This document shows, piece after piece, positions 1 through 64,000 of a stretch of DNA of 64,000 bases; the stretch's first letter is position 1, and every line of letters starts with the position of its first letter. The DNA comes from Methanosphaera sp. ISO3-F5 (GTDB taxonomy: Archaea; Methanobacteriota; Methanobacteria; Methanobacteriales; Methanobacteriaceae): positions 1 to 64,000 of the forward strand of contig NZ_CP118754.2 in NCBI RefSeq assembly GCF_034480035.2, read 5' to 3'. A program made the position numbers and the translations under genes. The notes beneath the pieces are model-generated. The model saw nothing but the letters and a program-made list of their open reading frames with translations, ran no database searches and was not told where the DNA came from.

Positions 1-1953
1 ATGATAGACATAGACTATGAAAGAATAGATAAAATACTAAACAAATATTATAAAAAAGAATTAGTCTCAAAAGATGAAACAATAAACCTAGACTACACCC
101 TAATAGACACCTACTATCCAGAACTAACAGAAAACCTCGAAGACAACTATAAAATGATAATAAAAACATTACAACGATACCTAAAAAAGATCAGAATACA
201 ACACACAGACACAACAATAAAATTCATCAACGTAAAACACAAAATCAAACTAGAACACATCCACCAACGATACAATAACAAATGGATAAGCTTCGAAGGC
301 ATAGTAAAAAAAAGAAGCATAGTATACAACCAGATAACACGAGCACACTGGACATGCACATACTGCGGAGTAGACAACATATACCCAGTAGAAGACGATG
401 AAAAACTAAAAATGCCCAAAGAAAACTGTAAAAACTGTGGAAGAAGAAAAGGATACACATTAAACAAACAAGACAGCCAATACGAGGACAAACAACTATT
501 CATACTAGAAGAAGACCAGAACAACACAGACACAATATTCCAGCCAACACAAGTAAGATGCTACCTCAAAGATGAAATGATAAACAGCATAAAACCAGGA
601 GACAAAATAACAGTAAACGGCATAGTAAAACTAGAAAACAACAATGACAACAATCACTTCAACGAATACGTAACAATAACAGCAATAGAAAAAAGCGATA
701 AAAACTATGAAGACCTAAACATAACAGAACAAGAAAAAAAGCAGATAAAAAAACTAGCAAAACAATCAGACATATACACCAGGATAACAAGCAGCATAAT
801 ACCAAGCATGTACGGATACAAACAACTCAAACTAGCACTAGCACTACACCTCTTCAGCAGCCCCAACCACCAAACACACGATGGCAGCTACAAAAGAGGA
901 GACATACACATACTACTAATAGGAGACCCCAGCGTCGGAAAAAGTCAGATACTAAAATATGTTAGCAAAATATCACCACACGGAATATACACTAGCGGAA
1001 AAGGAAGTAGTGGAGCAGGACTAACAGCAACCACAGTAAAAGACGAACAAGGAAACTGGAGCCTAGAAGCAGGAGCAATGGTACTGGCAAACCAGGGAAA
1101 CATCTGCATCGACGAATTCGATAAAATGAAAGAAGACGACCGCAGCGCAATACACGAAGCACTAGAACAACAAACAATAAGCATATCCAAGGCAGGAATA
1201 AACACAACACTAAACAGCAGGTGCAGCGTACTCGCCGCAGCCAACCCCAAGTATGGAAGATTTGACACCTACAAAAACCTCACAGAACAACTAAACCTAA
1301 GCCCACCCATCCTCTCAAGATTCGACCTAATATTCATACTAATCGACAACATAAACCATGAAACAGACGAACAAATAGCCATGAAAATACTAAACACACA
1401 AGAAAACCCAGATATAACAGAACAAATACCAGCAGACCTCCTAAAAAAGTATATTAGCCTGGCAAGAACAATAAACCCAGAACTAGACGAAGAAGTGAAG
1501 AAACATATAGCAGAATTCTTCTGTAAAACAAGACAACTAGCACAAGAAAACAATCATCCCATACCAATAACCACAAGACAACTAGAAGCAATAATAAGAT
1601 TAAGCAAGGCATCAGCACGTATAAGGCTCTCAGACAAAGTAACAGTCAAAGATGCACAAAGAGCAATGAAACTACAAGAATACTGTATGAAACACATAGG
1701 ATTCGACTCAGAAACCAGCACACTAGAAGCAGATAAAATAATGGGAAACACCACCATGAACGATCGTCGAGAACTAAACACGATACAGGAACAAATACGA
1801 CAATTATCCCTGGACTGGGGAGAAATACCCGAACACATACTGTATAACCATCTTAAACTAAACGGTCATTCAATAGAAAAAATCAGGAAAACACTAGAAA
1901 ACCAGAACATATACCATAACACAACCAACAACACATACACGGTGAAAACATGA
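1..1953 (+). CDS. mcm: Replicative DNA helicase MCM
   Basis: Minichromosome maintenance helicase, the hexameric ATP-driven 3'-5' helicase that unwinds DNA at archaeal replication forks. The 650-aa frame has the family order: N-terminal domain with a four-cysteine zinc site (C119, C122, C143, C146), OB-fold region, then the AAA+ core with Walker A GDPSVGKS (308-315), Walker B ICIDEFDKM (D371, E372) and the arginine finger in LSRFD (R440). The C-terminal ~80 residues look like the usual winged helix. Length is normal for archaeal MCM. The ATG is the first base of the window, so an upstream in-frame start cannot be excluded. The downstream gene overlaps its stop by four bases (ATGA), implying co-transcription. 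No lesion is seen. Confidence 0.97.
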   Translation: MIDIDYERIDKILNKYYKKELVSKDETINLDYTLIDTYYPELTENLEDNYKMIIKTLQRYLKKIRIQHTDTTIKFINVKHKIKLEHIHQRYNNKWISFEGIVKKRSIVYNQITRAHWTCTYCGVDNIYPVEDDEKLKMPKENCKNCGRRKGYTLNKQDSQYEDKQLFILEEDQNNTDTIFQPTQVRCYLKDEMINSIKPGDKITVNGIVKLENNNDNNHFNEYVTITAIEKSDKNYEDLNITEQEKKQIKKLAKQSDIYTRITSSIIPSMYGYKQLKLALALHLFSSPNHQTHDGSYKRGDIHILLIGDPSVGKSQILKYVSKISPHGIYTSGKGSSGAGLTATTVKDEQGNWSLEAGAMVLANQGNICIDEFDKMKEDDRSAIHEALEQQTISISKAGINTTLNSRCSVLAAANPKYGRFDTYKNLTEQLNLSPPILSRFDLIFILIDNINHETDEQIAMKILNTQENPDITEQIPADLLKKYISLARTINPELDEEVKKHIAEFFCKTRQLAQENNHPIPITTRQLEAIIRLSKASARIRLSDKVTVKDAQRAMKLQEYCMKHIGFDSETSTLEADKIMGNTTMNDRRELNTIQEQIRQLSLDWGEIPEHILYNHLKLNGHSIEKIRKTLENQNIYHNTTNNTYTVKT

Positions 1954-2288
1954 ACTACAAGAAAATAGAAGAAACAGTAGAAATAGTTGACGTAACCACT
2001 GAAAAGGATTACCCCTACACCGGGTGGGAAGTAACACCAGAAGAGAAGTTCATAGAGGAAGTTAAGAAGGCAGGATACACGATTGATGACTTATACTATA
2101 TGGACCTGGACAGTGAAGGAGGCATACTTGTAGACTATGATCTAAATCCCCATGAAATTATATGGTGGGATAAAAAGGAGAAGGTTATGAAACTTAAAAT
2201 GAAATATCCTACCATAAGAAAATTTCTCTTAGCACTACGTGACCTGGGAATAAATTATGATAAAAGTTACTGGGAGAAAAAAATTTGA
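1950..2288 (+). CDS. Small hypothetical protein co-transcribed with mcm
   Basis: A 112-aa acidic/lysine-rich protein rich in Trp and Tyr (GWEVTPEEKFIEEVKKAGY, EIIWWDKKEK), without a signal peptide or membrane segment. I do not recognise the family. The ATG overlaps the mcm stop codon (ATGA), and a GGTGA ribosome-binding site sits in the last mcm codons, so translation is probably coupled. Its position suggests, without proving, a role linked to replication or simply a shared promoter. Confidence 0.75.
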   Translation: MNYKKIEETVEIVDVTTEKDYPYTGWEVTPEEKFIEEVKKAGYTIDDLYYMDLDSEGGILVDYDLNPHEIIWWDKKEKVMKLKMKYPTIRKFLLALRDLGINYDKSYWEKKI

Positions 2289-2424
2289 ACAATAAACTAA
2301 TCCGGGTGGGGTAAATAATATAATTATACATTGGTCAAGGATTCTCATGAAAGTACCTGTTTTTTCATGTATTCCTTTCTTATAATCTTTTTCCACACAA
2401 CTTTTTTTATAACATCCATGATTT

Positions 2425-2539
2425 GTGCCACGTGTTACTATCCGTGCCACATTTATCTTAATAATAACGTGCTACAAAAAACTACTGTGCTACATTAACA
2501 AACAATAAACTACTGTGCAACCAAACTACTCTGTGCCAC
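2425..2539. repeat. Cluster of GTGCTAC / GTGCCAC heptamers
   Basis: Within the gene-free stretch 2289-2612, GTGCCAC occurs at 2425, 2444 and 2533, GTGCTAC at 2469 and 2487, and a variant GTGCAAC at 2515, all in the same orientation at irregular 18-25 base spacing. The same heptamers recur in other intergenic gaps of the window. Nothing else is seen in this gap. Confidence 0.7.
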
Positions 2540-2612
2540 AAAAAAATTCAATAAAAAAAAATTATTCACATAAGATTAGAGACATAACATATTAAACATT
2601 CCATATCTTCCT

Positions 2613-2905
2613 TTATTTTTCATATAATAATACACTGCCTTCTCGTATTTTTTCTAAAAATTCCTTATTGTTTATTCCAGTTGAAACCAAATCTACTGAA
2701 CAATCAAATGCTTCTTCTAATTTGTTTATTAACGATGAATACTGTAGTAAACTTTTTACTTCGCCCTTATCAAAGAAAAAATCAATATCACTGTCTTCAT
2801 TAGCTTCACCTCTAGCATACGATCCAAAAAGACTTAAACTATTCACACAATACTCCTTTGCTATTGATACTGAGATCCTTTAATTTCATCAATTGTATAT
2901 ACCAT
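2613..2905 (-). pseudogene. Nucleotidyltransferase (MNT type), 5' frameshift
   Basis: Minimal nucleotidyltransferase of the kind paired with HEPN proteins. The catalytic signature is clear: LFGSYARGEANEDSDIDFFF, i.e. GS, then DxD. An uninterrupted frame runs only from 2846. The intact relative at 31161-31460 starts MVYSINQIKKIAVPIAKEYG, and the same N-terminus is visible here as MVYTIDEIK from an ATG at 2905 with a good GGTG ribosome-binding site, then ISVSIAKEYCV in the next frame. One base is missing near 2879. The gene is probably inactive, or uses a weak internal start. No HEPN partner lies next to it. Confidence 0.75.
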
Positions 2906-3038
2906 AATAACACCTTCACTACTTAATCATTCAATGTTTAAAATTAAAGAAATAATACACCCTATTCTTTTATAATGCAAAATATCTTATAAACATTAAT
3001 TCTAAATATCGTATATTACTATAGTATAGCATGCTTAG

Positions 3039-3407
3039 TTATACTAATTTTTTTGCTTCATCTATGTATATACGTGCTTCGTTGATTTTGTCTAAAGCTA
3101 TTTTACTTGTTATATTATCTATTGGCTCGTAATCAGATTGGTTTCTTAAAGGTTGTGTTTTTGTTAAATATTTGTAATATTTCATCTTTAAATAATCCTG
3201 TTTTCACATATTTTCGACCAAATTCTTTTATTATTCCATGATGTTTATTGGTGGTTATTCCTATTTTAATTAGTAATGCCTTTGAAGATAAAGCATAGCA
3301 TAATAAGATAAGGATAATGAATTCGCATAATCTCCAGAATCATATAATATTTTACTTGAAGTTAAATTTCTTTCTGCTTTGTTAAAAAATTCTTCTAGTT
3401 CATCCAA
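3039..3407 (-). pseudogene. HEPN-domain protein (UPF0332 type), two frameshifts
   Basis: Directly downstream of the nucleotidyltransferase at 3400-3705, conceptual translation from a TTG at 3407 (inside TTGGATGA, overlapping the upstream stop) gives DELEEFFNKAERNLTSSKIL..DYANSLSLSYYAMLYL. It then shifts frame to KALLIKIGITTNKHHGIIKEFG and shifts again to TKTQPLRNQSDYEPIDNITSKIALDKINEAR before the stop. These are the standard blocks of the HEPN/UPF0332 family that accompanies MNT nucleotidyltransferases. Two single-base lesions make it non-functional. The intact equivalent is at 55370-55759. Confidence 0.75.
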
Positions 3408-3705
3408 TAGTTACACCTTCTTTTAAAACATTTGTGAGAAAAGAAAAATTTTTTGTTTTTTCGAAATGTTCTACTGTCATTATCTGAGTTGAAATGTATT
3501 CATCATCATCAAATATTACTTTAACAACTTCATCCGCAATTTTATCTTCAAGATTATCATAATAATCCGTTATTATCAGAATATCGATATCAGAATCTTC
3601 TTTATCTTCTCCACGAGCAACAGATCCATATAGAATTATTTCTTTAATATATTCTGATTTTATAGCTTTAGCAAATTTTTCAGCTATTTTTTTTCTATTA
3701 TGCAT
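3400..3705 (-). CDS. MNT-type nucleotidyltransferase
   Basis: A 101-aa minimal nucleotidyltransferase. The signature ILYGSVARGEDKEDSDIDIL carries the GS motif and two of the catalytic Asp residues. In characterised MNT/HEPN pairs the nucleotidyltransferase acts as the antitoxin, some by adding AMP to the HEPN partner. The start ATG at 3705 has a GGTGTGAT ribosome-binding site three bases away. The HEPN partner immediately downstream is broken (3039-3407), so this looks like an antitoxin that has outlived its toxin. It is closely similar to the proteins at 54027-54332 and 55737-56042. Confidence 0.85.
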   Translation of the reverse strand: MHNRKKIAEKFAKAIKSEYIKEIILYGSVARGEDKEDSDIDILIITDYYDNLEDKIADEVVKVIFDDDEYISTQIMTVEHFEKTKNFSFLTNVLKEGVTIG

Positions 3706-4254
3706 ATTATCACACCAAATATATTTTTTGAATTAATTGTTCTCATTTCAGAATATTCATTTTTTTTCATATCTCAAAGATCTCTCATTATCTTATCTAT
3801 GAAGTTTAGAATACCTATAGATTAACATGTATTACATTTATTTACTTAGGGTTGTTTTAATCTCCTATGATATCCTTTCCTCCTTTTATTGAGGGAAGTT
3901 ATATCGTGATAGCATATGTTATATTTTTTTCTTAGTTTTTAGTTATTTTTTCTATTGTTGTCTGTTATATTACTTCTTGTCATGTTGTTGTATATGCTGG
4001 TTGATTGGATTTTTAAATCTTTTGTTTAAATCTATTTTTACTTTAATATTATGAGTCTTTGTTTCTATTATTAGGTCTATGTTGCATAACTTTTATCATT
4101 TTTGATTTTGTAATTGGTTATAATATTACTTTTTACTTTACTTAAATATTGATGTAATCATGGGAATTATATTTCTCGATACAATACGGAATATCTTATA
4201 ATGGTAACTTTTCTAAATAACCTTTTTTAACGTTTATTTCACAGTTTTAAGCAG
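3706..4254. other. AT-rich intergenic region
   Basis: About 550 bases with no convincing coding frame on either strand. Translations are broken by frequent stops and I recognise no remnant. The right end grades into the conserved promoter block at 4255. Confidence 0.5.
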
Positions 4255-4368
4255 GTAAGTAAGCACTTGCACTCGAAAACCTTTATATAAAAACCAATAC
4301 AAACTAATAAGTAGAGATGGGAAAGAAAAACACCCATCAGAAACATTATATTCTAGTGGTGAAGGATA
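4255..4368 (+). promoter_or_regulatory. Conserved promoter and leader hairpin, copy 1
   Basis: A block of about 114 bases that is nearly identical at 7030-7143. It contains GTAAGTAAGCACTTGCACTC, an archaeal box A (CTTTATATAA, 4281-4290) exactly 88 bases before the ATG, and a leader stem GATGGG/CCCATC (4316-4338, 11-base loop). It ends with GTGGTGAAGG, the ribosome-binding site. The leader hairpin is also kept at 15526-15548, where the upstream promoter part is not. Confidence 0.75.
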
Positions 4369-4836
4369 ATGAACCTAAAAAACATATTAATGATCGGATT
4401 AATCTTACTAGCTGCAGGCTCACTCATAACAGCAGTCAACGCAGCCAGTAATGTGAACATAAACGGTGAAAACCTAAACGTACTAGACGGATTTAATGCA
4501 TATGAAAGTGATGTAGACACAACACACATGGACGAAGACGGCCTGGACGTAGAAGACATAGACGGAACAAGAGTAGACAACAAAGTAACACGCGAATACA
4601 TAAACAGCAACGGTGACAAACTCGAACTAACAGTAGGAGTACTAAACAATGGCAAAGCATTACAAGCACTAAATGCTTACGGATACTCTAAAAAAGTAAT
4701 TAATGGTAAAGATGGTTACTTCAAAACTGAGATGGATGATGGCAGACAGCAATATAAATTCCAGTACATTAAAGATAGTAAATTAGTTAAAATTGAAGCA
4801 CCAAGTGAAGATAGTATTGGTAAAGTAATGACATAG
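4369..4836 (+). CDS. Small secreted protein, intact member of a three-copy family
   Basis: A 155-aa protein with a clear signal peptide (residues 1-25, MNLKNILMIGLILLAAG.., cleavage after AVNA). The mature part is acidic and has no membrane segment. It includes a conserved Asp-rich stretch (residues ~45-65, DTTHMDEDGLDVEDIDGTRV) and a basic C-terminal half ending DSIGKVMT. I do not recognise a named family. Two paralogues at 7144-7610 and 15578-16046 are nearly identical but each carries a single-base frameshift, so this is the only intact copy here. The Asp-rich stretch could bind cations, which is inference. Confidence 0.85.
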   Translation: MNLKNILMIGLILLAAGSLITAVNAASNVNINGENLNVLDGFNAYESDVDTTHMDEDGLDVEDIDGTRVDNKVTREYINSNGDKLELTVGVLNNGKALQALNAYGYSKKVINGKDGYFKTEMDDGRQQYKFQYIKDSKLVKIEAPSEDSIGKVMT

Positions 4837-5074
4837 GGGATATTTTCTCCCTTTTCCTTTCTATTTAATTAAAGTATGTGGTGTTATGATGTTGATAAGT
4901 GTGTTATCAGATTATTATAATTTATTTTAGATTTTATTCATATTTTTATTCTTATTTTTTTTGATAATTTTGTTTAAGAGGTTATTTTTAAGTATCTAAA
5001 CTGGTTTATTACAGTTTTTTCACTGTATTTTTTAGTTTTTATCTGTTTGTTGTGCATTCAGTATTCCATAATTA

Positions 5075-5125
5075 TTTTTTAGTCTGTTTTTTATTTTATG
5101 ATAAAAAAATATATACAGCCTAAAC
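5075..5125. repeat. AGTCTGTTT...ACAGCCT stem element, copy 1
   Basis: An AT-rich core flanked by AGTCTGTTTT and ATACAGCCTA. Related copies are at 32991-33040, 40921-40966 and 46103-46147. The rest of 4837-5276 shows no gene. Confidence 0.55.
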
Positions 5126-5276
5126 TATGTTAGTCTGTTTTGAGAGTTCCAATTTACTTATACTCCGGTGGAGTTATTTTGGGTTTAAGTTGGATAAATG
5201 AGTACACGGTAAATGTTTTATCTTGTTTCCAGTATCCCCCGGATTAAGCAGTAATATCAGTATCATTATTGGTTAA

Positions 5277-5359
5277 TATTTTGTAAAAGATAAAACTTGT
5301 ATAAATTATATTTTGTAAAAGATAAAATTAGTAAGAATTATATTTTGTAAAAGATAAAA
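5277..5359. repeat. Three direct repeats upstream of an ATPase gene
   Basis: The 19-mer TATTTTGTAAAAGATAAAA occurs at 5277, 5309 and 5341, exactly 32 bases apart, with AT-rich partly similar spacers. The last copy ends 38 bases before the ATPase start codon. The arrangement resembles an operator or iteron set rather than a CRISPR, because the spacers are too short and similar to each other. Confidence 0.7.
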
Positions 5360-5396
5360 AATATATTATGAAATATACAACGGTGGTGCTAATTAC

Positions 5397-6839
5397 ATGG
5401 ATGAACTAGAAATAAGAAATAGTATAATTAATAACATTAATAATTCCTACCCATTAATCAATAACAATTTAAAACATGATTACAAGTATTTAAAAGAAAG
5501 AACAATATATTTTGAATTAAAAGAATATATTGACAAATTCATAGATTCTTGTAACCCAAACAGATCATTTATTATTCCAGGAATTCGAGGAGTAGGAAAA
5601 ACAACACTACTATACCAATTATATAAATACTTATATGAAATAAAAAATATCCAAGAAAACAGAATATTATTTCTTGATCTAAACAGACTAAAACACAGAC
5701 CAGATTTTAATCTGCTTGACTATTTAGACGTATTTATCAAAGATATTAATGAAGAGCACTATTTAACATCAACACAACTTTTTGTTTTAATTGATGAAAC
5801 ACAATATGCTAAAAACTGGGATATAGCTGCTAAAACAATGTATGATGAAAATTCAAACGTGTTCATAGTATTCACAGGATCCAATGCATTAAATCTTGAA
5901 TCAACAGCGGACACACTACGACGATCAATAAAAAAACAAATGTATCCCTTAACTTTTTCTGAGTATACCGAGTTAAATTATAATATAAACATGCCCTATA
6001 AGTTTACAGACATAATCTATGATGTGTTGCAAACAGGGGATGTAGAAGAATTAGAAAAAATAGAAAAACAATTACATTTAAATGAATATAAAGTCTTAAA
6101 ACATAATATTAAAAAAGAATTCGAATACTATCTTGAATATGGTGATTTGCCAGTAACAATACTTAAAAACAAGATTGATAGCATACAGACAACACTCGAA
6201 GTATCTGATAAAATAGTAGAAACCGATATGGATCTAATATCATCAATAAAAAGTGAAACAAGATTAAAAGCTTACGAACTAATATCATTACTAGCAACAG
6301 AAAAACCCGGTGAAATAGCACTCAATAAAATAGCTAACAACATCCAAACTTCTACAAAAACAATAGAAAACCTACTTGAAATTCTAAGAAAAACAGAATT
6401 AATCTTTCCAATTGAAATATATGGTTCACCATCCAAAAAAAGCAGAACACCCACCAAATACTACTTCTTATCAACACAAAGTAAAGCAGCATTCTTTTTA
6501 AGTGAAGGTGATTTATCTAGGGACACAAGACAAAGTCTCGGAATATTGGCAGAAAACATGGTTGCATCAACATTACACAGAATTAAAGAAACAAAAAAGA
6601 ACAAAACCGGAGTATATTATGATGCCAGAAGAGGAGGAGTTGATTTTATAATAACAACTAAGAATGGAAATGTCGTGCCCATCGAAGTAGGCATAGGTAA
6701 AAAAAATAAGAAACAAATTATCCAAGCAATAAACTATTATAAATCAGAGTATGGCATAGTCATATCAAACAGAACAGATTTCATAACAAAAGAAGACAAC
6801 ATAATATTCATACCATTATCCACTTTCAGTCTAGCTTAA
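5397..6839 (+). CDS. AAA ATPase with C-terminal nuclease-like domain (DUF4143 type)
   Basis: A 480-aa P-loop ATPase of the archaeal AAA_14/DUF4143 type. Walker A is GIRGVGKTT (62-70), Walker B is LFVLIDETQ (D133, E134), and the sensor segment is FTGSNAL (159-165). The C-terminal region has GVDFIIT..VPIEVGIGKK (D416, E430, K435), the spacing of a PD-(D/E)xK-like fold common in this family. Its cellular role is not established. The start ATG has a GGTGGTG ribosome-binding site. The three 32-base direct repeats just upstream are a candidate self-regulatory site. The full length is intact, in contrast to the two broken ATPases at 31604-32785 and 49620-50334. Confidence 0.85.
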   Translation: MDELEIRNSIINNINNSYPLINNNLKHDYKYLKERTIYFELKEYIDKFIDSCNPNRSFIIPGIRGVGKTTLLYQLYKYLYEIKNIQENRILFLDLNRLKHRPDFNLLDYLDVFIKDINEEHYLTSTQLFVLIDETQYAKNWDIAAKTMYDENSNVFIVFTGSNALNLESTADTLRRSIKKQMYPLTFSEYTELNYNINMPYKFTDIIYDVLQTGDVEELEKIEKQLHLNEYKVLKHNIKKEFEYYLEYGDLPVTILKNKIDSIQTTLEVSDKIVETDMDLISSIKSETRLKAYELISLLATEKPGEIALNKIANNIQTSTKTIENLLEILRKTELIFPIEIYGSPSKKSRTPTKYYFLSTQSKAAFFLSEGDLSRDTRQSLGILAENMVASTLHRIKETKKNKTGVYYDARRGGVDFIITTKNGNVVPIEVGIGKKNKKQIIQAINYYKSEYGIVISNRTDFITKEDNIIFIPLSTFSLA

Positions 6840-7029
6840 AACTATTCCAAAAGCCAGTAAGGTATAATCACACACTAGAACATTTTTCATGCCCAAACTC
6901 ATAGAACATATCATCTTATATGAATAAAATTAACAAAAAGAACAACTGACATACCCCATTGATACAGACACTCATCAAACACGTTTCACCAAAAACTCTA
7001 TTATAATCATTATTTCACCATTTAACGAT

Positions 7030-7143
7030 GTAAGTAAGCACTTGCACTCGAAAACCTTTATATAAGAACCAAAACAAACTAATAAGTAGAGATGGGAAAG
7101 AAAAACACCCATCAGAAACATTATATTCTAGTGGTGAAGGATA
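7030..7143 (+). promoter_or_regulatory. Conserved promoter and leader hairpin, copy 2
   Basis: Nearly identical to 4255-4368. Box A (CTTTATATAA) is at 7056-7065, again exactly 88 bases before the ATG. The leader stem GATGGG/CCCATC is at 7091-7113, and the GTGGTGAAGG ribosome-binding site follows. The gene it serves is frameshifted. Confidence 0.75.
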
Positions 7144-7610
7144 ATGAACCTAAAAAACATATTAATGATCGGATTAATCTTACTAGCTGCAGGCTCACTC
7201 ATAACAGCAGTTAACGAGCCAGTAATGTGAACATAAACGGTGAAAACCTAAAAGTACTAGACGGATTTAATGCATATGAAAGTGATGTAGACACAACACA
7301 CATGGACGAAGACGGCCTAGACATAGAAGACATAGACGGAACAAGAGTAGACAACAAAGTAACAAGAGAATATATGAACAGTAACGGTGACAAACTCGAA
7401 CTAACAGTGGGAGTACTAAACAATGGCAAACCAGTACAAGCATTAAATGCTTACGGATACTCTAAAAAAGTAATTAATGGTAAAGATGATTACTTCAAAA
7501 CAGAAATGGATGACGGCAGACAACAATACAAATTCCAATACATAAAAGATGGAAAACTAGTAAAAATAGAAGCACCATCTGAAGACAGTATTGGTAAAGT
7601 AATGACATAA
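7144..7610 (+). pseudogene. Small secreted protein paralogue, one-base deletion
   Basis: Second copy of the 4369-4836 gene. The signal peptide is identical up to the cleavage region, but one C is missing at about 7216 (AACGAGCC instead of AACGCAGCC). The signal-peptide frame therefore ends at a TGA a few codons later. The mature-protein frame then continues intact to the same C-terminus (DSIGKVMT). Total length is 467 bases against 468 in the intact gene. Either a recent inactivation or a sequencing indel; the mature region shows few other changes. Confidence 0.8.
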
Positions 7611-7978
7611 AAAAAGTGGATCTGTTATTTTCCCATCCACATTTTCCTCCTATTTTTTCCATTTTTGACTTGGTAATGTTAATAAGTATATGATTTACTG
7701 ATTATTCTTATATTATTTTATTTCTTGAATTAAATATAATTTGTTCGAAACATGTCAAACTTTCATTTATTTTTGTGGTTGTGTTGTTTTGTTGTTGTTT
7801 TGTTGTGTGTGTTTTTGTTTTGGTTAAACATGTCAAAGTATGTCAAAGTATCGTTCATTTTTTTGATCCCAGATTAACTTTAACATAAAAACATAATCCT
7901 CAATGAAATTTTTTTTTGAAAACAAATTATTTTTAACACTCAATAATTAAATCATGCTAATTGATAAAGGTAATGAAT

Positions 7979-8450
7979 TCATATTTCTTTTATTAATTCA
8001 AAATAAACTTTCAAATTTATCTTATTTTTAATCATTATTTTATTTTTAACTAACGTATTCAAATCTCGAGCTGCGGTAGAATGAGAAACCTCAAATTTTT
8101 TCTCATAATCATCATAAGTAATTTTTTCATTTTTCACTTAAATCAATTAATAACTGTTTTTGTCGATTATTAAGTTTAATATTGTCTAAGATACTAGTTT
8201 TATGTTGGTTATTTCTATGTTTATTATTTGGATTACTATTTGTTGAATTGTATAATGTTACTTTGAAGAAGTTATTATTTTCTTCAAAAATAGGGGACGG
8301 TAAAGCATATTCTAACATTGAAGTTTTCATCCTAGAAATTCCTCTTCCTACATGTTCCATATATTCTGTTTTACTCAATATGTCCGCAATATTATAATGA
8401 TTAGAACCATCTTTTTTATTTTCTAATAAGGGGCCACTATCTGAGAATTA
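7979..8450 (-). pseudogene. Remnant of an ATP-binding/winged-helix transcriptional regulator (AlbA_2 type)
   Basis: Conceptual translation reads NIADILSKTEYMEHVGRGIS..MLEYALPSPIFEENNNFFKVTLYN, which matches the end of the HATPase_c_4 domain of the AlbA_2/RecG-like regulators (typically GxGIxRM...GLPxPxFxxxxxxFxVTL). After a frameshift near 8133 it continues as ITYDDYEKKFEVSHSTAARD, a winged helix, to a TGA at 7979. The N-terminal AlbA_2 domain is missing and stops lie upstream, so this is a decayed 3' fragment. The gap 7611-7978 holds nothing recognisable. Confidence 0.6.
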
Positions 8451-8584
8451 CCCTGTTTTTAAAATTTAGTAAAAAAAAACGGCCTCGCGCCGACAATTTA
8501 TAACATGGACCTACTCCTATATTTAATAGAAAACTATCCAAATGGTGTTTATAACTAGATTAGCCTACAGTACTATCAACAATT

Positions 8585-8953
8585 TCACCATTTACAATCT
8601 CCAACTTTCCATAACAAATACGTGGATTTTCTAATATCGAACACCTTTTTAGATAAATTAAAATAACAGTCCACCTTTTTATAGATCTTGTTTCTTTGAA
8701 TCTTACATTTGTGTACGGAGTCATCTTTTCTTTCTAATGTGATATGGATATCTTCTTCTTTCTTACTGAAATATAGTTTTTGTTTATTCTTTAGAAATGG
8801 ATGTAGTTCTGATGGTATTCTTATCTTATAATGCTCATAAACTTTGCCTGTTTGTTTATTGATGTATCTTGTCTTTGTTATTTTTATCTTGTAGGTTAAG
8901 ATAATGTTATGTTCGTATGTTATCTCTTTGTTAGCAATTTCTATACTTTGCAT
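8585..8953 (-). CDS. Small basic hypothetical protein
   Basis: A 122-aa lysine-rich soluble protein (central stretch YKIRIPSELHPFLKNKQKLY, then FSKKEEDIHITLER). There is no signal peptide, membrane segment or family I can name. The beta-rich pattern with IPSELHPFL could suggest a small DNA-binding fold, but that is only a guess. It stands alone between regulator debris and the ALP at 9203. Confidence 0.5.
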   Translation of the reverse strand: MQSIEIANKEITYEHNIILTYKIKITKTRYINKQTGKVYEHYKIRIPSELHPFLKNKQKLYFSKKEEDIHITLERKDDSVHKCKIQRNKIYKKVDCYFNLSKKVFDIRKSTYLLWKVGDCKW

Positions 8954-9202
8954 TTTACCCGTATACTCCCAATGTGTTGTTGTATAATGGTATGTTATAA
9001 GAAAGAAAGAGGGGGAAATGTATGATTAATGCATTATGTTATTTATGATGATTTATGTTTTTTTATTATGATTTTTTTTATTATTTTCATTTTTAATCTT
9101 TGATATGTTTATATTTAATCCATAATTTTAGATAAAGTTAAATACCCTCCTCCCACATATAGAGTATCATAATAGATTATAATTAATGGAAGATGGTCTG
9201 AT

Positions 9203-12200
9203 ATGATAAAAATAGAAAAAACATTACTGTTTATCATAGTATTAGTACTCTTTGTGGGGGCTGTCAGTGCAACAGAAACCCCTCAGGAAGACCAATCTTA
9301 TACAAATGATGATACAGTCGTAAGTGATATAAGCACGGTATCACAGGATAATAAAGAAACAATAAAATTTGAAGAAAAGAATTTAATGGATGATAATCCA
9401 ATAAAAATAGGTGAAAGTAAAACACGATCTATAGAAAAGAAAACAAAAGACACTAACCTCAAACAAGATGGCATAATAGAAGTACACAACTACACAGAAC
9501 TAGAGAATGCCGTAAATAATGCAAGTAGTACAGGAGTTGATACAACCATTCGCCTACTGCAAGGTTCATACAACAACACAGAAACAATCACATGGAATAC
9601 GGGTGGTATGGTCCTTACAATTGATGGTAATGGACAAACAATAAACGGACACCAACAACAAGTATTCTATATTAATGGCGCTTCAATGATTCTTAAGAAC
9701 ATCACCATAACAAACGCCACATCTTCTTATGGTGGAGCAATCGATAACAATGATGGTACATTGACTGTTAGTAATTCCACATTCAACAACAACCAAGCAG
9801 GCCTTGGTGGAACAATCTCTAACTATGTGGGTACATTGACTGTTAGTAATTCCACATTCAACAACAACCAAGCAACTAAGGATGGTGGAGCAATCCATAA
9901 CTATTATGCTACATTGACTGTTAGTAATTCCACATTCAACAACAACCAAGCAACTAAGAATGGTGGAGCAATCTATAATGATTATGGACTTTTAACTATA
10001 ACAAACTCCCAATTCCTAAACAATCAAGCATTCGGTGGTATAGGTGGAGCAATATATAATCGTGGTGATTCACCGAATAAATTAACTAACATAATATCTT
10101 CTAATTTCATAAACAACACAGCATCAAATGGAGCTGCAATAAATGCTTTGAGATGGATAAATCTTACAAACAACACATTCAAGCAAAATACTGCTACAAA
10201 TAACACGGAAACAATAGACTTAAATAGTTGGTTGAATGGAATACACGAGGACAATATTTATGAATCCACAGACATAGCCCTCAATGAAATAAAATTAACT
10301 ATCAAAGATGACCAAGACACATTCCAACAAGATGAAAACATAATCCTAAACTACACTATACAACTAACAAATCCTATGCACTACAAGGACTTTGAAACAG
10401 GAATAAACGACATAACACTATACATAAACAGTCAAAAAAATATTACAACAAAATATGAAAACACAACACTAAACAATTTACAACCAGGAAAATATGAAAT
10501 ATACTATACCACATGTAACCAACAATCAAACACAGTAACATTCAAGGTAATCGGTGATTCACAAATAACCACACCAGAGGATTCATATGAATACTATGAG
10601 GGTATAAACAATAAAATACCACTTCTTATAACAGATGCTAGTGGACAAAAAGGCAACATTACTATAACAGTAAAAGATCAAGATGAATACAAGTTACTGT
10701 CTGCTTACTATAATATAGGAAATAACTATCAACTACCAACAGAATCACTAGCCAGCACACTAAAAAACCTTTACAACCCACTAAGTGACTCATACACCAT
10801 AAATGTAACATATAGCAGCGACTGTGCAAATCCAAGCTCAACAGAATTCACACTAAACATCACTAAGCAAAGAAACACCACAATAGCATATGACATAATA
10901 AACAACACAGAAAAAAACGTACAAATAAACATAACAGTACAAGATTCAATATACAAGACACCAATAGCTGATGCAACTATATTTTATCAAGATGAATACA
11001 AGTTACTGTCTGCTTACTATAATATAGGAAATAACTATCAACTACCAACAGAATCACTAGCCAGCACACTAAAAAACCTTTACAACCCACTAAGTGACTC
11101 ATACACCATAAATGTAACATATAGCAGCGACTGTGCAAATCCAAGCTCAACAGAATTCACACTAAACATCACTAAGCAAAGAAACACCACAATAGCATAT
11201 GACATAATAAACAACACAGAAAAAAACGTACAAATAAACATAACAGTACAAGATTCAATATACAAGACACCAATAGCTGATGCAACTATACAAATAACTG
11301 GTGACATCAACACAGACACCACAAGTGGAATACTAACCGACAACACGCTCACACCAGGAGACTACACAATAAACGTCAAATACCCAGAAACAGAAGACTA
11401 CAAAGAATCACAAACCACAATAGACTTCACAGTAGAAATAGATAAAGACAAAAAAATAGCCGAACTCGAAGAACAAGTAGAAAACATCACAGAAAAACTA
11501 GATGAAGCACAGGATAATATAGAAAACCTTACAAATCAACTAGAACGGGCAAACAATGAAATAGAAACATTAAACAACACCAACAATAATTTAACAAGAC
11601 AACTAGAAGAAGCAAACCAGAAAATAGACTCACTAAACAATCAAATCAGCAATCTCACACAAAAAATCAAAGAAAAAGATAACCAGATAGAAAATCTAAC
11701 AGAACAAATCACAGACTTAACAAAACAATTACAGGATGCACAAAAAGAAATACAAACACTCACACAAGAAAATAACAACCTAAACAATCAACTAGAACAG
11801 GCAAAAGAAGAAATAGAAACATTAAACAACACAATCAAAGAACTAACACGACCACCACTAAACACTACCATCACTATAACTCCAATAAAATCAAGTGTAG
11901 GTAGTATAGTAAACTTATCTGCCAATGTTAAAGATCAGAATGGAGAAAAGGTCAGTGGTGGAAAAGTCATATTTAAAGTAAACGGAATTACACTTAAGGA
12001 TGAATACAATAATGTTCTATATGCCACACTAACAGATGGATGTGCATCCCTAAAGTATAAGGTTCAGGCTGCATGGATGAAAAACACATCCTATGTAGAA
12101 GCAGTTTATGGAGGAAATGAAAACTACACCTCAAGTCGTACAAAATCAACTAACATACTAAATATCACCGAGGGCACTGCTAAAGTATCATTAGATAAAT

Positions 12201-12766
12201 CATCATTCACAGTAAAATCCGGTGAAAAAATAACATTACGGGCAAAAATAGTTGATGCGAACGGTGATAATATAAATCGTGGAAAAGTAGTATTCAAATT
12301 AAACGGAAAAACATTAACTGACAAAAATGGAAAAACACTACAAGCCAAAGTGGTAAATGGAGAAGCAGTACTTGAATACACAATACCATCAACATACAGT
12401 GCAAAAACATACAACTTAACAGCAGTATATGGTGGTGAAGGATACACAAGAAGCCAAACAAGTGGTAAATTAACCATAACCAAGAAAGGTGTCATAATAA
12501 ACACAGACAGTATCACCACGAAAAACAATAAAACAACACTCAAAGCTACTATACGAGATGAAACAGGAGAACTACTTGTAAGAAACACTAACTTAGCAAT
12601 AAAAGTCAATGGAAAAACAATACTAAAAGGAGTAAACAGTACCAATGGTAAAATAGACCTGTCATTTACCACTACATTAAGGCCGGGTATGTATGAATTG
12701 CAAATAATATCTGGTGAAAATGGAATATACAAGACTGGTAAAATGACTACCGTTCTTAAAATATAA
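9203..12766 (+). CDS. Adhesin-like protein: beta-helix, coiled coil, Ig-like repeats
   Basis: A 1187-aa surface protein. A signal peptide covers residues 1-24 (cleavage after AVSA). Residues ~110-350 form right-handed beta-helix repeats with the GGAI(Y/H)N..LTVSNSTFNNNQA pattern. Several of these share near-identical DNA of about 42 bases. Residues ~350-745 are Asn/Thr-rich Ig-like segments that include an exact 101-codon tandem duplication (10679-10981 and 10988-11290). Residues ~746-882 are a heptad coiled coil (ENLTNQLERANNEIETLNN). The end holds Ig-like repeats (KVIFKVNG, KVVFKLNGK). There is no C-terminal anchor. ALPs of gut Methanobacteriales are thought to mediate attachment; the ligand is unknown. 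Confidence 0.88.
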   Translation: MIKIEKTLLFIIVLVLFVGAVSATETPQEDQSYTNDDTVVSDISTVSQDNKETIKFEEKNLMDDNPIKIGESKTRSIEKKTKDTNLKQDGIIEVHNYTELENAVNNASSTGVDTTIRLLQGSYNNTETITWNTGGMVLTIDGNGQTINGHQQQVFYINGASMILKNITITNATSSYGGAIDNNDGTLTVSNSTFNNNQAGLGGTISNYVGTLTVSNSTFNNNQATKDGGAIHNYYATLTVSNSTFNNNQATKNGGAIYNDYGLLTITNSQFLNNQAFGGIGGAIYNRGDSPNKLTNIISSNFINNTASNGAAINALRWINLTNNTFKQNTATNNTETIDLNSWLNGIHEDNIYESTDIALNEIKLTIKDDQDTFQQDENIILNYTIQLTNPMHYKDFETGINDITLYINSQKNITTKYENTTLNNLQPGKYEIYYTTCNQQSNTVTFKVIGDSQITTPEDSYEYYEGINNKIPLLITDASGQKGNITITVKDQDEYKLLSAYYNIGNNYQLPTESLASTLKNLYNPLSDSYTINVTYSSDCANPSSTEFTLNITKQRNTTIAYDIINNTEKNVQINITVQDSIYKTPIADATIFYQDEYKLLSAYYNIGNNYQLPTESLASTLKNLYNPLSDSYTINVTYSSDCANPSSTEFTLNITKQRNTTIAYDIINNTEKNVQINITVQDSIYKTPIADATIQITGDINTDTTSGILTDNTLTPGDYTINVKYPETEDYKESQTTIDFTVEIDKDKKIAELEEQVENITEKLDEAQDNIENLTNQLERANNEIETLNNTNNNLTRQLEEANQKIDSLNNQISNLTQKIKEKDNQIENLTEQITDLTKQLQDAQKEIQTLTQENNNLNNQLEQAKEEIETLNNTIKELTRPPLNTTITITPIKSSVGSIVNLSANVKDQNGEKVSGGKVIFKVNGITLKDEYNNVLYATLTDGCASLKYKVQAAWMKNTSYVEAVYGGNENYTSSRTKSTNILNITEGTAKVSLDKSSFTVKSGEKITLRAKIVDANGDNINRGKVVFKLNGKTLTDKNGKTLQAKVVNGEAVLEYTIPSTYSAKTYNLTAVYGGEGYTRSQTSGKLTITKKGVIINTDSITTKNNKTTLKATIRDETGELLVRNTNLAIKVNGKTILKGVNSTNGKIDLSFTTTLRPGMYELQIISGENGIYKTGKMTTVLKI
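10679..11290 (+). repeat. Exact in-frame tandem duplication of about 303 bases
   Basis: The segment 10679-10981 recurs at 10988-11290 with no difference that I can find by eye. The repeats are 309 bases apart, so the frame is kept. It encodes the block from DEYKLLSAYYNIGNNYQLPT to SIYKTPIADATI twice. This looks like recent unequal crossover or slippage. Confidence 0.85.
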
Positions 12767-12815
12767 TCCATTTTCTTTTCATATTCTTTTTATATTGATA
12801 AATTATTATTCTTTT

Positions 12816-12936
12816 CTTCTTTCCTTTTCCCCTGGACCCCTATACCATACTTTTTAATTATTTTCTATAGGTTTACTGTTACATGTTTAATGTTTACCTG
12901 TTTATTGTTTCCAGCTTACCAGGGTGTGCGAAATAT
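12816..12936. repeat. Long direct repeat, copy A
   Basis: About 120 bases after the ALP stop that match 13831-13952 with scattered differences (shared CTATAGGTTT, GTTTATTGTTTC, GTGTG.GAAAT). Copy B carries a run of 12 G where this copy has ACCAGGG. The two copies bracket the 13.1-13.8 kb gene pair. A 62-aa frame overlapping copy A (12883-13071) looks like chance. Confidence 0.55.
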
Positions 12937-13212
12937 ATTTTATTTTGTCTTTGTTGGTTTTTTCTTGGTTTGATTGTTTTTGTGTTTTCATGTTATTTGT
13001 TCTATTGTTGTTCTAAAAATAGAGATAATAATACTTTATGCTACAATAAGTGTATTAAAAAATATAAATGATATAATAATTATATTAAAATATAGTCTAA
13101 GATTAATGGGTGGGATAATACATTAGTGAGAATAAATTAATAGAAACATTAAAATTTCTAGAAACAGTTACAAATGATAAATTAATCCTTTCATTACATT
13201 TCTCCACATGTA

Positions 13213-13458
13213 ATGAAGAAAAAACATATAAACAACTTCTACAAGGATATTGACCTTTATAAAACATTATTAACGGAACACTATCCAGTAGAAATTTCTC
13301 TACAACCATATGATAAAGTAAGGATTAAATATGAACATCCATACTGTGACAATTATGATTATTGTATCGTGTTTAAAAGGATTAACAATAAGATTAAACT
13401 TATTACAACATTTAATGCACCTACTATAACGTACTGGGAGGAAATAAATTATGGATAG
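13213..13458 (+). CDS. Small hypothetical protein, first of a pair
   Basis: An 81-aa frame (KDIDLYKTLLTEHYPVEISL..) overlapping the next gene by eight bases. The family is not recognised. Upstream, another frame (13122-13253) reads ENKLIETLKFLETVTNDKLI..CNEEKTYKQLLQGY and runs into this one out of phase. The true gene may therefore be longer and frameshifted near 13250, with this ATG an artefact. A partner next to a DUF2283 protein could be a small toxin-like gene, which is speculation. Confidence 0.5.
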   Translation: MKKKHINNFYKDIDLYKTLLTEHYPVEISLQPYDKVRIKYEHPYCDNYDYCIVFKRINNKIKLITTFNAPTITYWEEINYG

Positions 13459-13786
13459 ATATGATTATGATGTAGATGTTGATGCATTTGTACTTAGAAA
13501 ATCTGACTTTGATTATGCATATTCTATTGATGTAACAAGTGAAATAATACTTGATGTAGATTCAAATAAAAATCTTATAGGTATTGAATTTTTAGATGTA
13601 TCTAAGATATTAAATGTTGAACCAGAATTACTAGTACATCCTAAGAAAATATTTGCTGAAGTAGTATCTACAGATGAAGGAATCATTCTTGCTATGACTT
13701 TTGAATTCGATAATATTACACGCAAATTTGACACTCCAATCAGCAATCTCATATCTAGTACTAATGCTTTAATTGTTAATGCTTAA
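13451..13786 (+). CDS. DUF2283-like protein
   Basis: A 111-aa acidic protein. It has the DUF2283 hallmarks: DYDVDVDAFVLR (compare YDxExDaLyi), EIILDVDSNKNLIGIEFLDVSKIL (compare vDxDxxgxvvGiEiLdaSk). DUF2283 proteins are small, often single-domain, and sometimes sit beside toxin-like genes, but their function is not established. It overlaps the preceding frame by eight bases, so the two are probably co-translated. It is 111 aa, longer than the usual ~60-70, with an extra C-terminal beta-rich half. Confidence 0.7.
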   Translation: MDRYDYDVDVDAFVLRKSDFDYAYSIDVTSEIILDVDSNKNLIGIEFLDVSKILNVEPELLVHPKKIFAEVVSTDEGIILAMTFEFDNITRKFDTPISNLISSTNALIVNA

Positions 13787-13830
13787 TTACTATTTTATTA
13801 TATTATTTTTTTTTACTCTATTAATTACTT

Positions 13831-13952
13831 TTTCTTTTTTCCTTTTTTCCTGGATTCTTATACTATATTTTTTAATTTTTTTCCTATAGGTTTGCTGCTA
13901 CAGGGTTATATGTTTATTGTTTCGGCTTAGGGGGGGGGGGGTGTGAAATAAT
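13831..13952. repeat. Long direct repeat, copy B, with a 12-G tract
   Basis: Matches 12816-12936. Positions 13930-13941 are an unbroken run of 12 G, which is remarkable in DNA this AT-rich. The left end of the dead IS follows at once. Confidence 0.6.
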
Positions 13953-15221
13953 ATATTTTTAGGGGTCTAGATTATTCGTCCTTCAGAAAGCATTTGTAAG
14001 TCTGTTTTTGTTGTGTATCCTTGATTAATTATTAAGGATGCTAATAATACAGTTAGTAATGTTGTTTTTTAACGGATTCTGTTGTATATTTGTGGAAATG
14101 TTTTAAATTTAGTCCTTCTTTAAGGAATTTAAAAAAGTCTTCGATATGGCTTCTTACATATTTAATTCTTTTTCTTTTGATTATGTTTTTACAAAATGAG
14201 TTTGTTAATTTTATGAATTTACTTTTATTTTCTTTATCTTTTTTGTTTTGTCTGAAATATTCTAATGGACAGGTTAATGCGTTGTTTAGTTTTTCTATGT
14301 TGAAATTGGATTTAGTGAGGATTAATGGTTGTATGTGGTATTTTTTTAAGCCTATTTCATAGTTTTCATAACTATAATATCCTCTATCAGCTAGTATTTT
14401 ATCATTGTAGTGTAATAGGTGGTGTTTTTTTCATTTGTTCTAGTATTTCTGGGAATATTTGACTGTCGTGGGGTGAACCTGGGTGTATTATGAATAAAAC
14501 AGGCATCATGGTATTGTAATCTAGTACAAAAGTTCCTTTAAAGCCTATATAGAAGCCAATACTTGTTCCATGACCCCATTTTGGATCTTTATTTTCAAAT
14601 TTTTCTTGGAAATCTTCTTACTATCAAAATTATAATCAACATCCAATGGAGTTGCATCAAGTAAATAAGTATGTGATTGAACTCTATTATTTCTATTAAG
14701 ATATCTGAGTATTGTATTGATAGTTTTTTCTATTGTTTGGGCAGAAAAACGTCCAATCAGTTCTGTAACCTGAGAAACTGATAACACAGTTTTAACATTA
14801 AAAAAAGATTTAACTTCTGGTTTCTTATTTATCTCATCAATGATGTATTAAACCTTTAAATTAAAAAATTAACTAATAAAAATAACTTTTAAAGTAAAAT
14901 TAAATTTATTCAATGGTTTTATACCATTTGAAGCTATTATTTGTTGGATTATTCTAGAATCAATAATATTAAATATTTCTTCTAACAAACTAGTATATGG
15001 GTTGGAATTATCGAAATTTAAACCTAATAACATTTAACTCACTATTAATATGTTTATTAAAGGTTTTATTTAAATATTTCGATAATAAAAACCTTTCATA
15101 AAAATCCAAGTAAAAATCAAATGTATTATTTTTAACCAAGATTAATTAAATGTTTAATACTAAAAAATCAGCGTTTTTAGGTCGTAAAAAAATATTAATT
15201 TTCTAGACCCCTAAAAACATA
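13952..15221. mobile_element. Decayed insertion sequence with 16-bp terminal inverted repeats
   Basis: The 16-mer TTTTTAGGGGTCTAGA at 13956-13971 reappears inverted at 15202-15217. Similarity of the flanking ATAT bases suggests slightly longer ends. Between them lies one transposase gene on the minus strand whose TAG stop is inside the left repeat. The element is about 1.27 kb. I could not identify a target duplication. Confidence 0.75.
13967..15033 (-). pseudogene. DDE transposase, multiple frameshifts
   Basis: Conceptual translation starts MLLGLNFDNSNPYTSLLEEI and breaks near 14890. It resumes through VLSVSQVTELIGRFSAQTIE and HTYLLDATPLDVDYNFDSKK, breaks near 14600, and goes on with GTSIGFYIGFKGTFVLDYNT..HPGSPHDSQIFPEILEQMKK. 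After another shift near 14410 it reads DKILADRGYYSYENYEIGLK..RSHIEDFFKFLKEGLNLKHF, and after one more near 14070 ends MLSEGRII. LLDATPLDV, LADRGYYS and the late acidic region fit a DDE_Tnp_1/IS4-IS5-like transposase. At least four lesions make it inactive. Confidence 0.75.
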
Positions 15222-15525
15222 TTTAATCATTTGTTTTATTGTGTAAAACTTGATATTTTTTTATATTTTTTTTTTTTTTTGATTGAAATATGCTATAAGT
15301 ATTTAAGTTAAAAAAAAACATAATTATTATTTAGAGTGTTTATATTTATTTTTTATAAATTTTTAACACTTTATGCTTTTTCATTAAATCTTATTCTATT
15401 AATCTTGTAATTTTCACATATAATTTACATAAATTCTTTAAAATATTCTCTCATTAAATCTATAGTCACTGTTTAAAATTGTCATGATGATACTTTTTTA
15501 GATTTTACTAAATAAGACTGTGACA

Positions 15526-15577
15526 GATGGGAAAGAAAAACACCCATCAAATACAACATTATCAGTGGTGAAGGATA
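15526..15577 (+). promoter_or_regulatory. Conserved leader hairpin and ribosome-binding site, copy 3
   Basis: The stem GATGGG/CCCATC (15526-15548) and the GTGGTGAAGG ribosome-binding site match the leaders at 4316 and 7091. The upstream promoter block of those copies is absent; 15222-15525 is AT-rich sequence with no gene. Confidence 0.6.
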
Positions 15578-16046
15578 ATGAACCTGAAAAACATATTAAT
15601 GATCGGATTAATCTTACTAGCTGCAGGCTCACTCATAACAGCAGTTAACGCAGCAGGTAATGTGAACATAAATGGTGAAAACCTAAACGTACTAGACGGA
15701 TTTAATGCATATGAAAGTGAAGTAGACACAACACACATGGACGAAGACGGCCTAGACGTAGAAGACATAGACGGAACAAGAGTAGACAACAAAGTAACAC
15801 ACGAATACATAAATGGTAACGGTGACAAACTCGAACTAACAGTAGGAGTACTAATCAACGGCAAACCAGTACAAGCACTAAACGCTTACGGCTACTCCAA
15901 AAAAAGTAATCAATGGCAAAGACGGATACTTCAAAACAGAAATGGATGACGGAAGACAACAATACAAATTCCAATACCTAGAAAACGGAAAACTAGTAAA
16001 AATAGAAGCACCAAACGAAGACAGCATAAGCAAAGTAATGACATAA
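15578..16046 (+). pseudogene. Small secreted protein paralogue, one-base insertion in an A run
   Basis: Third copy of the 4369-4836 family. Signal peptide and first ~107 residues are intact. At about 15899-15905 a run of seven A replaces the run of six in the other copies, so the frame leaves KKVINGKDG and ends early. Reading past the insertion, the remaining frame is intact to DSISKVMT, with the stop at 16046. Total length is 469 against 468 bases. A homopolymer indel of this sort could be slippage-mediated switching, inactivation or a sequencing error. The gap 16047-16352 holds no gene. Confidence 0.8.
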
Positions 16047-16352
16047 AAAAAAGGGATAATCACCCATCCTTTTCTCCCCATTTTTGGGAACATCAAGGTG
16101 GTGTTAATGGTGATGACAATATAAAACAATTACAATTAATTATATTTAATCCAAATAACAGGATACAACTCCCTCCCCATATTAAATAACATAAACAATT
16201 ATCAAGAAAAAAAATATTTTAAACTTCAAAAAATCCCCCAGAATATTTCAAAGACTCTTATAAAAAAAAGAGAAACATATAATTAAATCCATAAAAAAAG
16301 AGAAGTGGAAATTGAAGTTAAACACCCTATTAACTTCAATTAATTATTTTTT

Positions 16353-19300
16353 TTAAGCTGTTTTAACAGTACTAGTTTTACTATAAGCATTATAACGAGC
16401 ATTACCAGGATAAGCAAGAGTTACCTTATAAGTTCCCTTATTTGCTTTAGTAGTATAGGTGAATGTTCCTGTTTTATCTGTTTTTGCTGTACCCTGTTTA
16501 CCATTTAATGTTATACGAGCGAGACTGTTCATAAGAGCGTGTCTGTTACGGTCAGTGAAAGTACCACTGATAGTTACTTTACCATTACTGTATTTTACAG
16601 TGTTGAATGTTATGACAAGATCCTGTTTAGCTACAGTGAATGTTGTCTTAGCAGTTGCCTTATTATAATATTTGTTACCAGCGTATGTTACTGTTAAGTT
16701 GTTTTTGTCCATGGTGGTTGCACGTGTTGTTACTTTGTAGTAACCGTTTTTATCTGTTTTTGCTTTGTATGTTTTACCATTAAACTTGAGGTTAACTTGA
16801 CTGTTTGCTACTGCTTTAGCATTACCGTCTACTAGTCTTCCACCAACAACTAATGGATCTTTATATTTAAGTCCACTTGCTACTCTATCAACTGTTAATA
16901 TGAGGTTTTGTTTATTAACCTTGAAAGTAGTCTTAGCGGTTACTTTATTGTACTTGGTGTTACCGTTATAGGTTGCGGTTACATTGTTGGTTCCCATACT
17001 TGTTGCACTGGTGGTGTAGGTTAATGATCCATCCTTAGCGGTTTTAACGTTCACGGATTTACTGTTAATTTTGAGTGTTATTTGTGCTCCGTTTATTGCT
17101 TTGTTATTGTTGTCCATGAGTGAACCGGTAACTGTTACTTTGTCTTTATATTTAACAGCACTGATACTGTTAAGTTTAAGCACAGGTTTAGCCTTACTTA
17201 CTTTAAATGTTGTTTTAGCAGTGTTACTAGTGTATTTGTCATTAGCAATTGATGATACTGTTACATTACTGGTGCCAACATTCCATGCTGTTGTGGTGTA
17301 TGTGTATACTCCATTTGCATTTGTTACTGCTTTGGTTGTGGCAGTGTTTATTTTGATACTTACAGGCATATTGTTTAATGCTTTGCCATTATCATCTGTT
17401 ACTTTACCTGTTACGGTTATTGTGCTTCCAACTGTGGTTGTGTTTATTTTATTTACTGTTATTTTGGTGCTTGTTTTTGTGGTTAGTTCTTTTAGGGTAT
17501 TGTCACGTGCTGCTACTGTCTTGTTGAGAGTGTCCACGGTTTTTGTTAATGTATCTACTTTTTTGTTTAGGTCTGCTAACTGTTTTTCCAGGTCATCGTT
17601 TTGTTTTGTTAGTGTATCTATTTTCTTGTCTGCATCTGCTAATTGTTTGTTGAGGTTGGAATTAGCGTTTGTTAAGTTGTCAACTTTCTTGTTGGCATCA
17701 TTTAATTTGTTGTTTAAGTCATTGTTTGATTTGTTGAGGTTGTCTACTTTCTTGTTGGCGTCGGCTACTTTTTTGTTTAAGTCGTTTATTGTCTGGTTTT
17801 GTTCTGTTATTTTTTTGGTTGCGTTTTGTAGGTCTTTTTGTGTTTGTGTGAGTGTTTTGTTAAGGTTGTCTAATGTTGTTTTCTGGTTATTAATGGTCTG
17901 GTTTGCATCTTTTAACTGTTTTTCAAGGGTATCTGCTTTTTGTGTAGTATTTGCAAGTTCTTCTTTTAAGTCTTCTACAACTTTGGTGGTGTTGATGATA
18001 TTTACAGTTGTTGTGTTCTGGGATGTTGTGTATGCATCGTTTGCGTTGAATTCTGCACTGATTGTGTAGTTTCCTTCACTTTCTGGAGTGTAAATGTATA
18101 CTATTTCACCATTGTTATTGGTTGTTAATGTTTCTTCTTTATCATTTACTTTGAGTGTTACTTCTGCATTTGCTAGTGGTTTATCATCTTCATCTGTTAC
18201 TTTAACTATGATGAATAAGTCGTCGCCGAGGCTTGGGTTATTGTTTTTGATACTGGTTTTTGTGTTGTGTGGGAGGTTGTTTTCGATAGTGTTTTTGTCT
18301 GCAGTTCTAAGGTTGATTGATGCTTTTCCACTTTTATTTGCTGCTTGTAGATAGTTGTCACTAATTATGTTGCCTGTTACTTCTCTTTTACCTGTGATTG
18401 TGTATTCTTCATCTGTTGTAATTCTGTTGTTTGTTATTGTGTTGTTTTGTCCTTCTAGTGTGATTGTTCCTGTTATGTTATTTCCTGTTAATGTGTTGTT
18501 TATTGGTCCTGTTGTAATGCTTATGTTTCCTTTGAGTGTGTTGTTATTTATTTGATTGTTTTTTCCTTGGATAATGGTTCTTCCGTTTATTGTGTTGTTA
18601 TATATTTCTGTTTCTCCACTAACAGATAAACGGTTAGCGGTGTTGTTGTATGCTGTTGCTTTTGATATGGATAATGGTCCTTCTACATAATTGTTGTATA
18701 TTATGTGTCCTCCACTGATTCCACATCCTCCATATAATTTATTGTTTCGTACTATGTTGTCTGTACTGTTGTATGCACTTTCTTCACTTTCATCTCCAGT
18801 TACTCCACTACCCCATTGTGCCATGATTCCGTTACCAGTATAGTTTATTGTGTTTCCGTCTATAATGTTTCCATTTCCGGATATTGTGATTCCATAGCAT
18901 ACATCAGCTGCTGTGTCTGGACCTATTAATGTATTGTTTATAATGTTGTTATATGAATTGAATAGTGCTCCATATGGTATTTCTATATTATATGTTGTTA
19001 GGTATAATAAGTTTCCATTACCTCCGCCACCAATGATGGTGTTGTTTATTATATCACAATAGTTTGCCCATGCTAGTACTAATGTACTACTCATTCCATT
19101 TTCTTTTGTGTAGAAGTAGCTGTTTTTGACTGTGATGTATGATGAGTTTGCTCTTATACTTGTTTGTCCTACTCCACTTCCTACTCTTCGATTTTCTACT
19201 ACTGCACTGATATTATCTAGTGTTACATGGTTTGTGTTGTAAAGCCATAGTTGTGTGTTGTGGAAGTATATTCCTGTTACATTTGTGTATGATCCATCTT

Positions 19301-22300
19301 TATTTATTGTGAAACTGTTTCCAGGATCTTCTCCAAAGTAACTGCCAGCAATAGTATTTAATTCAATATATGCATCTTTGGTAGTTGAAGTTATGTTTAC
19401 TGGTTTATTAACTATAATGCTAGTTAATTCTGGTATTCCTCCTATTTTTCCTTGGAAGTCTAGTACATCTCCTGGATTTACTATTGATTTTATTCCATTT
19501 TGGTCAAAGAATAAAGTTATAGTTCTATTGTTTACAACATAGGTTTTTGCTTTTCCATCGTATGTTGTTTCTCCTCCAAGATCATTGATTTTACCAGTTA
19601 ATTCTGTGTCTTTGCTTACAAATACTTTTCCAAAGTTGTCTAAGAATACATTATCTTCTCCGACATCTATGCTACAATTGTTTAATGTTAATGTTCCAAA
19701 GTTACTGTTGTCTTTCTGGTTTGTTGTACAATTGTTTAATGTTACTTTTCCATTAAATATGTAACTTTTATTTAATGTAGTGTCATTGATTACATAGTTT
19801 CCATTTATTGTATCAATTATTGGAAGTATTTTGGTTATATCATTTATTACTATTTCACCAGTACCTGTGATTTTAGCGTTTTCACCAAATACTGTGTTAT
19901 CATCTATTATTAAACGTCCTTTGTTTTCAATAGTTGAATTTATTGTACAATTATTTAATGTTAGTCTGCCTTCATTAACTTTGTTTGCGTTTATAGTTTT
20001 ATTTTCTAGTACTATGTTGCCTGTATAAGTTGTTAGGTAATCAGCTACTCTTTGTGTGTCATTGATAATTATTTTTCCATTGCCGGTAATTTTGAAATTT
20101 TCACCAAATACTGTGTCATCAGATATTATTAATGTTCCACTATTATCTATTGTACTATCTACTGTTACATTATTTAATTCTAATGTTCCACTATTTGATA
20201 CGACATTGTTGAGTGTTGAGTTTTTAAATATTAGATTAGCATTTTCTTTATTGGTAATTGTTCCAGTTAATGTGGAATTTTCAATAGTTAAATCACCTGA
20301 ATTAACAATATTTTTAGTATAACTTTCCAAGTCGAGTGTTGCTTCTCCAGTAAATTCTTCCATATATGGGAATAATTGACTTGTATTATTTGTAATAACT
20401 TTACCTGAACCAGTTATTTTAAATGAAGTACCAAATGTAACATCATCTCCAAGAATTAAAGTTCCAGTATTAGTTATTTTATTGTTAAGAACTGTGTCTC
20501 TTATTGTAGCATTTTTGTGGTTTATAATCTCTTTTTGCACAGTTGAATTCTCAATAACCAAATTACCACTATTTTCTACAATAGCATTTATAGTTGAATT
20601 ACGAATAGTAAGATTAGTAGTACTGTTCTTATTTCTTGTAATTGTTTGATTTTCTAGAAGATAATCTAAACCAGAATAACGATCAATATAAGGTGCAATC
20701 CTTACCGTATTATTAATAATTATTTGACAATTACCGGCTATTGTTATTTTAAATGGGTTAATAAAAATTACATCATCCTCAAATATTAAAGTAGGTGTTG
20801 TTCCATATTGGGAACTAACATAAAGTGTTCCTTTCAATGTTGAATTTTTTACAATAAGATCCCCATACTCATCTATTCCACCATTATTGTTTAATGTCAC
20901 ATTTTTTAAGGTCAATTTACCAAAATTTGTTTTATAAGTGTTAACTGTTACATTTTCTAAAGTATAATCTCCATCATATCTGTCTAAATATGCGGATATT
21001 GCAGTAGTTTGATTAGTAATTATTTCCCCATTGTTAACGATACTTGCTCGTGAACCAAATATTACATCATCTTCAATAATTAAAACAGCACCCTCATTAT
21101 TAGATATGGTACTATTTATTGTTGAATTTCGTATTGTTAAATTACCATAATTTTCTTTCATTTGGGTAATGGTTGTGTTTTCTAATATGTATGTACCATT
21201 ATAATTCTGTAAATATGGTGTTACACTCATAATATCGTCAGTAATAACAGCACCAGATGCTGTTATTTCTGCTTTTTCTCCAAAAACAACATTATCTAAT
21301 GTTAAATTACCTATATTACTTATAGTCGTGTTTAATATACAGTTACGTAATGTTAAATTACCATAATTTGTTTTTGTTTTAGTAATATTAATGTTTTCAA
21401 GTACATATGTACCGTTATATCTAGAATAATAAGGTGCTATTTTGTTTTCATCAGAAATAATAACTTTTCCAGCACCATATACATTAATAACACAATTATC
21501 CCCAAACTCAACATCATCATCAAAAGTAATTAAACCTGTTGTCTGAATAGATACTGAATTGTTAATAATTGAATCAGATATATGTGATTCGCTAGGAGAA
21601 AGTGGTCCATTAATAGTAGATTTAGATATAGTTAAATTTCCCCAACTCATAATAGTTTTAGTAATATTTGAATTAATTATAGTTAAATTCCCATAATTAT
21701 CAATGTTACCATTTATATTAGAATTTATTATGGTTAAGTTACCATTATTGGTTTTTTTACTATCTATAATAACATTTTCTAGAGTATAATTTCCATTATA
21801 AGTATTTTGGAAAGGTAATAATTGTGTTTCGTTATCACTTGTAATAGTTCCTTTGCCTTCATACTTAAAGTTTTCACCAAAGGTTGTATTCTTAAGAATA
21901 ATTTTTGCATTATTACTATTACTTAAAGTACCATTCAATAATGAATTTTCTATAGTTAAAGAACCAATATTTGAAATAACACTGGTTTCTGTAGATTTAA
22001 CAGAATTTAATAACATGCTCCCGGTAAATGTACTTTCTCCGGTAATTGTGGAGTCAAATATTTTAGTATCTGAATCACGCTCAAAAGAACTTGGTCCATT
22101 CAAGGTAACATTATTTAATGTCATTTCATTACATTCATTAATTAATAAAACATCAAATGTAATTTGGTTAATAGTGATAGGACACAGATTAATAAATAAC
22201 ATTCCAGGTTCATCACCAGATCCAGTTATTGTTTGTTTATTCCCATTAATAGTTATTTTAGGAGCTGAAGATCCTTCTTCATAGACTGTAAATTCTGAAA

Positions 22301-22625
22301 CATCATATGTTCCTTCTTTTAAGTTAATAATATATTCATCATTTGTTGAATCTTCTACTGCACTGTTAATAGCTGTGGTAAACTCATCCATATTGTTTAC
22401 TTCTACTGTTTTGGTTGCAGTTTTTATGTTCTTTGTTTTGTTTTCTTTTATTATTTTTTTGGCTTCTGTACTTGTTGCTACTTTTTCTAGTGTGTGTGTT
22501 GTTTGTTCTAGTGTTTCTGTATTTGTATTTGTGTGTGTTGTTGTGTTGTCACTAGCACTTGCAACACTTATTGTTAGAAATAGTAGTGTGATTAGTACTA
22601 TGAAGTATTTCATGTGTTTTTTCAT
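16353..22625 (-). CDS. Giant adhesin-like protein (2090 aa)
   Basis: A surface ALP with a signal peptide at 1-25 (cleavage after SVASA). Residues ~90-1450 form a parallel beta-helix. Its first two-thirds are built of a long-period repeat of ~80-100 aa with FGEN.KITG.G.I, then G.Y.LEN.TI...K.N.G.LTI.N, seen at least eight times. After an Ig-like domain (~1450-1545) comes a heptad coiled coil (~1548-1715: ELANTTQKADTLEKQLKDAN), then four Ig-like repeats of ~93 aa with TTFKV. boundaries. It ends at a Lys-rich tail with no anchor sequence. The architecture matches the ALPs at 9203 and 56280. The frame is intact over 6.3 kb. The start ATG is at 22625; an internal Met at residue 5 is an alternative. 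Confidence 0.9.
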   Translation of the reverse strand: MKKHMKYFIVLITLLFLTISVASASDNTTTHTNTNTETLEQTTHTLEKVATSTEAKKIIKENKTKNIKTATKTVEVNNMDEFTTAINSAVEDSTNDEYIINLKEGTYDVSEFTVYEEGSSAPKITINGNKQTITGSGDEPGMLFINLCPITINQITFDVLLINECNEMTLNNVTLNGPSSFERDSDTKIFDSTITGESTFTGSMLLNSVKSTETSVISNIGSLTIENSLLNGTLSNSNNAKIILKNTTFGENFKYEGKGTITSDNETQLLPFQNTYNGNYTLENVIIDSKKTNNGNLTIINSNINGNIDNYGNLTIINSNITKTIMSWGNLTISKSTINGPLSPSESHISDSIINNSVSIQTTGLITFDDDVEFGDNCVINVYGAGKVIISDENKIAPYYSRYNGTYVLENINITKTKTNYGNLTLRNCILNTTISNIGNLTLDNVVFGEKAEITASGAVITDDIMSVTPYLQNYNGTYILENTTITQMKENYGNLTIRNSTINSTISNNEGAVLIIEDDVIFGSRASIVNNGEIITNQTTAISAYLDRYDGDYTLENVTVNTYKTNFGKLTLKNVTLNNNGGIDEYGDLIVKNSTLKGTLYVSSQYGTTPTLIFEDDVIFINPFKITIAGNCQIIINNTVRIAPYIDRYSGLDYLLENQTITRNKNSTTNLTIRNSTINAIVENSGNLVIENSTVQKEIINHKNATIRDTVLNNKITNTGTLILGDDVTFGTSFKITGSGKVITNNTSQLFPYMEEFTGEATLDLESYTKNIVNSGDLTIENSTLTGTITNKENANLIFKNSTLNNVVSNSGTLELNNVTVDSTIDNSGTLIISDDTVFGENFKITGNGKIIINDTQRVADYLTTYTGNIVLENKTINANKVNEGRLTLNNCTINSTIENKGRLIIDDNTVFGENAKITGTGEIVINDITKILPIIDTINGNYVINDTTLNKSYIFNGKVTLNNCTTNQKDNSNFGTLTLNNCSIDVGEDNVFLDNFGKVFVSKDTELTGKINDLGGETTYDGKAKTYVVNNRTITLFFDQNGIKSIVNPGDVLDFQGKIGGIPELTSIIVNKPVNITSTTKDAYIELNTIAGSYFGEDPGNSFTINKDGSYTNVTGIYFHNTQLWLYNTNHVTLDNISAVVENRRVGSGVGQTSIRANSSYITVKNSYFYTKENGMSSTLVLAWANYCDIINNTIIGGGGNGNLLYLTTYNIEIPYGALFNSYNNIINNTLIGPDTAADVCYGITISGNGNIIDGNTINYTGNGIMAQWGSGVTGDESEESAYNSTDNIVRNNKLYGGCGISGGHIIYNNYVEGPLSISKATAYNNTANRLSVSGETEIYNNTINGRTIIQGKNNQINNNTLKGNISITTGPINNTLTGNNITGTITLEGQNNTITNNRITTDEEYTITGKREVTGNIISDNYLQAANKSGKASINLRTADKNTIENNLPHNTKTSIKNNNPSLGDDLFIIVKVTDEDDKPLANAEVTLKVNDKEETLTTNNNGEIVYIYTPESEGNYTISAEFNANDAYTTSQNTTTVNIINTTKVVEDLKEELANTTQKADTLEKQLKDANQTINNQKTTLDNLNKTLTQTQKDLQNATKKITEQNQTINDLNKKVADANKKVDNLNKSNNDLNNKLNDANKKVDNLTNANSNLNKQLADADKKIDTLTKQNDDLEKQLADLNKKVDTLTKTVDTLNKTVAARDNTLKELTTKTSTKITVNKINTTTVGSTITVTGKVTDDNGKALNNMPVSIKINTATTKAVTNANGVYTYTTTAWNVGTSNVTVSSIANDKYTSNTAKTTFKVSKAKPVLKLNSISAVKYKDKVTVTGSLMDNNNKAINGAQITLKINSKSVNVKTAKDGSLTYTTSATSMGTNNVTATYNGNTKYNKVTAKTTFKVNKQNLILTVDRVASGLKYKDPLVVGGRLVDGNAKAVANSQVNLKFNGKTYKAKTDKNGYYKVTTRATTMDKNNLTVTYAGNKYYNKATAKTTFTVAKQDLVITFNTVKYSNGKVTISGTFTDRNRHALMNSLARITLNGKQGTAKTDKTGTFTYTTKANKGTYKVTLAYPGNARYNAYSKTSTVKTA

Positions 22626-22863
22626 AGGTTTTCATCTACCTTTCATTTTATTCTTATTCAAAATTTTACAATGTGTGTTCATTGTTTTTTGAATATTTGT
22701 TGTTTTGTGTTTTATTATTATTAGTTTTAATGCCTTTAATTGTTGTTTTAAAAGTTCTTGTTTTGTCTTTTTTTGTTTTGTTTCTCTTTTTTTGTTGGTT
22801 TTTGGGTTGTTTGAATTTTTTTCTTTTATGTTGTGGTTGGTGCTCGTTGTTTCTTTAATGAAA

Positions 22864-22873
22864 GGGGGGGGGG
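22864..22873. repeat. 10-G homopolymer upstream of the giant ALP
   Basis: Ten consecutive G (C on the ALP coding strand) about 240 bases before the ALP start codon. The rest of 22626-23018 is T-rich with no credible gene; its short frames are low-complexity Phe/Leu/Val strings. Confidence 0.6.
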
Positions 22874-23008
22874 CATTTTTTGTGGTTTAATAATTTTTTT
22901 AAGCGTTTCTGAGTGCTTTTTTGTGGATTGACTATTTTTTTTATGTGTCTGTCGGTTTGTCTTATATTGTAGAATATGTGGTTTTGTTGTCGTGTTCATG
23001 TTTTTGTG

Positions 23009-24741
23009 TTATGTTTCTCAATGCTGTCAACTTAATTTTTGATTTGTTTTGTTTGATAATGTTTTTTCTATGAAAAAAAAATATTTTGTTTAAAAGCTTC
23101 TTCTTAGATTGTAGGGGTATTTTACGTGTCTTTTGGTTTTTCTGTTTGTTGATGGTCGGTTGAATTTGTGATCTGTTGTGAATTTGATTGATTTTATGAT
23201 TAAATTGTTTAAGATTCTTTTTATTTCGTTTAATGGTTTTAATAGTATTTGGGTTAGTTTGTTTTTGAGACGTCCTATTCCCAGATTGGTGTTTGGTCGT
23301 TTTTCTTTATCGTGTTTTTCTCGTAATTCTTTGTTTTCTGGTTCTAATTCTTTTTGTGCTTTGTTTTGTATTGCCATTTGTAAATTGAAGATGTATATTT
23401 GTGAATAGAAGTCTTGTTCAATTATGGTTCTTCTTTTTCCAGAGAAATTTTCTATTCGTATCTTATTTTTGATTTTTTCGTAATTTAATTCGATTTCCCA
23501 CCTCATTTTGTATAATTCTTTGAGTTTGTGAATGTCTGCTTCTGATTCGGTGATGTTAGTAAATAGTATTTCTGTAACTCCATTGTCTAATAAGGGTTTG
23601 CTTATTCTTGTTTGATAATATTCTAGGTTTAATGCTTGTTTTTTTATGTTTTTATCTTTGATGTTTTGAGTTCTGTTGGTATTGATTTCTAATTGTACTG
23701 TTTCATCACGAGATTTCATAGTTAATATTTCGTTTTGGTAGTATCTTTCATTAGATCTGAATAAATATTTAATACCTTTGTTTTCAAGGAATAACATTAA
23801 TTCAAGTGATATATAACCCCTATCAAAGATTATTATTGTTTTTTCTAAATTTATTTTATCTTCAATATTGGATATGTGTTGTTTAACTAATTCCCTTTCA
23901 TTTGATTTAAAATCACCTAAGATAGCATCAACTACAAGGTTATATTTAGCATCTATTAACATAGAAGCTTTAACACTTGGTGCCTGGGTGTACACTATGG
24001 TATCTGGTGCAACATTAAATTCTTCTTTGGTAATTTTAATATTAGGTAATTGAAGATCAGAACCATCAACTAAAAGTATTGTATAATCTTTAAAATCATG
24101 TTCAAATTCAGAACTATTAAATACATCTTTTATAAAGTCTATATTCATGTCTTTAAAGATTTTAGGTTTAATTTTAAGTCGTTGCTTTGATAAAGCCTGT
24201 TTAGAAATGATTTTAGATTCATCATCCCAACGTTCTTTAACGTACTCTTCAATCTCAATAGCACTACTACGACCTTTATTGACTAAAACAAAAAGTACAT
24301 AATCCATAAAACTCCATTTACGAACACAAGTAAAAGCTTTACGTCCATACCAATACTTATAATCATTATAGTCTTCAATCCTACAAATAGAATTCTCAAC
24401 CTCAACCATAAAATTCATAAATTAACACCACAAATAAGATAAATTCAAATAAAAATGAATACAATAAACTCATAACAAAATTCAAAAAAGTATAGAAATC
24501 ATATTCACTAATAAAATATATATAAAAAGTAATATATAAATATAACTATAATTAATAATTAAAACAACGATTAAAAAAATAAACACTAATAATAACAACT
24601 ATAACAATAATAAAAGTAATAATAAATTAAAACAAAGAAAAATTAATGAAAATAATAAAAATAAAAATCAAAAAATAATTTAAAATAAAAATAAACTAAT
24701 AAAATGATAACTACTTAAATTGACAGCATTGTTATGTTTCT
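23009..24741. mobile_element. Complete IS4-family insertion sequence with target duplication
   Basis: The ends are CAATGCTGTCAACTTAA (23019-23035) and, inverted, CAATGCTGTCAATTTAA (24715-24731), with one mismatch. They are flanked on both sides by TTATGTTTCT (23009-23018 and 24732-24741), a 10-bp target duplication. The element is 1713 bp and contains one intact transposase. All three facts suggest recent transposition. Confidence 0.9.
23090..24418 (-). CDS. IS4-family transposase
   Basis: A 442-aa DDE transposase. The catalytic Asp residues are D118 (LLVDGSDLQ) and D199 (IIIFDRGY). The family YREK signature is exact: Y303-x2-R306-x3-E310-x6-K317 in ELYKMRWEIELNYEKIKNK. A basic C-terminal tail (NRKTKRHVKYPYNLRRSF) follows. 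The frame is undamaged and the element ends are intact, so it may be active. It is the only gene in the element. Confidence 0.92.
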   Translation of the reverse strand: MNFMVEVENSICRIEDYNDYKYWYGRKAFTCVRKWSFMDYVLFVLVNKGRSSAIEIEEYVKERWDDESKIISKQALSKQRLKIKPKIFKDMNIDFIKDVFNSSEFEHDFKDYTILLVDGSDLQLPNIKITKEEFNVAPDTIVYTQAPSVKASMLIDAKYNLVVDAILGDFKSNERELVKQHISNIEDKINLEKTIIIFDRGYISLELMLFLENKGIKYLFRSNERYYQNEILTMKSRDETVQLEINTNRTQNIKDKNIKKQALNLEYYQTRISKPLLDNGVTEILFTNITESEADIHKLKELYKMRWEIELNYEKIKNKIRIENFSGKRRTIIEQDFYSQIYIFNLQMAIQNKAQKELEPENKELREKHDKEKRPNTNLGIGRLKNKLTQILLKPLNEIKRILNNLIIKSIKFTTDHKFNRPSTNRKTKRHVKYPYNLRRSF

Positions 24742-24986
24742 GTAAAAAATTAGGTTTTATATCTGCTTTTTTCTGGTAACATGGCATATTTTAATGTTGG
24801 TGTGGGGGGTGTTGGAGTTATGGTGGTATTATGTTTTCTCGTAGAATAGATATTTTTAAATATTTTCAGTAATATATTTATCAAATAGTTATTAATACTT
24901 TTCAAATGAAATTTAAAATATTTCTTTTTTAGATAATTGACAGTATTTAATATATGAGTTTAAGTTAAAAGGAAGGGATGATAATT

Positions 24987-25769
24987 ATGGTAGATAAAGT
25001 TATTTTAGTAGTTAGTTTTGGAACGTCATATAACAATAATCGTGATCTTAGTATTGGGGCAATTGAGAAGGATATTGATGATTATTTCAAAGATTTTGAG
25101 ATTAGACGAGCATTCACGAGTCAAATGATAATTAATAAATTGAAGAAACGTGACAATCTTGAAATAGATAATGTTCGTGAGGCTTTGGAAAGGGCTGTGG
25201 ATGATGGGGTTAAAACTCTTATTGTTCAACCTACTCATATGATGGATGGAACAGAGTATCATTATAAAATTAAGGATCATTTGGATGATTTTGTGGATAA
25301 ATTTGACACACTGGTACTGGGTGAGCCTTTAATTAAATATGATGAGGATTATGAGGATTTAATTGACTGTATCACGGCAACAGACTATGATGATGATACT
25401 GCTGTTGTTTTCATGGGTCATGGAACACCTGCTGATTCTAACAAGATTTATACTACATTACAGGATAAACTTGTTTCCAAGAATTATGGGAATTATTATA
25501 TTGGAACTGTTGAGGCAGAACCATCATTTGATGATGTTTTAGCAATGATTAAGAAGGGTGAATATAAGAGGATTGTTTTAAAACCGTTAATGGTAGTGGC
25601 AGGGGATCATGCTCAAAATGATATGGCTGGTGATGAGGAGGATTCTTGGAAGTCCATGTTTGAATCAGAGGGGTATGAAGTTGAATGCTTTATTGAGGGT
25701 TTAGCTCAATCAAAAGCAGTTAGGGATATGTATATTAAGCACCTTGAACAATTAATTGAAAATATATGA
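24987..25769 (+). CDS. cbiK: Sirohydrochlorin cobaltochelatase CbiK
   Basis: Anaerobic cobalt chelatase that inserts Co2+ into sirohydrochlorin in the early-insertion cobamide pathway; methanogens need cobamides for methyl transfer. The family pattern is present: VSFGTSYNNNR near the N-terminus, VQPTHMMDGTEY, the first metal-site His in FMGHGTPADSN, and the second in VVAGDHAQNDMAGDEEDSW. Spacing between these two matches the known catalytic His pair of CbiK. Length (~260 aa) is normal. An ATG at 24978 is only one base from the GGAAGG ribosome-binding site; the ATG at 24987 (MVDKVILVV) has proper spacing and is preferred. It appears monocistronic; 24742-24986 holds no gene. Confidence 0.9.
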   Translation: MVDKVILVVSFGTSYNNNRDLSIGAIEKDIDDYFKDFEIRRAFTSQMIINKLKKRDNLEIDNVREALERAVDDGVKTLIVQPTHMMDGTEYHYKIKDHLDDFVDKFDTLVLGEPLIKYDEDYEDLIDCITATDYDDDTAVVFMGHGTPADSNKIYTTLQDKLVSKNYGNYYIGTVEAEPSFDDVLAMIKKGEYKRIVLKPLMVVAGDHAQNDMAGDEEDSWKSMFESEGYEVECFIEGLAQSKAVRDMYIKHLEQLIENI

Positions 25770-26161
25770 TCACATATATATTTTTTCCCTTATTTTCTTC
25801 CTTGTATTATATATGCTTCTTTTTTTATTCAAATTTCTCTCTTTAATAATATTTTTTGTTTTAAGGTTGTACTCTTGTCTCGTTGGTAGTTATTTTATAT
25901 GGCTAGTATTTTCAATATGATTTCCATATAGAAGTCAGTCATCTAATTTTATTCATCTTATCGTATATTTTATAATTTTTTGCATAATAATTTTTTTTTT
26001 AGTCTTCTCTTATGTTATAATTGTTTTATCAAATTTTTTATAATATAATTATCCAATATAATAATAGAAAAGGGGGAGGGGTGTTCTGAAACAGTTACTG
26101 TAAAATAAACACTCCTTTTAGAAAATAATAAATATATAATATTTTATTTTATGTGATAATA

Positions 26162-27883
26162 ATGAATACAAATACAAAAATTGGAGTAATGGCACTGCTT
26201 TCAATAATTTTATTGTTTGTATTGTCCTTTTGGATAACATTACTCCCACAGAATACGGATAATTCTCTTCGTTTCGGCATATTAACATTACTGCCACCAC
26301 TAGTGGCAATAATCTTGGCATTTGTTACCAAACAAACATTACTCTCCTTGTTTCTAGGAGTTTTTGTAGGAGAGTTCATGCTAAATGTCCGGGATGTTAA
26401 TGTTATCACAACAGCTGTTAATGCCTTTCTACAATTATGTGGTGAGGTTATCACATCCATGTCTGATCCATGGAATGCTGCAATTATCCTGCAATGTTTA
26501 CTAATTGGTGGTATAATACAGTTAATTACTCGGATGGGCGGAACCAAGGCGTTGGGTGATGCATTTGCAAGAAGGGCAGATACTCCAGAAAAGGCTCAGC
26601 TGTTAACATGGGCGTTGGGTATGTGTGTCTTCTTTGATGATTATGCAAATGCGTTGATAGTGGGTCCTATTATGAGGTCTGTAACGGATAAGCTTAAAAT
26701 ATCTCGTGAGAAATTGTCATTCATCATAGACTCCACGGCAGCTCCTGTTGCAGGTATATCTATCATTTCAACATGGATTGGATTGGAAATTACCTTAATA
26801 AAGGATGCTTTAAACACTATAGGTTTGGCTGGTGTGAGTGGTTTTGGTTTATTCCTGGAAACAATTCCCTTCAGGTTTTATAATATATTCATATTAATAT
26901 TCGTAGTATTGTCAGCTCTAACATTATATGAATTTGGGCCAATGAAAAAAGCAGAACAAGATGCAAGAAAAAGAAAGAATACAGAAAAAGTAGCAGGTAA
27001 TTCTTCTCAGTTTAAGGATGTTCAGCCGGTTGAAAACATAGAGTATTCTGTATGGTCTGCACTAATACCAATACTTACATTGGTCATCACGGCATTATTA
27101 GCATTTTATTGGAGTGGTTACAACACTATTCTCACTGGAAACAACACAGAACTAATACACTTGATGAACACTTCACCATTCTCATTCAATGGTATTTTTG
27201 AAGCATTATCCAATTCGGATGCATCTGTTGCTCTCTTCCAGTCTGCACTGTTTGCATCAATAGTAGCAATATTAATCAGTGTGGGTAAAAATATTTTGAC
27301 AATTGGTGAAGCATTGGATGAATGGGTTAATGGTATGAAGCCGATACTTTTAACTGGTGTGATATTACTGCTTGCATGGTCTCTTGGTGGGGTTGTGGAT
27401 AAGGTGGGTACTGCACATTATCTTATAAGTGTTTTAGAAAGTTCACTGCCAATGTTCATACTGCCTACTTTAATATTCGTATTAAGTGCCATAATATCAT
27501 TTGCTACTGGTACTGCGTATGGTACTATGAGTATACTGATGCCATTAGCTATTCCTCTTGCCTGGGCTATAGGTGGTGGTGATATGAATTATCTTATCGT
27601 CAGTATTAGTGGTGTGTTAACAGGTTCTATATTTGGTGATCATTGTTCTCCAATATCGGATACTACTATCCTTTCGGCGATGGGATCTGGTTGTGATCAT
27701 ATCAGTCACGTGGGTACTCAGATTTATTATGCTGTCTTTGTTGCCCTTGTTGCTATAGTGGTTGGTTATATTCCTGCCGGGTTTGGTGTTCAATGGTATC
27801 TTTCTATTCCTGTGGGTATTGTTGTATTATATGCTGGACTCAGATTCTTGGGTGAACGGGTAGGATTTGATGGGGAATCCTAG
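26162..27883 (+). CDS. NhaC-family Na+/H+ antiporter
   Basis: An integral membrane transporter of about 573 aa with ten or more hydrophobic segments. The Na_H_antiporter (PF03553/NhaC) pattern is clear: CVFFDDYANALIVGPIMRSV with paired Asp, STAAPVAGISIISTWIGLEI, and SGVLTGSIFGDHCSPISDTT, the most conserved loop. Probably Na+/H+ exchange, though some members move organic acids or amino acids, so the substrate is not fixed. A GTG at 26153 is possible, but GTGAT four bases before the ATG at 26162 acts better as the ribosome-binding site. A truncated duplicate of its 3' part lies at 29187-29736. The gap 25770-26161 has no gene. Confidence 0.85.
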   Translation: MNTNTKIGVMALLSIILLFVLSFWITLLPQNTDNSLRFGILTLLPPLVAIILAFVTKQTLLSLFLGVFVGEFMLNVRDVNVITTAVNAFLQLCGEVITSMSDPWNAAIILQCLLIGGIIQLITRMGGTKALGDAFARRADTPEKAQLLTWALGMCVFFDDYANALIVGPIMRSVTDKLKISREKLSFIIDSTAAPVAGISIISTWIGLEITLIKDALNTIGLAGVSGFGLFLETIPFRFYNIFILIFVVLSALTLYEFGPMKKAEQDARKRKNTEKVAGNSSQFKDVQPVENIEYSVWSALIPILTLVITALLAFYWSGYNTILTGNNTELIHLMNTSPFSFNGIFEALSNSDASVALFQSALFASIVAILISVGKNILTIGEALDEWVNGMKPILLTGVILLLAWSLGGVVDKVGTAHYLISVLESSLPMFILPTLIFVLSAIISFATGTAYGTMSILMPLAIPLAWAIGGGDMNYLIVSISGVLTGSIFGDHCSPISDTTILSAMGSGCDHISHVGTQIYYAVFVALVAIVVGYIPAGFGVQWYLSIPVGIVVLYAGLRFLGERVGFDGES

Positions 27884-28140
27884 TCGGATTCATCCTTCAT
27901 TGTTTTTCATACTTTTTTTTTCTTAGTTTTTTCTTTTATTATTCCGTGTTTTTTTTTATTGGGAGGATATATTATATCTATTGTTTTTTTGGGTGGTTGC
28001 ATGATTACGCATCCCATAATATTTTTGTCATGAAATAAATTCATACTGGAGAAATGATTAAATATGATAAAATTGAAAAATAATTAAGTATATTTCTGAT
28101 AATTAACTTAAATAAAATTATAAAAATTTCAGTGTCTATT

Positions 28141-28746
28141 ATGTCTTATATTTATATTGATGAAAGTGGAGATTTAGGAAACAAAGAGGTTAGTTCCAAA
28201 TATTTTGTTATTGCAGCTATAGAAGTAAAAGACTCAAAAAAATTAGATAGAATCATAACAAAAATACGACGGAATTCCAAAAAGTATATTAATACTACTA
28301 ATGAAATTAAAGGTGCTACACTTCCAAAAAATTTCAAGAAAAAGATTCTTAAAAAAGTAAACTCTCTTGATAATAATATCTTCATTATAGTTTTCAATAA
28401 AGAGAATAGATATAAATTAAAACAAAATAATAATAACATGGTATATGATGAATTATCCTCAGAATTAGCAAAAATTATTAAAATTACATCTCCCACTTTT
28501 ATATTTGTGGATAAATCAAAAAATAAAAAAGAAGACATTATAATTTATAATAAAAAGTTTAATAATAATTTAATGAATTTTAAGAAATATCCTGTTGATA
28601 TAAAACACGTAAATTCTCTTCATTATAAGGGATTACAAATAGTGGATATAATAGCTTGGTCAGCATTTCAGAAATATGAACATAAAAATGATGAATTTAT
28701 TGAATTATTAGATAATGTATCTTTAAAATTAGTATTTGAAGAATGA
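28141..28746 (+). CDS. DUF3800 protein
   Basis: A 201-aa protein of the DUF3800 family, which adopts an RNase H-like fold. The N-terminal motif MSYIYIDESGDLGNKE with its Asp/Glu pair, FVIAAIEV, a central FIFVDKSKNKKE and the C-terminal LHYKGLQIVDIIAWSAFQ are the typical landmarks. A nuclease function and links to phage defence or mobile elements are often suggested, but the role is unproven. A GTG three codons upstream (28132) is an alternative start; the ATG directly before SYIYIDESG matches family starts. It stands alone between the antiporter gene and its duplicate. Confidence 0.8.
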   Translation: MSYIYIDESGDLGNKEVSSKYFVIAAIEVKDSKKLDRIITKIRRNSKKYINTTNEIKGATLPKNFKKKILKKVNSLDNNIFIIVFNKENRYKLKQNNNNMVYDELSSELAKIIKITSPTFIFVDKSKNKKEDIIIYNKKFNNNLMNFKKYPVDIKHVNSLHYKGLQIVDIIAWSAFQKYEHKNDEFIELLDNVSLKLVFEE

Positions 28747-28748
28747 AG

Positions 28749-28800
28749 AACCCATATACCACCTAATTCGCCCCTCGTCGAGACAAGGATATACGGGCTA
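28749..28800. ncRNA. GC-rich structured island, candidate small RNA or terminator
   Basis: Just after the DUF3800 stop, a stretch of about 50 bases has far more G+C than its surroundings. It can fold with CCCATATACC (28751-28760) against GGATATACGGG, and contains CTCGTCGAG as an inner hairpin. In AT-rich genomes structured RNAs often stand out this way. It could equally be the DUF3800 transcript end. The rest of 28801-29142 shows no gene. Confidence 0.3.
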
Positions 28801-29142
28801 AATTATCCCAATTTTTACCTTCTAAACTTACAATTATATATTATTAAACACATAGTATTTAAAAGTTTACCTATATTTTCATTATTAAAAAATTATTTTT
28901 CTAAAAAAAAATTCTTCATGTATAATCATTTATTTATGAATATTTCAGGGTGGTAATCTATTTGAGGAATCGTATATGAGAAGTATTTAGATTAAAGAGT
29001 TAATTTATCTGGATCATTAATTAATAACATTTTAAAGCAGTTCAGAAGTATTTAAAGTAAGAATGTTGTGAGTATATTAATTTGATATGACTCAAACATT
29101 TTCAACTCATGATTTTAAACATTTATTTGAGTTTTTAAGCAT

Positions 29143-29190
29143 GTAAGTAAGAATTTGCACTCAAAAACCTTTAGATACGAACTAATACAA
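29143..29190 (+). promoter_or_regulatory. Displaced copy of the secreted-protein promoter
   Basis: GTAAGTAAGAATTTGCACTC, then CTTTAGATAC where copies 1 and 2 have CTTTATATAA, then CTAATACAAACTAAT, matching 4255-4305. Similarity ends at ACTAAT, where the truncated antiporter duplicate begins. The box A equivalent is mutated, so it is probably a weak or dead promoter. Confidence 0.65.
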
Positions 29191-29736
29191 ACTAATCATC
29201 TGATGAGTACTTCACCATTATTATTTAATGGTGTTTTTGAAGCATTATCTAATTCGGATACGTCTGTTGCTCTCTTCCAGTCAGCATTGTTTGCATCAAT
29301 TGTTACAATATTAATTAGTGTTGGTAAAAATATTCTGACAATTGGTGAAGTGCTGGATGAATGGGTTAATGGTATGAAACCCCTAGTTTTAACTGTTGTG
29401 ATATTATTGTTTGCATAGTCTCTTGGTGGTGGTGATATGAATTATCTTATCGTCTGTACTAGTGGGGTGTTAACAGGTTCTATATTTGGTGATCATTGTT
29501 CTCCAATATCGGATACTACTATACTTTCGGCGATGGGGTCTGGTTGTGATCATATCAGTCATGTGGGTACTCAGTTTTATTATGCTGTCTTTGTTGCCAT
29601 TGTTGCTATAGTGGTTGGTTATATTCCTGCTGGCTTTGGTGTTCAATGGTATCTTTCTATTCCTGTGGGTATTGTTGTATTATATTTTGGACTTCGATTG
29701 TTGGGTGAACGGGTAGGTTTTGAGGGGGAATCCTAG
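29187..29736 (+). pseudogene. Truncated duplicate of the NhaC antiporter gene
   Basis: The sequence matches the last ~245 codons of 26162-27883 (STSPLLFNGVFEALSNSDTS...YIPAGFGVQWYLSIPVGIVV..GERVGF). The N-terminal half is absent. TGG (Trp) of ILLLAWSLGG has become TAG at 29416-29418, and 186 bases are deleted in frame between two GGTGG repeats of the parent (27386 and 27572). Similarity continues for tens of bases past the stop. It cannot make a transporter. The 5' junction lies in ACTAAT, which is shared by the parent gene and the promoter copy in front. Confidence 0.88.
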
Positions 29737-29951
29737 TCTGGTTCATTCCATCATAGTTTTTTCTACTACTTTTTTTATTTAGTTCTTTTTTTCTTATATT
29801 GTTGCGTGTTTTTATGGGGGATGATTCTCCTATCATTTTCTTTGGGATAGTTTTTCATGTTTTATAAGAAGTATATGGTTAGTTGGAACGAACTTTTATA
29901 TTTAAATAATTATTATTACATACTAATGATAAGAATAGGGAGTAATATATT

Positions 29952-30618
29952 ATGAAATATTATATAGTTAACAGGTAGTCCAAGAAAAAAATATAATACA
30001 AGTAAATTATTAGATAAAGTAATTGAAGGAATAAAAGACACTTTAAAAGATAAGACAGAAGATGTTGAAATAGAAAAAATAGATTTATACGATTATAATT
30101 ATACTGGTTGCAGGTCATGTTTCCTCTGCAAACAAAAAGAAGGACCTTTTTATGGCACCTGCCCGGTAAATGATGATATTAAGGATATTCTGGCAAGTAT
30201 GCGTACCTGTGATGGTATTGTCTTCGGAGCACCAGTATACTTTGCAGATATTAATGGTATGCTACGGGCATTTATAGAAAGGTTATGTTTCCCTCAGTTC
30301 CCATATGCTGATATAAATATTACAGAAAAACGTATGCCAATAGGCATCATATATGATATGAACATTAAAACAGATAATCCAGCATTCCCATTTTATAACA
30401 CTGTATTTGACTTCTTAGAAGAAGCATTCCTGGGAAGTGTATTCACCAAACCTTATTCACTAAAAGTAAATAACACCTACCAGTTTGATGATTATTCAAG
30501 GTATGTTAACACTTGGTTTGATGAAGAAGACAAAAGAAAACAAAGGGAAACACAGTTTCCAAAGGATTTAGAAGAAGCTTATCAGATGGGAGTTAAGATT
30601 GCAGAGGATTCCCTCTAA
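29952..30618 (+). pseudogene. NADPH-dependent FMN reductase-like flavoprotein, 5' frameshift
   Basis: A flavodoxin-fold iron-sulfur-flavoprotein-like gene. From the ATG at 29952 (ribosome-binding site GGGAGT) the translation MKYYIVN hits a TAG. With one base removed at ~29973 it continues GSPRKKYNTSKLLDKVIEGI, the FMN phosphate loop. It then reads YTGCRSCFLCKQKEG..GTCPVNDDI, the Cys cluster of such reductases, and DGIVFGAPVYFADINGMLRA to the stop at 30618, with no other lesion over 215 codons. It may be a recent inactivation or a sequencing indel. Eight bases separate its end from the convergent HxlR gene, a common pairing for redox-responsive regulation. Confidence 0.8.
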
Positions 30619-30626
30619 TAAATCTT

Positions 30627-30992
30627 TTATATTTCAAATATTTTTTTGAAATATTTTCTTATTTCTTCTTGGTGGTCATCATAATCTTCTGATTGTATGC
30701 CATAAACACCTAATTCATACATTATCCTATTCATTGATCTTCCCTTTTCTGTTAGAGCATATCTTGTTTTATATTCGGCACTTATTTTATTCACTAATCC
30801 ATGTTCTATTAAAAATTTCAGTGTATCCGATAACACGTTACTGTTTAGTTCTGGATTAATTTCCTTAAATTCGTTGAAATGTTCATATTCATTGAACATA
30901 TCCCATAATAATATAACTGCCCATTTTCTATTAATTATTTCTACTGTATCCTTTATGGGACAGTTTCTGCGTAGAACTTCTTTAACTTCCAT
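30627..30992 (-). CDS. HxlR-family transcriptional regulator
   Basis: A 121-aa winged-helix regulator. The HxlR signature is plain: RRNCPIKDTVEIINRKWAVI with the conserved Cys, then LNSNVLSDTLKFLIEHGLVN (recognition helix and wing) and TRYALTEKGRSMNRI. HxlR proteins often control nearby redox enzymes and several sense oxidants or electrophiles through that Cys. Here the convergent neighbour is a flavoprotein, which fits. It is a paralogue of the regulator at 33477-33848. Confidence 0.9.
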   Translation of the reverse strand: MEVKEVLRRNCPIKDTVEIINRKWAVILLWDMFNEYEHFNEFKEINPELNSNVLSDTLKFLIEHGLVNKISAEYKTRYALTEKGRSMNRIMYELGVYGIQSEDYDDHQEEIRKYFKKIFEI

Positions 30993-31160
30993 TCATAATC
31001 ACTATTATAATATTATGTTAAAAATAATATTTAAGCAATGATTTACTAATCCTATGAAAAGATAAAAAAAATTGTGTCTTAGAAAATTATTATTAGCATA
31101 AAATTTTCAAGTAATAAGTTTTTTTTAGTGAATGATGAGTATGGGAGTAGTAGTTTAGGT

Positions 31161-31460
31161 TTATCTTTTTTTCTCATAAAGTAACACACCATCTTTTTTA
31201 ATTTTTTCAATAAATTTTTTATCTTCTATAGTTGTTGTTACAACATCAACATGGCACTGTAATTTTTCTTCTAAATCCTGAATAAAACCTATATAATCTA
31301 ATAAACCTTTAATATTCCCTTTGTCTATATAAAAATCCACATCACTTTCAGATGTAGCTTCACCCTTGGCATATGATCCAAACAAACTTAAACTAGTTAC
31401 ACCATATTCTTTTGCTATGGGTACTGCTATTTTTTTTATTTGATTAATACTATAAACCAT
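31161..31460 (-). CDS. MNT-type nucleotidyltransferase, orphan
   Basis: A 99-aa minimal nucleotidyltransferase with LSLFGSYAKGEATSESDVDF (GS and DxD) and HVDVVTT carrying the third acidic residue. The start ATG at 31460 has GTGAT three bases before it. There is no HEPN partner on either side; downstream is 150 bases of empty DNA and then the HxlR gene. It is the intact counterpart of the frameshifted gene at 2613-2905, with the same N-terminus and VLLYEK ending. Confidence 0.85.
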   Translation of the reverse strand: MVYSINQIKKIAVPIAKEYGVTSLSLFGSYAKGEATSESDVDFYIDKGNIKGLLDYIGFIQDLEEKLQCHVDVVTTTIEDKKFIEKIKKDGVLLYEKKR

Positions 31461-31603
31461 ATAATCACTGTTTTTAAATATAATTATTTAAATATATAAT
31501 CTTTTTTTAATTAGTTTTAAACAGCTACAATAATCTTTTTTTCAGTGAAAAAAGAGGGATATTGGAGTATGTTTAGGTAGATAATATATTATATTATAAT
31601 AAT

Positions 31604-32785
31604 TCATACTCTATATTGGTAAACACCCATTTGTTTATATTTTATTATCAGCCATCTGTGCAATAATTTTGCTGAAAATTCATATTTACCTTCTTGAAAA
31701 ACTATTAAGTCAAGATTTTGTAATTTGGTTAATCGTTCACTTAGTGAGCCTGATTTTACGTTAAGTTTTTTGGCAAGTTCTACACGTTTAAGTGGTGATT
31801 TAATCAGAGCAATTAACAATTCTTATCTTTTTTGGTTAACCTATTCCATTGGTTTATAAAATTTGTTGCTATATACTCTAAATTATTATCAAAACAAGAA
31901 ATTATATCATTTTCGGTTAATTTTTGATTTGTAGGAAGTAATCTGGCAAATGTATTGATGTATGAAGGATTACCTGATGTGCATTTATAAAATTGTTTAA
32001 ATGATTCTTGATTAATATTATTTCGGGCGCTTTTTCTTTTAAATAGTTTTTAACAGTTTCTTCTGTAAATGGGTTTATATGATTGATATCATTCTATTAC
32101 CAAATGTGCCTTCATTACTTGAAATTTCACTAATAAGTTTATCTTGTAAGCTCATTGAACCACTTATTATATAGCCTACATTTCTTTGATTTGAGATATA
32201 ACCTCTAAAATTCCATAAAAATGATTCTAGGTAATTTTCTAATTCTTTGATGATTTGAAATTCATCAATAAATAGTATTACTCCTTTAATTTCTGTTTTA
32301 TAATCATTATAAATATTTTGAGGTAAGTTAAAAATGAAATCTTTATACTTTTCTATATCAACTTCAGTATCAATTAGGGGTATTGGTATTCCATTAATTG
32401 TTGTGTAATCTTTAATTTCAAAATTATATGTTTTAAAGTATTTTTTGATATTTTTATCTATTGTTTTAATATTCTTTTCTTTGCATTCTTTGATAATTTG
32501 TTTATAATAATAATCCAGTATTCCTTTTATAGACATTTTGTTCTTTTGAAATGGACTGGGACATACTTAAATCCATATAAATAACTAAGTAATCTTCATC
32601 CATCATTTTTTTAATTTTATGTAATAATACTGTTTTTCCAACACCTCTTATTCCAGTAAGTAATATTTTAGGTGCATTATTTTCTCCTGTTGATTTTAAA
32701 ATATTTATTAGATTATTTCTTGTGTTCTATTATAAAATTCATCATCAGTTAAATATTTGCTTGTGGGCTATGGCAATTGAGACAT
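31604..32785 (-). pseudogene. Archaeal AAA ATPase, heavily broken
   Basis: Conceptual translation begins at an ATG at 32785 (MSQLP, then an in-frame TAG), PTSKYLTDDEFYNRTQEI, and shifts frame. It reaches Walker A in ILLTGIRGVGKTVLLHKI, then YMDLSMSQSISKEQ and KGVILFIDEFQIIKELENYL (Walker B) and SGSMSLQDKL. After further shifts near 32090 and 31825 it ends in a winged-helix region, LIALIKSPLKRVELAKKLNV and LSERLTKLQNLDLI. This is the ATPase_2 archaeal family with a C-terminal DNA-binding domain. At least four lesions make it inactive. Confidence 0.75.
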
Positions 32786-32990
32786 ACTTTAAACACTCCT
32801 TAACTGTAATACAAAGAAATGTATTATACTCAAAATAATACTTTTTCCGTTACATATCGTATGTAACTATTATTCCATTACATATTATATAAATTTTTTT
32901 TTCATGTTTTAACTGGTATTGTACTGATTTTAAGGGTATTTTTTTTTGGTTATTCTTTATTTGCATTATTTTTTTTTAATAGAATATTTT

Positions 32991-33040
32991 TTTTTAGTCT
33001 GTTTTATAATTTTATAATAAAAAATATAAACAGGCTAGAA
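32991..33040. repeat. AGTCTGTTT...AAACAGGCT stem element, copy 2
   Basis: The best-paired copy: AGTCTGTTT and AAACAGGCT flank an AT-only core of ~22 bases; as RNA the arms pair fully with one G-U. It lies 30 bases before the start of the next gene. Confidence 0.6.
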
Positions 33041-33071
33041 CATAAATATAATATATAAGAATAAAAACTGG

Positions 33072-33410
33072 ATGTGCACAACAATGGAACTAAAACAAAT
33101 AGTACTCAACAAAAGATCAGGAGTCATACACACACGAGACTGTGAAAGCGTAAAACAAATGAAAGGATCCAACAAACACATAGAACTAGTAAAAGATGTC
33201 AACCAAATAGAAAACAAGAAACCCTGTGGCCACTGCCTAAGAAAAAGAGACCTGAAAAAAATATACAAAAAAGAATACAAACGAAGAAAAAAAGTACTTG
33301 AAGAAAGAAGAAAAAGAGACCATAAACGTGTAGACCAGAAATATGATGCTAAACAAGAAAAATTAAGAGAAGATTATGAGGAAAGTATCATAGGACTGGA
33401 TGATGAATAA
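33072..33410 (+). CDS. Small Cys-containing basic protein
   Basis: A 112-aa protein. The N-terminal half has VIHTRDCESVKQMKG and KPCGHCLRKRD, i.e. a Cys, then CxxC about 35 residues later, resembling the small metal-binding module seen in Ada-type and other 'H.xxC..(x)n.PC..C' domains. The C-terminal half is a highly charged Lys/Arg/Glu helix (KKEYKRRKKVLEERRKRDHK). There is no signal peptide. A nucleic-acid-binding role is plausible but unproven. ATGs at 33072 and 33084 are both possible starts; neither has a good ribosome-binding site. The stem element at 32991 sits in its upstream region. Confidence 0.65.
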   Translation: MCTTMELKQIVLNKRSGVIHTRDCESVKQMKGSNKHIELVKDVNQIENKKPCGHCLRKRDLKKIYKKEYKRRKKVLEERRKRDHKRVDQKYDAKQEKLREDYEESIIGLDDE

Positions 33411-33476
33411 CAATTAAAAGGTTTTATTGCTTAATCTTTTATTATTTAACGTTTTTTTTTTGGGAGGTAATTAATA

Positions 33477-33848
33477 TCATTCATAGTCTATCTTTAGGAT
33501 TTTCTGATAATCCTTTTTAAGTTCTTCCTTTTGTTTATCATTTAAGTTACCACTATTAACCTCATCTAATCCATATTCCAACATATTATACAGTATCCTG
33601 TTTAAGTTATACCCTTTCTGAGTCAAAGAATATTCTTTGTCCTCTTTCTTGATAAGATTATTGTTTTCCATAAACTTCAAGGTATCCGTCAGTACTCTTG
33701 TACTTAACGTTTTTTCTTCAAGAAATTCACTAAACTGAGTTTTACCTAGGAACATATCCCGTATAATGAAAATCACCCACTTTTTAGAGATTAACTTTAA
33801 TGTATCATCAATGGGACAGTTATCATCATAATCTCTGATTGTTTTCAT
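33477..33848 (-). CDS. HxlR-family transcriptional regulator
   Basis: A 123-aa winged-helix regulator: DDNCPIDDTLKLISKKWVIF with the conserved Cys, LSTRVLTDTLKFMENNNLIK for the recognition helix, and YSLTQKGYNLNRI. It is a paralogue of 30627-30992. It is transcribed divergently from the marker 8 gene, and a perfect inverted repeat lies between the two starts (33869-33892), so it probably regulates itself and possibly that neighbour. Confidence 0.9.
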   Translation of the reverse strand: MKTIRDYDDNCPIDDTLKLISKKWVIFIIRDMFLGKTQFSEFLEEKTLSTRVLTDTLKFMENNNLIKKEDKEYSLTQKGYNLNRILYNMLEYGLDEVNSGNLNDKQKEELKKDYQKILKIDYE

Positions 33849-33868
33849 AAAAAATCATTCACTCCCTA

Positions 33869-33892
33869 TTTTGTGAGTTTTAACTCACAAAA
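33869..33892. promoter_or_regulatory. Palindromic operator between hxlR and marker 8 genes
   Basis: Arms TTTTGTGAGTT and AACTCACAAAA are perfect inverted repeats separated by two bases. The palindrome starts 21 bases upstream of the HxlR ATG and abuts a box A-like TTTTATATAA (33896-33905) oriented towards the marker 8 gene. Its position and symmetry fit a dimeric winged-helix regulator. Confidence 0.7.
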
Positions 33893-33967
33893 CTCTTTTA
33901 TATAATATTATAAATATTCTCATATAACACTGTTATTGTAATTAAATAATAAATTGGAGAACAGAAC

Positions 33968-34816
33968 ATGACAAAAGATAAACACGTAATAGAAGCCCTA
34001 GGCAAAGCTGAAGTAACAATAGAAGACGGAAAAATAACAAGTATAGGAGAACCAGTAGTAGATTACTGTTCAATATTTGAAAAATATCAAGACAACGGAA
34101 ACCTGACAAAAGAATTCATCAAAAACAACATAAATAAAAGAATCTGGGAATTCGGAATGTGCACACCAAAACGTTCAATAAAAGTAGAAGATGTTATGAG
34201 CTTCGGAATAAGTGAAACACTACGAACAAACATGAAAGAAGGAAAAATAGGCTGCGTCGTAGGAGCATGCGATGGAGTAGGAACACTACTAATGACAGAC
34301 CCCGACAATGTACAAGGAGTAGGAGGAAGAGTATCAGCACTAATAAGCACCACACCAATACCAGAAGTCATAGAAAAAGTAGGAAAACACAACGTATTAA
34401 ACCCCGAAACCGCAGAACTAAACCCAATAAAAGGATTAAAAATGGCAATAAACAGGGGATATAAAAACATAGCAATAACAATCATACCCTCCACGATAAT
34501 AAAAGAAATCAGAGAATACCCTGTAGATGAAGACGTGAACATTTACATCCTAGTAGCACACACCACCAACGTAACAAAAGAAGAAGCCGAAATGCTATTC
34601 GACTACGCAGATGTCATAAGTGGCTGTGCATCAAGAAATATTAGAATAGTAGCAGAGGAACGTAAACCATACTACTCCGGAAAAAAAGTACCATTATATG
34701 CACCAACAAGTGCTGGAAGAAAGATGCTTGATCTTCGACTAAAACACATAGGCAAAGAATTAACTACGAGAAATTATCCACAGGACTTCAGTAAAAGTCC
34801 CAAACCACTAATATAA
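33968..34816 (+). CDS. Methanogenesis marker protein 8 (DUF2099)
   Basis: A 282-aa cytoplasmic protein of the DUF2099/methanogenesis marker 8 family, found in essentially all methanogens and few other organisms. Recognised by IWEFGMCTPKRSIKVEDVMS, the Gly/Cys stretch IGCVVGACDGVGTLLMTDP with VQGVGGRVSALISTTPIPEV, and the late ADVISGCASRNIRIVAEE. Its biochemical role is not established. The codon usage is that of a well-expressed core gene. The start ATG follows TTGGAG at a suitable distance. The divergent HxlR gene and the operator between them suggest shared control. Confidence 0.85.
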   Translation: MTKDKHVIEALGKAEVTIEDGKITSIGEPVVDYCSIFEKYQDNGNLTKEFIKNNINKRIWEFGMCTPKRSIKVEDVMSFGISETLRTNMKEGKIGCVVGACDGVGTLLMTDPDNVQGVGGRVSALISTTPIPEVIEKVGKHNVLNPETAELNPIKGLKMAINRGYKNIAITIIPSTIIKEIREYPVDEDVNIYILVAHTTNVTKEEAEMLFDYADVISGCASRNIRIVAEERKPYYSGKKVPLYAPTSAGRKMLDLRLKHIGKELTTRNYPQDFSKSPKPLI

Positions 34817-34996
34817 ATAATCATATTCATACATCATTTTTTTTTAATTCTATCCAGAACTCTTACAACCAGACCCAAATATATTTTCTATACCAAAATA
34901 AGTATAAAAATTAAGATATATATTAATAATATTCTATAAAAAAAATGATATTTATACAAATAATATCGTAAAAAATAAAAAAAATAAAATAAATGG

Positions 34997-36270
34997 TTAT
35001 TTTACTATGAAACTAGTTTTAGTACTAGTTTTTTTATAATTGGTGCTTCCAGGGAAGGTTATTGTCACATTATTTCTTCCCTTGACTGTTGTTTTATAGT
35101 TATAAGTGTAAACACCCTGTTTGTTGGTCTTTATCTTAACTGTTTTCTTGTTAATCTTTATTTTTACTAGACTATTCATGACTGGTGATTTAAGGTTATC
35201 AGTTAATTTACCCGTTATCTTAACAGTTTTGCCCTTGGTGGTTGTGCTTATCTTGTTGACTGTTATTTTGGTTGCTCTTGCAAAGGTTTTGAATGTTGTC
35301 TTCTTGGTTATTGTCTTGTAGTACTTGTTTTCAGGATAGGTTACTGTCACTGTATTTGTTCCTACCTTGTTAGCAACTACCTTTAGAGCATATGTTCCCT
35401 TATTATTGGTTTTTACAGTATAAGTTTTAGTGTTTACTTTTATTTTTATCTTAGTGTTTTTGAGTATTGTTCCTGTCTTATCGGTTAGTTTTCCTGTGAT
35501 TGTCATGTTTTCTTTGTAGGTTTTCTGTTTGATTGTGTTGATGGATATTTTTGTTGCAATTTTTGGTATTTGGAACGTGTTTGATCTTATTTGTGTGTTC
35601 GTACCTTGTAGTATGTGTATTGTGGAGGAGTCGTTTGATTTTTTCATGTTTGTATTATTTGTCATGTGGGTGTTTTTTCCTTTGTTTATTATTACTGGTC
35701 CTATTGTTTTTGCTTTGTTTTGTTTAAAAATGTTGTTTGTTATGTATGTTATTGTATTGTTTATATTGTTTGTGTATTTTCCTTCTTTCCGTATTCTTGT
35801 TGTTTCATTGAGGAATATTGCGGATCCTTTTCTGGCTTGGTTTTTGTTAAATGTATTTTTGTCAATATGTATTGTCATAAGATTTTTAGTATTTTCATAT
35901 TCTAAATCGTTGTCTATGTTTATTGCTCCTCCATTGTTTGTTGCTTTGTTGTTGTTTAGTGTGGATTGTGTAATGTTTAGTTTTCCATCCCGGTTGTCTA
36001 TTGCTCCTCCGTCGTGTGCGGTGTTATTGTTTATGGTAGTCTTTGTTATGGATATTTTTCCATTCCAGTTACCTATTGCTCCTCCGCCTCCATCATAATA
36101 TTCTGTTCCTTCTGCTTTGTTGTTGTTTAGTGTGGATTGTGTTATGGTTAATCTTCCAGAATTACATATTGCTCCTCCGCTTCCATCATAATATTCTGTT
36201 CCTTCTGCTTTGTTGTTGTTTATTGTAGTGTTACTTATAGTTATTATTCCTAGTTCTGCAGTGTTAACTA
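34997..36270 (-). CDS. Adhesin-like protein, exon 2 (downstream of a group II intron)
   Basis: The 3' part of an ALP gene whose 5' part is 38557-40120. The frame enters mid-codon: exon 1 ends with one base (A) and this exon supplies TA, giving ATA. The joined protein reads GGAIVNTAELGIITISNTTI. Further beta-helix repeats follow (GGAI..LTITQSTLNNNKAEGT), then two Ig-like repeats (KENMTITGKLTDKTGTILKN; KGKTVKITGKLTDNLKSPVM) and a Lys-rich end. Spliced length is 2838 bases, 945 codons plus stop, which divides exactly by three. The part starting MTIHIDKNTF also exists as a stand-alone frame, but this is not likely a separate gene. Confidence 0.88.
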
Positions 36271-36311
36271 GTCGGATAAGTCGGGAGGATTACTCTTCCC
36301 TTCTCTCCTAA

Positions 36312-36345
36312 GAACCGTACGTGTCCCTTTCAAGACATACGGCTC
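36312..36345 (-). ncRNA. Group II intron domain V
   Basis: A 34-base hairpin whose minus strand starts GAGCCGTATG and ends CGTACGGTTC around a GAAA loop. This is the catalytic heart of group II introns, about 40 bases before the 3' splice site as expected. Confidence 0.93.
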
Positions 36346-36393
36346 AAGCGTATTCTTTATCTCGAAATCAATTATAAATCCATGTTATTTTAT

Positions 36394-37950
36394 TTAATTG
36401 CCTTTGTTGTAAAGACATTCAAATGGTGTTTTCTTAAAAGCTTTCCTTATGTAATCCTTATATTCAGGGTCATAAGGATTGCAATTGTATTTGATTATGT
36501 GTGCATAGTGTATATGTACCCATTTCATCTTAACAAGTTGTATGTTAGGATTTTCTGGACTAGTAAGTATATAATTATCATCATGTTTATGATAATAATC
36601 TTCTTTGAAGTACCTATCTTTAATCCAATCCCATGACTTGTTAGGATGTTGTCTACGAAGATATCGATATGTTAATTTCCAAACGTAGTCATCAATGTCG
36701 TTGAACGCTTTGTGGGCTACTGTTTGTTTCCAGTAATTGGCAGTGCCGATTATTAGACTGTTCAGTTTTCCAATTAGCTCGTCAATGTTTCCACTACTAC
36801 GATATTTTAGAAACAATTCTCGTATCTTACTTTTGAGTCTTTTAATCCTGTCCTTAGCAGGTTTACTAAGCACTTTAATACCATTTTGTGTTGGGTATTC
36901 TCTGATGTTAAATCCGAGAAAATCAAAACCCTTATTTAATGGTGTTATATGTGTTTTATCCTCTGCTAATTTAAGACCACGTTCTTTGAGGTATGGTTCA
37001 ATCAAAGAGTATACTTCTTCTGCATCTTCTTTTGTTCTACATAGTACTACAAAATCGTCTGCATAGCGTATCATAGCATATCTTGACTGATTACGATAAG
37101 TGAATGTGTTTCTAGCTTTTTCTTTCTTGTAGGTTACTCCTAATGCTTCATCTAGTCCTGTTAGGGCTATGTTTGCCAGTGTTGGCGAGATTATTCCACC
37201 TTGTGGCGTACCCGTATCGGTTAAATCAAACATGTCATTATGTACGTAACCTGCTTTAAGCCATTTATCTATGATATTCTTAGCAGGGAAATTTCCCAAC
37301 TGCTTTAATATCCAGTCATGGTCAAGAGTATCAAAACATGACTTGAAATCACCTTCAAATACCCAAGACCGATTACCTCTTTTTGTGAATTGGTGTATGC
37401 GTGCGATTGCATGTCCTGCATTGCGCATTGGTCTAAAACCATAACTTGTTGGTTCAAAACCCACCTCTACACGTGGTTCAAGGGCAAGATTAACGACAGT
37501 CTGATACACACGATCAATGATTGTCGGTATACCCAACGGTCGCATTTTACCATTTGATTTACGAATGTAAACCCTACGCACTGGTAAAGGTTCATATTCC
37601 TTTAATTTCATAGATTTAAGCTTATAGTATAAAGCCATTCTCTCAGGATGAGACCTAAGCACCATCCCATCGATTCCAGGTGTTCTACGGCCACTATTTA
37701 AAATTGTAGCCCTTCGAATACCATACAGAATTGTGGAATCCTTATTTAACAATAATCTTTGTAATTGTTTGGCTTTACTGTATTCTTTTCTGATTTCGGC
37801 ACAAGCTATATCACATTGTAACTTATAAATGCTCCGTTCAATTTTCTGCCATGGAATAGAATTCCATTCGCTAGTATAATCGGACTCATTCTGTTTAGCA
37901 TCCTCCAAAATAGAATTTTGGCTCAAATCTGCATAAACATCCTTCGACAT
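36394..37950 (-). CDS. ltrA: Group II intron reverse transcriptase/maturase
   Basis: A 518-aa intron-encoded protein that helps the intron RNA splice and reverse-transcribes it at new sites. Reverse-transcriptase blocks appear in order: KSNGKMRPLGIPTIIDRVYQ (131-150), the first catalytic Asp in FEGDFKSCFDTLDH (~198-211), GTPQGGIISPTLANI (247-261) and the active-site YADD (296-299). The maturase (X) region follows (~370-450). The C-terminal tail (CNPYDPEYKDYIRKAFKK) lacks a clear HNH nuclease. Close in style to bacterial proteins, so transfer from bacteria is likely. The ATG lies after GAGGTGTAATGAGAT, giving a plausible ribosome-binding site. Intact. Confidence 0.95.
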   Translation of the reverse strand: MSKDVYADLSQNSILEDAKQNESDYTSEWNSIPWQKIERSIYKLQCDIACAEIRKEYSKAKQLQRLLLNKDSTILYGIRRATILNSGRRTPGIDGMVLRSHPERMALYYKLKSMKLKEYEPLPVRRVYIRKSNGKMRPLGIPTIIDRVYQTVVNLALEPRVEVGFEPTSYGFRPMRNAGHAIARIHQFTKRGNRSWVFEGDFKSCFDTLDHDWILKQLGNFPAKNIIDKWLKAGYVHNDMFDLTDTGTPQGGIISPTLANIALTGLDEALGVTYKKEKARNTFTYRNQSRYAMIRYADDFVVLCRTKEDAEEVYSLIEPYLKERGLKLAEDKTHITPLNKGFDFLGFNIREYPTQNGIKVLSKPAKDRIKRLKSKIRELFLKYRSSGNIDELIGKLNSLIIGTANYWKQTVAHKAFNDIDDYVWKLTYRYLRRQHPNKSWDWIKDRYFKEDYYHKHDDNYILTSPENPNIQLVKMKWVHIHYAHIIKYNCNPYDPEYKDYIRKAFKKTPFECLYNKGN

Positions 37951-38556
37951 ATCTCATTACACCTCTATAGTTATAATTGATATAGTTACCTGTGTTATAT
38001 ACACCTGCTAAAGTCAGCATTATACCACGTAGTTATTATATCCCTTTAATTTCCTACTGTCTTAACGACTATTGTGGTCATTAGCTTTCTTAGCATCCCT
38101 TACCCTACTAGGTTTAGGAACACCGGTTCACACTGTAGTCCCCCCACACGTTTAATTGTGGGTCAAAGTAGGGCTTACCAAGTTTCTCTTCTTTCAGATA
38201 CGACTAACTTAGGCTCTCCCATTACGCCGACAAGCCTATGGGTTATGCTAAATGCATATGAGCAAAGTATGCATTGCCTGCTTGCAAAACAATGGGTAAT
38301 GTAATATCCTTCCCCATTGCCATTGGTTACGACGCTTATAAGAGTTCATTCATCATTAGCCAATATTAGTCTTTCTCTAGCCCACACATCCATGGATATT
38401 AGGAATGTGATTAGGCGTTTACCCTCATGCAACCCACATCATCCGTTGCCAGTTGATGCAGTTTCGGGCGAGAATAGCCCACATAACTAGGCCAATAATA
38501 CAACGTATAATTGTATTATACTGATTATAAAAGGGAAAGAGAATTGCTTGTCGCAC

Positions 38557-40120
38557 TTGCTCCTCCAATGGATGCGGTATTATAGTTTAAATTACTATGA
38601 GTGATGGTTATTTTTCCATATGCTCCAGTGTTACGTATTGCTCCACCAAAATCGTGGGCTTTGTTATTATTTAGTGTGGATTGTGTTATGGTTATTTCTC
38701 CTTCGTTGTTTATTGCACCTCCTCCTGAACTGATTGGTCCTGTTGCTTTGTTGTTGTTTAATGTGCTGTTTCCTATGAATAGGTCCCCTTCGTTGTATAT
38801 TGCTCCCCCTGAACTGATTGGTCCTGTTGCTTTGTTGTTGTTTATTATTGTGTTTGTAATGTTTAGTTCATCATCGTTACTTATTGCTCCACCGTCAGAT
38901 GCTTCATTGTACTTTAATTTACTATTTTTTAAAAGTATTATACCATAAAAGTTGTATATAGCGCCTCCAACACCTGCATGGTTATGGTATAATTGGGAAT
39001 TTGTTATAGTATTTGTTTCGTAATTTCCCTCGTTGTACAGTACGCCCCCAATATCTGCATTGTTATTGTTTAATTTACTTTGTGAAATGGTTATTTTTGC
39101 TTTGTTAACTATTGCTCCTCCATGGGGAGCGGTGTTGTTTTCTAGGGTACTGTCTGTCATGGTTAATGTTCCATCGTTGTATATTGCTCCTCCTCCTGGA
39201 TAATAATCGGTTCCTTTGGCTCTGTTATTGTTTAGAGTGGAGTTGCTTATTGTTAATGTTCCATCGTTGTATATTGCTCCCCCTTTAGAATAGTTGCTTT
39301 CTTCGGCTCTGTTATTGTTTAATGTGCTGTTTCCTATGAATAGGTTCCCTTCGTTGTATATTGCTCCCCCTTCAGAAAATTTGGTTCCTTTGGCTCTGTT
39401 ATTGTTTAATGTGCTGTTTATTATTGATATGTTTCCTTCGTTGTATATTGCTCCCCCTTTAGAATGTTCGGTTCCTTTGGCTCTGTTATTGTTTAATGTG
39501 CTGTTTATTATTGATATGTTTCCTTCGTTATATATGGCTCCACCTACACTTTCTTCTCCTGATACTTTATTATAGCACAGGGAGCTTCGGGTTATATTTA
39601 GTTTTCCTTTATTATATATTGCTGCACCTCTATCTGCTTGGCATTTTACTATTTTCAAGTTTTTAATATTGACAGACTGTGTTTCTCCTATTTTTAGGAA
39701 TTGATATTTTTGTTGTCCGTTTATTGTTTTCCAGTTACCATTAATTGTAACCTCTTTTATTGCCTTATTAATTATAGTATTATCGGCTAGTTTTATGTCT
39801 GCTTTAATGTTAAGTGTTAATGTCTTGTATTCTCTGCTTTTCAATGTATTCTGGAGTGTTTTATAGTTATTAATGTTCACAGTTTTACTTGCACTTTTTA
39901 AGGTTCTATACTCCCTTGATTGTTTTTTTATTGTTTTGTCTACGCTCTGGGTGGTGTTTGCCTGATTATTACTGTTAATGTCTGTTGTATGGGTGGTTAT
40001 TGTGTTACTTGTATCTTCATGTTTTGTTGTAGTGTTTGTTTCGGATGCACATGCTATTCCTACAAGAAGTAGTGTTAATAGGGTTAATATGATTATTTTT
40101 TTCATTGCTTTTTTTATCAT
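38557..40120 (-). CDS. Adhesin-like protein, exon 1 (upstream of a group II intron)
   Basis: The 5' part of the intron-split ALP. It has a signal peptide (residues 1-25, LTLLTLLLVGIACA), a Thr/Asn-rich linker, then beta-helix repeats GGAIYNEG(N/D)...STLNNN(R/K)A with near-identical DNA units of about 84 bases repeated four or more times between 39180 and 39550. The exon ends in codons for GGA followed by a single A at 38557. Without splicing, translation would run into the intron and stop at 38525 after SATSNSLSLL. The start MIKKAMKK has an alternative Met at residue 6. Confidence 0.88.
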
Positions 40121-40254
40121 AATTTTTCATTTCCTCCCATTAGTTTTGGTTAAATAATAATTAGTATATTTTTATTGCTTAAATAGTTTTCTTATTGTTT
40201 GTTTTTTGAATATTTCTAAAAAAAGTGGATAGGTGGTGGGGAGAATTATTTTTT

Positions 40255-40690
40255 TCAGGGGCTTTGTTCTATTGTTAGGTGTGTGTTGTTTTCCTTGAAT
40301 AAGTCTATGTTATTGTCTATTATTGCAAGGGGTATGATTCCTTCAGGTATTTCCTGATGATCATCTTCATAGTATATTGCTATTGAGTTTGTAGGCTTAT
40401 AGTATGCTATGTATCCTACTTCGTATGTGCTTGTACGTGGAGTATTAGCTGTTAGTGTACTGGGTAGTTCAGCATATTTTTCTCTGCCGAACAAATCTTT
40501 TAAGTCCAGTTGTAATGGTAATAACTGTAGGAATTCATCTGATGTGGGATTATTTATCATATGTGCTGTTGTTTCTTGGTTGTTTATTTTTAGTTTTATT
40601 GTTGTATTGTTTTTCAATGTTTGCTGCTGCTGTTGTGGTTAATGTTAATAATAGAAGTATTAAGATTAGTGTAATGTTAACTTTTTTCAT
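40255..40690 (-). pseudogene. Secreted cyclophilin-like domain protein, frameshift after the signal peptide
   Basis: The body (40255-40617) is a cyclophilin-like domain of about 120 aa (PF18050 type): IKLKINNQETTAHMINNPTS, LLPLQLDLKDLFGREKYAEL, STYEVGYIAYYKPTNSIAIY, EIPEGIIPLAIID. Just upstream, in another frame, an ATG at 40690 starts a convincing signal peptide, MKKVNITLILILLLLTLTTT-AAA. The two join after a one-base change near 40625, next to a GCAGCAGCA run. No good start serves the body alone (TTG at 40617). Either it is inactivated or the sequence has an indel. Family function is unknown. Confidence 0.65.
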
Positions 40691-40828
40691 ATGGTGTTTT
40701 TCTCCAATATTTTTTTTGTATATGTGTGGTTTTATTTGTTTCTTTTAATATAATTATTTGTTTTTGAGTATAAAGGGTAATCATTGTATGTGTTTATTTA
40801 TTGTTCTACTGGTTGTTTCTATGTTCTT

Positions 40829-40966
40829 GTGCTACATGTAATATGTTGTGCTACATTTTTTTATAGTATGGTGCCACTTATTCTTTTCGTGCTACAATTT
40901 AATACTTATAAATTATTTATTTTAGTCCGTTTATTATTTTTATGAAAAAAATATTAAACAGGCTAA
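40829..40966. repeat. GTGCTAC cluster followed by stem element copy 3
   Basis: GTGCTAC at 40829, 40848 and 40889, GTGCCAC at 40871. Then AGTCCGTTT...AAACAGGCTA at 40921-40966. The gap 40691-41109 holds no gene. Confidence 0.65.
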
Positions 40967-41109
40967 CATATTAAACAAATCCTGATTTCAAGAAAAGTAT
41001 GAATATCTGAAAATATACTATAAAAATTATATTCAAAGCGTGTTTAACTTAAAAAAAATAGTAATAAGGTGGATTACAGTTCCACCAATAATAATAAAAG
41101 AGAATTTTT

Positions 41110-42990
41110 TTAGTATCCATACCAGTAGTTATATCGTTCTGTTTCACTCATTTTACAGTATGTAATATCCGCCTTAAATGGCGTGTACCCACTTATCAAT
41201 GAAGTTTCTGCCCCTGTTTTATACTTTGGATTAACAGTTCTGGTGATAATGTTACCTCTGTTGTTTTTGAAATAGAATGTCACTTTAATAATTTTATTAA
41301 TTGGAGGATACTCTAGACCTCTTTCATCAATCTCTGCATACACTCCCGGATTATATTGAGCATATTCAGTTTCGTAAATAGTGCAAAATGGGTCACCATT
41401 AATGAATTTTGTAACCGGATTTCTATATATTGGTAAAGTAACAACTTTGTATTTGTCTGTTACTGTAAAAGATTTTTGAACAGATGATCTGATATAGTTA
41501 ACATTTCCATTGTACGATACTGTTACTTTGTTTGTTCCAGGAGTTGTTGTTTTATATTTATAAGTGTATTTTCCGTAATTGTCCGTTTTTGTCTTGTATT
41601 GTTTACCGTTGATGTTTAGTATTAGTTGTGTGTTTTTTAGTATTTTTCCTGTTTCGTCTGTGAATTTACCCGTGATTGTCACAGTATTTCCCTTGTTTAC
41701 AGTTGGGATGTTGTTTATTGTTATCCTGGTTTTTTGTTGTTCTATCTTTGTTTTCTGGTTTGATTTAATGTTAATATTTACATTATTTGCTTTGTTGTAT
41801 ACTGCTCCGCCGTATCTGCTATATTTGTATTTTGTTGGTGTGACACTTATTTTAGTGTTTTGTCCTTTGTCACATACAAAATTGTACCTGTTACTAGCAC
41901 TGTTATAATTGAATGTTCCGGTTATTATACTTGCTTTAGATTTTTGGTTGTATATTGCGCCTCCATAGGTGGCATGGTTATTGGTGAAATTACTGTTTAC
42001 TCGAATAGTTCGTGCTTCGCTCTCTATGAATATTGCTCATCCTCTTGGCGCTGTATTGTTTGTGAACTTGGCTGATATTTTAATGTTCCTATTTGTGTCA
42101 TAAGTTTTTTCTATTATTGCTCCGCCGTACTTGTTTGCCTTGTTATTGTTAAAGTTTGTGCCCTTTATTGTTAATGTTCCAATATTGTATAGTGCTCCAC
42201 CATTTTGTGCTTTATTGTTGTTTATTTGGCTGTTACTGATTGTCATTGTTTCCTCGTTATCTATTGCACCACCATCTGTTGCTGTATTACTGTATAGTTT
42301 AGTGTTAGTTATGGTTAGTTTTCCATAATTTATTATTGCAGCACCATATTTTGCCTTGTTATTGTGTAATTTGGAATCTTTGATGATTAGGGTTGCACTA
42401 TTGTGTATGGATCCTCCTGATGATTCTGCTTTATTATTGTTTAGGTTACACTTGGTTATGGTGAGTTTACCAGTATTACTTATGGCACCTCCTTCAAGTG
42501 AATAGCAGTTGATTATATTCAGATTTTTTATGGTTGCGGTGGTTCTTGATGGAATATTCAGGAATTGGTATTTCTTGTTTCCAGATATTGTTTTATCATT
42601 ACCATTTATTGTAAGTTTAGTAATTTTGTCGTTTATTATTGTGTCTTCAGTTAGTTTTATGTTGGATTTTATGTTAAGGGTTAGTGTTTCATATTCATCG
42701 CTGGTTAGTGTGTCGTATAGTGTTTGGTAGTTGTTCACGTTTATTGTTTTACTTGCTTTTTTAGTTGTCTTGTTAAGGGTGTTTTGTTTTTTTATTTCTT
42801 TATTATCTTGTTTTATTTGTGTTTCCATGTTTTTTGTTATGCTTTGTTCTTTGATGTTCATAGTGTCTGTACTTGGCTGTGTATTGTGTGTTGTAGTATC
42901 TGCGGATATTTCTGTTGCACTTGCAATTCCTACAAGCAGTAACGTTAATATTAGTAGTATGAATAACTTTTTATTGATTTTGTTAATCAT
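41110..42990 (-). pseudogene. Adhesin-like protein with one internal TGA stop
   Basis: A 626-codon ALP frame broken at a single place. The N-terminal part has a signal peptide (LILTLLLVGIASA) and beta-helix repeats ending FTNNTAPRG, then TGA at 42037-42039. The same frame continues with AIFIESEARTIRVNSNFTNN..GGAIYN, one Ig-like repeat (VTITGKFTDETGKILKNTQL) and a distinctive C-terminus rich in Tyr (ITYCKMSETERYNYWYGY). In repeats of this kind the position is GGA GGA GCA, so TGA is a one-base change of GGA (Gly). Probably a recent nonsense mutation; internal re-start is unlikely to yield a secreted protein. Confidence 0.85.
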
Positions 42991-43262
42991 TATTGGTCCT
43001 CCTTTTGTATTTTATTTATTCTATATTTATTGGTTTATTATTTCTTTTAATATAATTTTATTGTTGATTTACGGTATTGGTGTATGTGTAATTAGTTAAA
43101 CTGTGCTACATTTAAGTGTTTTTTATAGGCTAGAATTATGTCTTCTACAATAATTTCTTTATAGAATATAATGTTGTAACTACTTAGAAGAAATGTATTA
43201 AATAGAAATTCTAAAAAAATAAGTTAAAAAAAATGGGGGTGGGAGATTAGTTAAAATCGGAT

Positions 43263-45605
43263 TTATTTTACTTTGAATGTGGTTTTAGCATTACTGGTCT
43301 TGTAGTTTTTGTTTCCAGGGTATATTACTGTTACTTTAATGCTTCCTTTATTGCTTGCTTTATAGTTATAAGTGTATACTCCTTTATTATTGGTTTTAGC
43401 TGTTACGGTTTTCGTGTTGATCTTGATTTTTATCTTAGTGTTTTTGAGTATTGTTCCCTTGTTGTCTGTTAGTTTACCTGTTATTTTTATTGTTTTGCCC
43501 TTGGTGGTTGTGCTTATCTTGTTGACTGTTATTTTTATTGCTCTTGCAAAGGTTTTGAATGTTGTTTTCTTGGTAACTGTCTGGTAGTACTTGTTTCCCT
43601 GGTATGTTACTGTCACAGTACTTGTTCCTACCTTGTTGGCTGTGATTATTGTTTTGTATATTCCTTTGTTGTCTGTTTTGGTGTTGTATATTTTGTTGTT
43701 TACTTTTATTTTGATTTTTGCATTTTTTATTATGTTATTGTAATTGTCTTTGAGTTTTCCTGTGATTGTTACTTTTTGTTTGTATTGTTTTTGTTTGTAT
43801 GTTGGTATTGTTAGTCTGGTTTTGCTTGCAGATACTTTGAATGTGGTTTTATTTGTTGTTTTTTGGTAATCTTTGTTTCCTTTATAGGTAACTGTTATGT
43901 TATTTGTACCTATTATTGATGCTTTAATTAAATATTTATAGATTCCTTCGTTATTGGTTCTTGTGTTGAACGTTTTGTTGTTTACTTTTATTTGTATTGT
44001 GGCGTTTTTGATTAGTTTTCCATTTTTGTCTTTGAGTTTTCCCGTGATTGTTACTTTTTGTTTGTATTGTTTTTGTTTATATGTTGGTATTGTTAGTCTG
44101 GTTTCTGTTTGGTTATCATTTACTATATTGTCTGCTATGTAACAATTTTTTAATGTTTCTATTTGTCCGGGGTAGTAAGTGTTTGTAAAGTTTATATTGT
44201 TTTCTAAAGTAAGTGGAGTATTATTAACTAGAATGTTATTGTTTGTTATGGTGGAATTTATTAAATTGTTTTGTATGAATCTGTTCTGTATGATGTTGAT
44301 TTTTGTTGCATTGTTGTATATTGCTGATCCGTTAAGTGCAATGTTTTTTATGAAAATGTTAGAATTAATAGAGTTTTTTGTGTAATTATGTCCAAATACT
44401 GCTATTGCTCCTCCGGATTCGTTTGCACTATTTTCTATAAAAGTATTATTTGTAATTGTCATATTGTTTGCTGTGCATACTGCACCACCATCTTTTGCAC
44501 TGTTTTGATAAAAAAGATTATTTTCTAATATTAATTTATTACTGTCTACTGCACCACCAGACTCATATGCCTGATTTTTTTCGAAAGTGGAATTAATTAT
44601 TTCCAAATATTTGGTATTGCATATTGCACCACCATACCATGCCCAGTTATTCTTAAATGAGCAGTTACATAGGTATAAATATTTCTCATTGTATATTGCC
44701 CCACCCATTGAATATTCATATGGAACTTGATTATTGTCAAATATTGTGTTATATATAGACATGTTGTTAAGATTTCCAATTGCTCCACCAAAATTAACAA
44801 GAGCCATGTTATTTTTGAAAATTGAATTATTGATTACTGCATTTCCCTCATTTTCTATTGCTGCGCCAGACCATGTTACCTGATTATCAATAAATGTGGT
44901 GTTATTAACTGTTAAATTAGCATGATTATAGATGGCTCCACCAATGCCCTCGTCGACCAGGTTATTGCCTAATATTGAATCATAAATGGACAGATTTCCA
45001 TAATTTATGATTGCATTCATCCAAAGACTACTGTATTTTAGAGTCACGTTTTCTAATATTAATTCACCATAATTTGAGAATGCTCCATAAAAACTATCAG
45101 GTTGAAAGCCATAATTGTAGAGTTCCAGGTTTTTAATATTAACACAACTTTTATTTGAAATATTTAGAAACGAATGTTTATGATATGCGTTAAATTTTTT
45201 GTTGTTTCCATTGATAGTTAAATGGGATATTGATTCGCTGAGTGTTATTGATTCAATGAATTTAATGTCTGAATTTATGTTAATTGTTAGATTATCATAC
45301 TTGTCACTTGTTAATATGTTTTTTAGTGGTTTAAAATAATTTACAGTATATGTGTTACTTTCTGTTTTATATTTTTTATTGGATTTGTTTTCTTTATTTA
45401 TGGATACTTCTTCTTTCTTGGGTGTTATATTAGTATTACCTGTTTTTATAATTGTTTTATCGTTCAGTGCTACTTTTTTTTGTGTTGTATCAGTATTGCT
45501 TGTATCATTGGATACTTTTGTTGCATTTACTGCACTGGTTAGTATTACTGTAACTAATAACAACAATAAAATGGTTTTAATATGTTTGTTATTCATTTTA
45601 ATCAA
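43263..45605 (-). CDS. Adhesin-like protein (780 aa)
   Basis: An intact surface ALP. Signal peptide 1-29 (LLLLLVTVILTSAVNA). Beta-helix ~95-490 with repeats such as GGAIYN.ANLTVNNTTFIDNQ and GGAIGNLNNMSIYNTIFDNN. Three Ig-like repeats of ~93 aa follow; two begin with the same TRLTIPTYKQKQYKQKVTIT (~501 and ~596). The third (~681, TFARAIKITVNKISTTTKGK) is nearly identical in DNA to the matching repeat of the intron-split ALP at 35230-35330. No anchor motif. A second Met at residue 4 is a possible start. GTGCTAC occurs once at 43103, outside the gene. Confidence 0.88.
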   Translation of the reverse strand: MIKMNNKHIKTILLLLLVTVILTSAVNATKVSNDTSNTDTTQKKVALNDKTIIKTGNTNITPKKEEVSINKENKSNKKYKTESNTYTVNYFKPLKNILTSDKYDNLTININSDIKFIESITLSESISHLTINGNNKKFNAYHKHSFLNISNKSCVNIKNLELYNYGFQPDSFYGAFSNYGELILENVTLKYSSLWMNAIINYGNLSIYDSILGNNLVDEGIGGAIYNHANLTVNNTTFIDNQVTWSGAAIENEGNAVINNSIFKNNMALVNFGGAIGNLNNMSIYNTIFDNNQVPYEYSMGGAIYNEKYLYLCNCSFKNNWAWYGGAICNTKYLEIINSTFEKNQAYESGGAVDSNKLILENNLFYQNSAKDGGAVCTANNMTITNNTFIENSANESGGAIAVFGHNYTKNSINSNIFIKNIALNGSAIYNNATKINIIQNRFIQNNLINSTITNNNILVNNTPLTLENNINFTNTYYPGQIETLKNCYIADNIVNDNQTETRLTIPTYKQKQYKQKVTITGKLKDKNGKLIKNATIQIKVNNKTFNTRTNNEGIYKYLIKASIIGTNNITVTYKGNKDYQKTTNKTTFKVSASKTRLTIPTYKQKQYKQKVTITGKLKDNYNNIIKNAKIKIKVNNKIYNTKTDNKGIYKTIITANKVGTSTVTVTYQGNKYYQTVTKKTTFKTFARAIKITVNKISTTTKGKTIKITGKLTDNKGTILKNTKIKIKINTKTVTAKTNNKGVYTYNYKASNKGSIKVTVIYPGNKNYKTSNAKTTFKVK

Positions 45606-45833
45606 CTAATTTTCTTTATATACTATAATATATAATGTTTAGTTTTATATAATAATTTATGTCTGTTTATGATGTTATTATCGTTATGTATTAATGTTTT
45701 TTCTTTGAAATGACTTGTGATTTAGGTAGTATTCATGTTATTGGGTATTGGTTGTATTTGATAATGGGGTATTTGTTTGGTGATTTTGGTTTTGTGTTGT
45801 TTTTTTATGATTATATTTTTTTGTCTATTTTTT

Positions 45834-46147
45834 GTGCTACAGTTATATTTTGTGCTACAATATGGTTAAAAATGGTGTGCTACATATATATTTCGTAGCA
45901 CATTTTTAATATTTTGTGCTACTTTATTGTTTTGTGCTACACTTTTTTCTTCAAAATTATTTTTCCCTTACCGTTGGTAGTGAAAAATTATATAATATTG
46001 ATTTTTATTATATTTTTTGTGCTACACCTGTTAATGTGTGCTACATATTTATGTGCTACATTTATTCTTTGTGCTACATTTTTTTCTATTATATTCTAAA
46101 ATTTTAGTCTGTTTAAAATTTTATATTAAAAATTTAAAAACAGCCTT
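45834..46147. repeat. Largest GTGCTAC cluster plus stem element copy 4
   Basis: GTGCTAC on the plus strand at 45834, 45852, 45877, 45916, 45934, 46019, 46038, 46053 and 46071, and once inverted (GTAGCAC) at 45895. Many neighbours are 15-19 bases apart. The element AGTCTGTTT...AAACAGCCT follows at 46103-46147. The whole gap 45606-46296 has no gene. Confidence 0.75.
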
Positions 46148-46296
46148 CCATCACTACTGTCTTCGTTAAATTAGGTATAGTTATCTGTGTAATTTTTGTT
46201 AATATGAAAATATGAAATAATTAATATATGAAAATAAAATAAGATTTTATTTTACAATATAAAAAAAATTAGTATTGTTAGGATTATTTTTATTCT

Positions 46297-46683
46297 TTAT
46301 TTTCTTTGCATTACTTCAATTTGGTATCCGTCCGGATCTGTTAGGAAGTAATATTCTTTTACTCCTTCGGTTAATCCTTTGAATGGTCCTACAGTATAAC
46401 CCTTTTTCAGGTGTTCTTCTCGTGCTTGTTCCAGGTCATCCACGTAAACTGCTATGTGACCATAGCCTGTTCCTATATCGTATGGTTTTTCTGGATCATA
46501 ATTGTATGTTAGTTCTAGTTCAAAGTCTGATTCTCCATCTTTCAGGTATACTAGTGTGAATTTTCCTTCTGGTTTTTCTACTCGTCTTGATTCTTTCATG
46601 CCTAGTGCTTCAGCATAGAATTTCAGTGAACGTTCTAGGTCATATACTCTTATCATTTCATGTACCATTTTACAATGTACCAA
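46297..46683 (-). CDS. Glyoxalase I-like protein (lactoylglutathione lyase family)
   Basis: A ~128-aa vicinal-oxygen-chelate fold protein. It matches GloA closely: MIRVYDLERSLKFYAEALGM, FTLVYLKDG..FELELTYNYD, GTGYGHIAVYVDDLEQAREE and YYFLTDPDGYQIEVMQ. Metal ligands expected are the early His (VHEMIRV), Glu in ELELTYN, His in GHIAVYV and Glu in IEVMQ. It likely isomerises the hemithioacetal of methylglyoxal with some thiol; the thiol in this organism is unknown. GTGAT four bases before a TTG at 46683 favours that start; GTG 46692 and ATG 46671 are alternatives. It stands alone. Confidence 0.85.
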   Translation of the reverse strand: MVHCKMVHEMIRVYDLERSLKFYAEALGMKESRRVEKPEGKFTLVYLKDGESDFELELTYNYDPEKPYDIGTGYGHIAVYVDDLEQAREEHLKKGYTVGPFKGLTEGVKEYYFLTDPDGYQIEVMQRK

Positions 46684-46811
46684 TTTTATCACCCATTATT
46701 TTTTTTGTATTATATACTATTTTTTTGTGTACAATCTTATACATCTTTTGTCCGTGTATTACTGTTTTGTATATATCTATTTATATGATATGACGTAATT
46801 ATTATCTGTAT

Positions 46812-47030
46812 TCAGTTTCTTCTTTGTCGTAATTCTTCTACTGACCTGTAGTGTCCTTTTCTTCTCTCGTTTAATTCATTTTTATCTATAATTCCCAGTT
46901 CAAATTCTTTTAAATCATTAGCATATTGTAGTTCTACATAATTTAGGTTCAGGTCACGATGTAAATCCCAGATATGACTCACATGGTCTAATATTTCTCT
47001 TAATACATATTCGTCGCTTCCACCAAACAT
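46812..47030 (-). CDS. Small hypothetical protein
   Basis: A 72-aa, highly charged, predicted all-helical protein (LREILDHVSHIWDLHRDLNL, ELNERRKGHYRSVEELRQRR). No family recognised. It has a strong AGGAGG ribosome-binding site eight bases before the ATG, which is better than most genes here and supports translation. Confidence 0.6.
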   Translation of the reverse strand: MFGGSDEYVLREILDHVSHIWDLHRDLNLNYVELQYANDLKEFELGIIDKNELNERRKGHYRSVEELRQRRN

Positions 47031-47194
47031 AACTAATATCCTCCTATAATATATCTGTTTGTCTTTTATTCTTTCTATTATTATAGTATAATTATGAATA
47101 AACTATTTGATAGAACATTAATAATATGAAAAGTATATATCTTAATACTTAGAAAGATTTAAATTAAGAAATAAGGATTTAAGGGGGATTAAAA

Positions 47195-48604
47195 ATGAAA
47201 TATAGAAATATATTAACATTGTTAGTAATTTTGTCATTAATAATTTTAATTCTACCATCATTTTCTGCAAAAGATGAAGCAAATAATGATAAAACAGGCA
47301 CTAACCCTATAATGGATGCTATAGATGAAACAATGACAAATATAAATAATTTCTTCAACGCTGGTGGCGATGAAACAATTGATGTTCATAGTTATAAGGA
47401 ATTAGCAAAGGTTATAGCTAATAAAACAAAAGAAAAAAGCGAGAAAACCTATGTAATTAACTTACAAGATGGTGATTATAATATCACGAAAAAAATATAT
47501 TGTGGAAGCAGGGATGTATCCTTCAAAATTAATGGTAACGGCCATACTATTGATGGAAACGGGAACAAACAGTTCATGGATGTTAAGGGAAACTTAGAAA
47601 TTAATAATTTAAGAATAATAAACACAAAGAATCAGACTAATGAATCTGGGGCTATTTGTATGGTTTCCAGTTCTGATTTGAAAATAGATAACTGTACCTT
47701 TGAAAACAATCATGGAGACATTAAGGGTGGAGCAATTACCAGTCGTGGAAAGACTACTATTACTAACACAGTGTTTGTTAACAATACCTGTGAATTGACT
47801 GGTGGAGCCATATGGAGTACTGGTGAGTATGGTGGAACTTTAATACTTAAGAACAATACCTTTAGACAAAATAATGCAAATGCAAAGAATGATCATGAAA
47901 GAACTTCAGTAGTATACATGGTATCTAAGGGAAATAATGTTATTGAAAACAATGTCTTCGAGAACAATACTGGTAGATGTATACATTCCTTCATGTACAC
48001 TAGCTCTAAGGTAGTGAATAATACTTTCCGGAACAATAATTTAACCTTTAAGGAAGTAATTCGTGGAGGAGTAATTGATAATTATGAATCTGATATCACT
48101 ATTCAGGATAATATTTTCATCAATGATAATACTAATGGTGAACTTAGGGGTGGATTATTATATCATGAAGTTGGACATTTAGATTTTATAAATAATACTA
48201 TTTGTGATACTCATACTCAGACTGGTCATATTACTAATGAAACGTGTAGTAAGGGTGGATTAATCTTTAATCGTAATGCTACTGCAAATATTGAGGAAAA
48301 TACTTTTAATAATACGGTGAATGCTAACCTCACTTGGGGTGGTGTTATATATAATAATATAGGTAATATTTCACTTAAAAATAATCAGTTCATAAATAGG
48401 GTGAATGGTGAGCATATTAAGGGTATGGCTATTTATAATGATGTGAATGCTAAGACCTTAATATCTGGTGACAAGTTTGAAACTAAGTATAATGGTTCTA
48501 TTGATACTGAAAATCAGGAGAATAAGTTTATTTATAATTCTGATGTTATAAACAGTGAAGGGCCGGGTACTAGGGGAATAACTGAATATGAGGATGTTTC
48601 CTAG
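47195..48604 (+). CDS. Secreted beta-helix protein (adhesin-like, no Ig repeats)
   Basis: A 469-aa protein with a signal peptide (1-25, LSLIILILPSFSA) and a parallel beta-helix over ~90-450 (GNGHTIDGNG, GGAITSRGKTTITNTVFVNN, GGAIWSTG, NNTFRNNN). Unlike the ALPs nearby it lacks Ig-like repeats, coiled coil and Lys-rich tail, so it may be released or bound by partners. It is transcribed on the plus strand and its DNA is less repetitive, suggesting an older, more diverged member. Pectate-lyase-like folds include enzymes, but no catalytic residues are obvious. Confidence 0.82.
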   Translation: MKYRNILTLLVILSLIILILPSFSAKDEANNDKTGTNPIMDAIDETMTNINNFFNAGGDETIDVHSYKELAKVIANKTKEKSEKTYVINLQDGDYNITKKIYCGSRDVSFKINGNGHTIDGNGNKQFMDVKGNLEINNLRIINTKNQTNESGAICMVSSSDLKIDNCTFENNHGDIKGGAITSRGKTTITNTVFVNNTCELTGGAIWSTGEYGGTLILKNNTFRQNNANAKNDHERTSVVYMVSKGNNVIENNVFENNTGRCIHSFMYTSSKVVNNTFRNNNLTFKEVIRGGVIDNYESDITIQDNIFINDNTNGELRGGLLYHEVGHLDFINNTICDTHTQTGHITNETCSKGGLIFNRNATANIEENTFNNTVNANLTWGGVIYNNIGNISLKNNQFINRVNGEHIKGMAIYNDVNAKTLISGDKFETKYNGSIDTENQENKFIYNSDVINSEGPGTRGITEYEDVS

Positions 48605-48818
48605 TAAACATTTTTTTTCTCTCCCACGCATTTTTTTTCAGCTATTTTTTTTTGGATAGAATTTATTTAATCAATATATTTATTTAGAAGAAGTACGGGG
48701 TTTTTATTTATTATTAAGGTTTATACACTTCTAATTGGAATATAATCAGTATGATTCTAAAAAAAAATATTGTTGAAGGGGGAGGTGAAAAAATGAATAA
48801 AACTAAATATAATTAATC

Positions 48819-49238
48819 TTATTTAGTTAATGCAGTGTTTATATCAGTTACTATCTGATCTACTGTGTTTTGAGAGATTTCTGTAACTTGTGCAGTAGCA
48901 GTTGCATTACTTGCTAAATAATTATCGTCACCGGTAAAGTTAGCAGAAATATTATATTCTCCAGGTACTAAAACACATACTAATACTGGTTCACTGGTGG
49001 TGTTTACTGTGAATGTTTTATTTGCTGCACCAGTTTGAACAAATACTGATACTGTTTTGTTTTCTACAGATTTGTTTGAACTTTGTAGATCTACAAATAC
49101 TGAACCGTTTGATGTACTATTTATGTCTAATGTTGTTTCTTGTTTTAAAAAATCAAACCATCCTGCACTTACGGTACTGACACAACCAAGTACCATTAAT
49201 GCTAATACGGATGCGATGATTATCTTTTTCATATTCAT
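48819..49238 (-). CDS. Small secreted single Ig-like domain protein
   Basis: A 139-aa protein: signal peptide 1-25 (SVLALMVLGCVSTVSA), then one compact beta-sandwich of Ig type (TTLDINSTSNGSVFVDLQSS, VPGEYNISANFTGDDNYLAS, the typical LPxG.Y.I.A.Y.GD..Y..S pattern) and a short helical tail. Rich in Asn-X-Ser/Thr sites for N-glycosylation. Function unknown; it resembles one repeat of an ALP as an independent protein. It is intact. Confidence 0.8.
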   Translation of the reverse strand: MNMKKIIIASVLALMVLGCVSTVSAGWFDFLKQETTLDINSTSNGSVFVDLQSSNKSVENKTVSVFVQTGAANKTFTVNTTSEPVLVCVLVPGEYNISANFTGDDNYLASNATATAQVTEISQNTVDQIVTDINTALTK

Positions 49239-49460
49239 AAATTAATCACCTTAATACGTAATTAATAATTATTTATATGTGGATGGAATATAAATATTTT
49301 GTTGATAAAGTTTCTATTATTTTTAAAAAATAGGGTGTACAAGTTTTTCATACAGAAAAACATTTGGCTAATATCTGTTCTTAAAGATTTAAAATCTTTT
49401 ATGAAACTACTATTGATATAAAAAATATTCTTAACATATTACTATTATAATCATATATTT

Positions 49461-49570
49461 TATTAGTTGTAATTCAAAAACTTTTAAAAAATAAAAGTTT
49501 ATTGTTTCAATTTAAAAAACTTCACATTTTTATGGATTTTATTAGTTGCAATTTAAAAACTTTAATAAAT
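49461..49570. repeat. Short repeats upstream of a broken ATPase gene
   Basis: TATTAGTTGTAATTCAAAAA (49461) and TATTAGTTGCAATTTAAAAA (49540), with a related GTTTCAATTTAAAAAACTT between them (49504). Positioned just ahead of the ATPase start, as with the three repeats at 5277. The rest of 49239-49460 is empty. Confidence 0.5.
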
Positions 49571-49619
49571 ATAATATTTATATAATATATATAATTATCT
49601 TATGTGTGGATGTTCGATT

Positions 49620-50334
49620 ATGGTTAAAAGATTTACATACCTTAATAAACTAGATAAATTAAGGGATACGGAAGAAATTAAAATAATAACAGGAGTTAGA
49701 CGATCTGGTAAAACACACCTTCTCAAAGAATACATGAAAAAATTAAATAAAGAGGGCATACCTGAAGAAAATATAATTTATATTTCTTTTGAATCAAATA
49801 GATATAATCATATCAAGGACGGTATATCTTTAAATAAGTGGGTCTATGAAAAAACAGAGAATGTGGATGGAAAAGTTTATTTATTCTTTGATGAAGTCCA
49901 TAAAGTTAGTAATTGGGAAGAAAGTATTAATGGTTACAGGGTTGATTATGATGCAGATATTTATGTTACTGGATCATATGGGCATAGATCAGGGATTTTA
50001 TTATCTATTCAATGATGAATACAAAAGAAACACTGGCTTTTTAATGGAGAATATTGTTTACTTGGAATTAATAAAAAGAAAATTCAATATTACTATAGGA
50101 AAAATTAATAATTTAGAAGTAGATTTTGTATGTAAACGACCTGGTAAAACGTTCTATGTTCAAGTATCTGAGAGTATAAATGATCCTGTAATTAGAAAAC
50201 GTGAATTCACATCACTAGAAAAAATTAAAGATAACTATCCTAAATATATTATTACTACTGATCAGATTAATTATTCTCACAATGGTATAATACATTTGAA
50301 TATACTTGAATTTCTTAAAAAAGAAAACATATGA
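49620..50334 (+). pseudogene. AAA ATPase (DUF4143 type) with an internal deletion
   Basis: The start matches the AAA_14 family: KLRDTEEIKIITGVRRSGKT (Walker A), HLLKEYMKKLNKEGI, VYLFFDEVHKVSNWEESING (Walker B), DYDADIYVTGS (sensor). Then, at about 49975-49995, the sequence jumps out of frame to DQGFYYLFNDEYKRNTGFLM-ENIVYLELIKRKF and VDFVCKRPGKTFYVQVSESI to a stop at 50334, the end of the DUF4143 region. Roughly 150-200 residues usual for the middle are missing, plus a frameshift. An ATG at 49602 is only ~20 bases from a TATA-like stretch, so 49620 is taken as the original start. Confidence 0.8.
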
Positions 50335-50401
50335 ATTTGAAGTTTTCAAATATTGACTAGTAACTATTATGTTATTGAATTTATGTTACTAATTAAAATT
50401 T

Positions 50402-50720
50402 GTAGCACATTATTTTTTTGTGCTACTATTCATTTTTTATATTTTGTTAGTTTATGTTTTTGAATGTGTTTGATGTATATGTACTTGTTTATTTTCATGA
50501 GTTTTGACATGTCATAAAGAAATATTCAATAAAATTAGTTACATAAAAGATAGTTTAGGGATATGTATTGAAAAGAGAAATAAATTAATCTTAATTATTG
50601 TTAATAGTTATTCCTGTTTCTATTGCTTATTTTGAAATTTCTGTTTATTTGCATGATTTGGAAGAAAAAAACATTCTATGAATGAATTAATAATTAGAGA
50701 TATTGAAAATAAATCGGGAT
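50402..50720 (+). pseudogene. Degenerate copy of the 52.3-52.9 kb region
   Basis: Bases 50402-50510 (GTAGCAC/GTGCTAC hairpin, TTGTTAGTTTATGTTTTTG, GTGTTTGATGTATATGTA) match 52357-52460. Farther on, TTGAAAAGAGAAATAAATT.. at 50568 and AACATTCTATGAATG.. match the start of the gene at 52709, with stops and shifts. This is a decayed duplicate of that gene with its upstream region. 50721-50857 holds nothing recognisable. Confidence 0.6.
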
Positions 50721-50857
50721 ATTGAAGATACTAAATTAAATAATCATACAAGTCTTTTAATTAAAGATGTGAAAGATAATAATTCAAAAACTTTTTATAT
50801 CTAAAAATTGGTAAAAATAGAAAAAGGGAGGATAATAGAAATTTAGTGGTATTTGAT

Positions 50858-51880
50858 TTAAGTTATATGTTTTTTAAATAAAATATATTTATAATATCCT
50901 CCATTTCTAACTAAAACACGTTTAAATATATTACCTGTGGTTCTTTCATGAATATAAATATTTCTATGAGTACCGAGATATTCATAATCTGGTTCACCAA
51001 ACCAGTTACGGCGGATATTTATTTTTTCACCGAATATTGTTTTTCCTACTTTTTTATGATATTTAATTTTTATATTTTTAGTCACTGATTTCATGACTTT
51101 ATTATTTTTTAGATATTCCATTTTTAATTTGTAGTTACCTGAGTTATTGGGCATCTTGTATGTTATTGTTAATAATCCATTTTTGAAGTGTTTAGTTGAT
51201 ATTGTTTTTCCATTAAGTTTGATTCTGACCGTACCGGAGGATATTCTTGTATTTTTATCTAGGATTTTTACTGTTGCTTTAATTTTTTGATTTGGATTAA
51301 TTGTTGAGGGTGCTGTTAGTGTCATAGAATATCTTGGTTTAATTTTAATTTCACCTGTATCTATGGCTGTTCCGTCAGAACCATAGTAATATACTTCATA
51401 TTTGCATGTTCCATAATCTGTGAAGGTAACTCCAAATTTTGTAGTTTTTGATGCTTTCTTTGAATCAATAAAGTCATTACCTGAATATAAATATACATAT
51501 CCTGTATCAGTATATGGATTGAAACCGGATAATTTAACTACTATGTTGGTTTTTTTACTATAAACTACTTTTGAAGCAACTGTGACATCCACGTGTCCGG
51601 AGTATGTTTTTTCTTTTTTTGTTTGATTGTTGATTGAATTTTTATTTATCTGTTTTTTAGAACTATTATCTTTCAGTTTTTTATTGGTAATTGGGTTATT
51701 GTCTGTATTGATTTTTTTTTCAAGGTTTTCTGTCTTTACTATTATTGGATTTTTTGTGGTTTTTACTATTTTTGTATTTTCTATTTTACTATCATTAATT
51801 TTTGTTGCATTAACTATGCCTAGAAGCATTATGGTTATAGCAAGTAGTAATAATAGTTTTGTTATTTTATGGTTTTTCAC
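50858..51880 (-). CDS. Secreted Ig-like protein (340 aa)
   Basis: Signal peptide 1-25 (LLLLLAITIMLLGIVNA), a Lys/Asn-rich linker to ~95, then two Ig-like beta domains (KTNIVVKLSGFNPYTDTGYV..; MTLTAPSTINPNQKIKATVK..RISSGTVRIKLNGKTISTKH), and a basic C-terminal segment with aromatic residues (KTIFGEKINIRRNWFGEPDY..YYKYILFKKHIT). It lacks the beta-helix of full ALPs, like a shortened relative. The frame is intact. The C-terminal segment has some likeness in style to the aromatic tail of the ALP at 41110-42990. Confidence 0.78.
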   Translation of the reverse strand: MKNHKITKLLLLLAITIMLLGIVNATKINDSKIENTKIVKTTKNPIIVKTENLEKKINTDNNPITNKKLKDNSSKKQINKNSINNQTKKEKTYSGHVDVTVASKVVYSKKTNIVVKLSGFNPYTDTGYVYLYSGNDFIDSKKASKTTKFGVTFTDYGTCKYEVYYYGSDGTAIDTGEIKIKPRYSMTLTAPSTINPNQKIKATVKILDKNTRISSGTVRIKLNGKTISTKHFKNGLLTITYKMPNNSGNYKLKMEYLKNNKVMKSVTKNIKIKYHKKVGKTIFGEKINIRRNWFGEPDYEYLGTHRNIYIHERTTGNIFKRVLVRNGGYYKYILFKKHIT

Positions 51881-52356
51881 CTTATTTGCCCCCTATTCCT
51901 TCTTATTATTATTTATAGTGTTATTTTTTTGTTTATAAAAACTTTTACATTGAATAAATAATTTTAAGGGTATGGTTTTATTGGTTGTTTAGTTAGTATT
52001 GGTATTATTTTCCTTTAATTATCATTTATGGGGGTTTTTTAATTTTTTAGTTTTATTTTTTTTATTTTTAAGATTAAATTGGGCTTATTTTGTGTTTATT
52101 CTTTTAATTTTTTATTTTTGTTATAAACTGTTTTATTATTTTTTTATTGTTGTTTTTTTGTCTGGTTTATTTGGTTATGTGTTAAATGACTTATTTTTTG
52201 ATAGGTTTATATATGGGTTTTATTATATATTTACATAGTATTGATTTTGTTTTAGAAAGTTCAGATTTCATGATATAACTCATTTTATTTTTTTAATCAT
52301 GCTGGGATATTTGTTTAATAAGTTTGAGGGCATAACTAGAAATTTTTTTTTAGTTT

Positions 52357-52568
52357 GTAGCACATTGTTTTTTGTGCTACTTTTTTATTTTTTATTTTTT
52401 GTTAGTTTATGTTTTTGGATGTGTTTGATGTATATGTATTTGTTTATTTTTCATGAGTTTTAATATTTTTTTTAGTGATGTTTTGTGTCTTAGGATATTT
52501 TGGTGTTTTGGGTGATAATCTTTTTGGGTATGTTTGTTTTTTTGTGGCACGTTTGTTTTTTGTGCTAC
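52357..52568. repeat. GTAGCAC/GTGCTAC hairpin and further heptamers
   Basis: GTAGCAC (52357) and GTGCTAC (52374) form a perfect 7-bp stem with a 10-base T-rich loop. A second pair is GTGGCAC (52544) and GTGCTAC (52562). The gap 51881-52708 has no convincing gene. Confidence 0.65.
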
Positions 52569-52708
52569 TTTTAATATTTTGTATTTAAATTATCTTTTTG
52601 AAAGTAGTTGATGTATATGTTGTAATTGATTTTTTAGTATAAATTACATTATCTTTGTTTGATATTATCATATACTATTAATTACATAAAGTTATTTAGT
52701 GATAGTTT

Positions 52709-53305
52709 ATGGAAAAGAGAAATAAGTTGATAATTATAGTTTTGTTAATTATTTTCATTGTTCCCGTGGCATATTTCGGATTTTCTTATTATGAGGAGCA
52801 AACATTCTATAATGGAATTAAAGAGATTAGTGATATTGAAAATAAGAGTGATGCTGCAGGTGATGTGGTACGGAACATGACTTCTCCCTCTACGGGTGAT
52901 GTTAAACAGTTTGAGATTGACGCGATTAATACTACTTCTACTGAGATTTTGATGTTGCAGGATTTGAAATCTAAGGTGTTTAAAGAGGAGTTTGTTGATT
53001 TCATTGATATTCAGATAAATCGTTTGAATAGTGAAAATAGAACGTATACTGCAATGTTGGAACAAGCTAATGTTTATGAACAGTATAAAAATGGTCAATT
53101 GGGTGCTTCAAGGGCTTTGTCTTTAATTGAAGATAAAAATGATGAGATTGGTTCTTATGCTAATAGGACTGGTAGTTATAAGGTTGATGCTGATTCGTTT
53201 TTAAGTGTTCATACTGATATGAAGAAACGTTTTAGTGAATTGGGTATTGATGAAGATTTCTTGTATGATCAAATTGAAGAGGTTAAAACGGAATATATAA
53301 AATGA
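52709..53305 (+). CDS. Membrane-anchored hypothetical protein
   Basis: A 198-aa protein with one N-terminal membrane segment (residues 7-26, LIIIVLLIIFIVPVAYFGFS) and an extracytoplasmic helical domain with frequent Asn, Asp and Glu (KVFKEEFVDFIDIQINRLNS, EQANVYEQYKNGQLGASRAL). No cleavage motif follows the hydrophobic stretch, so it probably stays anchored. Family not recognised. A decayed duplicate lies at about 50568-50720. A GTAGCAC/GTGCTAC hairpin starts 12 bases after its stop and might act in transcript ending. Confidence 0.75.
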   Translation: MEKRNKLIIIVLLIIFIVPVAYFGFSYYEEQTFYNGIKEISDIENKSDAAGDVVRNMTSPSTGDVKQFEIDAINTTSTEILMLQDLKSKVFKEEFVDFIDIQINRLNSENRTYTAMLEQANVYEQYKNGQLGASRALSLIEDKNDEIGSYANRTGSYKVDADSFLSVHTDMKKRFSELGIDEDFLYDQIEEVKTEYIK

Positions 53306-53317
53306 TACATTATTTTT

Positions 53318-53386
53318 GTAGCACATTATTTTTGTGTGCTACAGTTTTATTCTTTTTTTGTGGCACAATGTCGTGTTTTGTGGTAC
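53318..53386. repeat. GTAGCAC/GTGCTAC hairpin downstream of a gene
   Basis: GTAGCAC (53318) and GTGCTAC (53336) are perfect inverted repeats with an 11-base loop, followed by GTGGCAC (53360) and GTGGTAC (53380). A tract of nine C lies at 53507-53515 in the same gap. Confidence 0.65.
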
Positions 53387-53544
53387 ATTGTTCTTAGTAG
53401 TCTTATTATTCATTTGGTGTCTATGCTTACTTTGTGTAATATAGTCAGTAATTTTTTCCTGCTAGTTTCATGAGTTATTGAGTATGACTTATTTGTTTTT
53501 TGAATTCCCCCCCCCATTGGTTGTTGATTATTAGTTCTTTATTT

Positions 53545-53931
53545 TTAATTGTGTATGGTTTTAGTTACCTGTTTATTTTCGGTAAATCGTTTGTCTCTTG
53601 TTAGGTGATTTATTGTATATTTGATCCAGTATGTGTATATTTGTGGATATCTGAATGGTATTGTGAAGTGTTGCAATACTTCTTCTAGTTCAGGCACTTC
53701 TACTTTGATGGAGGTAGTTTACTAGTTCTGCTCTTAGGCTACTATCAGCATGTGGAAGTTAAGGGTCTTCTATTCATAGATGATATCCATGTATATGTAG
53801 TTTATATTATTAAATCCTAATTTTTGAATGTTTTCATTTATTTGTAGTATTATTTGTTTGGTTTCATCCAAGTAGTGAGAACATCTTCTTTGGTTTTGCT
53901 TGTGCATATGGGGATGAATCGTCTTTTGCAT
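53545..53931 (-). pseudogene. Decayed gene of unknown family
   Basis: One frame from an ATG at 53931 reads MQKTIHPHMHKQNQRRCSHY-LDETKQIILQINENIQKLGF and NINYIYMDIIYE, then a stop. It goes on with KTLNFHMLIVA, several more stops, KVEVPELEEVLQHFTIPFRY and TINHLTRDKRFTENKQ to a final stop. The frame is kept throughout, with at least four in-frame stops, as expected for an old pseudogene. I do not recognise the family. Confidence 0.45.
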
Positions 53932-54026
53932 CAAATCTATTAGATGAAAGGGAAATATGTTTTAGTAATCATTTAACAAATAATTATATAAATAATTTTA
54001 TAATAAATAATTAAATAGGTGAAACT

Positions 54027-54332
54027 ATGAATAAACGAGTTGCGATTGCCCAAAAATTTGCTAAAAGTCTAGCATCTGATAAGATTAAAACTATTATTTT
54101 GTTTGGATCTGTTGCACGTGGTGAAGATACTGAATTATCAGATATAGATTTACTAATTGTTACAGATTATTGGGAAGAATTGGATAATGAAATTTCAAAA
54201 CTGGTTGGTAGAGTTATGATTGAAGAAGATGAATTAATATCAACTCATATCATGGATACCTATCATTTTAACACAACACAAGATTATTCATTTTTATCTA
54301 ATGTATTAAGAGAAGGTGTTATCCTTGTCTGA
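54027..54332 (+). CDS. MNT-type nucleotidyltransferase
   Basis: A 101-aa minimal nucleotidyltransferase: TIILFGSVARGEDTELSDID carries GS and DxD. Near-identical in layout to 3400-3705 and 55737-56042 (all end in SFL(T/S)N.(L)REG(V)I). A GGTGAA ribosome-binding site precedes the ATG. Its HEPN partner directly downstream is broken, as at 3.4 kb. It probably served as an antitoxin; whether it still does anything is unknown. Confidence 0.85.
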   Translation: MNKRVAIAQKFAKSLASDKIKTIILFGSVARGEDTELSDIDLLIVTDYWEELDNEISKLVGRVMIEEDELISTHIMDTYHFNTTQDYSFLSNVLREGVILV

Positions 54333-54339
54333 AATTAGA

Positions 54340-54680
54340 AGACTTTTTCTAAAAGGCTGAAAATAAACTTATAGCAAGTAAAGGGTTATATGAAATGGAT
54401 TAATATTCAACTGCCGTTAGTACCTGTTATTATGCAATGTTTCTATGTGCAAAAGCCTTGCTAATAAATAGAGATATTGCTACTGGAAAAACACATAACG
54501 GATTAATGCATAAATTCAATGATGAATTTGTACATAAAGACAATTTTAATCAGGAAATATATGCTTACTTTGCAAGTACTTAATATTTAAGAGAAGAAGC
54601 AGATTATACTGCCTTTGATACTACACATATTATTGCTAAAAAGGATTGAACAAGCTGAAATATTTGTAAACGAATGTTAA
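54340..54680 (+). pseudogene. HEPN-domain protein (UPF0332 type), three stops and a frameshift
   Basis: Translation after the nucleotidyltransferase reads LEDFF-stop-KAENKLIASKGLYEMD-stop-YSTAVSTCYYAMFLCAKALL, then INRDIATGKTHNGLMHKFND, FAST-stop-YLREEADYTAFDTTHIIAKK, a frameshift at ~54645, and IEQAEIFVNEC. REEADY near the end and the paired Tyr-Ala block are standard for the family. Inactive. Confidence 0.8.
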
Positions 54681-54836
54681 TGATTTATATAACCTTCATT
54701 AAAAACTGAAGAAAAATTCTTGTTCATAGTATTCTATTTAATATAATTTAAGATAAATTGTATGTTGGAGAAATAAAAATTTAAATCTACTTTTTTTCAT
54801 TTTTTTCTTCAAGTTTTATCAGAGGTATATTTTTAG

Positions 54837-54860
54837 TTCGTTATAGTCTTCTATAACGAA
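54837..54860. other. Perfect 10-bp stem hairpin
   Basis: TTCGTTATAG and CTATAACGAA are exact inverted repeats around a four-base loop TCTT. It lies in the gene-free stretch 54681-55369, about 150 bases after the HEPN remnant, so it is not close enough to be that gene's obvious terminator. No other feature is seen in this gap. Confidence 0.5.
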
Positions 54861-55369
54861 GTAAAAAACACACAAAAAACATAGCACAAAAAAAATATAA
54901 TCAAGCACATGAAAAGCAATTTCTACTTCAATAAATTAAACTAATTATCAAAAAAATTTACCGCTTAACAAGCAAGTATAAACTATAGTAAATCCGTATA
55001 ACTCAACAATTACGCATACTTCAAATTAAAAATCATAGAAACAATTAACAGCATCTTATAAATATTTATTATAGTAATAATTCTTTGTCACACCTTCCTT
55101 AGCCGAAACAAATTAGTATAATGTTCATATAATAATAGATATTTTTGATAAAAAAATACATTTATATAATATGAATAATGCAGTCATTAAAATTGACTAA
55201 AATAGTAAACCGTCATTACAAAAATCAGAAAAAAGAAAATACAAAATAGAAGAAGGAATACTCTCAAAACTAATCACACACTTGAAAAACAAATTTTACC
55301 AACAGTTACCTCAAATGTTAAAAATTGAAAAAAGATAATTTCATAATATAAGATTAGATATATATAGAA

Positions 55370-55759
55370 TTAAAAAAATTTTTCACATTCTTTTATGAAA
55401 TCTTCACATTCTTTCATTTTTTCGAATGCAATTTCTTGAGTAATATAATCTCTTGCTTCATAATCTATTGTTTGTCTAAGATCTTGTGTTCTAGCAAAAT
55501 TTTTAAAAATATTCTTATTAAAATTTTCTTTTAGAACAAAAATTTGGTTAATACCATCAATTATTCTTTTTTGTTTTCCAGTTACGTAATCTCTTGTTAA
55601 TAGTAATGCCTTTGCTATTAGAAGCATAGCATAAAAAAATTGAGTTACTGACTCGCTATAATATCCATTTTCATATAATAGTTTTCCAGAATCAAGTTTT
55701 CGTTGTGCTTTAATTTTATAATCATTTATTTCTTGTTCATCCAAGTATAATCCCTTCAT
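55370..55759 (-). CDS. HEPN-domain protein (UPF0332 type), intact
   Basis: A 129-aa all-helical HEPN protein, the likely toxin of the pair with the gene overlapping its start. Family landmarks: YKIKAQRKLDSGKLLYENGY, ESVTQFFYAMLLIAKALLLT, LRQTIDYEARDYITQEIAFE and KECEDFIKECEKFF. Many HEPN toxins are RNases, but the R-x4-6-H catalytic motif of HepT is not evident here, so the activity is open. The ATG at 55759 overlaps the nucleotidyltransferase end by 23 bases; a TTG at 55744 in the same TTGGATGA context as the 3.4-kb pair is an alternative. It is the only intact HEPN gene in the window. Confidence 0.85.
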   Translation of the reverse strand: MKGLYLDEQEINDYKIKAQRKLDSGKLLYENGYYSESVTQFFYAMLLIAKALLLTRDYVTGKQKRIIDGINQIFVLKENFNKNIFKNFARTQDLRQTIDYEARDYITQEIAFEKMKECEDFIKECEKFF

Positions 55760-56042
55760 TTCTTATATTGGTTAAAAAAGAATAATTTTTTGTTTCCTCA
55801 TAGTGTTTTTCACTTATTACATGTGCTGATATTAATTCTCTGTATTTTGTTATAATATTATATTTTTCTTCAGAAATTTTATCTTCTAGATTTTCTTGAT
55901 TGTTAGAAATTATTAATATGTCTATATCTGAGTCGTCATTATCTTCGCCTCTTGCAACTGATCCAAAAAGTATTATCCTTTTAATTTCATTATTTTTAAT
56001 ATTATTTGCAAATTCTTGAGCAATTCTTAGACGTTTATCCAT
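55737..56042 (-). CDS. MNT-type nucleotidyltransferase, paired with an intact HEPN gene
   Basis: A 101-aa minimal nucleotidyltransferase (RIILFGSVARGEDNDDSDID) upstream of and overlapping the HEPN gene, so the two are translated together. In characterised pairs this protein neutralises its HEPN partner. Together with 54027-54680 it forms two related modules facing each other across 54681-55369, one alive and one dead. Regulation is probably by its own complex, not visible in the sequence. Confidence 0.87.
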   Translation of the reverse strand: MDKRLRIAQEFANNIKNNEIKRIILFGSVARGEDNDDSDIDILIISNNQENLEDKISEEKYNIITKYRELISAHVISEKHYEETKNYSFLTNIRNEGIILG

Positions 56043-56279
56043 AATAACACTCTCTTGTATTTATTATGTATCTGATATTATAAATATTTAATAATGGTTT
56101 GACCCCATGTTGACATTTAGTATTGAAAAATGTTTATTATTAATAAAATCACTAGTTTGAACTAAAATATGCTTGATAAGAAGAGAATATAATATATATT
56201 CTATAAAATATGATTAAAGAAAAAAAGGGGGTTAAATGTGGGAGGTTATGATGCTTATATTATTATACAGGTAATAATC

Positions 56280-59200
56280 TTAAGCTTTTATGATCTTTGT
56301 AGTTTCCGTTCTGCCTCCAAGGTAAGCCTGTCTATCACCAGTAACAAGCATTACCTTTTTAACAGTGATTGACGTATTTACTTGTATACCCTTAAGGTTT
56401 ACTACTCCGTTTTTAACACTCCAGTATTTTACTTTACCAGTTGCCGGATTAATATAGGATTTACCATTAATTTTAAGGGCAACATTATTTGATCCGATGA
56501 TCTTATTGCATTTGAAGTCTTTGATTGTTGCCTGTACATTTAACACGTTTTTACTGTTAATGCTTGTCCGAGTTATATTGATTTTCACCGGTTTTCTCTC
56601 TACATTGAATGTTGCATCGTCTTTTGTGTCTGGATAGTATATGTCACTTATGAGTACTGCTTCTACCTTGTAGTCACGTATTGACCCGTCCTTATTGATT
56701 CCACCCATACCTGCTGGTACAGTGTACTTGTAGGTTGCAGTATTGTTAACCACTTTTACTTGCAGGTTCTTTCCTGTCTTGTCTTTTATTGTTTTACCGT
56801 TTACTTTGAAAATTACTTTGGTATTTGTGCTCATTGCTGTAGTGTTATTGGTGTTTGGTGTTGTGTCGGCTAGTTTTGCCGTGAATGTTATCTTATTGTA
56901 TTGTTGCTGTGTTTTTGGTGTTGTGGTTAATGTTAGTTTAGCGTTTCGTTTCTTGATCTGGGCAGTTACTGTGCTGCTTTTTGCTTCTTTGTATTTGTAT
57001 GTTCCACTATATGCTGCTGTTAGGTTTTTAGTGTTTCTTATGTAGAGGTCTGCTTTGATTGTGTATGTTACTAGTCCGTTTACTACTTTGAATTTCATTG
57101 CTGGTGCTTTGCTGTCAAATCTGCCATCATTTCTTAGTGTTTTACCGTTGAGTTTGAATACCAGGTTTCCTCCATTTACAGGATTTCCGTTTTGGTCTCT
57201 TAGACGTGCTGTTAGTTTTATGTTTTCACCTATTATTCCATTGACAGGACTTAATGTTATTGTGACATTGATTTTGTTCACTATTACTGTGAGTGTGCTT
57301 TCTGATTTTGTATATTGACTGTTTCCTTCATAGATTATGTTTATTGGTTGTGTAGTGTTCATATTTACTGGTATTGTTGCTTTTCCATTATTATCTGTTT
57401 TTGCTTGTCCTAGTATTGTTTTGTTTGTTGTCAGTACTTTTACTGTTGCATTTTTTATCGGATTTCTTATCTGGTTTTCTAGTTTTACGTTTATTGTTGT
57501 GTTTCCTACGGTGTTTCCTTTTTGTTCTCCGGTTATTACTGTTGTACGTTCTAGTTTGTCTAGTTCTTGTGATAGTTTGTTTATTTCATCCTCTAATTTC
57601 TTATTGTTTTCTTTCAGGTCTTGTATTGTCTTGTTTAAGTTATTTATGGTTTCTTCTTTGTCTTGTATTGTCTTAGTTAGATTGTTTATACTTATCTTCT
57701 GTTCTTCTACTGTGTTATTTAAGTTTTTAATTGTCTTATTAAGGTCGTTTATTGTCTTGGTTAGATTACTTATGGTTTTTTCTTTGTCCTGTATTGTCTT
57801 GTTTAGGTCTTGTATGCTTTTATTCAGTTCTTCTATGATTTTTGGGTAGTCAGGTATTACTGTTACTGGAATTGTTTTAGTGCTTCCCATGATATCGTCT
57901 GTGTCTTTTATCGTTACTGTTATTTTCGTGTTTCCTTCTGTTATTGTAGGATCAGTTATTATGAGTTTTCCATTTTTGTCTGTGCTGGTTTTAATGCTTG
58001 TCTTGTTTGGTAGTGTTACTTCTACTTCATGGTCTTTTAATGGTCTTGAATATTCATCAAATGCTCTTATTTCTACTGTCACATTTCCTTTTGTATTGTT
58101 TGTTATTGTTGCTGTAATGTCTGTTTTTATTTTTTCTATTGTGACTTTTATATTGTCTTTTGTTGTGTTATAAATGTTTTTATGGCCATTGTATGTTGCT
58201 TTTAGGTTGTGTTCTCCTTCTTTTAAGGTAGTTATAGTGAATGTTGCCTTACCGTTATTTACGGATGCTTGACTGATAACTTTGCCATTATTGTCTGTTA
58301 GTGTTATGTTTCCACCATTTACTGGTTTGTTATCTATTTCGTCATTGATTGTTAGGATAATTGTTGTGTTCACTGTTTTATTGTTTTCTATAGTCATGCC
58401 ACTTATTTTGTTGGTAATATTGTTACAGTATATTGTGCTTGTGCTTGACTTTCATCGTATTGTTCACTTCCCTGGAATGTTGCTGTAATGTTCATCCGAG
58501 CAGCATATGGGTATGTTTGATTAAATTTAATAATACCATTTGAGAGTACTGCTGGATATTCCTTATCATTGTTGATTTTTATCCATACAATATTTTCGCC
58601 TTTTATGTATTCGTTGTTGCTGTCCTTTAATGTTATGGTAACTTCTTTGGTCTGATTAATAAGGGCAGTGCCATCAACGATTACTTCTAATTTAGAAATA
58701 TGATAATCTGGTAATATTTCCTTAGATTCTCGTGTAGCATAGTATTTTTCTTGACCTGCATATTCTATGTTAAGTTTGTAACCAGTTTTTGGAAGTGCTG
58801 GTAATATGATTTTAATACCAGTACTTATTGTTGTAGTATTTGTATTAGCAATTATTGTGTTGCCATCTGCATCGGTGACATTATAGGTTATTGTTTCTCC
58901 TACAACTTTTTGTTCAGTTAAATTTTCATATAATTCTATGCTGACTGTTGCATTTTTTCCTTCCATTGTATGGTTGTCTACACTTACCTGTATGTGTGTT
59001 CCTACCTGATTTATTGTAAGTGTTTTTTCTTCATTTTTTGATGAATTATAGTATGTTGTTTCATTGTATTCATTGTGTTCTGCTATTACTTTTAGTTTAC
59101 CCGGTATATCGTTTATGGTATACTCTGTTATTGGATAATAAAATATGATCTGACCATTAGTGTCTGTTTTATTCTTTCCTTTAAGATCATACTTTTCTTC

Positions 59201-60805
59201 ATTTATTATTATGCTTATTTCATGGCCTTCTAATGCTTTTATCTGGTCATCTACTAAAGTAACAGTTATTTTAAGGTTATCACCAATATCTACTTTACTG
59301 TTAGGGCTTAACTCGAGTGATAGGTATGTTGGGATAATTTTGTGTATTGTAAAATTATATCGTCCATTTTGATAGTTGTTTCCTTCACCCACATATTCTA
59401 ATACGATAACATTATCTTTTACTGATAAGTTACTGTTTTCAATTTCTACAATACTATTACCGTATTGAATCATGGCTTTTGTATCAATATTATCTGATTT
59501 AACAGTATAGTAGCCAGTGTTTACAGTTGTGTTATATATTGTTCTTAAAGTAACATTGACTGGGTAGTTGAATGTCATATTAGTAGTTGTTGTGATGTTT
59601 TGAACGTTGTCTCCAGTAATATTTACATCTAAATAGTTGTCAATATATGTGTTTCCATGAATATCAAGACTGACACTTTCACTGGCATCACTAAATAGCA
59701 TGTCACGGGTTTTATCTGTGTTGTTAATGAATATGTTGTCTTTTATGATTACAGTTTTACTGTTTGCTATATTTATTACATAGCCTGTTGGGTTAGTTAC
59801 TCGATTGTTTGTTATGTTGGAATCTGTTATGATTAGGTTTCCTCCAGTGTTTAGTATTGCTCCACCATTCCTATTTGCTGTGTTGTTGTCTAGTATTGAT
59901 TGTGTTATGATTAAATTTCCATGATTTTCTATTGCTCCACCATCATAAGTAATTGCATGACAGTTTGATATGTTGGAATTTGTAATGATTAGATTACTGG
60001 TACTGTGTGAGTTAATTATTACCCCACCAATTAATGCATCACTATTCTTTATCGTACTTTGTGTTATGCTTATGTTTCCATTGTTAATTATTGATCCTGC
60101 AAAGCTAGCATCATTGTTATCTAATGTACAGTTATATACTAGCATATTTCCGGAGTTATCTATTGCTCCTCCATTATGGTGTGCAGTGTTGTTTATTAGT
60201 ATGCTTTCTGTTATGTTAACGTTTCCAGCATAGTTTATTAGTGCTCCACCATTTTCTGTAACTGTGTTATTGAAAAGTATTGTTTTTGTAATGGTTAAGT
60301 TTCCATGATTTTCTATTGCTCCACTATCGTTGGCCCTACAGTTGGTTATTGTTATGTTATTGATGTTTACTATAGTTCCGGAGGGAATACTTATGAATTG
60401 CCATTGTTCATCTCCGTTGATTGTTTTATTGTTTCCGTTAATGTTTAATGTTTTTATTGTATTGTTTATTGTTGTTGTACCTTCTAGTATTATGTTGTTT
60501 TCTATGTTAATTGTTACTTCGGTTGATGTGTCGCTTGTTAATGTTTCGTGTAATGTGGTGTAGTTGTTTATGCTTATGGGTGCTGTTTTTGTGTTTTGTG
60601 TTGTGTTTTTTTTATTTATAATCTTGTTTTCTTTCTCGGTTTGTTTTACTTCTGTACTTGTTACTACTTTTTCTGGATTGTGTGTGGTTATTTCTATCGT
60701 GTTTGTTGTTTCGCTTGTTGTGTTGTTAGTGGCACTTACTATACTAATACTTAGAAATAATAGCAGTACTGTTAGTACTAGGAAATGTTTCCATTTTATC
60801 ATCAT
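56280..60805 (-). pseudogene. Adhesin-like protein (~1508 aa), split by one frameshift
   Basis: Two abutting frames (60805-58403 and 58397-56280) form one ALP. The first has a signal peptide (LLLFLSISIVSA), beta-helix repeats with GG(A/V)I (~100-330) and Ig-like domains, ending QYTVTILPTK at a TAA. In the next frame the same region reads NITNKISGMTIENNKTVNTT and continues as Ig-like domains, a coiled coil (IIEELNKSIQDLNKTIQDKE; ~57840-57540), and three Ig-like repeats. One base is missing near 58425; the whole length is one short of a multiple of three. Layout matches the intact 2090-aa ALP. Recent inactivation, switching or an indel error are all possible. Confidence 0.85.
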
Positions 60806-61109
60806 ATTTATCAGTTTTTATGATATTTTATTATTTTTATCTAGGTTTCTTTAATTATTATATTATAATAATATTTTTCATTAGAATCCGTTTTCTTGGT
60901 AATATTATATATGCAAAAAGAGTTATTAACTTTTTATTATATTATTTTTCGGGGGGTGTAAATGTGTGGAGAGTATTGTTTATTTTTTGGGTAAAAATTT
61001 TTTATTACTTACCCATTTTTGTCATGTTTGATATAGGTGTACTTGTTGATTTTACCCTTTTTTTATCATGCTTGGAAAAAGTACTGGAAAAAAAATATTT
61101 CTCATTTTA

Positions 61110-62024
61110 TTAAAATAGGTTTAGGTTACTTAGTTCGGATATTGCCTTGTTGTCATTGATTGTTGTATATATGGATGTTGTGCTTAGGTTACTGTGACCT
61201 AATAGGTTTTGTAGCGAGTTTAGGCTTATATTGTTTTCTAGTAGGTATATTGCATGTGCGTGTCTTAGTACGTGTGGTGTTACATAATCAGTATAGTTTG
61301 TATTATATTTTATATCAGTTTTTTTGCAGATGTCTCTTAGCAAGTATCTGACCTGGTTTGTTGTTAATGGCTTGTTATTGTTGTTTCTATATGAGTTTAT
61401 TAGGTATGGGTGATTGTTATGTTCGTTTTGTAGGTATGTTTTTATTTGTTTGTTTAGTTTGTATGGTATTAGTACGTGTCTTGTTTTGCTTCCTTTTCCT
61501 TTTATTGTTAGGATTTTGTTTTTTTCTTCATCTTCTGGTGATAGTTGGTAGTCTGTTACTTTTATGTTTACTAGTTCGTTTACTCTGAGTCCTGTGTAGA
61601 ATAATATTTTCAGTATGATTTCTTCTCTTTGGTCTTTGGTGTTTTCTAATAGTTTTTCCAGGTCTTGTATTGTTATGTATTTTCTGTCGTTGTATTTGTA
61701 TGCTCCTTTGAAGAGTTTGGGTTTGTTTGTTTTTATTTGGCAGTATCTGAGGAAGTATAATACTTTTTTTATGTATTGGTTTATTGTGTAGTTGCTTAGT
61801 TTGTCATTTGTTACGTTGTTTGTTTTTGTCATTAGGTAATTCAGGTATAAGTTGATTATTTTCCTATTATTGTCGTCTGTGATATAGGTGTGGTTGTTGT
61901 TTTTGCACCATCTTATGAAGTTTGAGATTATGATGTTATAATTTTTTTTGGTTGCATTGGATCTTGTGTTAAATTCTATGTTTATGAGATTGTCTTTTTC
62001 TATTAGTAGTTCTTCTATGTTCAT
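61110..62024 (-). CDS. Tyrosine recombinase/integrase
   Basis: A 304-aa tyrosine recombinase. N-terminal SAM-like core-binding domain (~15-100: ATKKNYNIIISNFIRWCKNN), then the catalytic domain with R147 (FYTGLRVNELV), K177 (IKGKGSKTRHV), H251-x2-R254 (TPHVLRHAHA), H277 (LLGHSNLSTT) and the nucleophile Y286 (SIYTTI). All catalytic residues are present. It could be a chromosome-resolving XerA-type enzyme or an element integrase; no attachment site or element boundary is seen nearby. It is divergent from the exporter gene. The upstream gap 60806-61109, to its left, holds no gene. Confidence 0.9.
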   Translation of the reverse strand: MNIEELLIEKDNLINIEFNTRSNATKKNYNIIISNFIRWCKNNNHTYITDDNNRKIINLYLNYLMTKTNNVTNDKLSNYTINQYIKKVLYFLRYCQIKTNKPKLFKGAYKYNDRKYITIQDLEKLLENTKDQREEIILKILFYTGLRVNELVNIKVTDYQLSPEDEEKNKILTIKGKGSKTRHVLIPYKLNKQIKTYLQNEHNNHPYLINSYRNNNNKPLTTNQVRYLLRDICKKTDIKYNTNYTDYVTPHVLRHAHAIYLLENNISLNSLQNLLGHSNLSTTSIYTTINDNKAISELSNLNLF

Positions 62025-62100
62025 ATAGCCACACCACCATGATAGTATTTTTTTTCCACCTTTTTTTTCTTGTTATTATATTTGTTCTAAAAATGTTATA

Positions 62101-62124
62101 TAGGTTACCTATATAAGTAACCTA
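62101..62124. promoter_or_regulatory. Palindrome over a box A ahead of the exporter gene
   Basis: TAGGTTAC and GTAACCTA are perfect inverted repeats enclosing CTATATAA, a box A-like sequence. A repressor bound here would cover the promoter. It lies between the recombinase and exporter starts, about 130 bases before the exporter ATG. Confidence 0.7.
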
Positions 62125-62253
62125 AATAAAAAAATGAGTAAAAACACAACTACAAAAAAAATAAAAAACAATTTAAAACACGAAAAAATAATCCATAAAA
62201 AATAAATAATAAGCATAACAGAATAAGCATAAATAGGAGGTTAATAAAAAAAA

Positions 62254-63648
62254 ATGAATACACATTTAAAAGACAAACAACAACTGTTAATACTGTTTAT
62301 ATTAGCGGCAAGCCTACTCACAGTAGCTCAATCAATCATCACAACAGGAATAGTATACCTGATGAGCGACTTTTCAGTATCATCAACACAGGCACAATGG
62401 TCATACTCAGCATTCCTACTAGTAGTAGGAGTAATGATACCCCTAAGTGCATACATATCACGAAAATATAGTGCAAGATCAATATTCTTCTTTTCCCTAA
62501 TCACATTTCTCATAGGCTCAATCATATGTTATTTCTCAACTTCAATGATAGTTCTAATTATAGGCAGAATTCTTCAAGCAGTTGGAAACGGAGTTATAAT
62601 GCCATACGTCCAAATATTACTGCTAAGAATCATCCCTGAAGAAAAATGGCAAACCTATATGGGAGTATATGGACTGGTAATGGCAATAGCACCAGTAATA
62701 GGTTCCTTTTTAGGAGGATTTGTCATAGCATTCTATGGCTGGAGAGAATTATTCTCATTCTTCACAATAGCAACAATAATCCTTATAATATTAGGAATAA
62801 TATTTGTAAAAGACAATACCCCAACAGAAGATTACCCATTGGACTACCTTTCTGTTATATTGTCAATAGTAGGATTTGCAGGAGTAATGCTTGGTTTCAC
62901 AAATGTTGCAGATTATGGATTCACACACTTATGGGTAATTTTACCAATGATAATAGGATTCATAACCATAATATTATTTGTAAAACGCCAATTTAAGTTA
63001 GAAAAACCTTTAGTTAACCTATCCGTACTTAAAAACAAGTATTTCCTGGTTGGAACAACTGTTATCTGCATTCTATTTGCAGGTTTAAATGCATGTACCG
63101 CACTTCTACCAGTATTCATACAGGGAATAGCATACAATTCTGCAATTATATCCGCTTCAGTACTCCTACCAGGTGGATTATTAATAATTGTCTTCAATAT
63201 AATCGGCCCATTACTTACAAACAGGATAGGAATCAAGAAGGTCCTGATTATAGGATGTGTCATATCCATTATAGGAATAATAACTATGATGTTCTATACC
63301 CAGAATTCATCCTTCGAGTTCATGACCATAACCCAGTCAATACGATATATAGGTATAGGTCTGATCCTGATGCCAGCAACAACATGGACTTTAACCATGG
63401 TATCCGACAAGGTTGAAGATGGAACTGCAGTCAACAATACTTTAAGACAGATTTTTGCAGCAATAGGATCATCAATGGGAATTGTTATACTGGCTATTCT
63501 GGCCGGAGGAAGCATAGGACATAATACTGCTTCAGTCATAGCATTCAATCAGACTTCCCTGATTTTACTAGTATTACATCTGGTCATACTTATTCTGACC
63601 ATACTATTTATTGATGAAAAAGATAAAATACTAATGCAAGATCCCTGA
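62254..63648 (+). CDS. MFS multidrug exporter, DHA2 (EmrB/QacA) type
   Basis: A 464-aa integral membrane protein with about 14 predicted helices. DHA2 family landmarks: LMSDFSVSSTQAQWSYSAFL, LVVGVMIPLSAYISRKYSAR (loop 2-3 motif A variant), GRILQAVGNGVIMPYVQILL, and the motif C antiporter segment AIAPVIGSFLGGFVIAFYGW. It likely exports toxic compounds against the proton gradient; substrate unknown. AGGAGG at 62235-62240 with the ATG at 62254 is a strong though slightly distant ribosome-binding site. The palindrome over its promoter suggests control by a local-acting repressor not in this window. A hairpin follows its stop. Confidence 0.9.
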   Translation: MNTHLKDKQQLLILFILAASLLTVAQSIITTGIVYLMSDFSVSSTQAQWSYSAFLLVVGVMIPLSAYISRKYSARSIFFFSLITFLIGSIICYFSTSMIVLIIGRILQAVGNGVIMPYVQILLLRIIPEEKWQTYMGVYGLVMAIAPVIGSFLGGFVIAFYGWRELFSFFTIATIILIILGIIFVKDNTPTEDYPLDYLSVILSIVGFAGVMLGFTNVADYGFTHLWVILPMIIGFITIILFVKRQFKLEKPLVNLSVLKNKYFLVGTTVICILFAGLNACTALLPVFIQGIAYNSAIISASVLLPGGLLIIVFNIIGPLLTNRIGIKKVLIIGCVISIIGIITMMFYTQNSSFEFMTITQSIRYIGIGLILMPATTWTLTMVSDKVEDGTAVNNTLRQIFAAIGSSMGIVILAILAGGSIGHNTASVIAFNQTSLILLVLHLVILILTILFIDEKDKILMQDP

Positions 63649-63661
63649 ACCCTAAACATAT

Positions 63662-63688
63662 TAGGAGATTAAAATGATTAATCTCCTA
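63662..63688 (+). terminator. Hairpin after the exporter gene
   Basis: TAGGAGATTAA and TTAATCTCCTA pair perfectly (11 bp) around AATGA, 13 bases after the exporter stop. The following bases are only moderately T-rich, so it could also be an RNA-stabilising 3' hairpin. Confidence 0.6.
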
Positions 63689-63737
63689 GTATTAAACTTC
63701 TTTATAATATTAAATTACCGACATCTTATTTTTTTAC

Positions 63738-63947
63738 TTATAAACTGGTCATAGTTTCAGTGCTTATAATTGATTTATAGAAAATTAAAAAGTTATTTCT
63801 TAACAGGGAATTCATATCATCCGCCAAGTCATAGGTATAACTGATTTTTTCAAAGAACCTCTTAGCTTTAACATAAAATTCTGGTTTATACTTTGTTTCA
63901 ATTACTTCAAATCTATCTTTTATAAAATAACGATTTAAGCTTAAATT
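63738..63947 (-). pseudogene. 3' fragment of an unrecognised gene
   Basis: An open frame of 70 codons with no usable start near its 5' end: NLSLNRYFIKDRFEVIETKY, EFYVKAKRFFEKISYTYDLA, NSLLRNNFLIFYKSIISTET. A stop lies directly upstream in frame. The helical composition is protein-like, but I cannot name a family. Probably a remnant. Confidence 0.35.
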
Positions 63948-64000
63948 TTAATAATCCGAGATATACTATGTTTATTATATAATATGCTCCCGATTATTTT

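Follow-up and report, generated by a model that had tools for sequence, protein, structure and literature searches.

Intergenic lattices of a 9-bp dyad on the megaplasmid of Methanosphaera sp. ISO3-F5 as predicted protein-binding sites with a possible role in plasmid maintenance

Results

The window, meaning the whole 64,000-bp stretch of DNA analyzed, corresponds to bases 1 to 64000 of contig C2, the 174,118-bp megaplasmid of Methanosphaera sp. ISO3-F5; window coordinates are therefore also plasmid coordinates. ISO3-F5 is a rumen methanogen with a chromosome and a megaplasmid (assembly of 2,680,162 bp, N50 of 2,506,044; PMC11008217), and its chromosome, contig C1, measures 2,506,044 bp. The window opens with a plasmid-borne gene for an MCM replicative helicase (1 to 1953, plus strand; PF00493, E = 2e-94). 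Directly 3′ of it, an array of three GTGCCAC and two GTGCTAC heptamers occupies positions 2425 to 2539, and four heptamers, one of them GTGCCAC, are found at 40829 to 40895; both arrays are on the plus strand and are kept in the sister strain G010. After a lone intergenic plus-strand copy at 43103 to 43109 comes the main array of the window, at 45834 to 46077, with GTGCTAC in both orientations. It includes five pairs at 18 to 19 bp, and the pair 45877/45895 is in +/- orientation. The earlier note had counted nine direct copies there, which we found, but it missed the inverted copy at 45895, bringing the total to ten. A segment of this array, 45833 to 45964, has a paralogous block at 70353 to 70483 (88.6%); one undetermined base, N, is present at C2 70270, adjoining the 70.3-kb array.

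The remaining clusters of the window are inverted pairs. Those at 50402 to 50426 (GTAGCAC-N11-GTGCTAC), 52357 to 52380 and 52544 to 52568 (GTGGCAC/GTGCTAC) form hairpins, the first lying within a block of about 110 bp that is duplicated at 52354. Terminator-like versions of this hairpin-bearing intergenic block occupy 50399 to 50505, 52354 to 52461 and 52541 to 52845. The last cluster, an inverted pair plus GTGGCAC at 53318 to 53366, begins 13 bp past the stop codon of ORF 52709-53305, and in another genome, G016, sites likewise occur 13 bp past the stop codon of a gene 72% identical to that ORF. Every position listed in the earlier note, that is, all of these clusters and the single copy at 43103, was thus found. 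Its statement that the heptamer clusters only between genes fits the clusters but not all copies, since the singles at 28313, 34553 and 45467 are inside ORFs.

Two sets of genes near the sites were considered and rejected as explanations. The 198-aa product of ORF 52709-53305, which sites flank in two species, has a hydrophobic start resembling a signal peptide or membrane anchor and does not look DNA binding. HxlR-type regulators were considered because one of them adjoins an array in genome G003, but most arrays have no adjacent HxlR gene. At least four related ORFs are present on the plasmid (window 30627 to 30992 and 33477 to 33848; C2 110950 and 146984); that at 146984 matches HxlR-type regulators, and its relatives resemble the same G003 HxlR homologue. 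Elsewhere on C2, the region from 150.9 to 164.9 kb is likely a phage-defence island (BrxL, a GmrSD-like protein, a PAPS-reductase-domain protein and large unknown proteins), and a Cap15-like CBASS effector is encoded at 166164 to 166766.

GTGCTAC occurs 26 times in the window against 2.98 expected, and the maximum of 100 shuffles was 7. The whole of C2 has 84 copies, 78 of which are intergenic; the remaining six are in ORFs of at least 100 aa, each isolated. The observation thus withstood the comparisons with chance and between genes and intergenic DNA that the earlier note had proposed. GTGCCAC, the one-base variant named there, is the chief one, with 18 copies on C2. We then searched the whole genome for direct close pairs, defined as two direct heptamers 4 to 18 bp apart. 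All 27 are on C2, as are the five exact inverted close pairs, with none of either kind on the chromosome; a reversed-pattern control gave no pairs in the genome. The chromosome has 185 single copies (269 in total minus the 84 on C2). In several genomes a longer word, TTGTGCTACA, appeared more frequent on the chromosome than the reversed control word; this was set aside, as its nine chromosomal copies in ISO3-F5 are all in ORFs. Within ISO3-F5, the GTGCTAC arrays are specific to the C2 replicon.

The repeat unit was defined by counting all GT-N3-AC words on C2 in intergenic and coding DNA. TGTGCTACA was found 53 times in intergenic DNA, where 0.19 copies were expected, and was absent from coding DNA; intergenic enrichment was also seen for TGTGCCACA (8 versus 0.12 expected), TGTTCCACA (10 versus 0.35) and TGTACCACA (5 versus 0.34). 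The heptamer is therefore the core of a 9-bp dyad, TGT-N3-ACA, whose preferred form is TGTGCTACA and which occurs on either strand. The flanks, described earlier as pure A/T, are A/T rich but not pure, the core reaching out to TGTGCTACA.

The distances between neighboring sites on C2 are most often 18 bp (n = 24) or 19 bp (n = 8), in line with the spacing of 15 to 19 bp noted earlier, with a second mode at about 39 bp. Degenerate members of the dyad are present in 14 of the 19 gaps of 36 to 62 bp and near exact sites reach about 15 times their density in the remaining intergenic DNA, both figures being descriptive only as the degenerate set was picked after inspection of the arrays. Together, the gap modes and the degenerate members in the longer gaps indicate that the arrays are lattices with a pitch of 18 to 21 bp, and the 18-bp pitch is maintained despite unrelated spacers. 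They do not resemble CRISPR arrays, which have repeats of about 23 to 47 bp and uniform unique spacers, as the units are 9 bp long, the A/T-rich spacers about 9 to 12 bp, and the orientation mixed.

Most of these arrays are also present in the sister strain, with the same genes on either side. Over eight alignable blocks, 56 of 67 ISO3-F5 heptamers are unchanged in G010, compared with 32.4 expected from neighboring 7-mers (z = 6.1), and the reverse-direction test gave a z of 5.9. The two strains differ in array length and neighboring genes, with extra genes between array copies in the sister. One insertion of about 2.6 kb (L054, 15650 to 18250) carries a 608-aa gene and has its junction at the heptamer at C2 115425, and two further ORF insertions abut arrays.

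GTGCTAC pairs are present in 10 of 20 Methanosphaera genomes and abundant only in ISO3-F5 and its sister, and other genera of the family have isolated pairs only. In genome G014 (contig C80, L049), arrays at 1026 to 1127 and 14841 to 14991 lie at the ends of a 13-kb segment with genes for UvrD/PDDEXK, an ADP-ribosylglycohydrolase and a P-type ATPase. Among the matches listed by a first viral scan and a genome scan for triple GTGCTAC, all were coding or GC-rich tandem repeats except one Methanosphaera contig; a second viral scan matched 10 contigs. The open-access literature search returned no paper describing a GTGCTAC repeat, and the ISO3-F5 genome announcement does not mention one (PMC11008217).

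The sites are concentrated around 117 kb, the region from 112.4 to 120.75 kb holding 44 of the 84 in 10% of the intergenic DNA of C2. In the middle of this region is an AT-rich stretch (116815 to 116866), near which an origin-box-like 12-mer, TTACACTTGAAA, lies at 116970 on the plus strand, with an inverted one-mismatch copy at 117000 on the minus strand. Exact TTACACTTGAAA is otherwise clustered only at C1 2505426 to 2505540 (three copies in 115 bp), adjoining a gene for 384 aa at the beginning of C1, which we read as a putative Orc1/Cdc6. We take TTACACTTGAAA to be the Methanothermobacter origin recognition box, for which the open-access literature search gave no confirmation. The segment near 117 kb is likely the replication origin of C2, as judged from these features, although the cumulative GC skew of C2 shows no turn there and lends it no support. 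Primase subunit genes are located at 107978 to 110222. Many arrays are far from the origin-like segment.

The same region encodes several proteins of ribbon-helix-helix (RHH) appearance, an assignment resting chiefly on an N-terminal sequence pattern judged by eye. They include P0004, a 192-aa product of C2 117083 to 117661 that is identical in the sister strain, and P0005, a 324-aa coiled-coil product of 118870 to 119844, neither of which had a Pfam match. Pfam matches were weak for a 48-aa RHH-like ORF (VAPB_antitox, 1.7e-4) and a 137-aa protein (RHH_3, E = 0.012), and the RHH-like candidates had no match in the PDB. P0004 is absent from other Methanosphaera genomes that have a few GTGCTAC pairs, and no relatives of P0004 or P0005 were found in the viral contigs. 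Upstream of the P0005 gene is a separate array of 11-bp iterons with the core TCTTACC (118137 to 118706), 27 of the 30 plasmid copies of this core being located at 118.0 to 118.9 kb. No C2 ORF contains the ParA-type Walker motif KGGxGK[ST], and Pfam scans of about half of the C2 ORFs revealed no motor NTPase of the ParA or ParM type. Likewise, no Rep initiator family was found in the subset of C2 ORFs scanned, in which MCM and primase are present.

Related arrangements built on other words occur elsewhere. P0005-like proteins, with an RHH-like N terminus, a coiled coil and the C terminus MSFMDRILGRYPEDIKELKG or similar, are encoded on other Methanosphaera contigs. In two of these, the plasmid-like contigs G010:C66 and G017:C7, a P0004-like protein of 193 aa is encoded as well (24% identity to P0004 over 179 aa, E = 3e-4, in a single comparison). 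Both contigs carry lattices of TGTAAATACA with spacing modes of 16 to 19 and 38 to 40 bp, and the 9-mer GTATTTACA is found 27 times against 0.21 expected on G017 and 20 times against 0.14 on G010. These lattices flank a gene for an RHH-like protein of 198 to 204 aa, convincing only in G010 and G017, with one weak match elsewhere. Of 20 genomes, 3 have close TGTAAATACA pairs, one such locus being on the ISO3-F5 chromosome; there are none on C2. The chromosomal array (C1:509743-514026) comprises about 49 TGTAAATAC-type sites with 17/39-bp spacing and no adjacent RHH-like gene; it is interrupted by a 463-aa transposase-like ORF, and the sister strain has a shorter version. A viral contig with TGTAAATACA repeats was discarded, as these are a 21-bp coding repeat.

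The P0005-like genes have upstream iterons of their own, with related but different words. Those encoding a GKG-type N terminus (C2; G006 C1) are preceded by TTACC words and those encoding a GTTYGKLG-type N terminus (G006 C38, G010 C66, G010 C178 and G017) by AATATTT/GAAGATTT words; the locus on G018 C140 has no upstream iterons. That the iteron words track the N-terminal type is the best evidence for joint change of the P0005-like proteins and the adjoining arrays.

Discussion

The replicon specificity of the arrays, their dyad, pitch and core conservation, their nearness to the origin-like segment and to RHH-like genes, and the parallel systems are best explained if the C2 arrays are plasmid-specific protein-binding sites for plasmid maintenance, through partition and/or origin pairing or control. 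We give this reading, built on sequence comparison, about an even chance of being right. The binder would be one of the RHH-like proteins, P0004 being the lead candidate. Dimers of this plasmid-encoded protein would occupy the dyads side by side and cooperatively, and the bound lattices would form a nucleoprotein cluster both at the arrays that surround the origin-like segment and at satellite arrays. Such a cluster might mark the plasmid for partition to daughter cells and/or for pairing and control of origins. The interpretation offered in the earlier note was supported in part: among the roles it suggested, that of a protein-binding site agrees with the dyad, the two orientations, the regular pitch, the cores kept while spacers drift, and the same layout with a different word on related plasmids.

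The arrays could also be operators of a plasmid-wide transcription regulator, comparable to omega of pSM19035 or KorB of RK2, that controls neighboring genes, for instance those for adhesin-like proteins and oxidoreductases. Their dispersal between genes, the divergent arrangement of three array-bearing intergenic segments, and the fact that some RHH-type plasmid partition proteins double as repressors (PMC5016525) are consistent with such a function. It is nevertheless unlikely, because 41 of the 78 intergenic sites are in gaps where two genes converge and neither neighbor is expected to have its promoter; the genes flanking the arrays are also functionally unrelated. Activity at the RNA level, as hairpin terminators or a non-coding RNA, appears highly improbable for the arrays in general. 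The four inverted pairs do fold into hairpins that have U-rich tails and are at least about 8 bp long (z of -4 to -6), and the position of one of them just past a stop codon recurs in G016, but direct close pairs outnumber exact inverted ones by 27 to 5, the direct array at 40825 to 40900 folds like its shuffles (z = -0.2), and Rfam gave no match in window 40000 to 54000. Terminator-like hairpins are confined to the few inverted pairs, so that the RNA hairpin module proposed earlier applies to these and not to the direct arrays that form the bulk.

Changes between strains raise two further explanations. Differences in array length, the paralogous blocks and the array-flanked inserted genes, one with its junction at heptamer 115425, might reflect non-adaptive tandem or dispersed repeats that recombination has spread through a gene-poor niche of the plasmid. 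The fast change in array length also fits the microsatellite-like behavior suggested in the earlier note; the better retention of cores than spacers does not. This retention, the 18-bp pitch with unrelated spacers, and the recurrence of this architecture on other contigs with a different word make a non-adaptive origin quite improbable. Alternatively, the heptamer might be the crossover core of a tyrosine recombinase, with arrays flanking exchangeable cassettes. Two integrase-family genes on C2 (window 61110 to 62024 and C2 131547 to 132545), the sister-strain insertion joined at a heptamer and the array-flanked segment in G014 would agree with this. However, only one junction falls on a heptamer, the rest being 50 to 150 bp off or resembling homologous recombination between repeats; the contigs were chosen for carrying arrays, and a lattice of 10 to 16 sites is atypical of crossover sites. 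We consider site-specific recombination very improbable.

Extending the preferred reading, that of protein-binding sites for plasmid maintenance, we tentatively propose, as a somewhat doubtful possibility, that Methanosphaera plasmids use replicon address codes. On each plasmid the lattices would consist of a word particular to it, recognized by RHH-coiled-coil proteins that diverge along with the word, and would make up a ParA-less, multi-locus system of archaeal plasmid centromere and incompatibility; the words would be TGTGCTACA, TGTAAATACA and the P0005-linked ATCTTACC, TGTTACCTC, TGTAATATTT, TGGAATATTT and TGGAAGATTT series. Little is known about plasmid partition in archaea, and a review from 2016 counts among the open questions what archaeal centromeres are and whether they are clustered or dispersed (PMC5120986). 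C2 offers a defined cis-site and few candidate proteins, and related plasmid-like contigs supply natural variants in specificity, which opens this question to simple binding assays and could aid the development of stable vectors for gut methanogens.

Among known systems, the arrays resemble the centromeres of RHH-based bacterial partition systems (ParG/TP228, omega of pSM19035, ParR/parC of R1, pCXC100) in that short direct and inverted sites are arrayed near a maintenance locus, the kind of repeat array typical of type Ib/II being present on C2, and RHH-like genes, with weak or absent Pfam support, adjoin them. They differ in having 9-bp sites at a pitch of 18 to 21 bp across a dozen intergenic loci, in the lack of a ParA-type Walker motif on C2, in the archaeal host and in the long coiled coils of the candidates. 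The archaeal AspA-ParBA (pNOB8) and SegAB systems work with a ParA-type ATPase and with palindromes that are longer (23 bp for AspA) and one or two in number; the sites of C2 are 9 bp long and numerous, and no ParA was detected there. Like iterons of iteron-regulated plasmids, the repeats of C2 are short, plasmid specific and grouped around an origin-like segment; unlike in those plasmids, arrays also occur at a distance, no Rep initiator was detected among the scanned genes, and C2 has MCM, primase and an archaeal origin-box-like 12-mer. The repetition of one replicon-specific site at many intergenic places recalls the KorB operators of RK2. KorB sites are single 13-bp palindromes, many of them at promoters; the C2 sites form lattices, half of them between convergent genes. 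A dispersed 9-bp word with A/T-rich flanks is also reminiscent of DNA uptake sequences, but those are genome-wide and often in genes, whereas the C2 word is intergenic and clustered in one replicon, with no close pairs on the chromosome. As no ParA-type motif was found on C2 and the binder is putative, we do not assign the arrays to a known partition type; with such a binder, they would work like a plasmid centromere or an iteron array.
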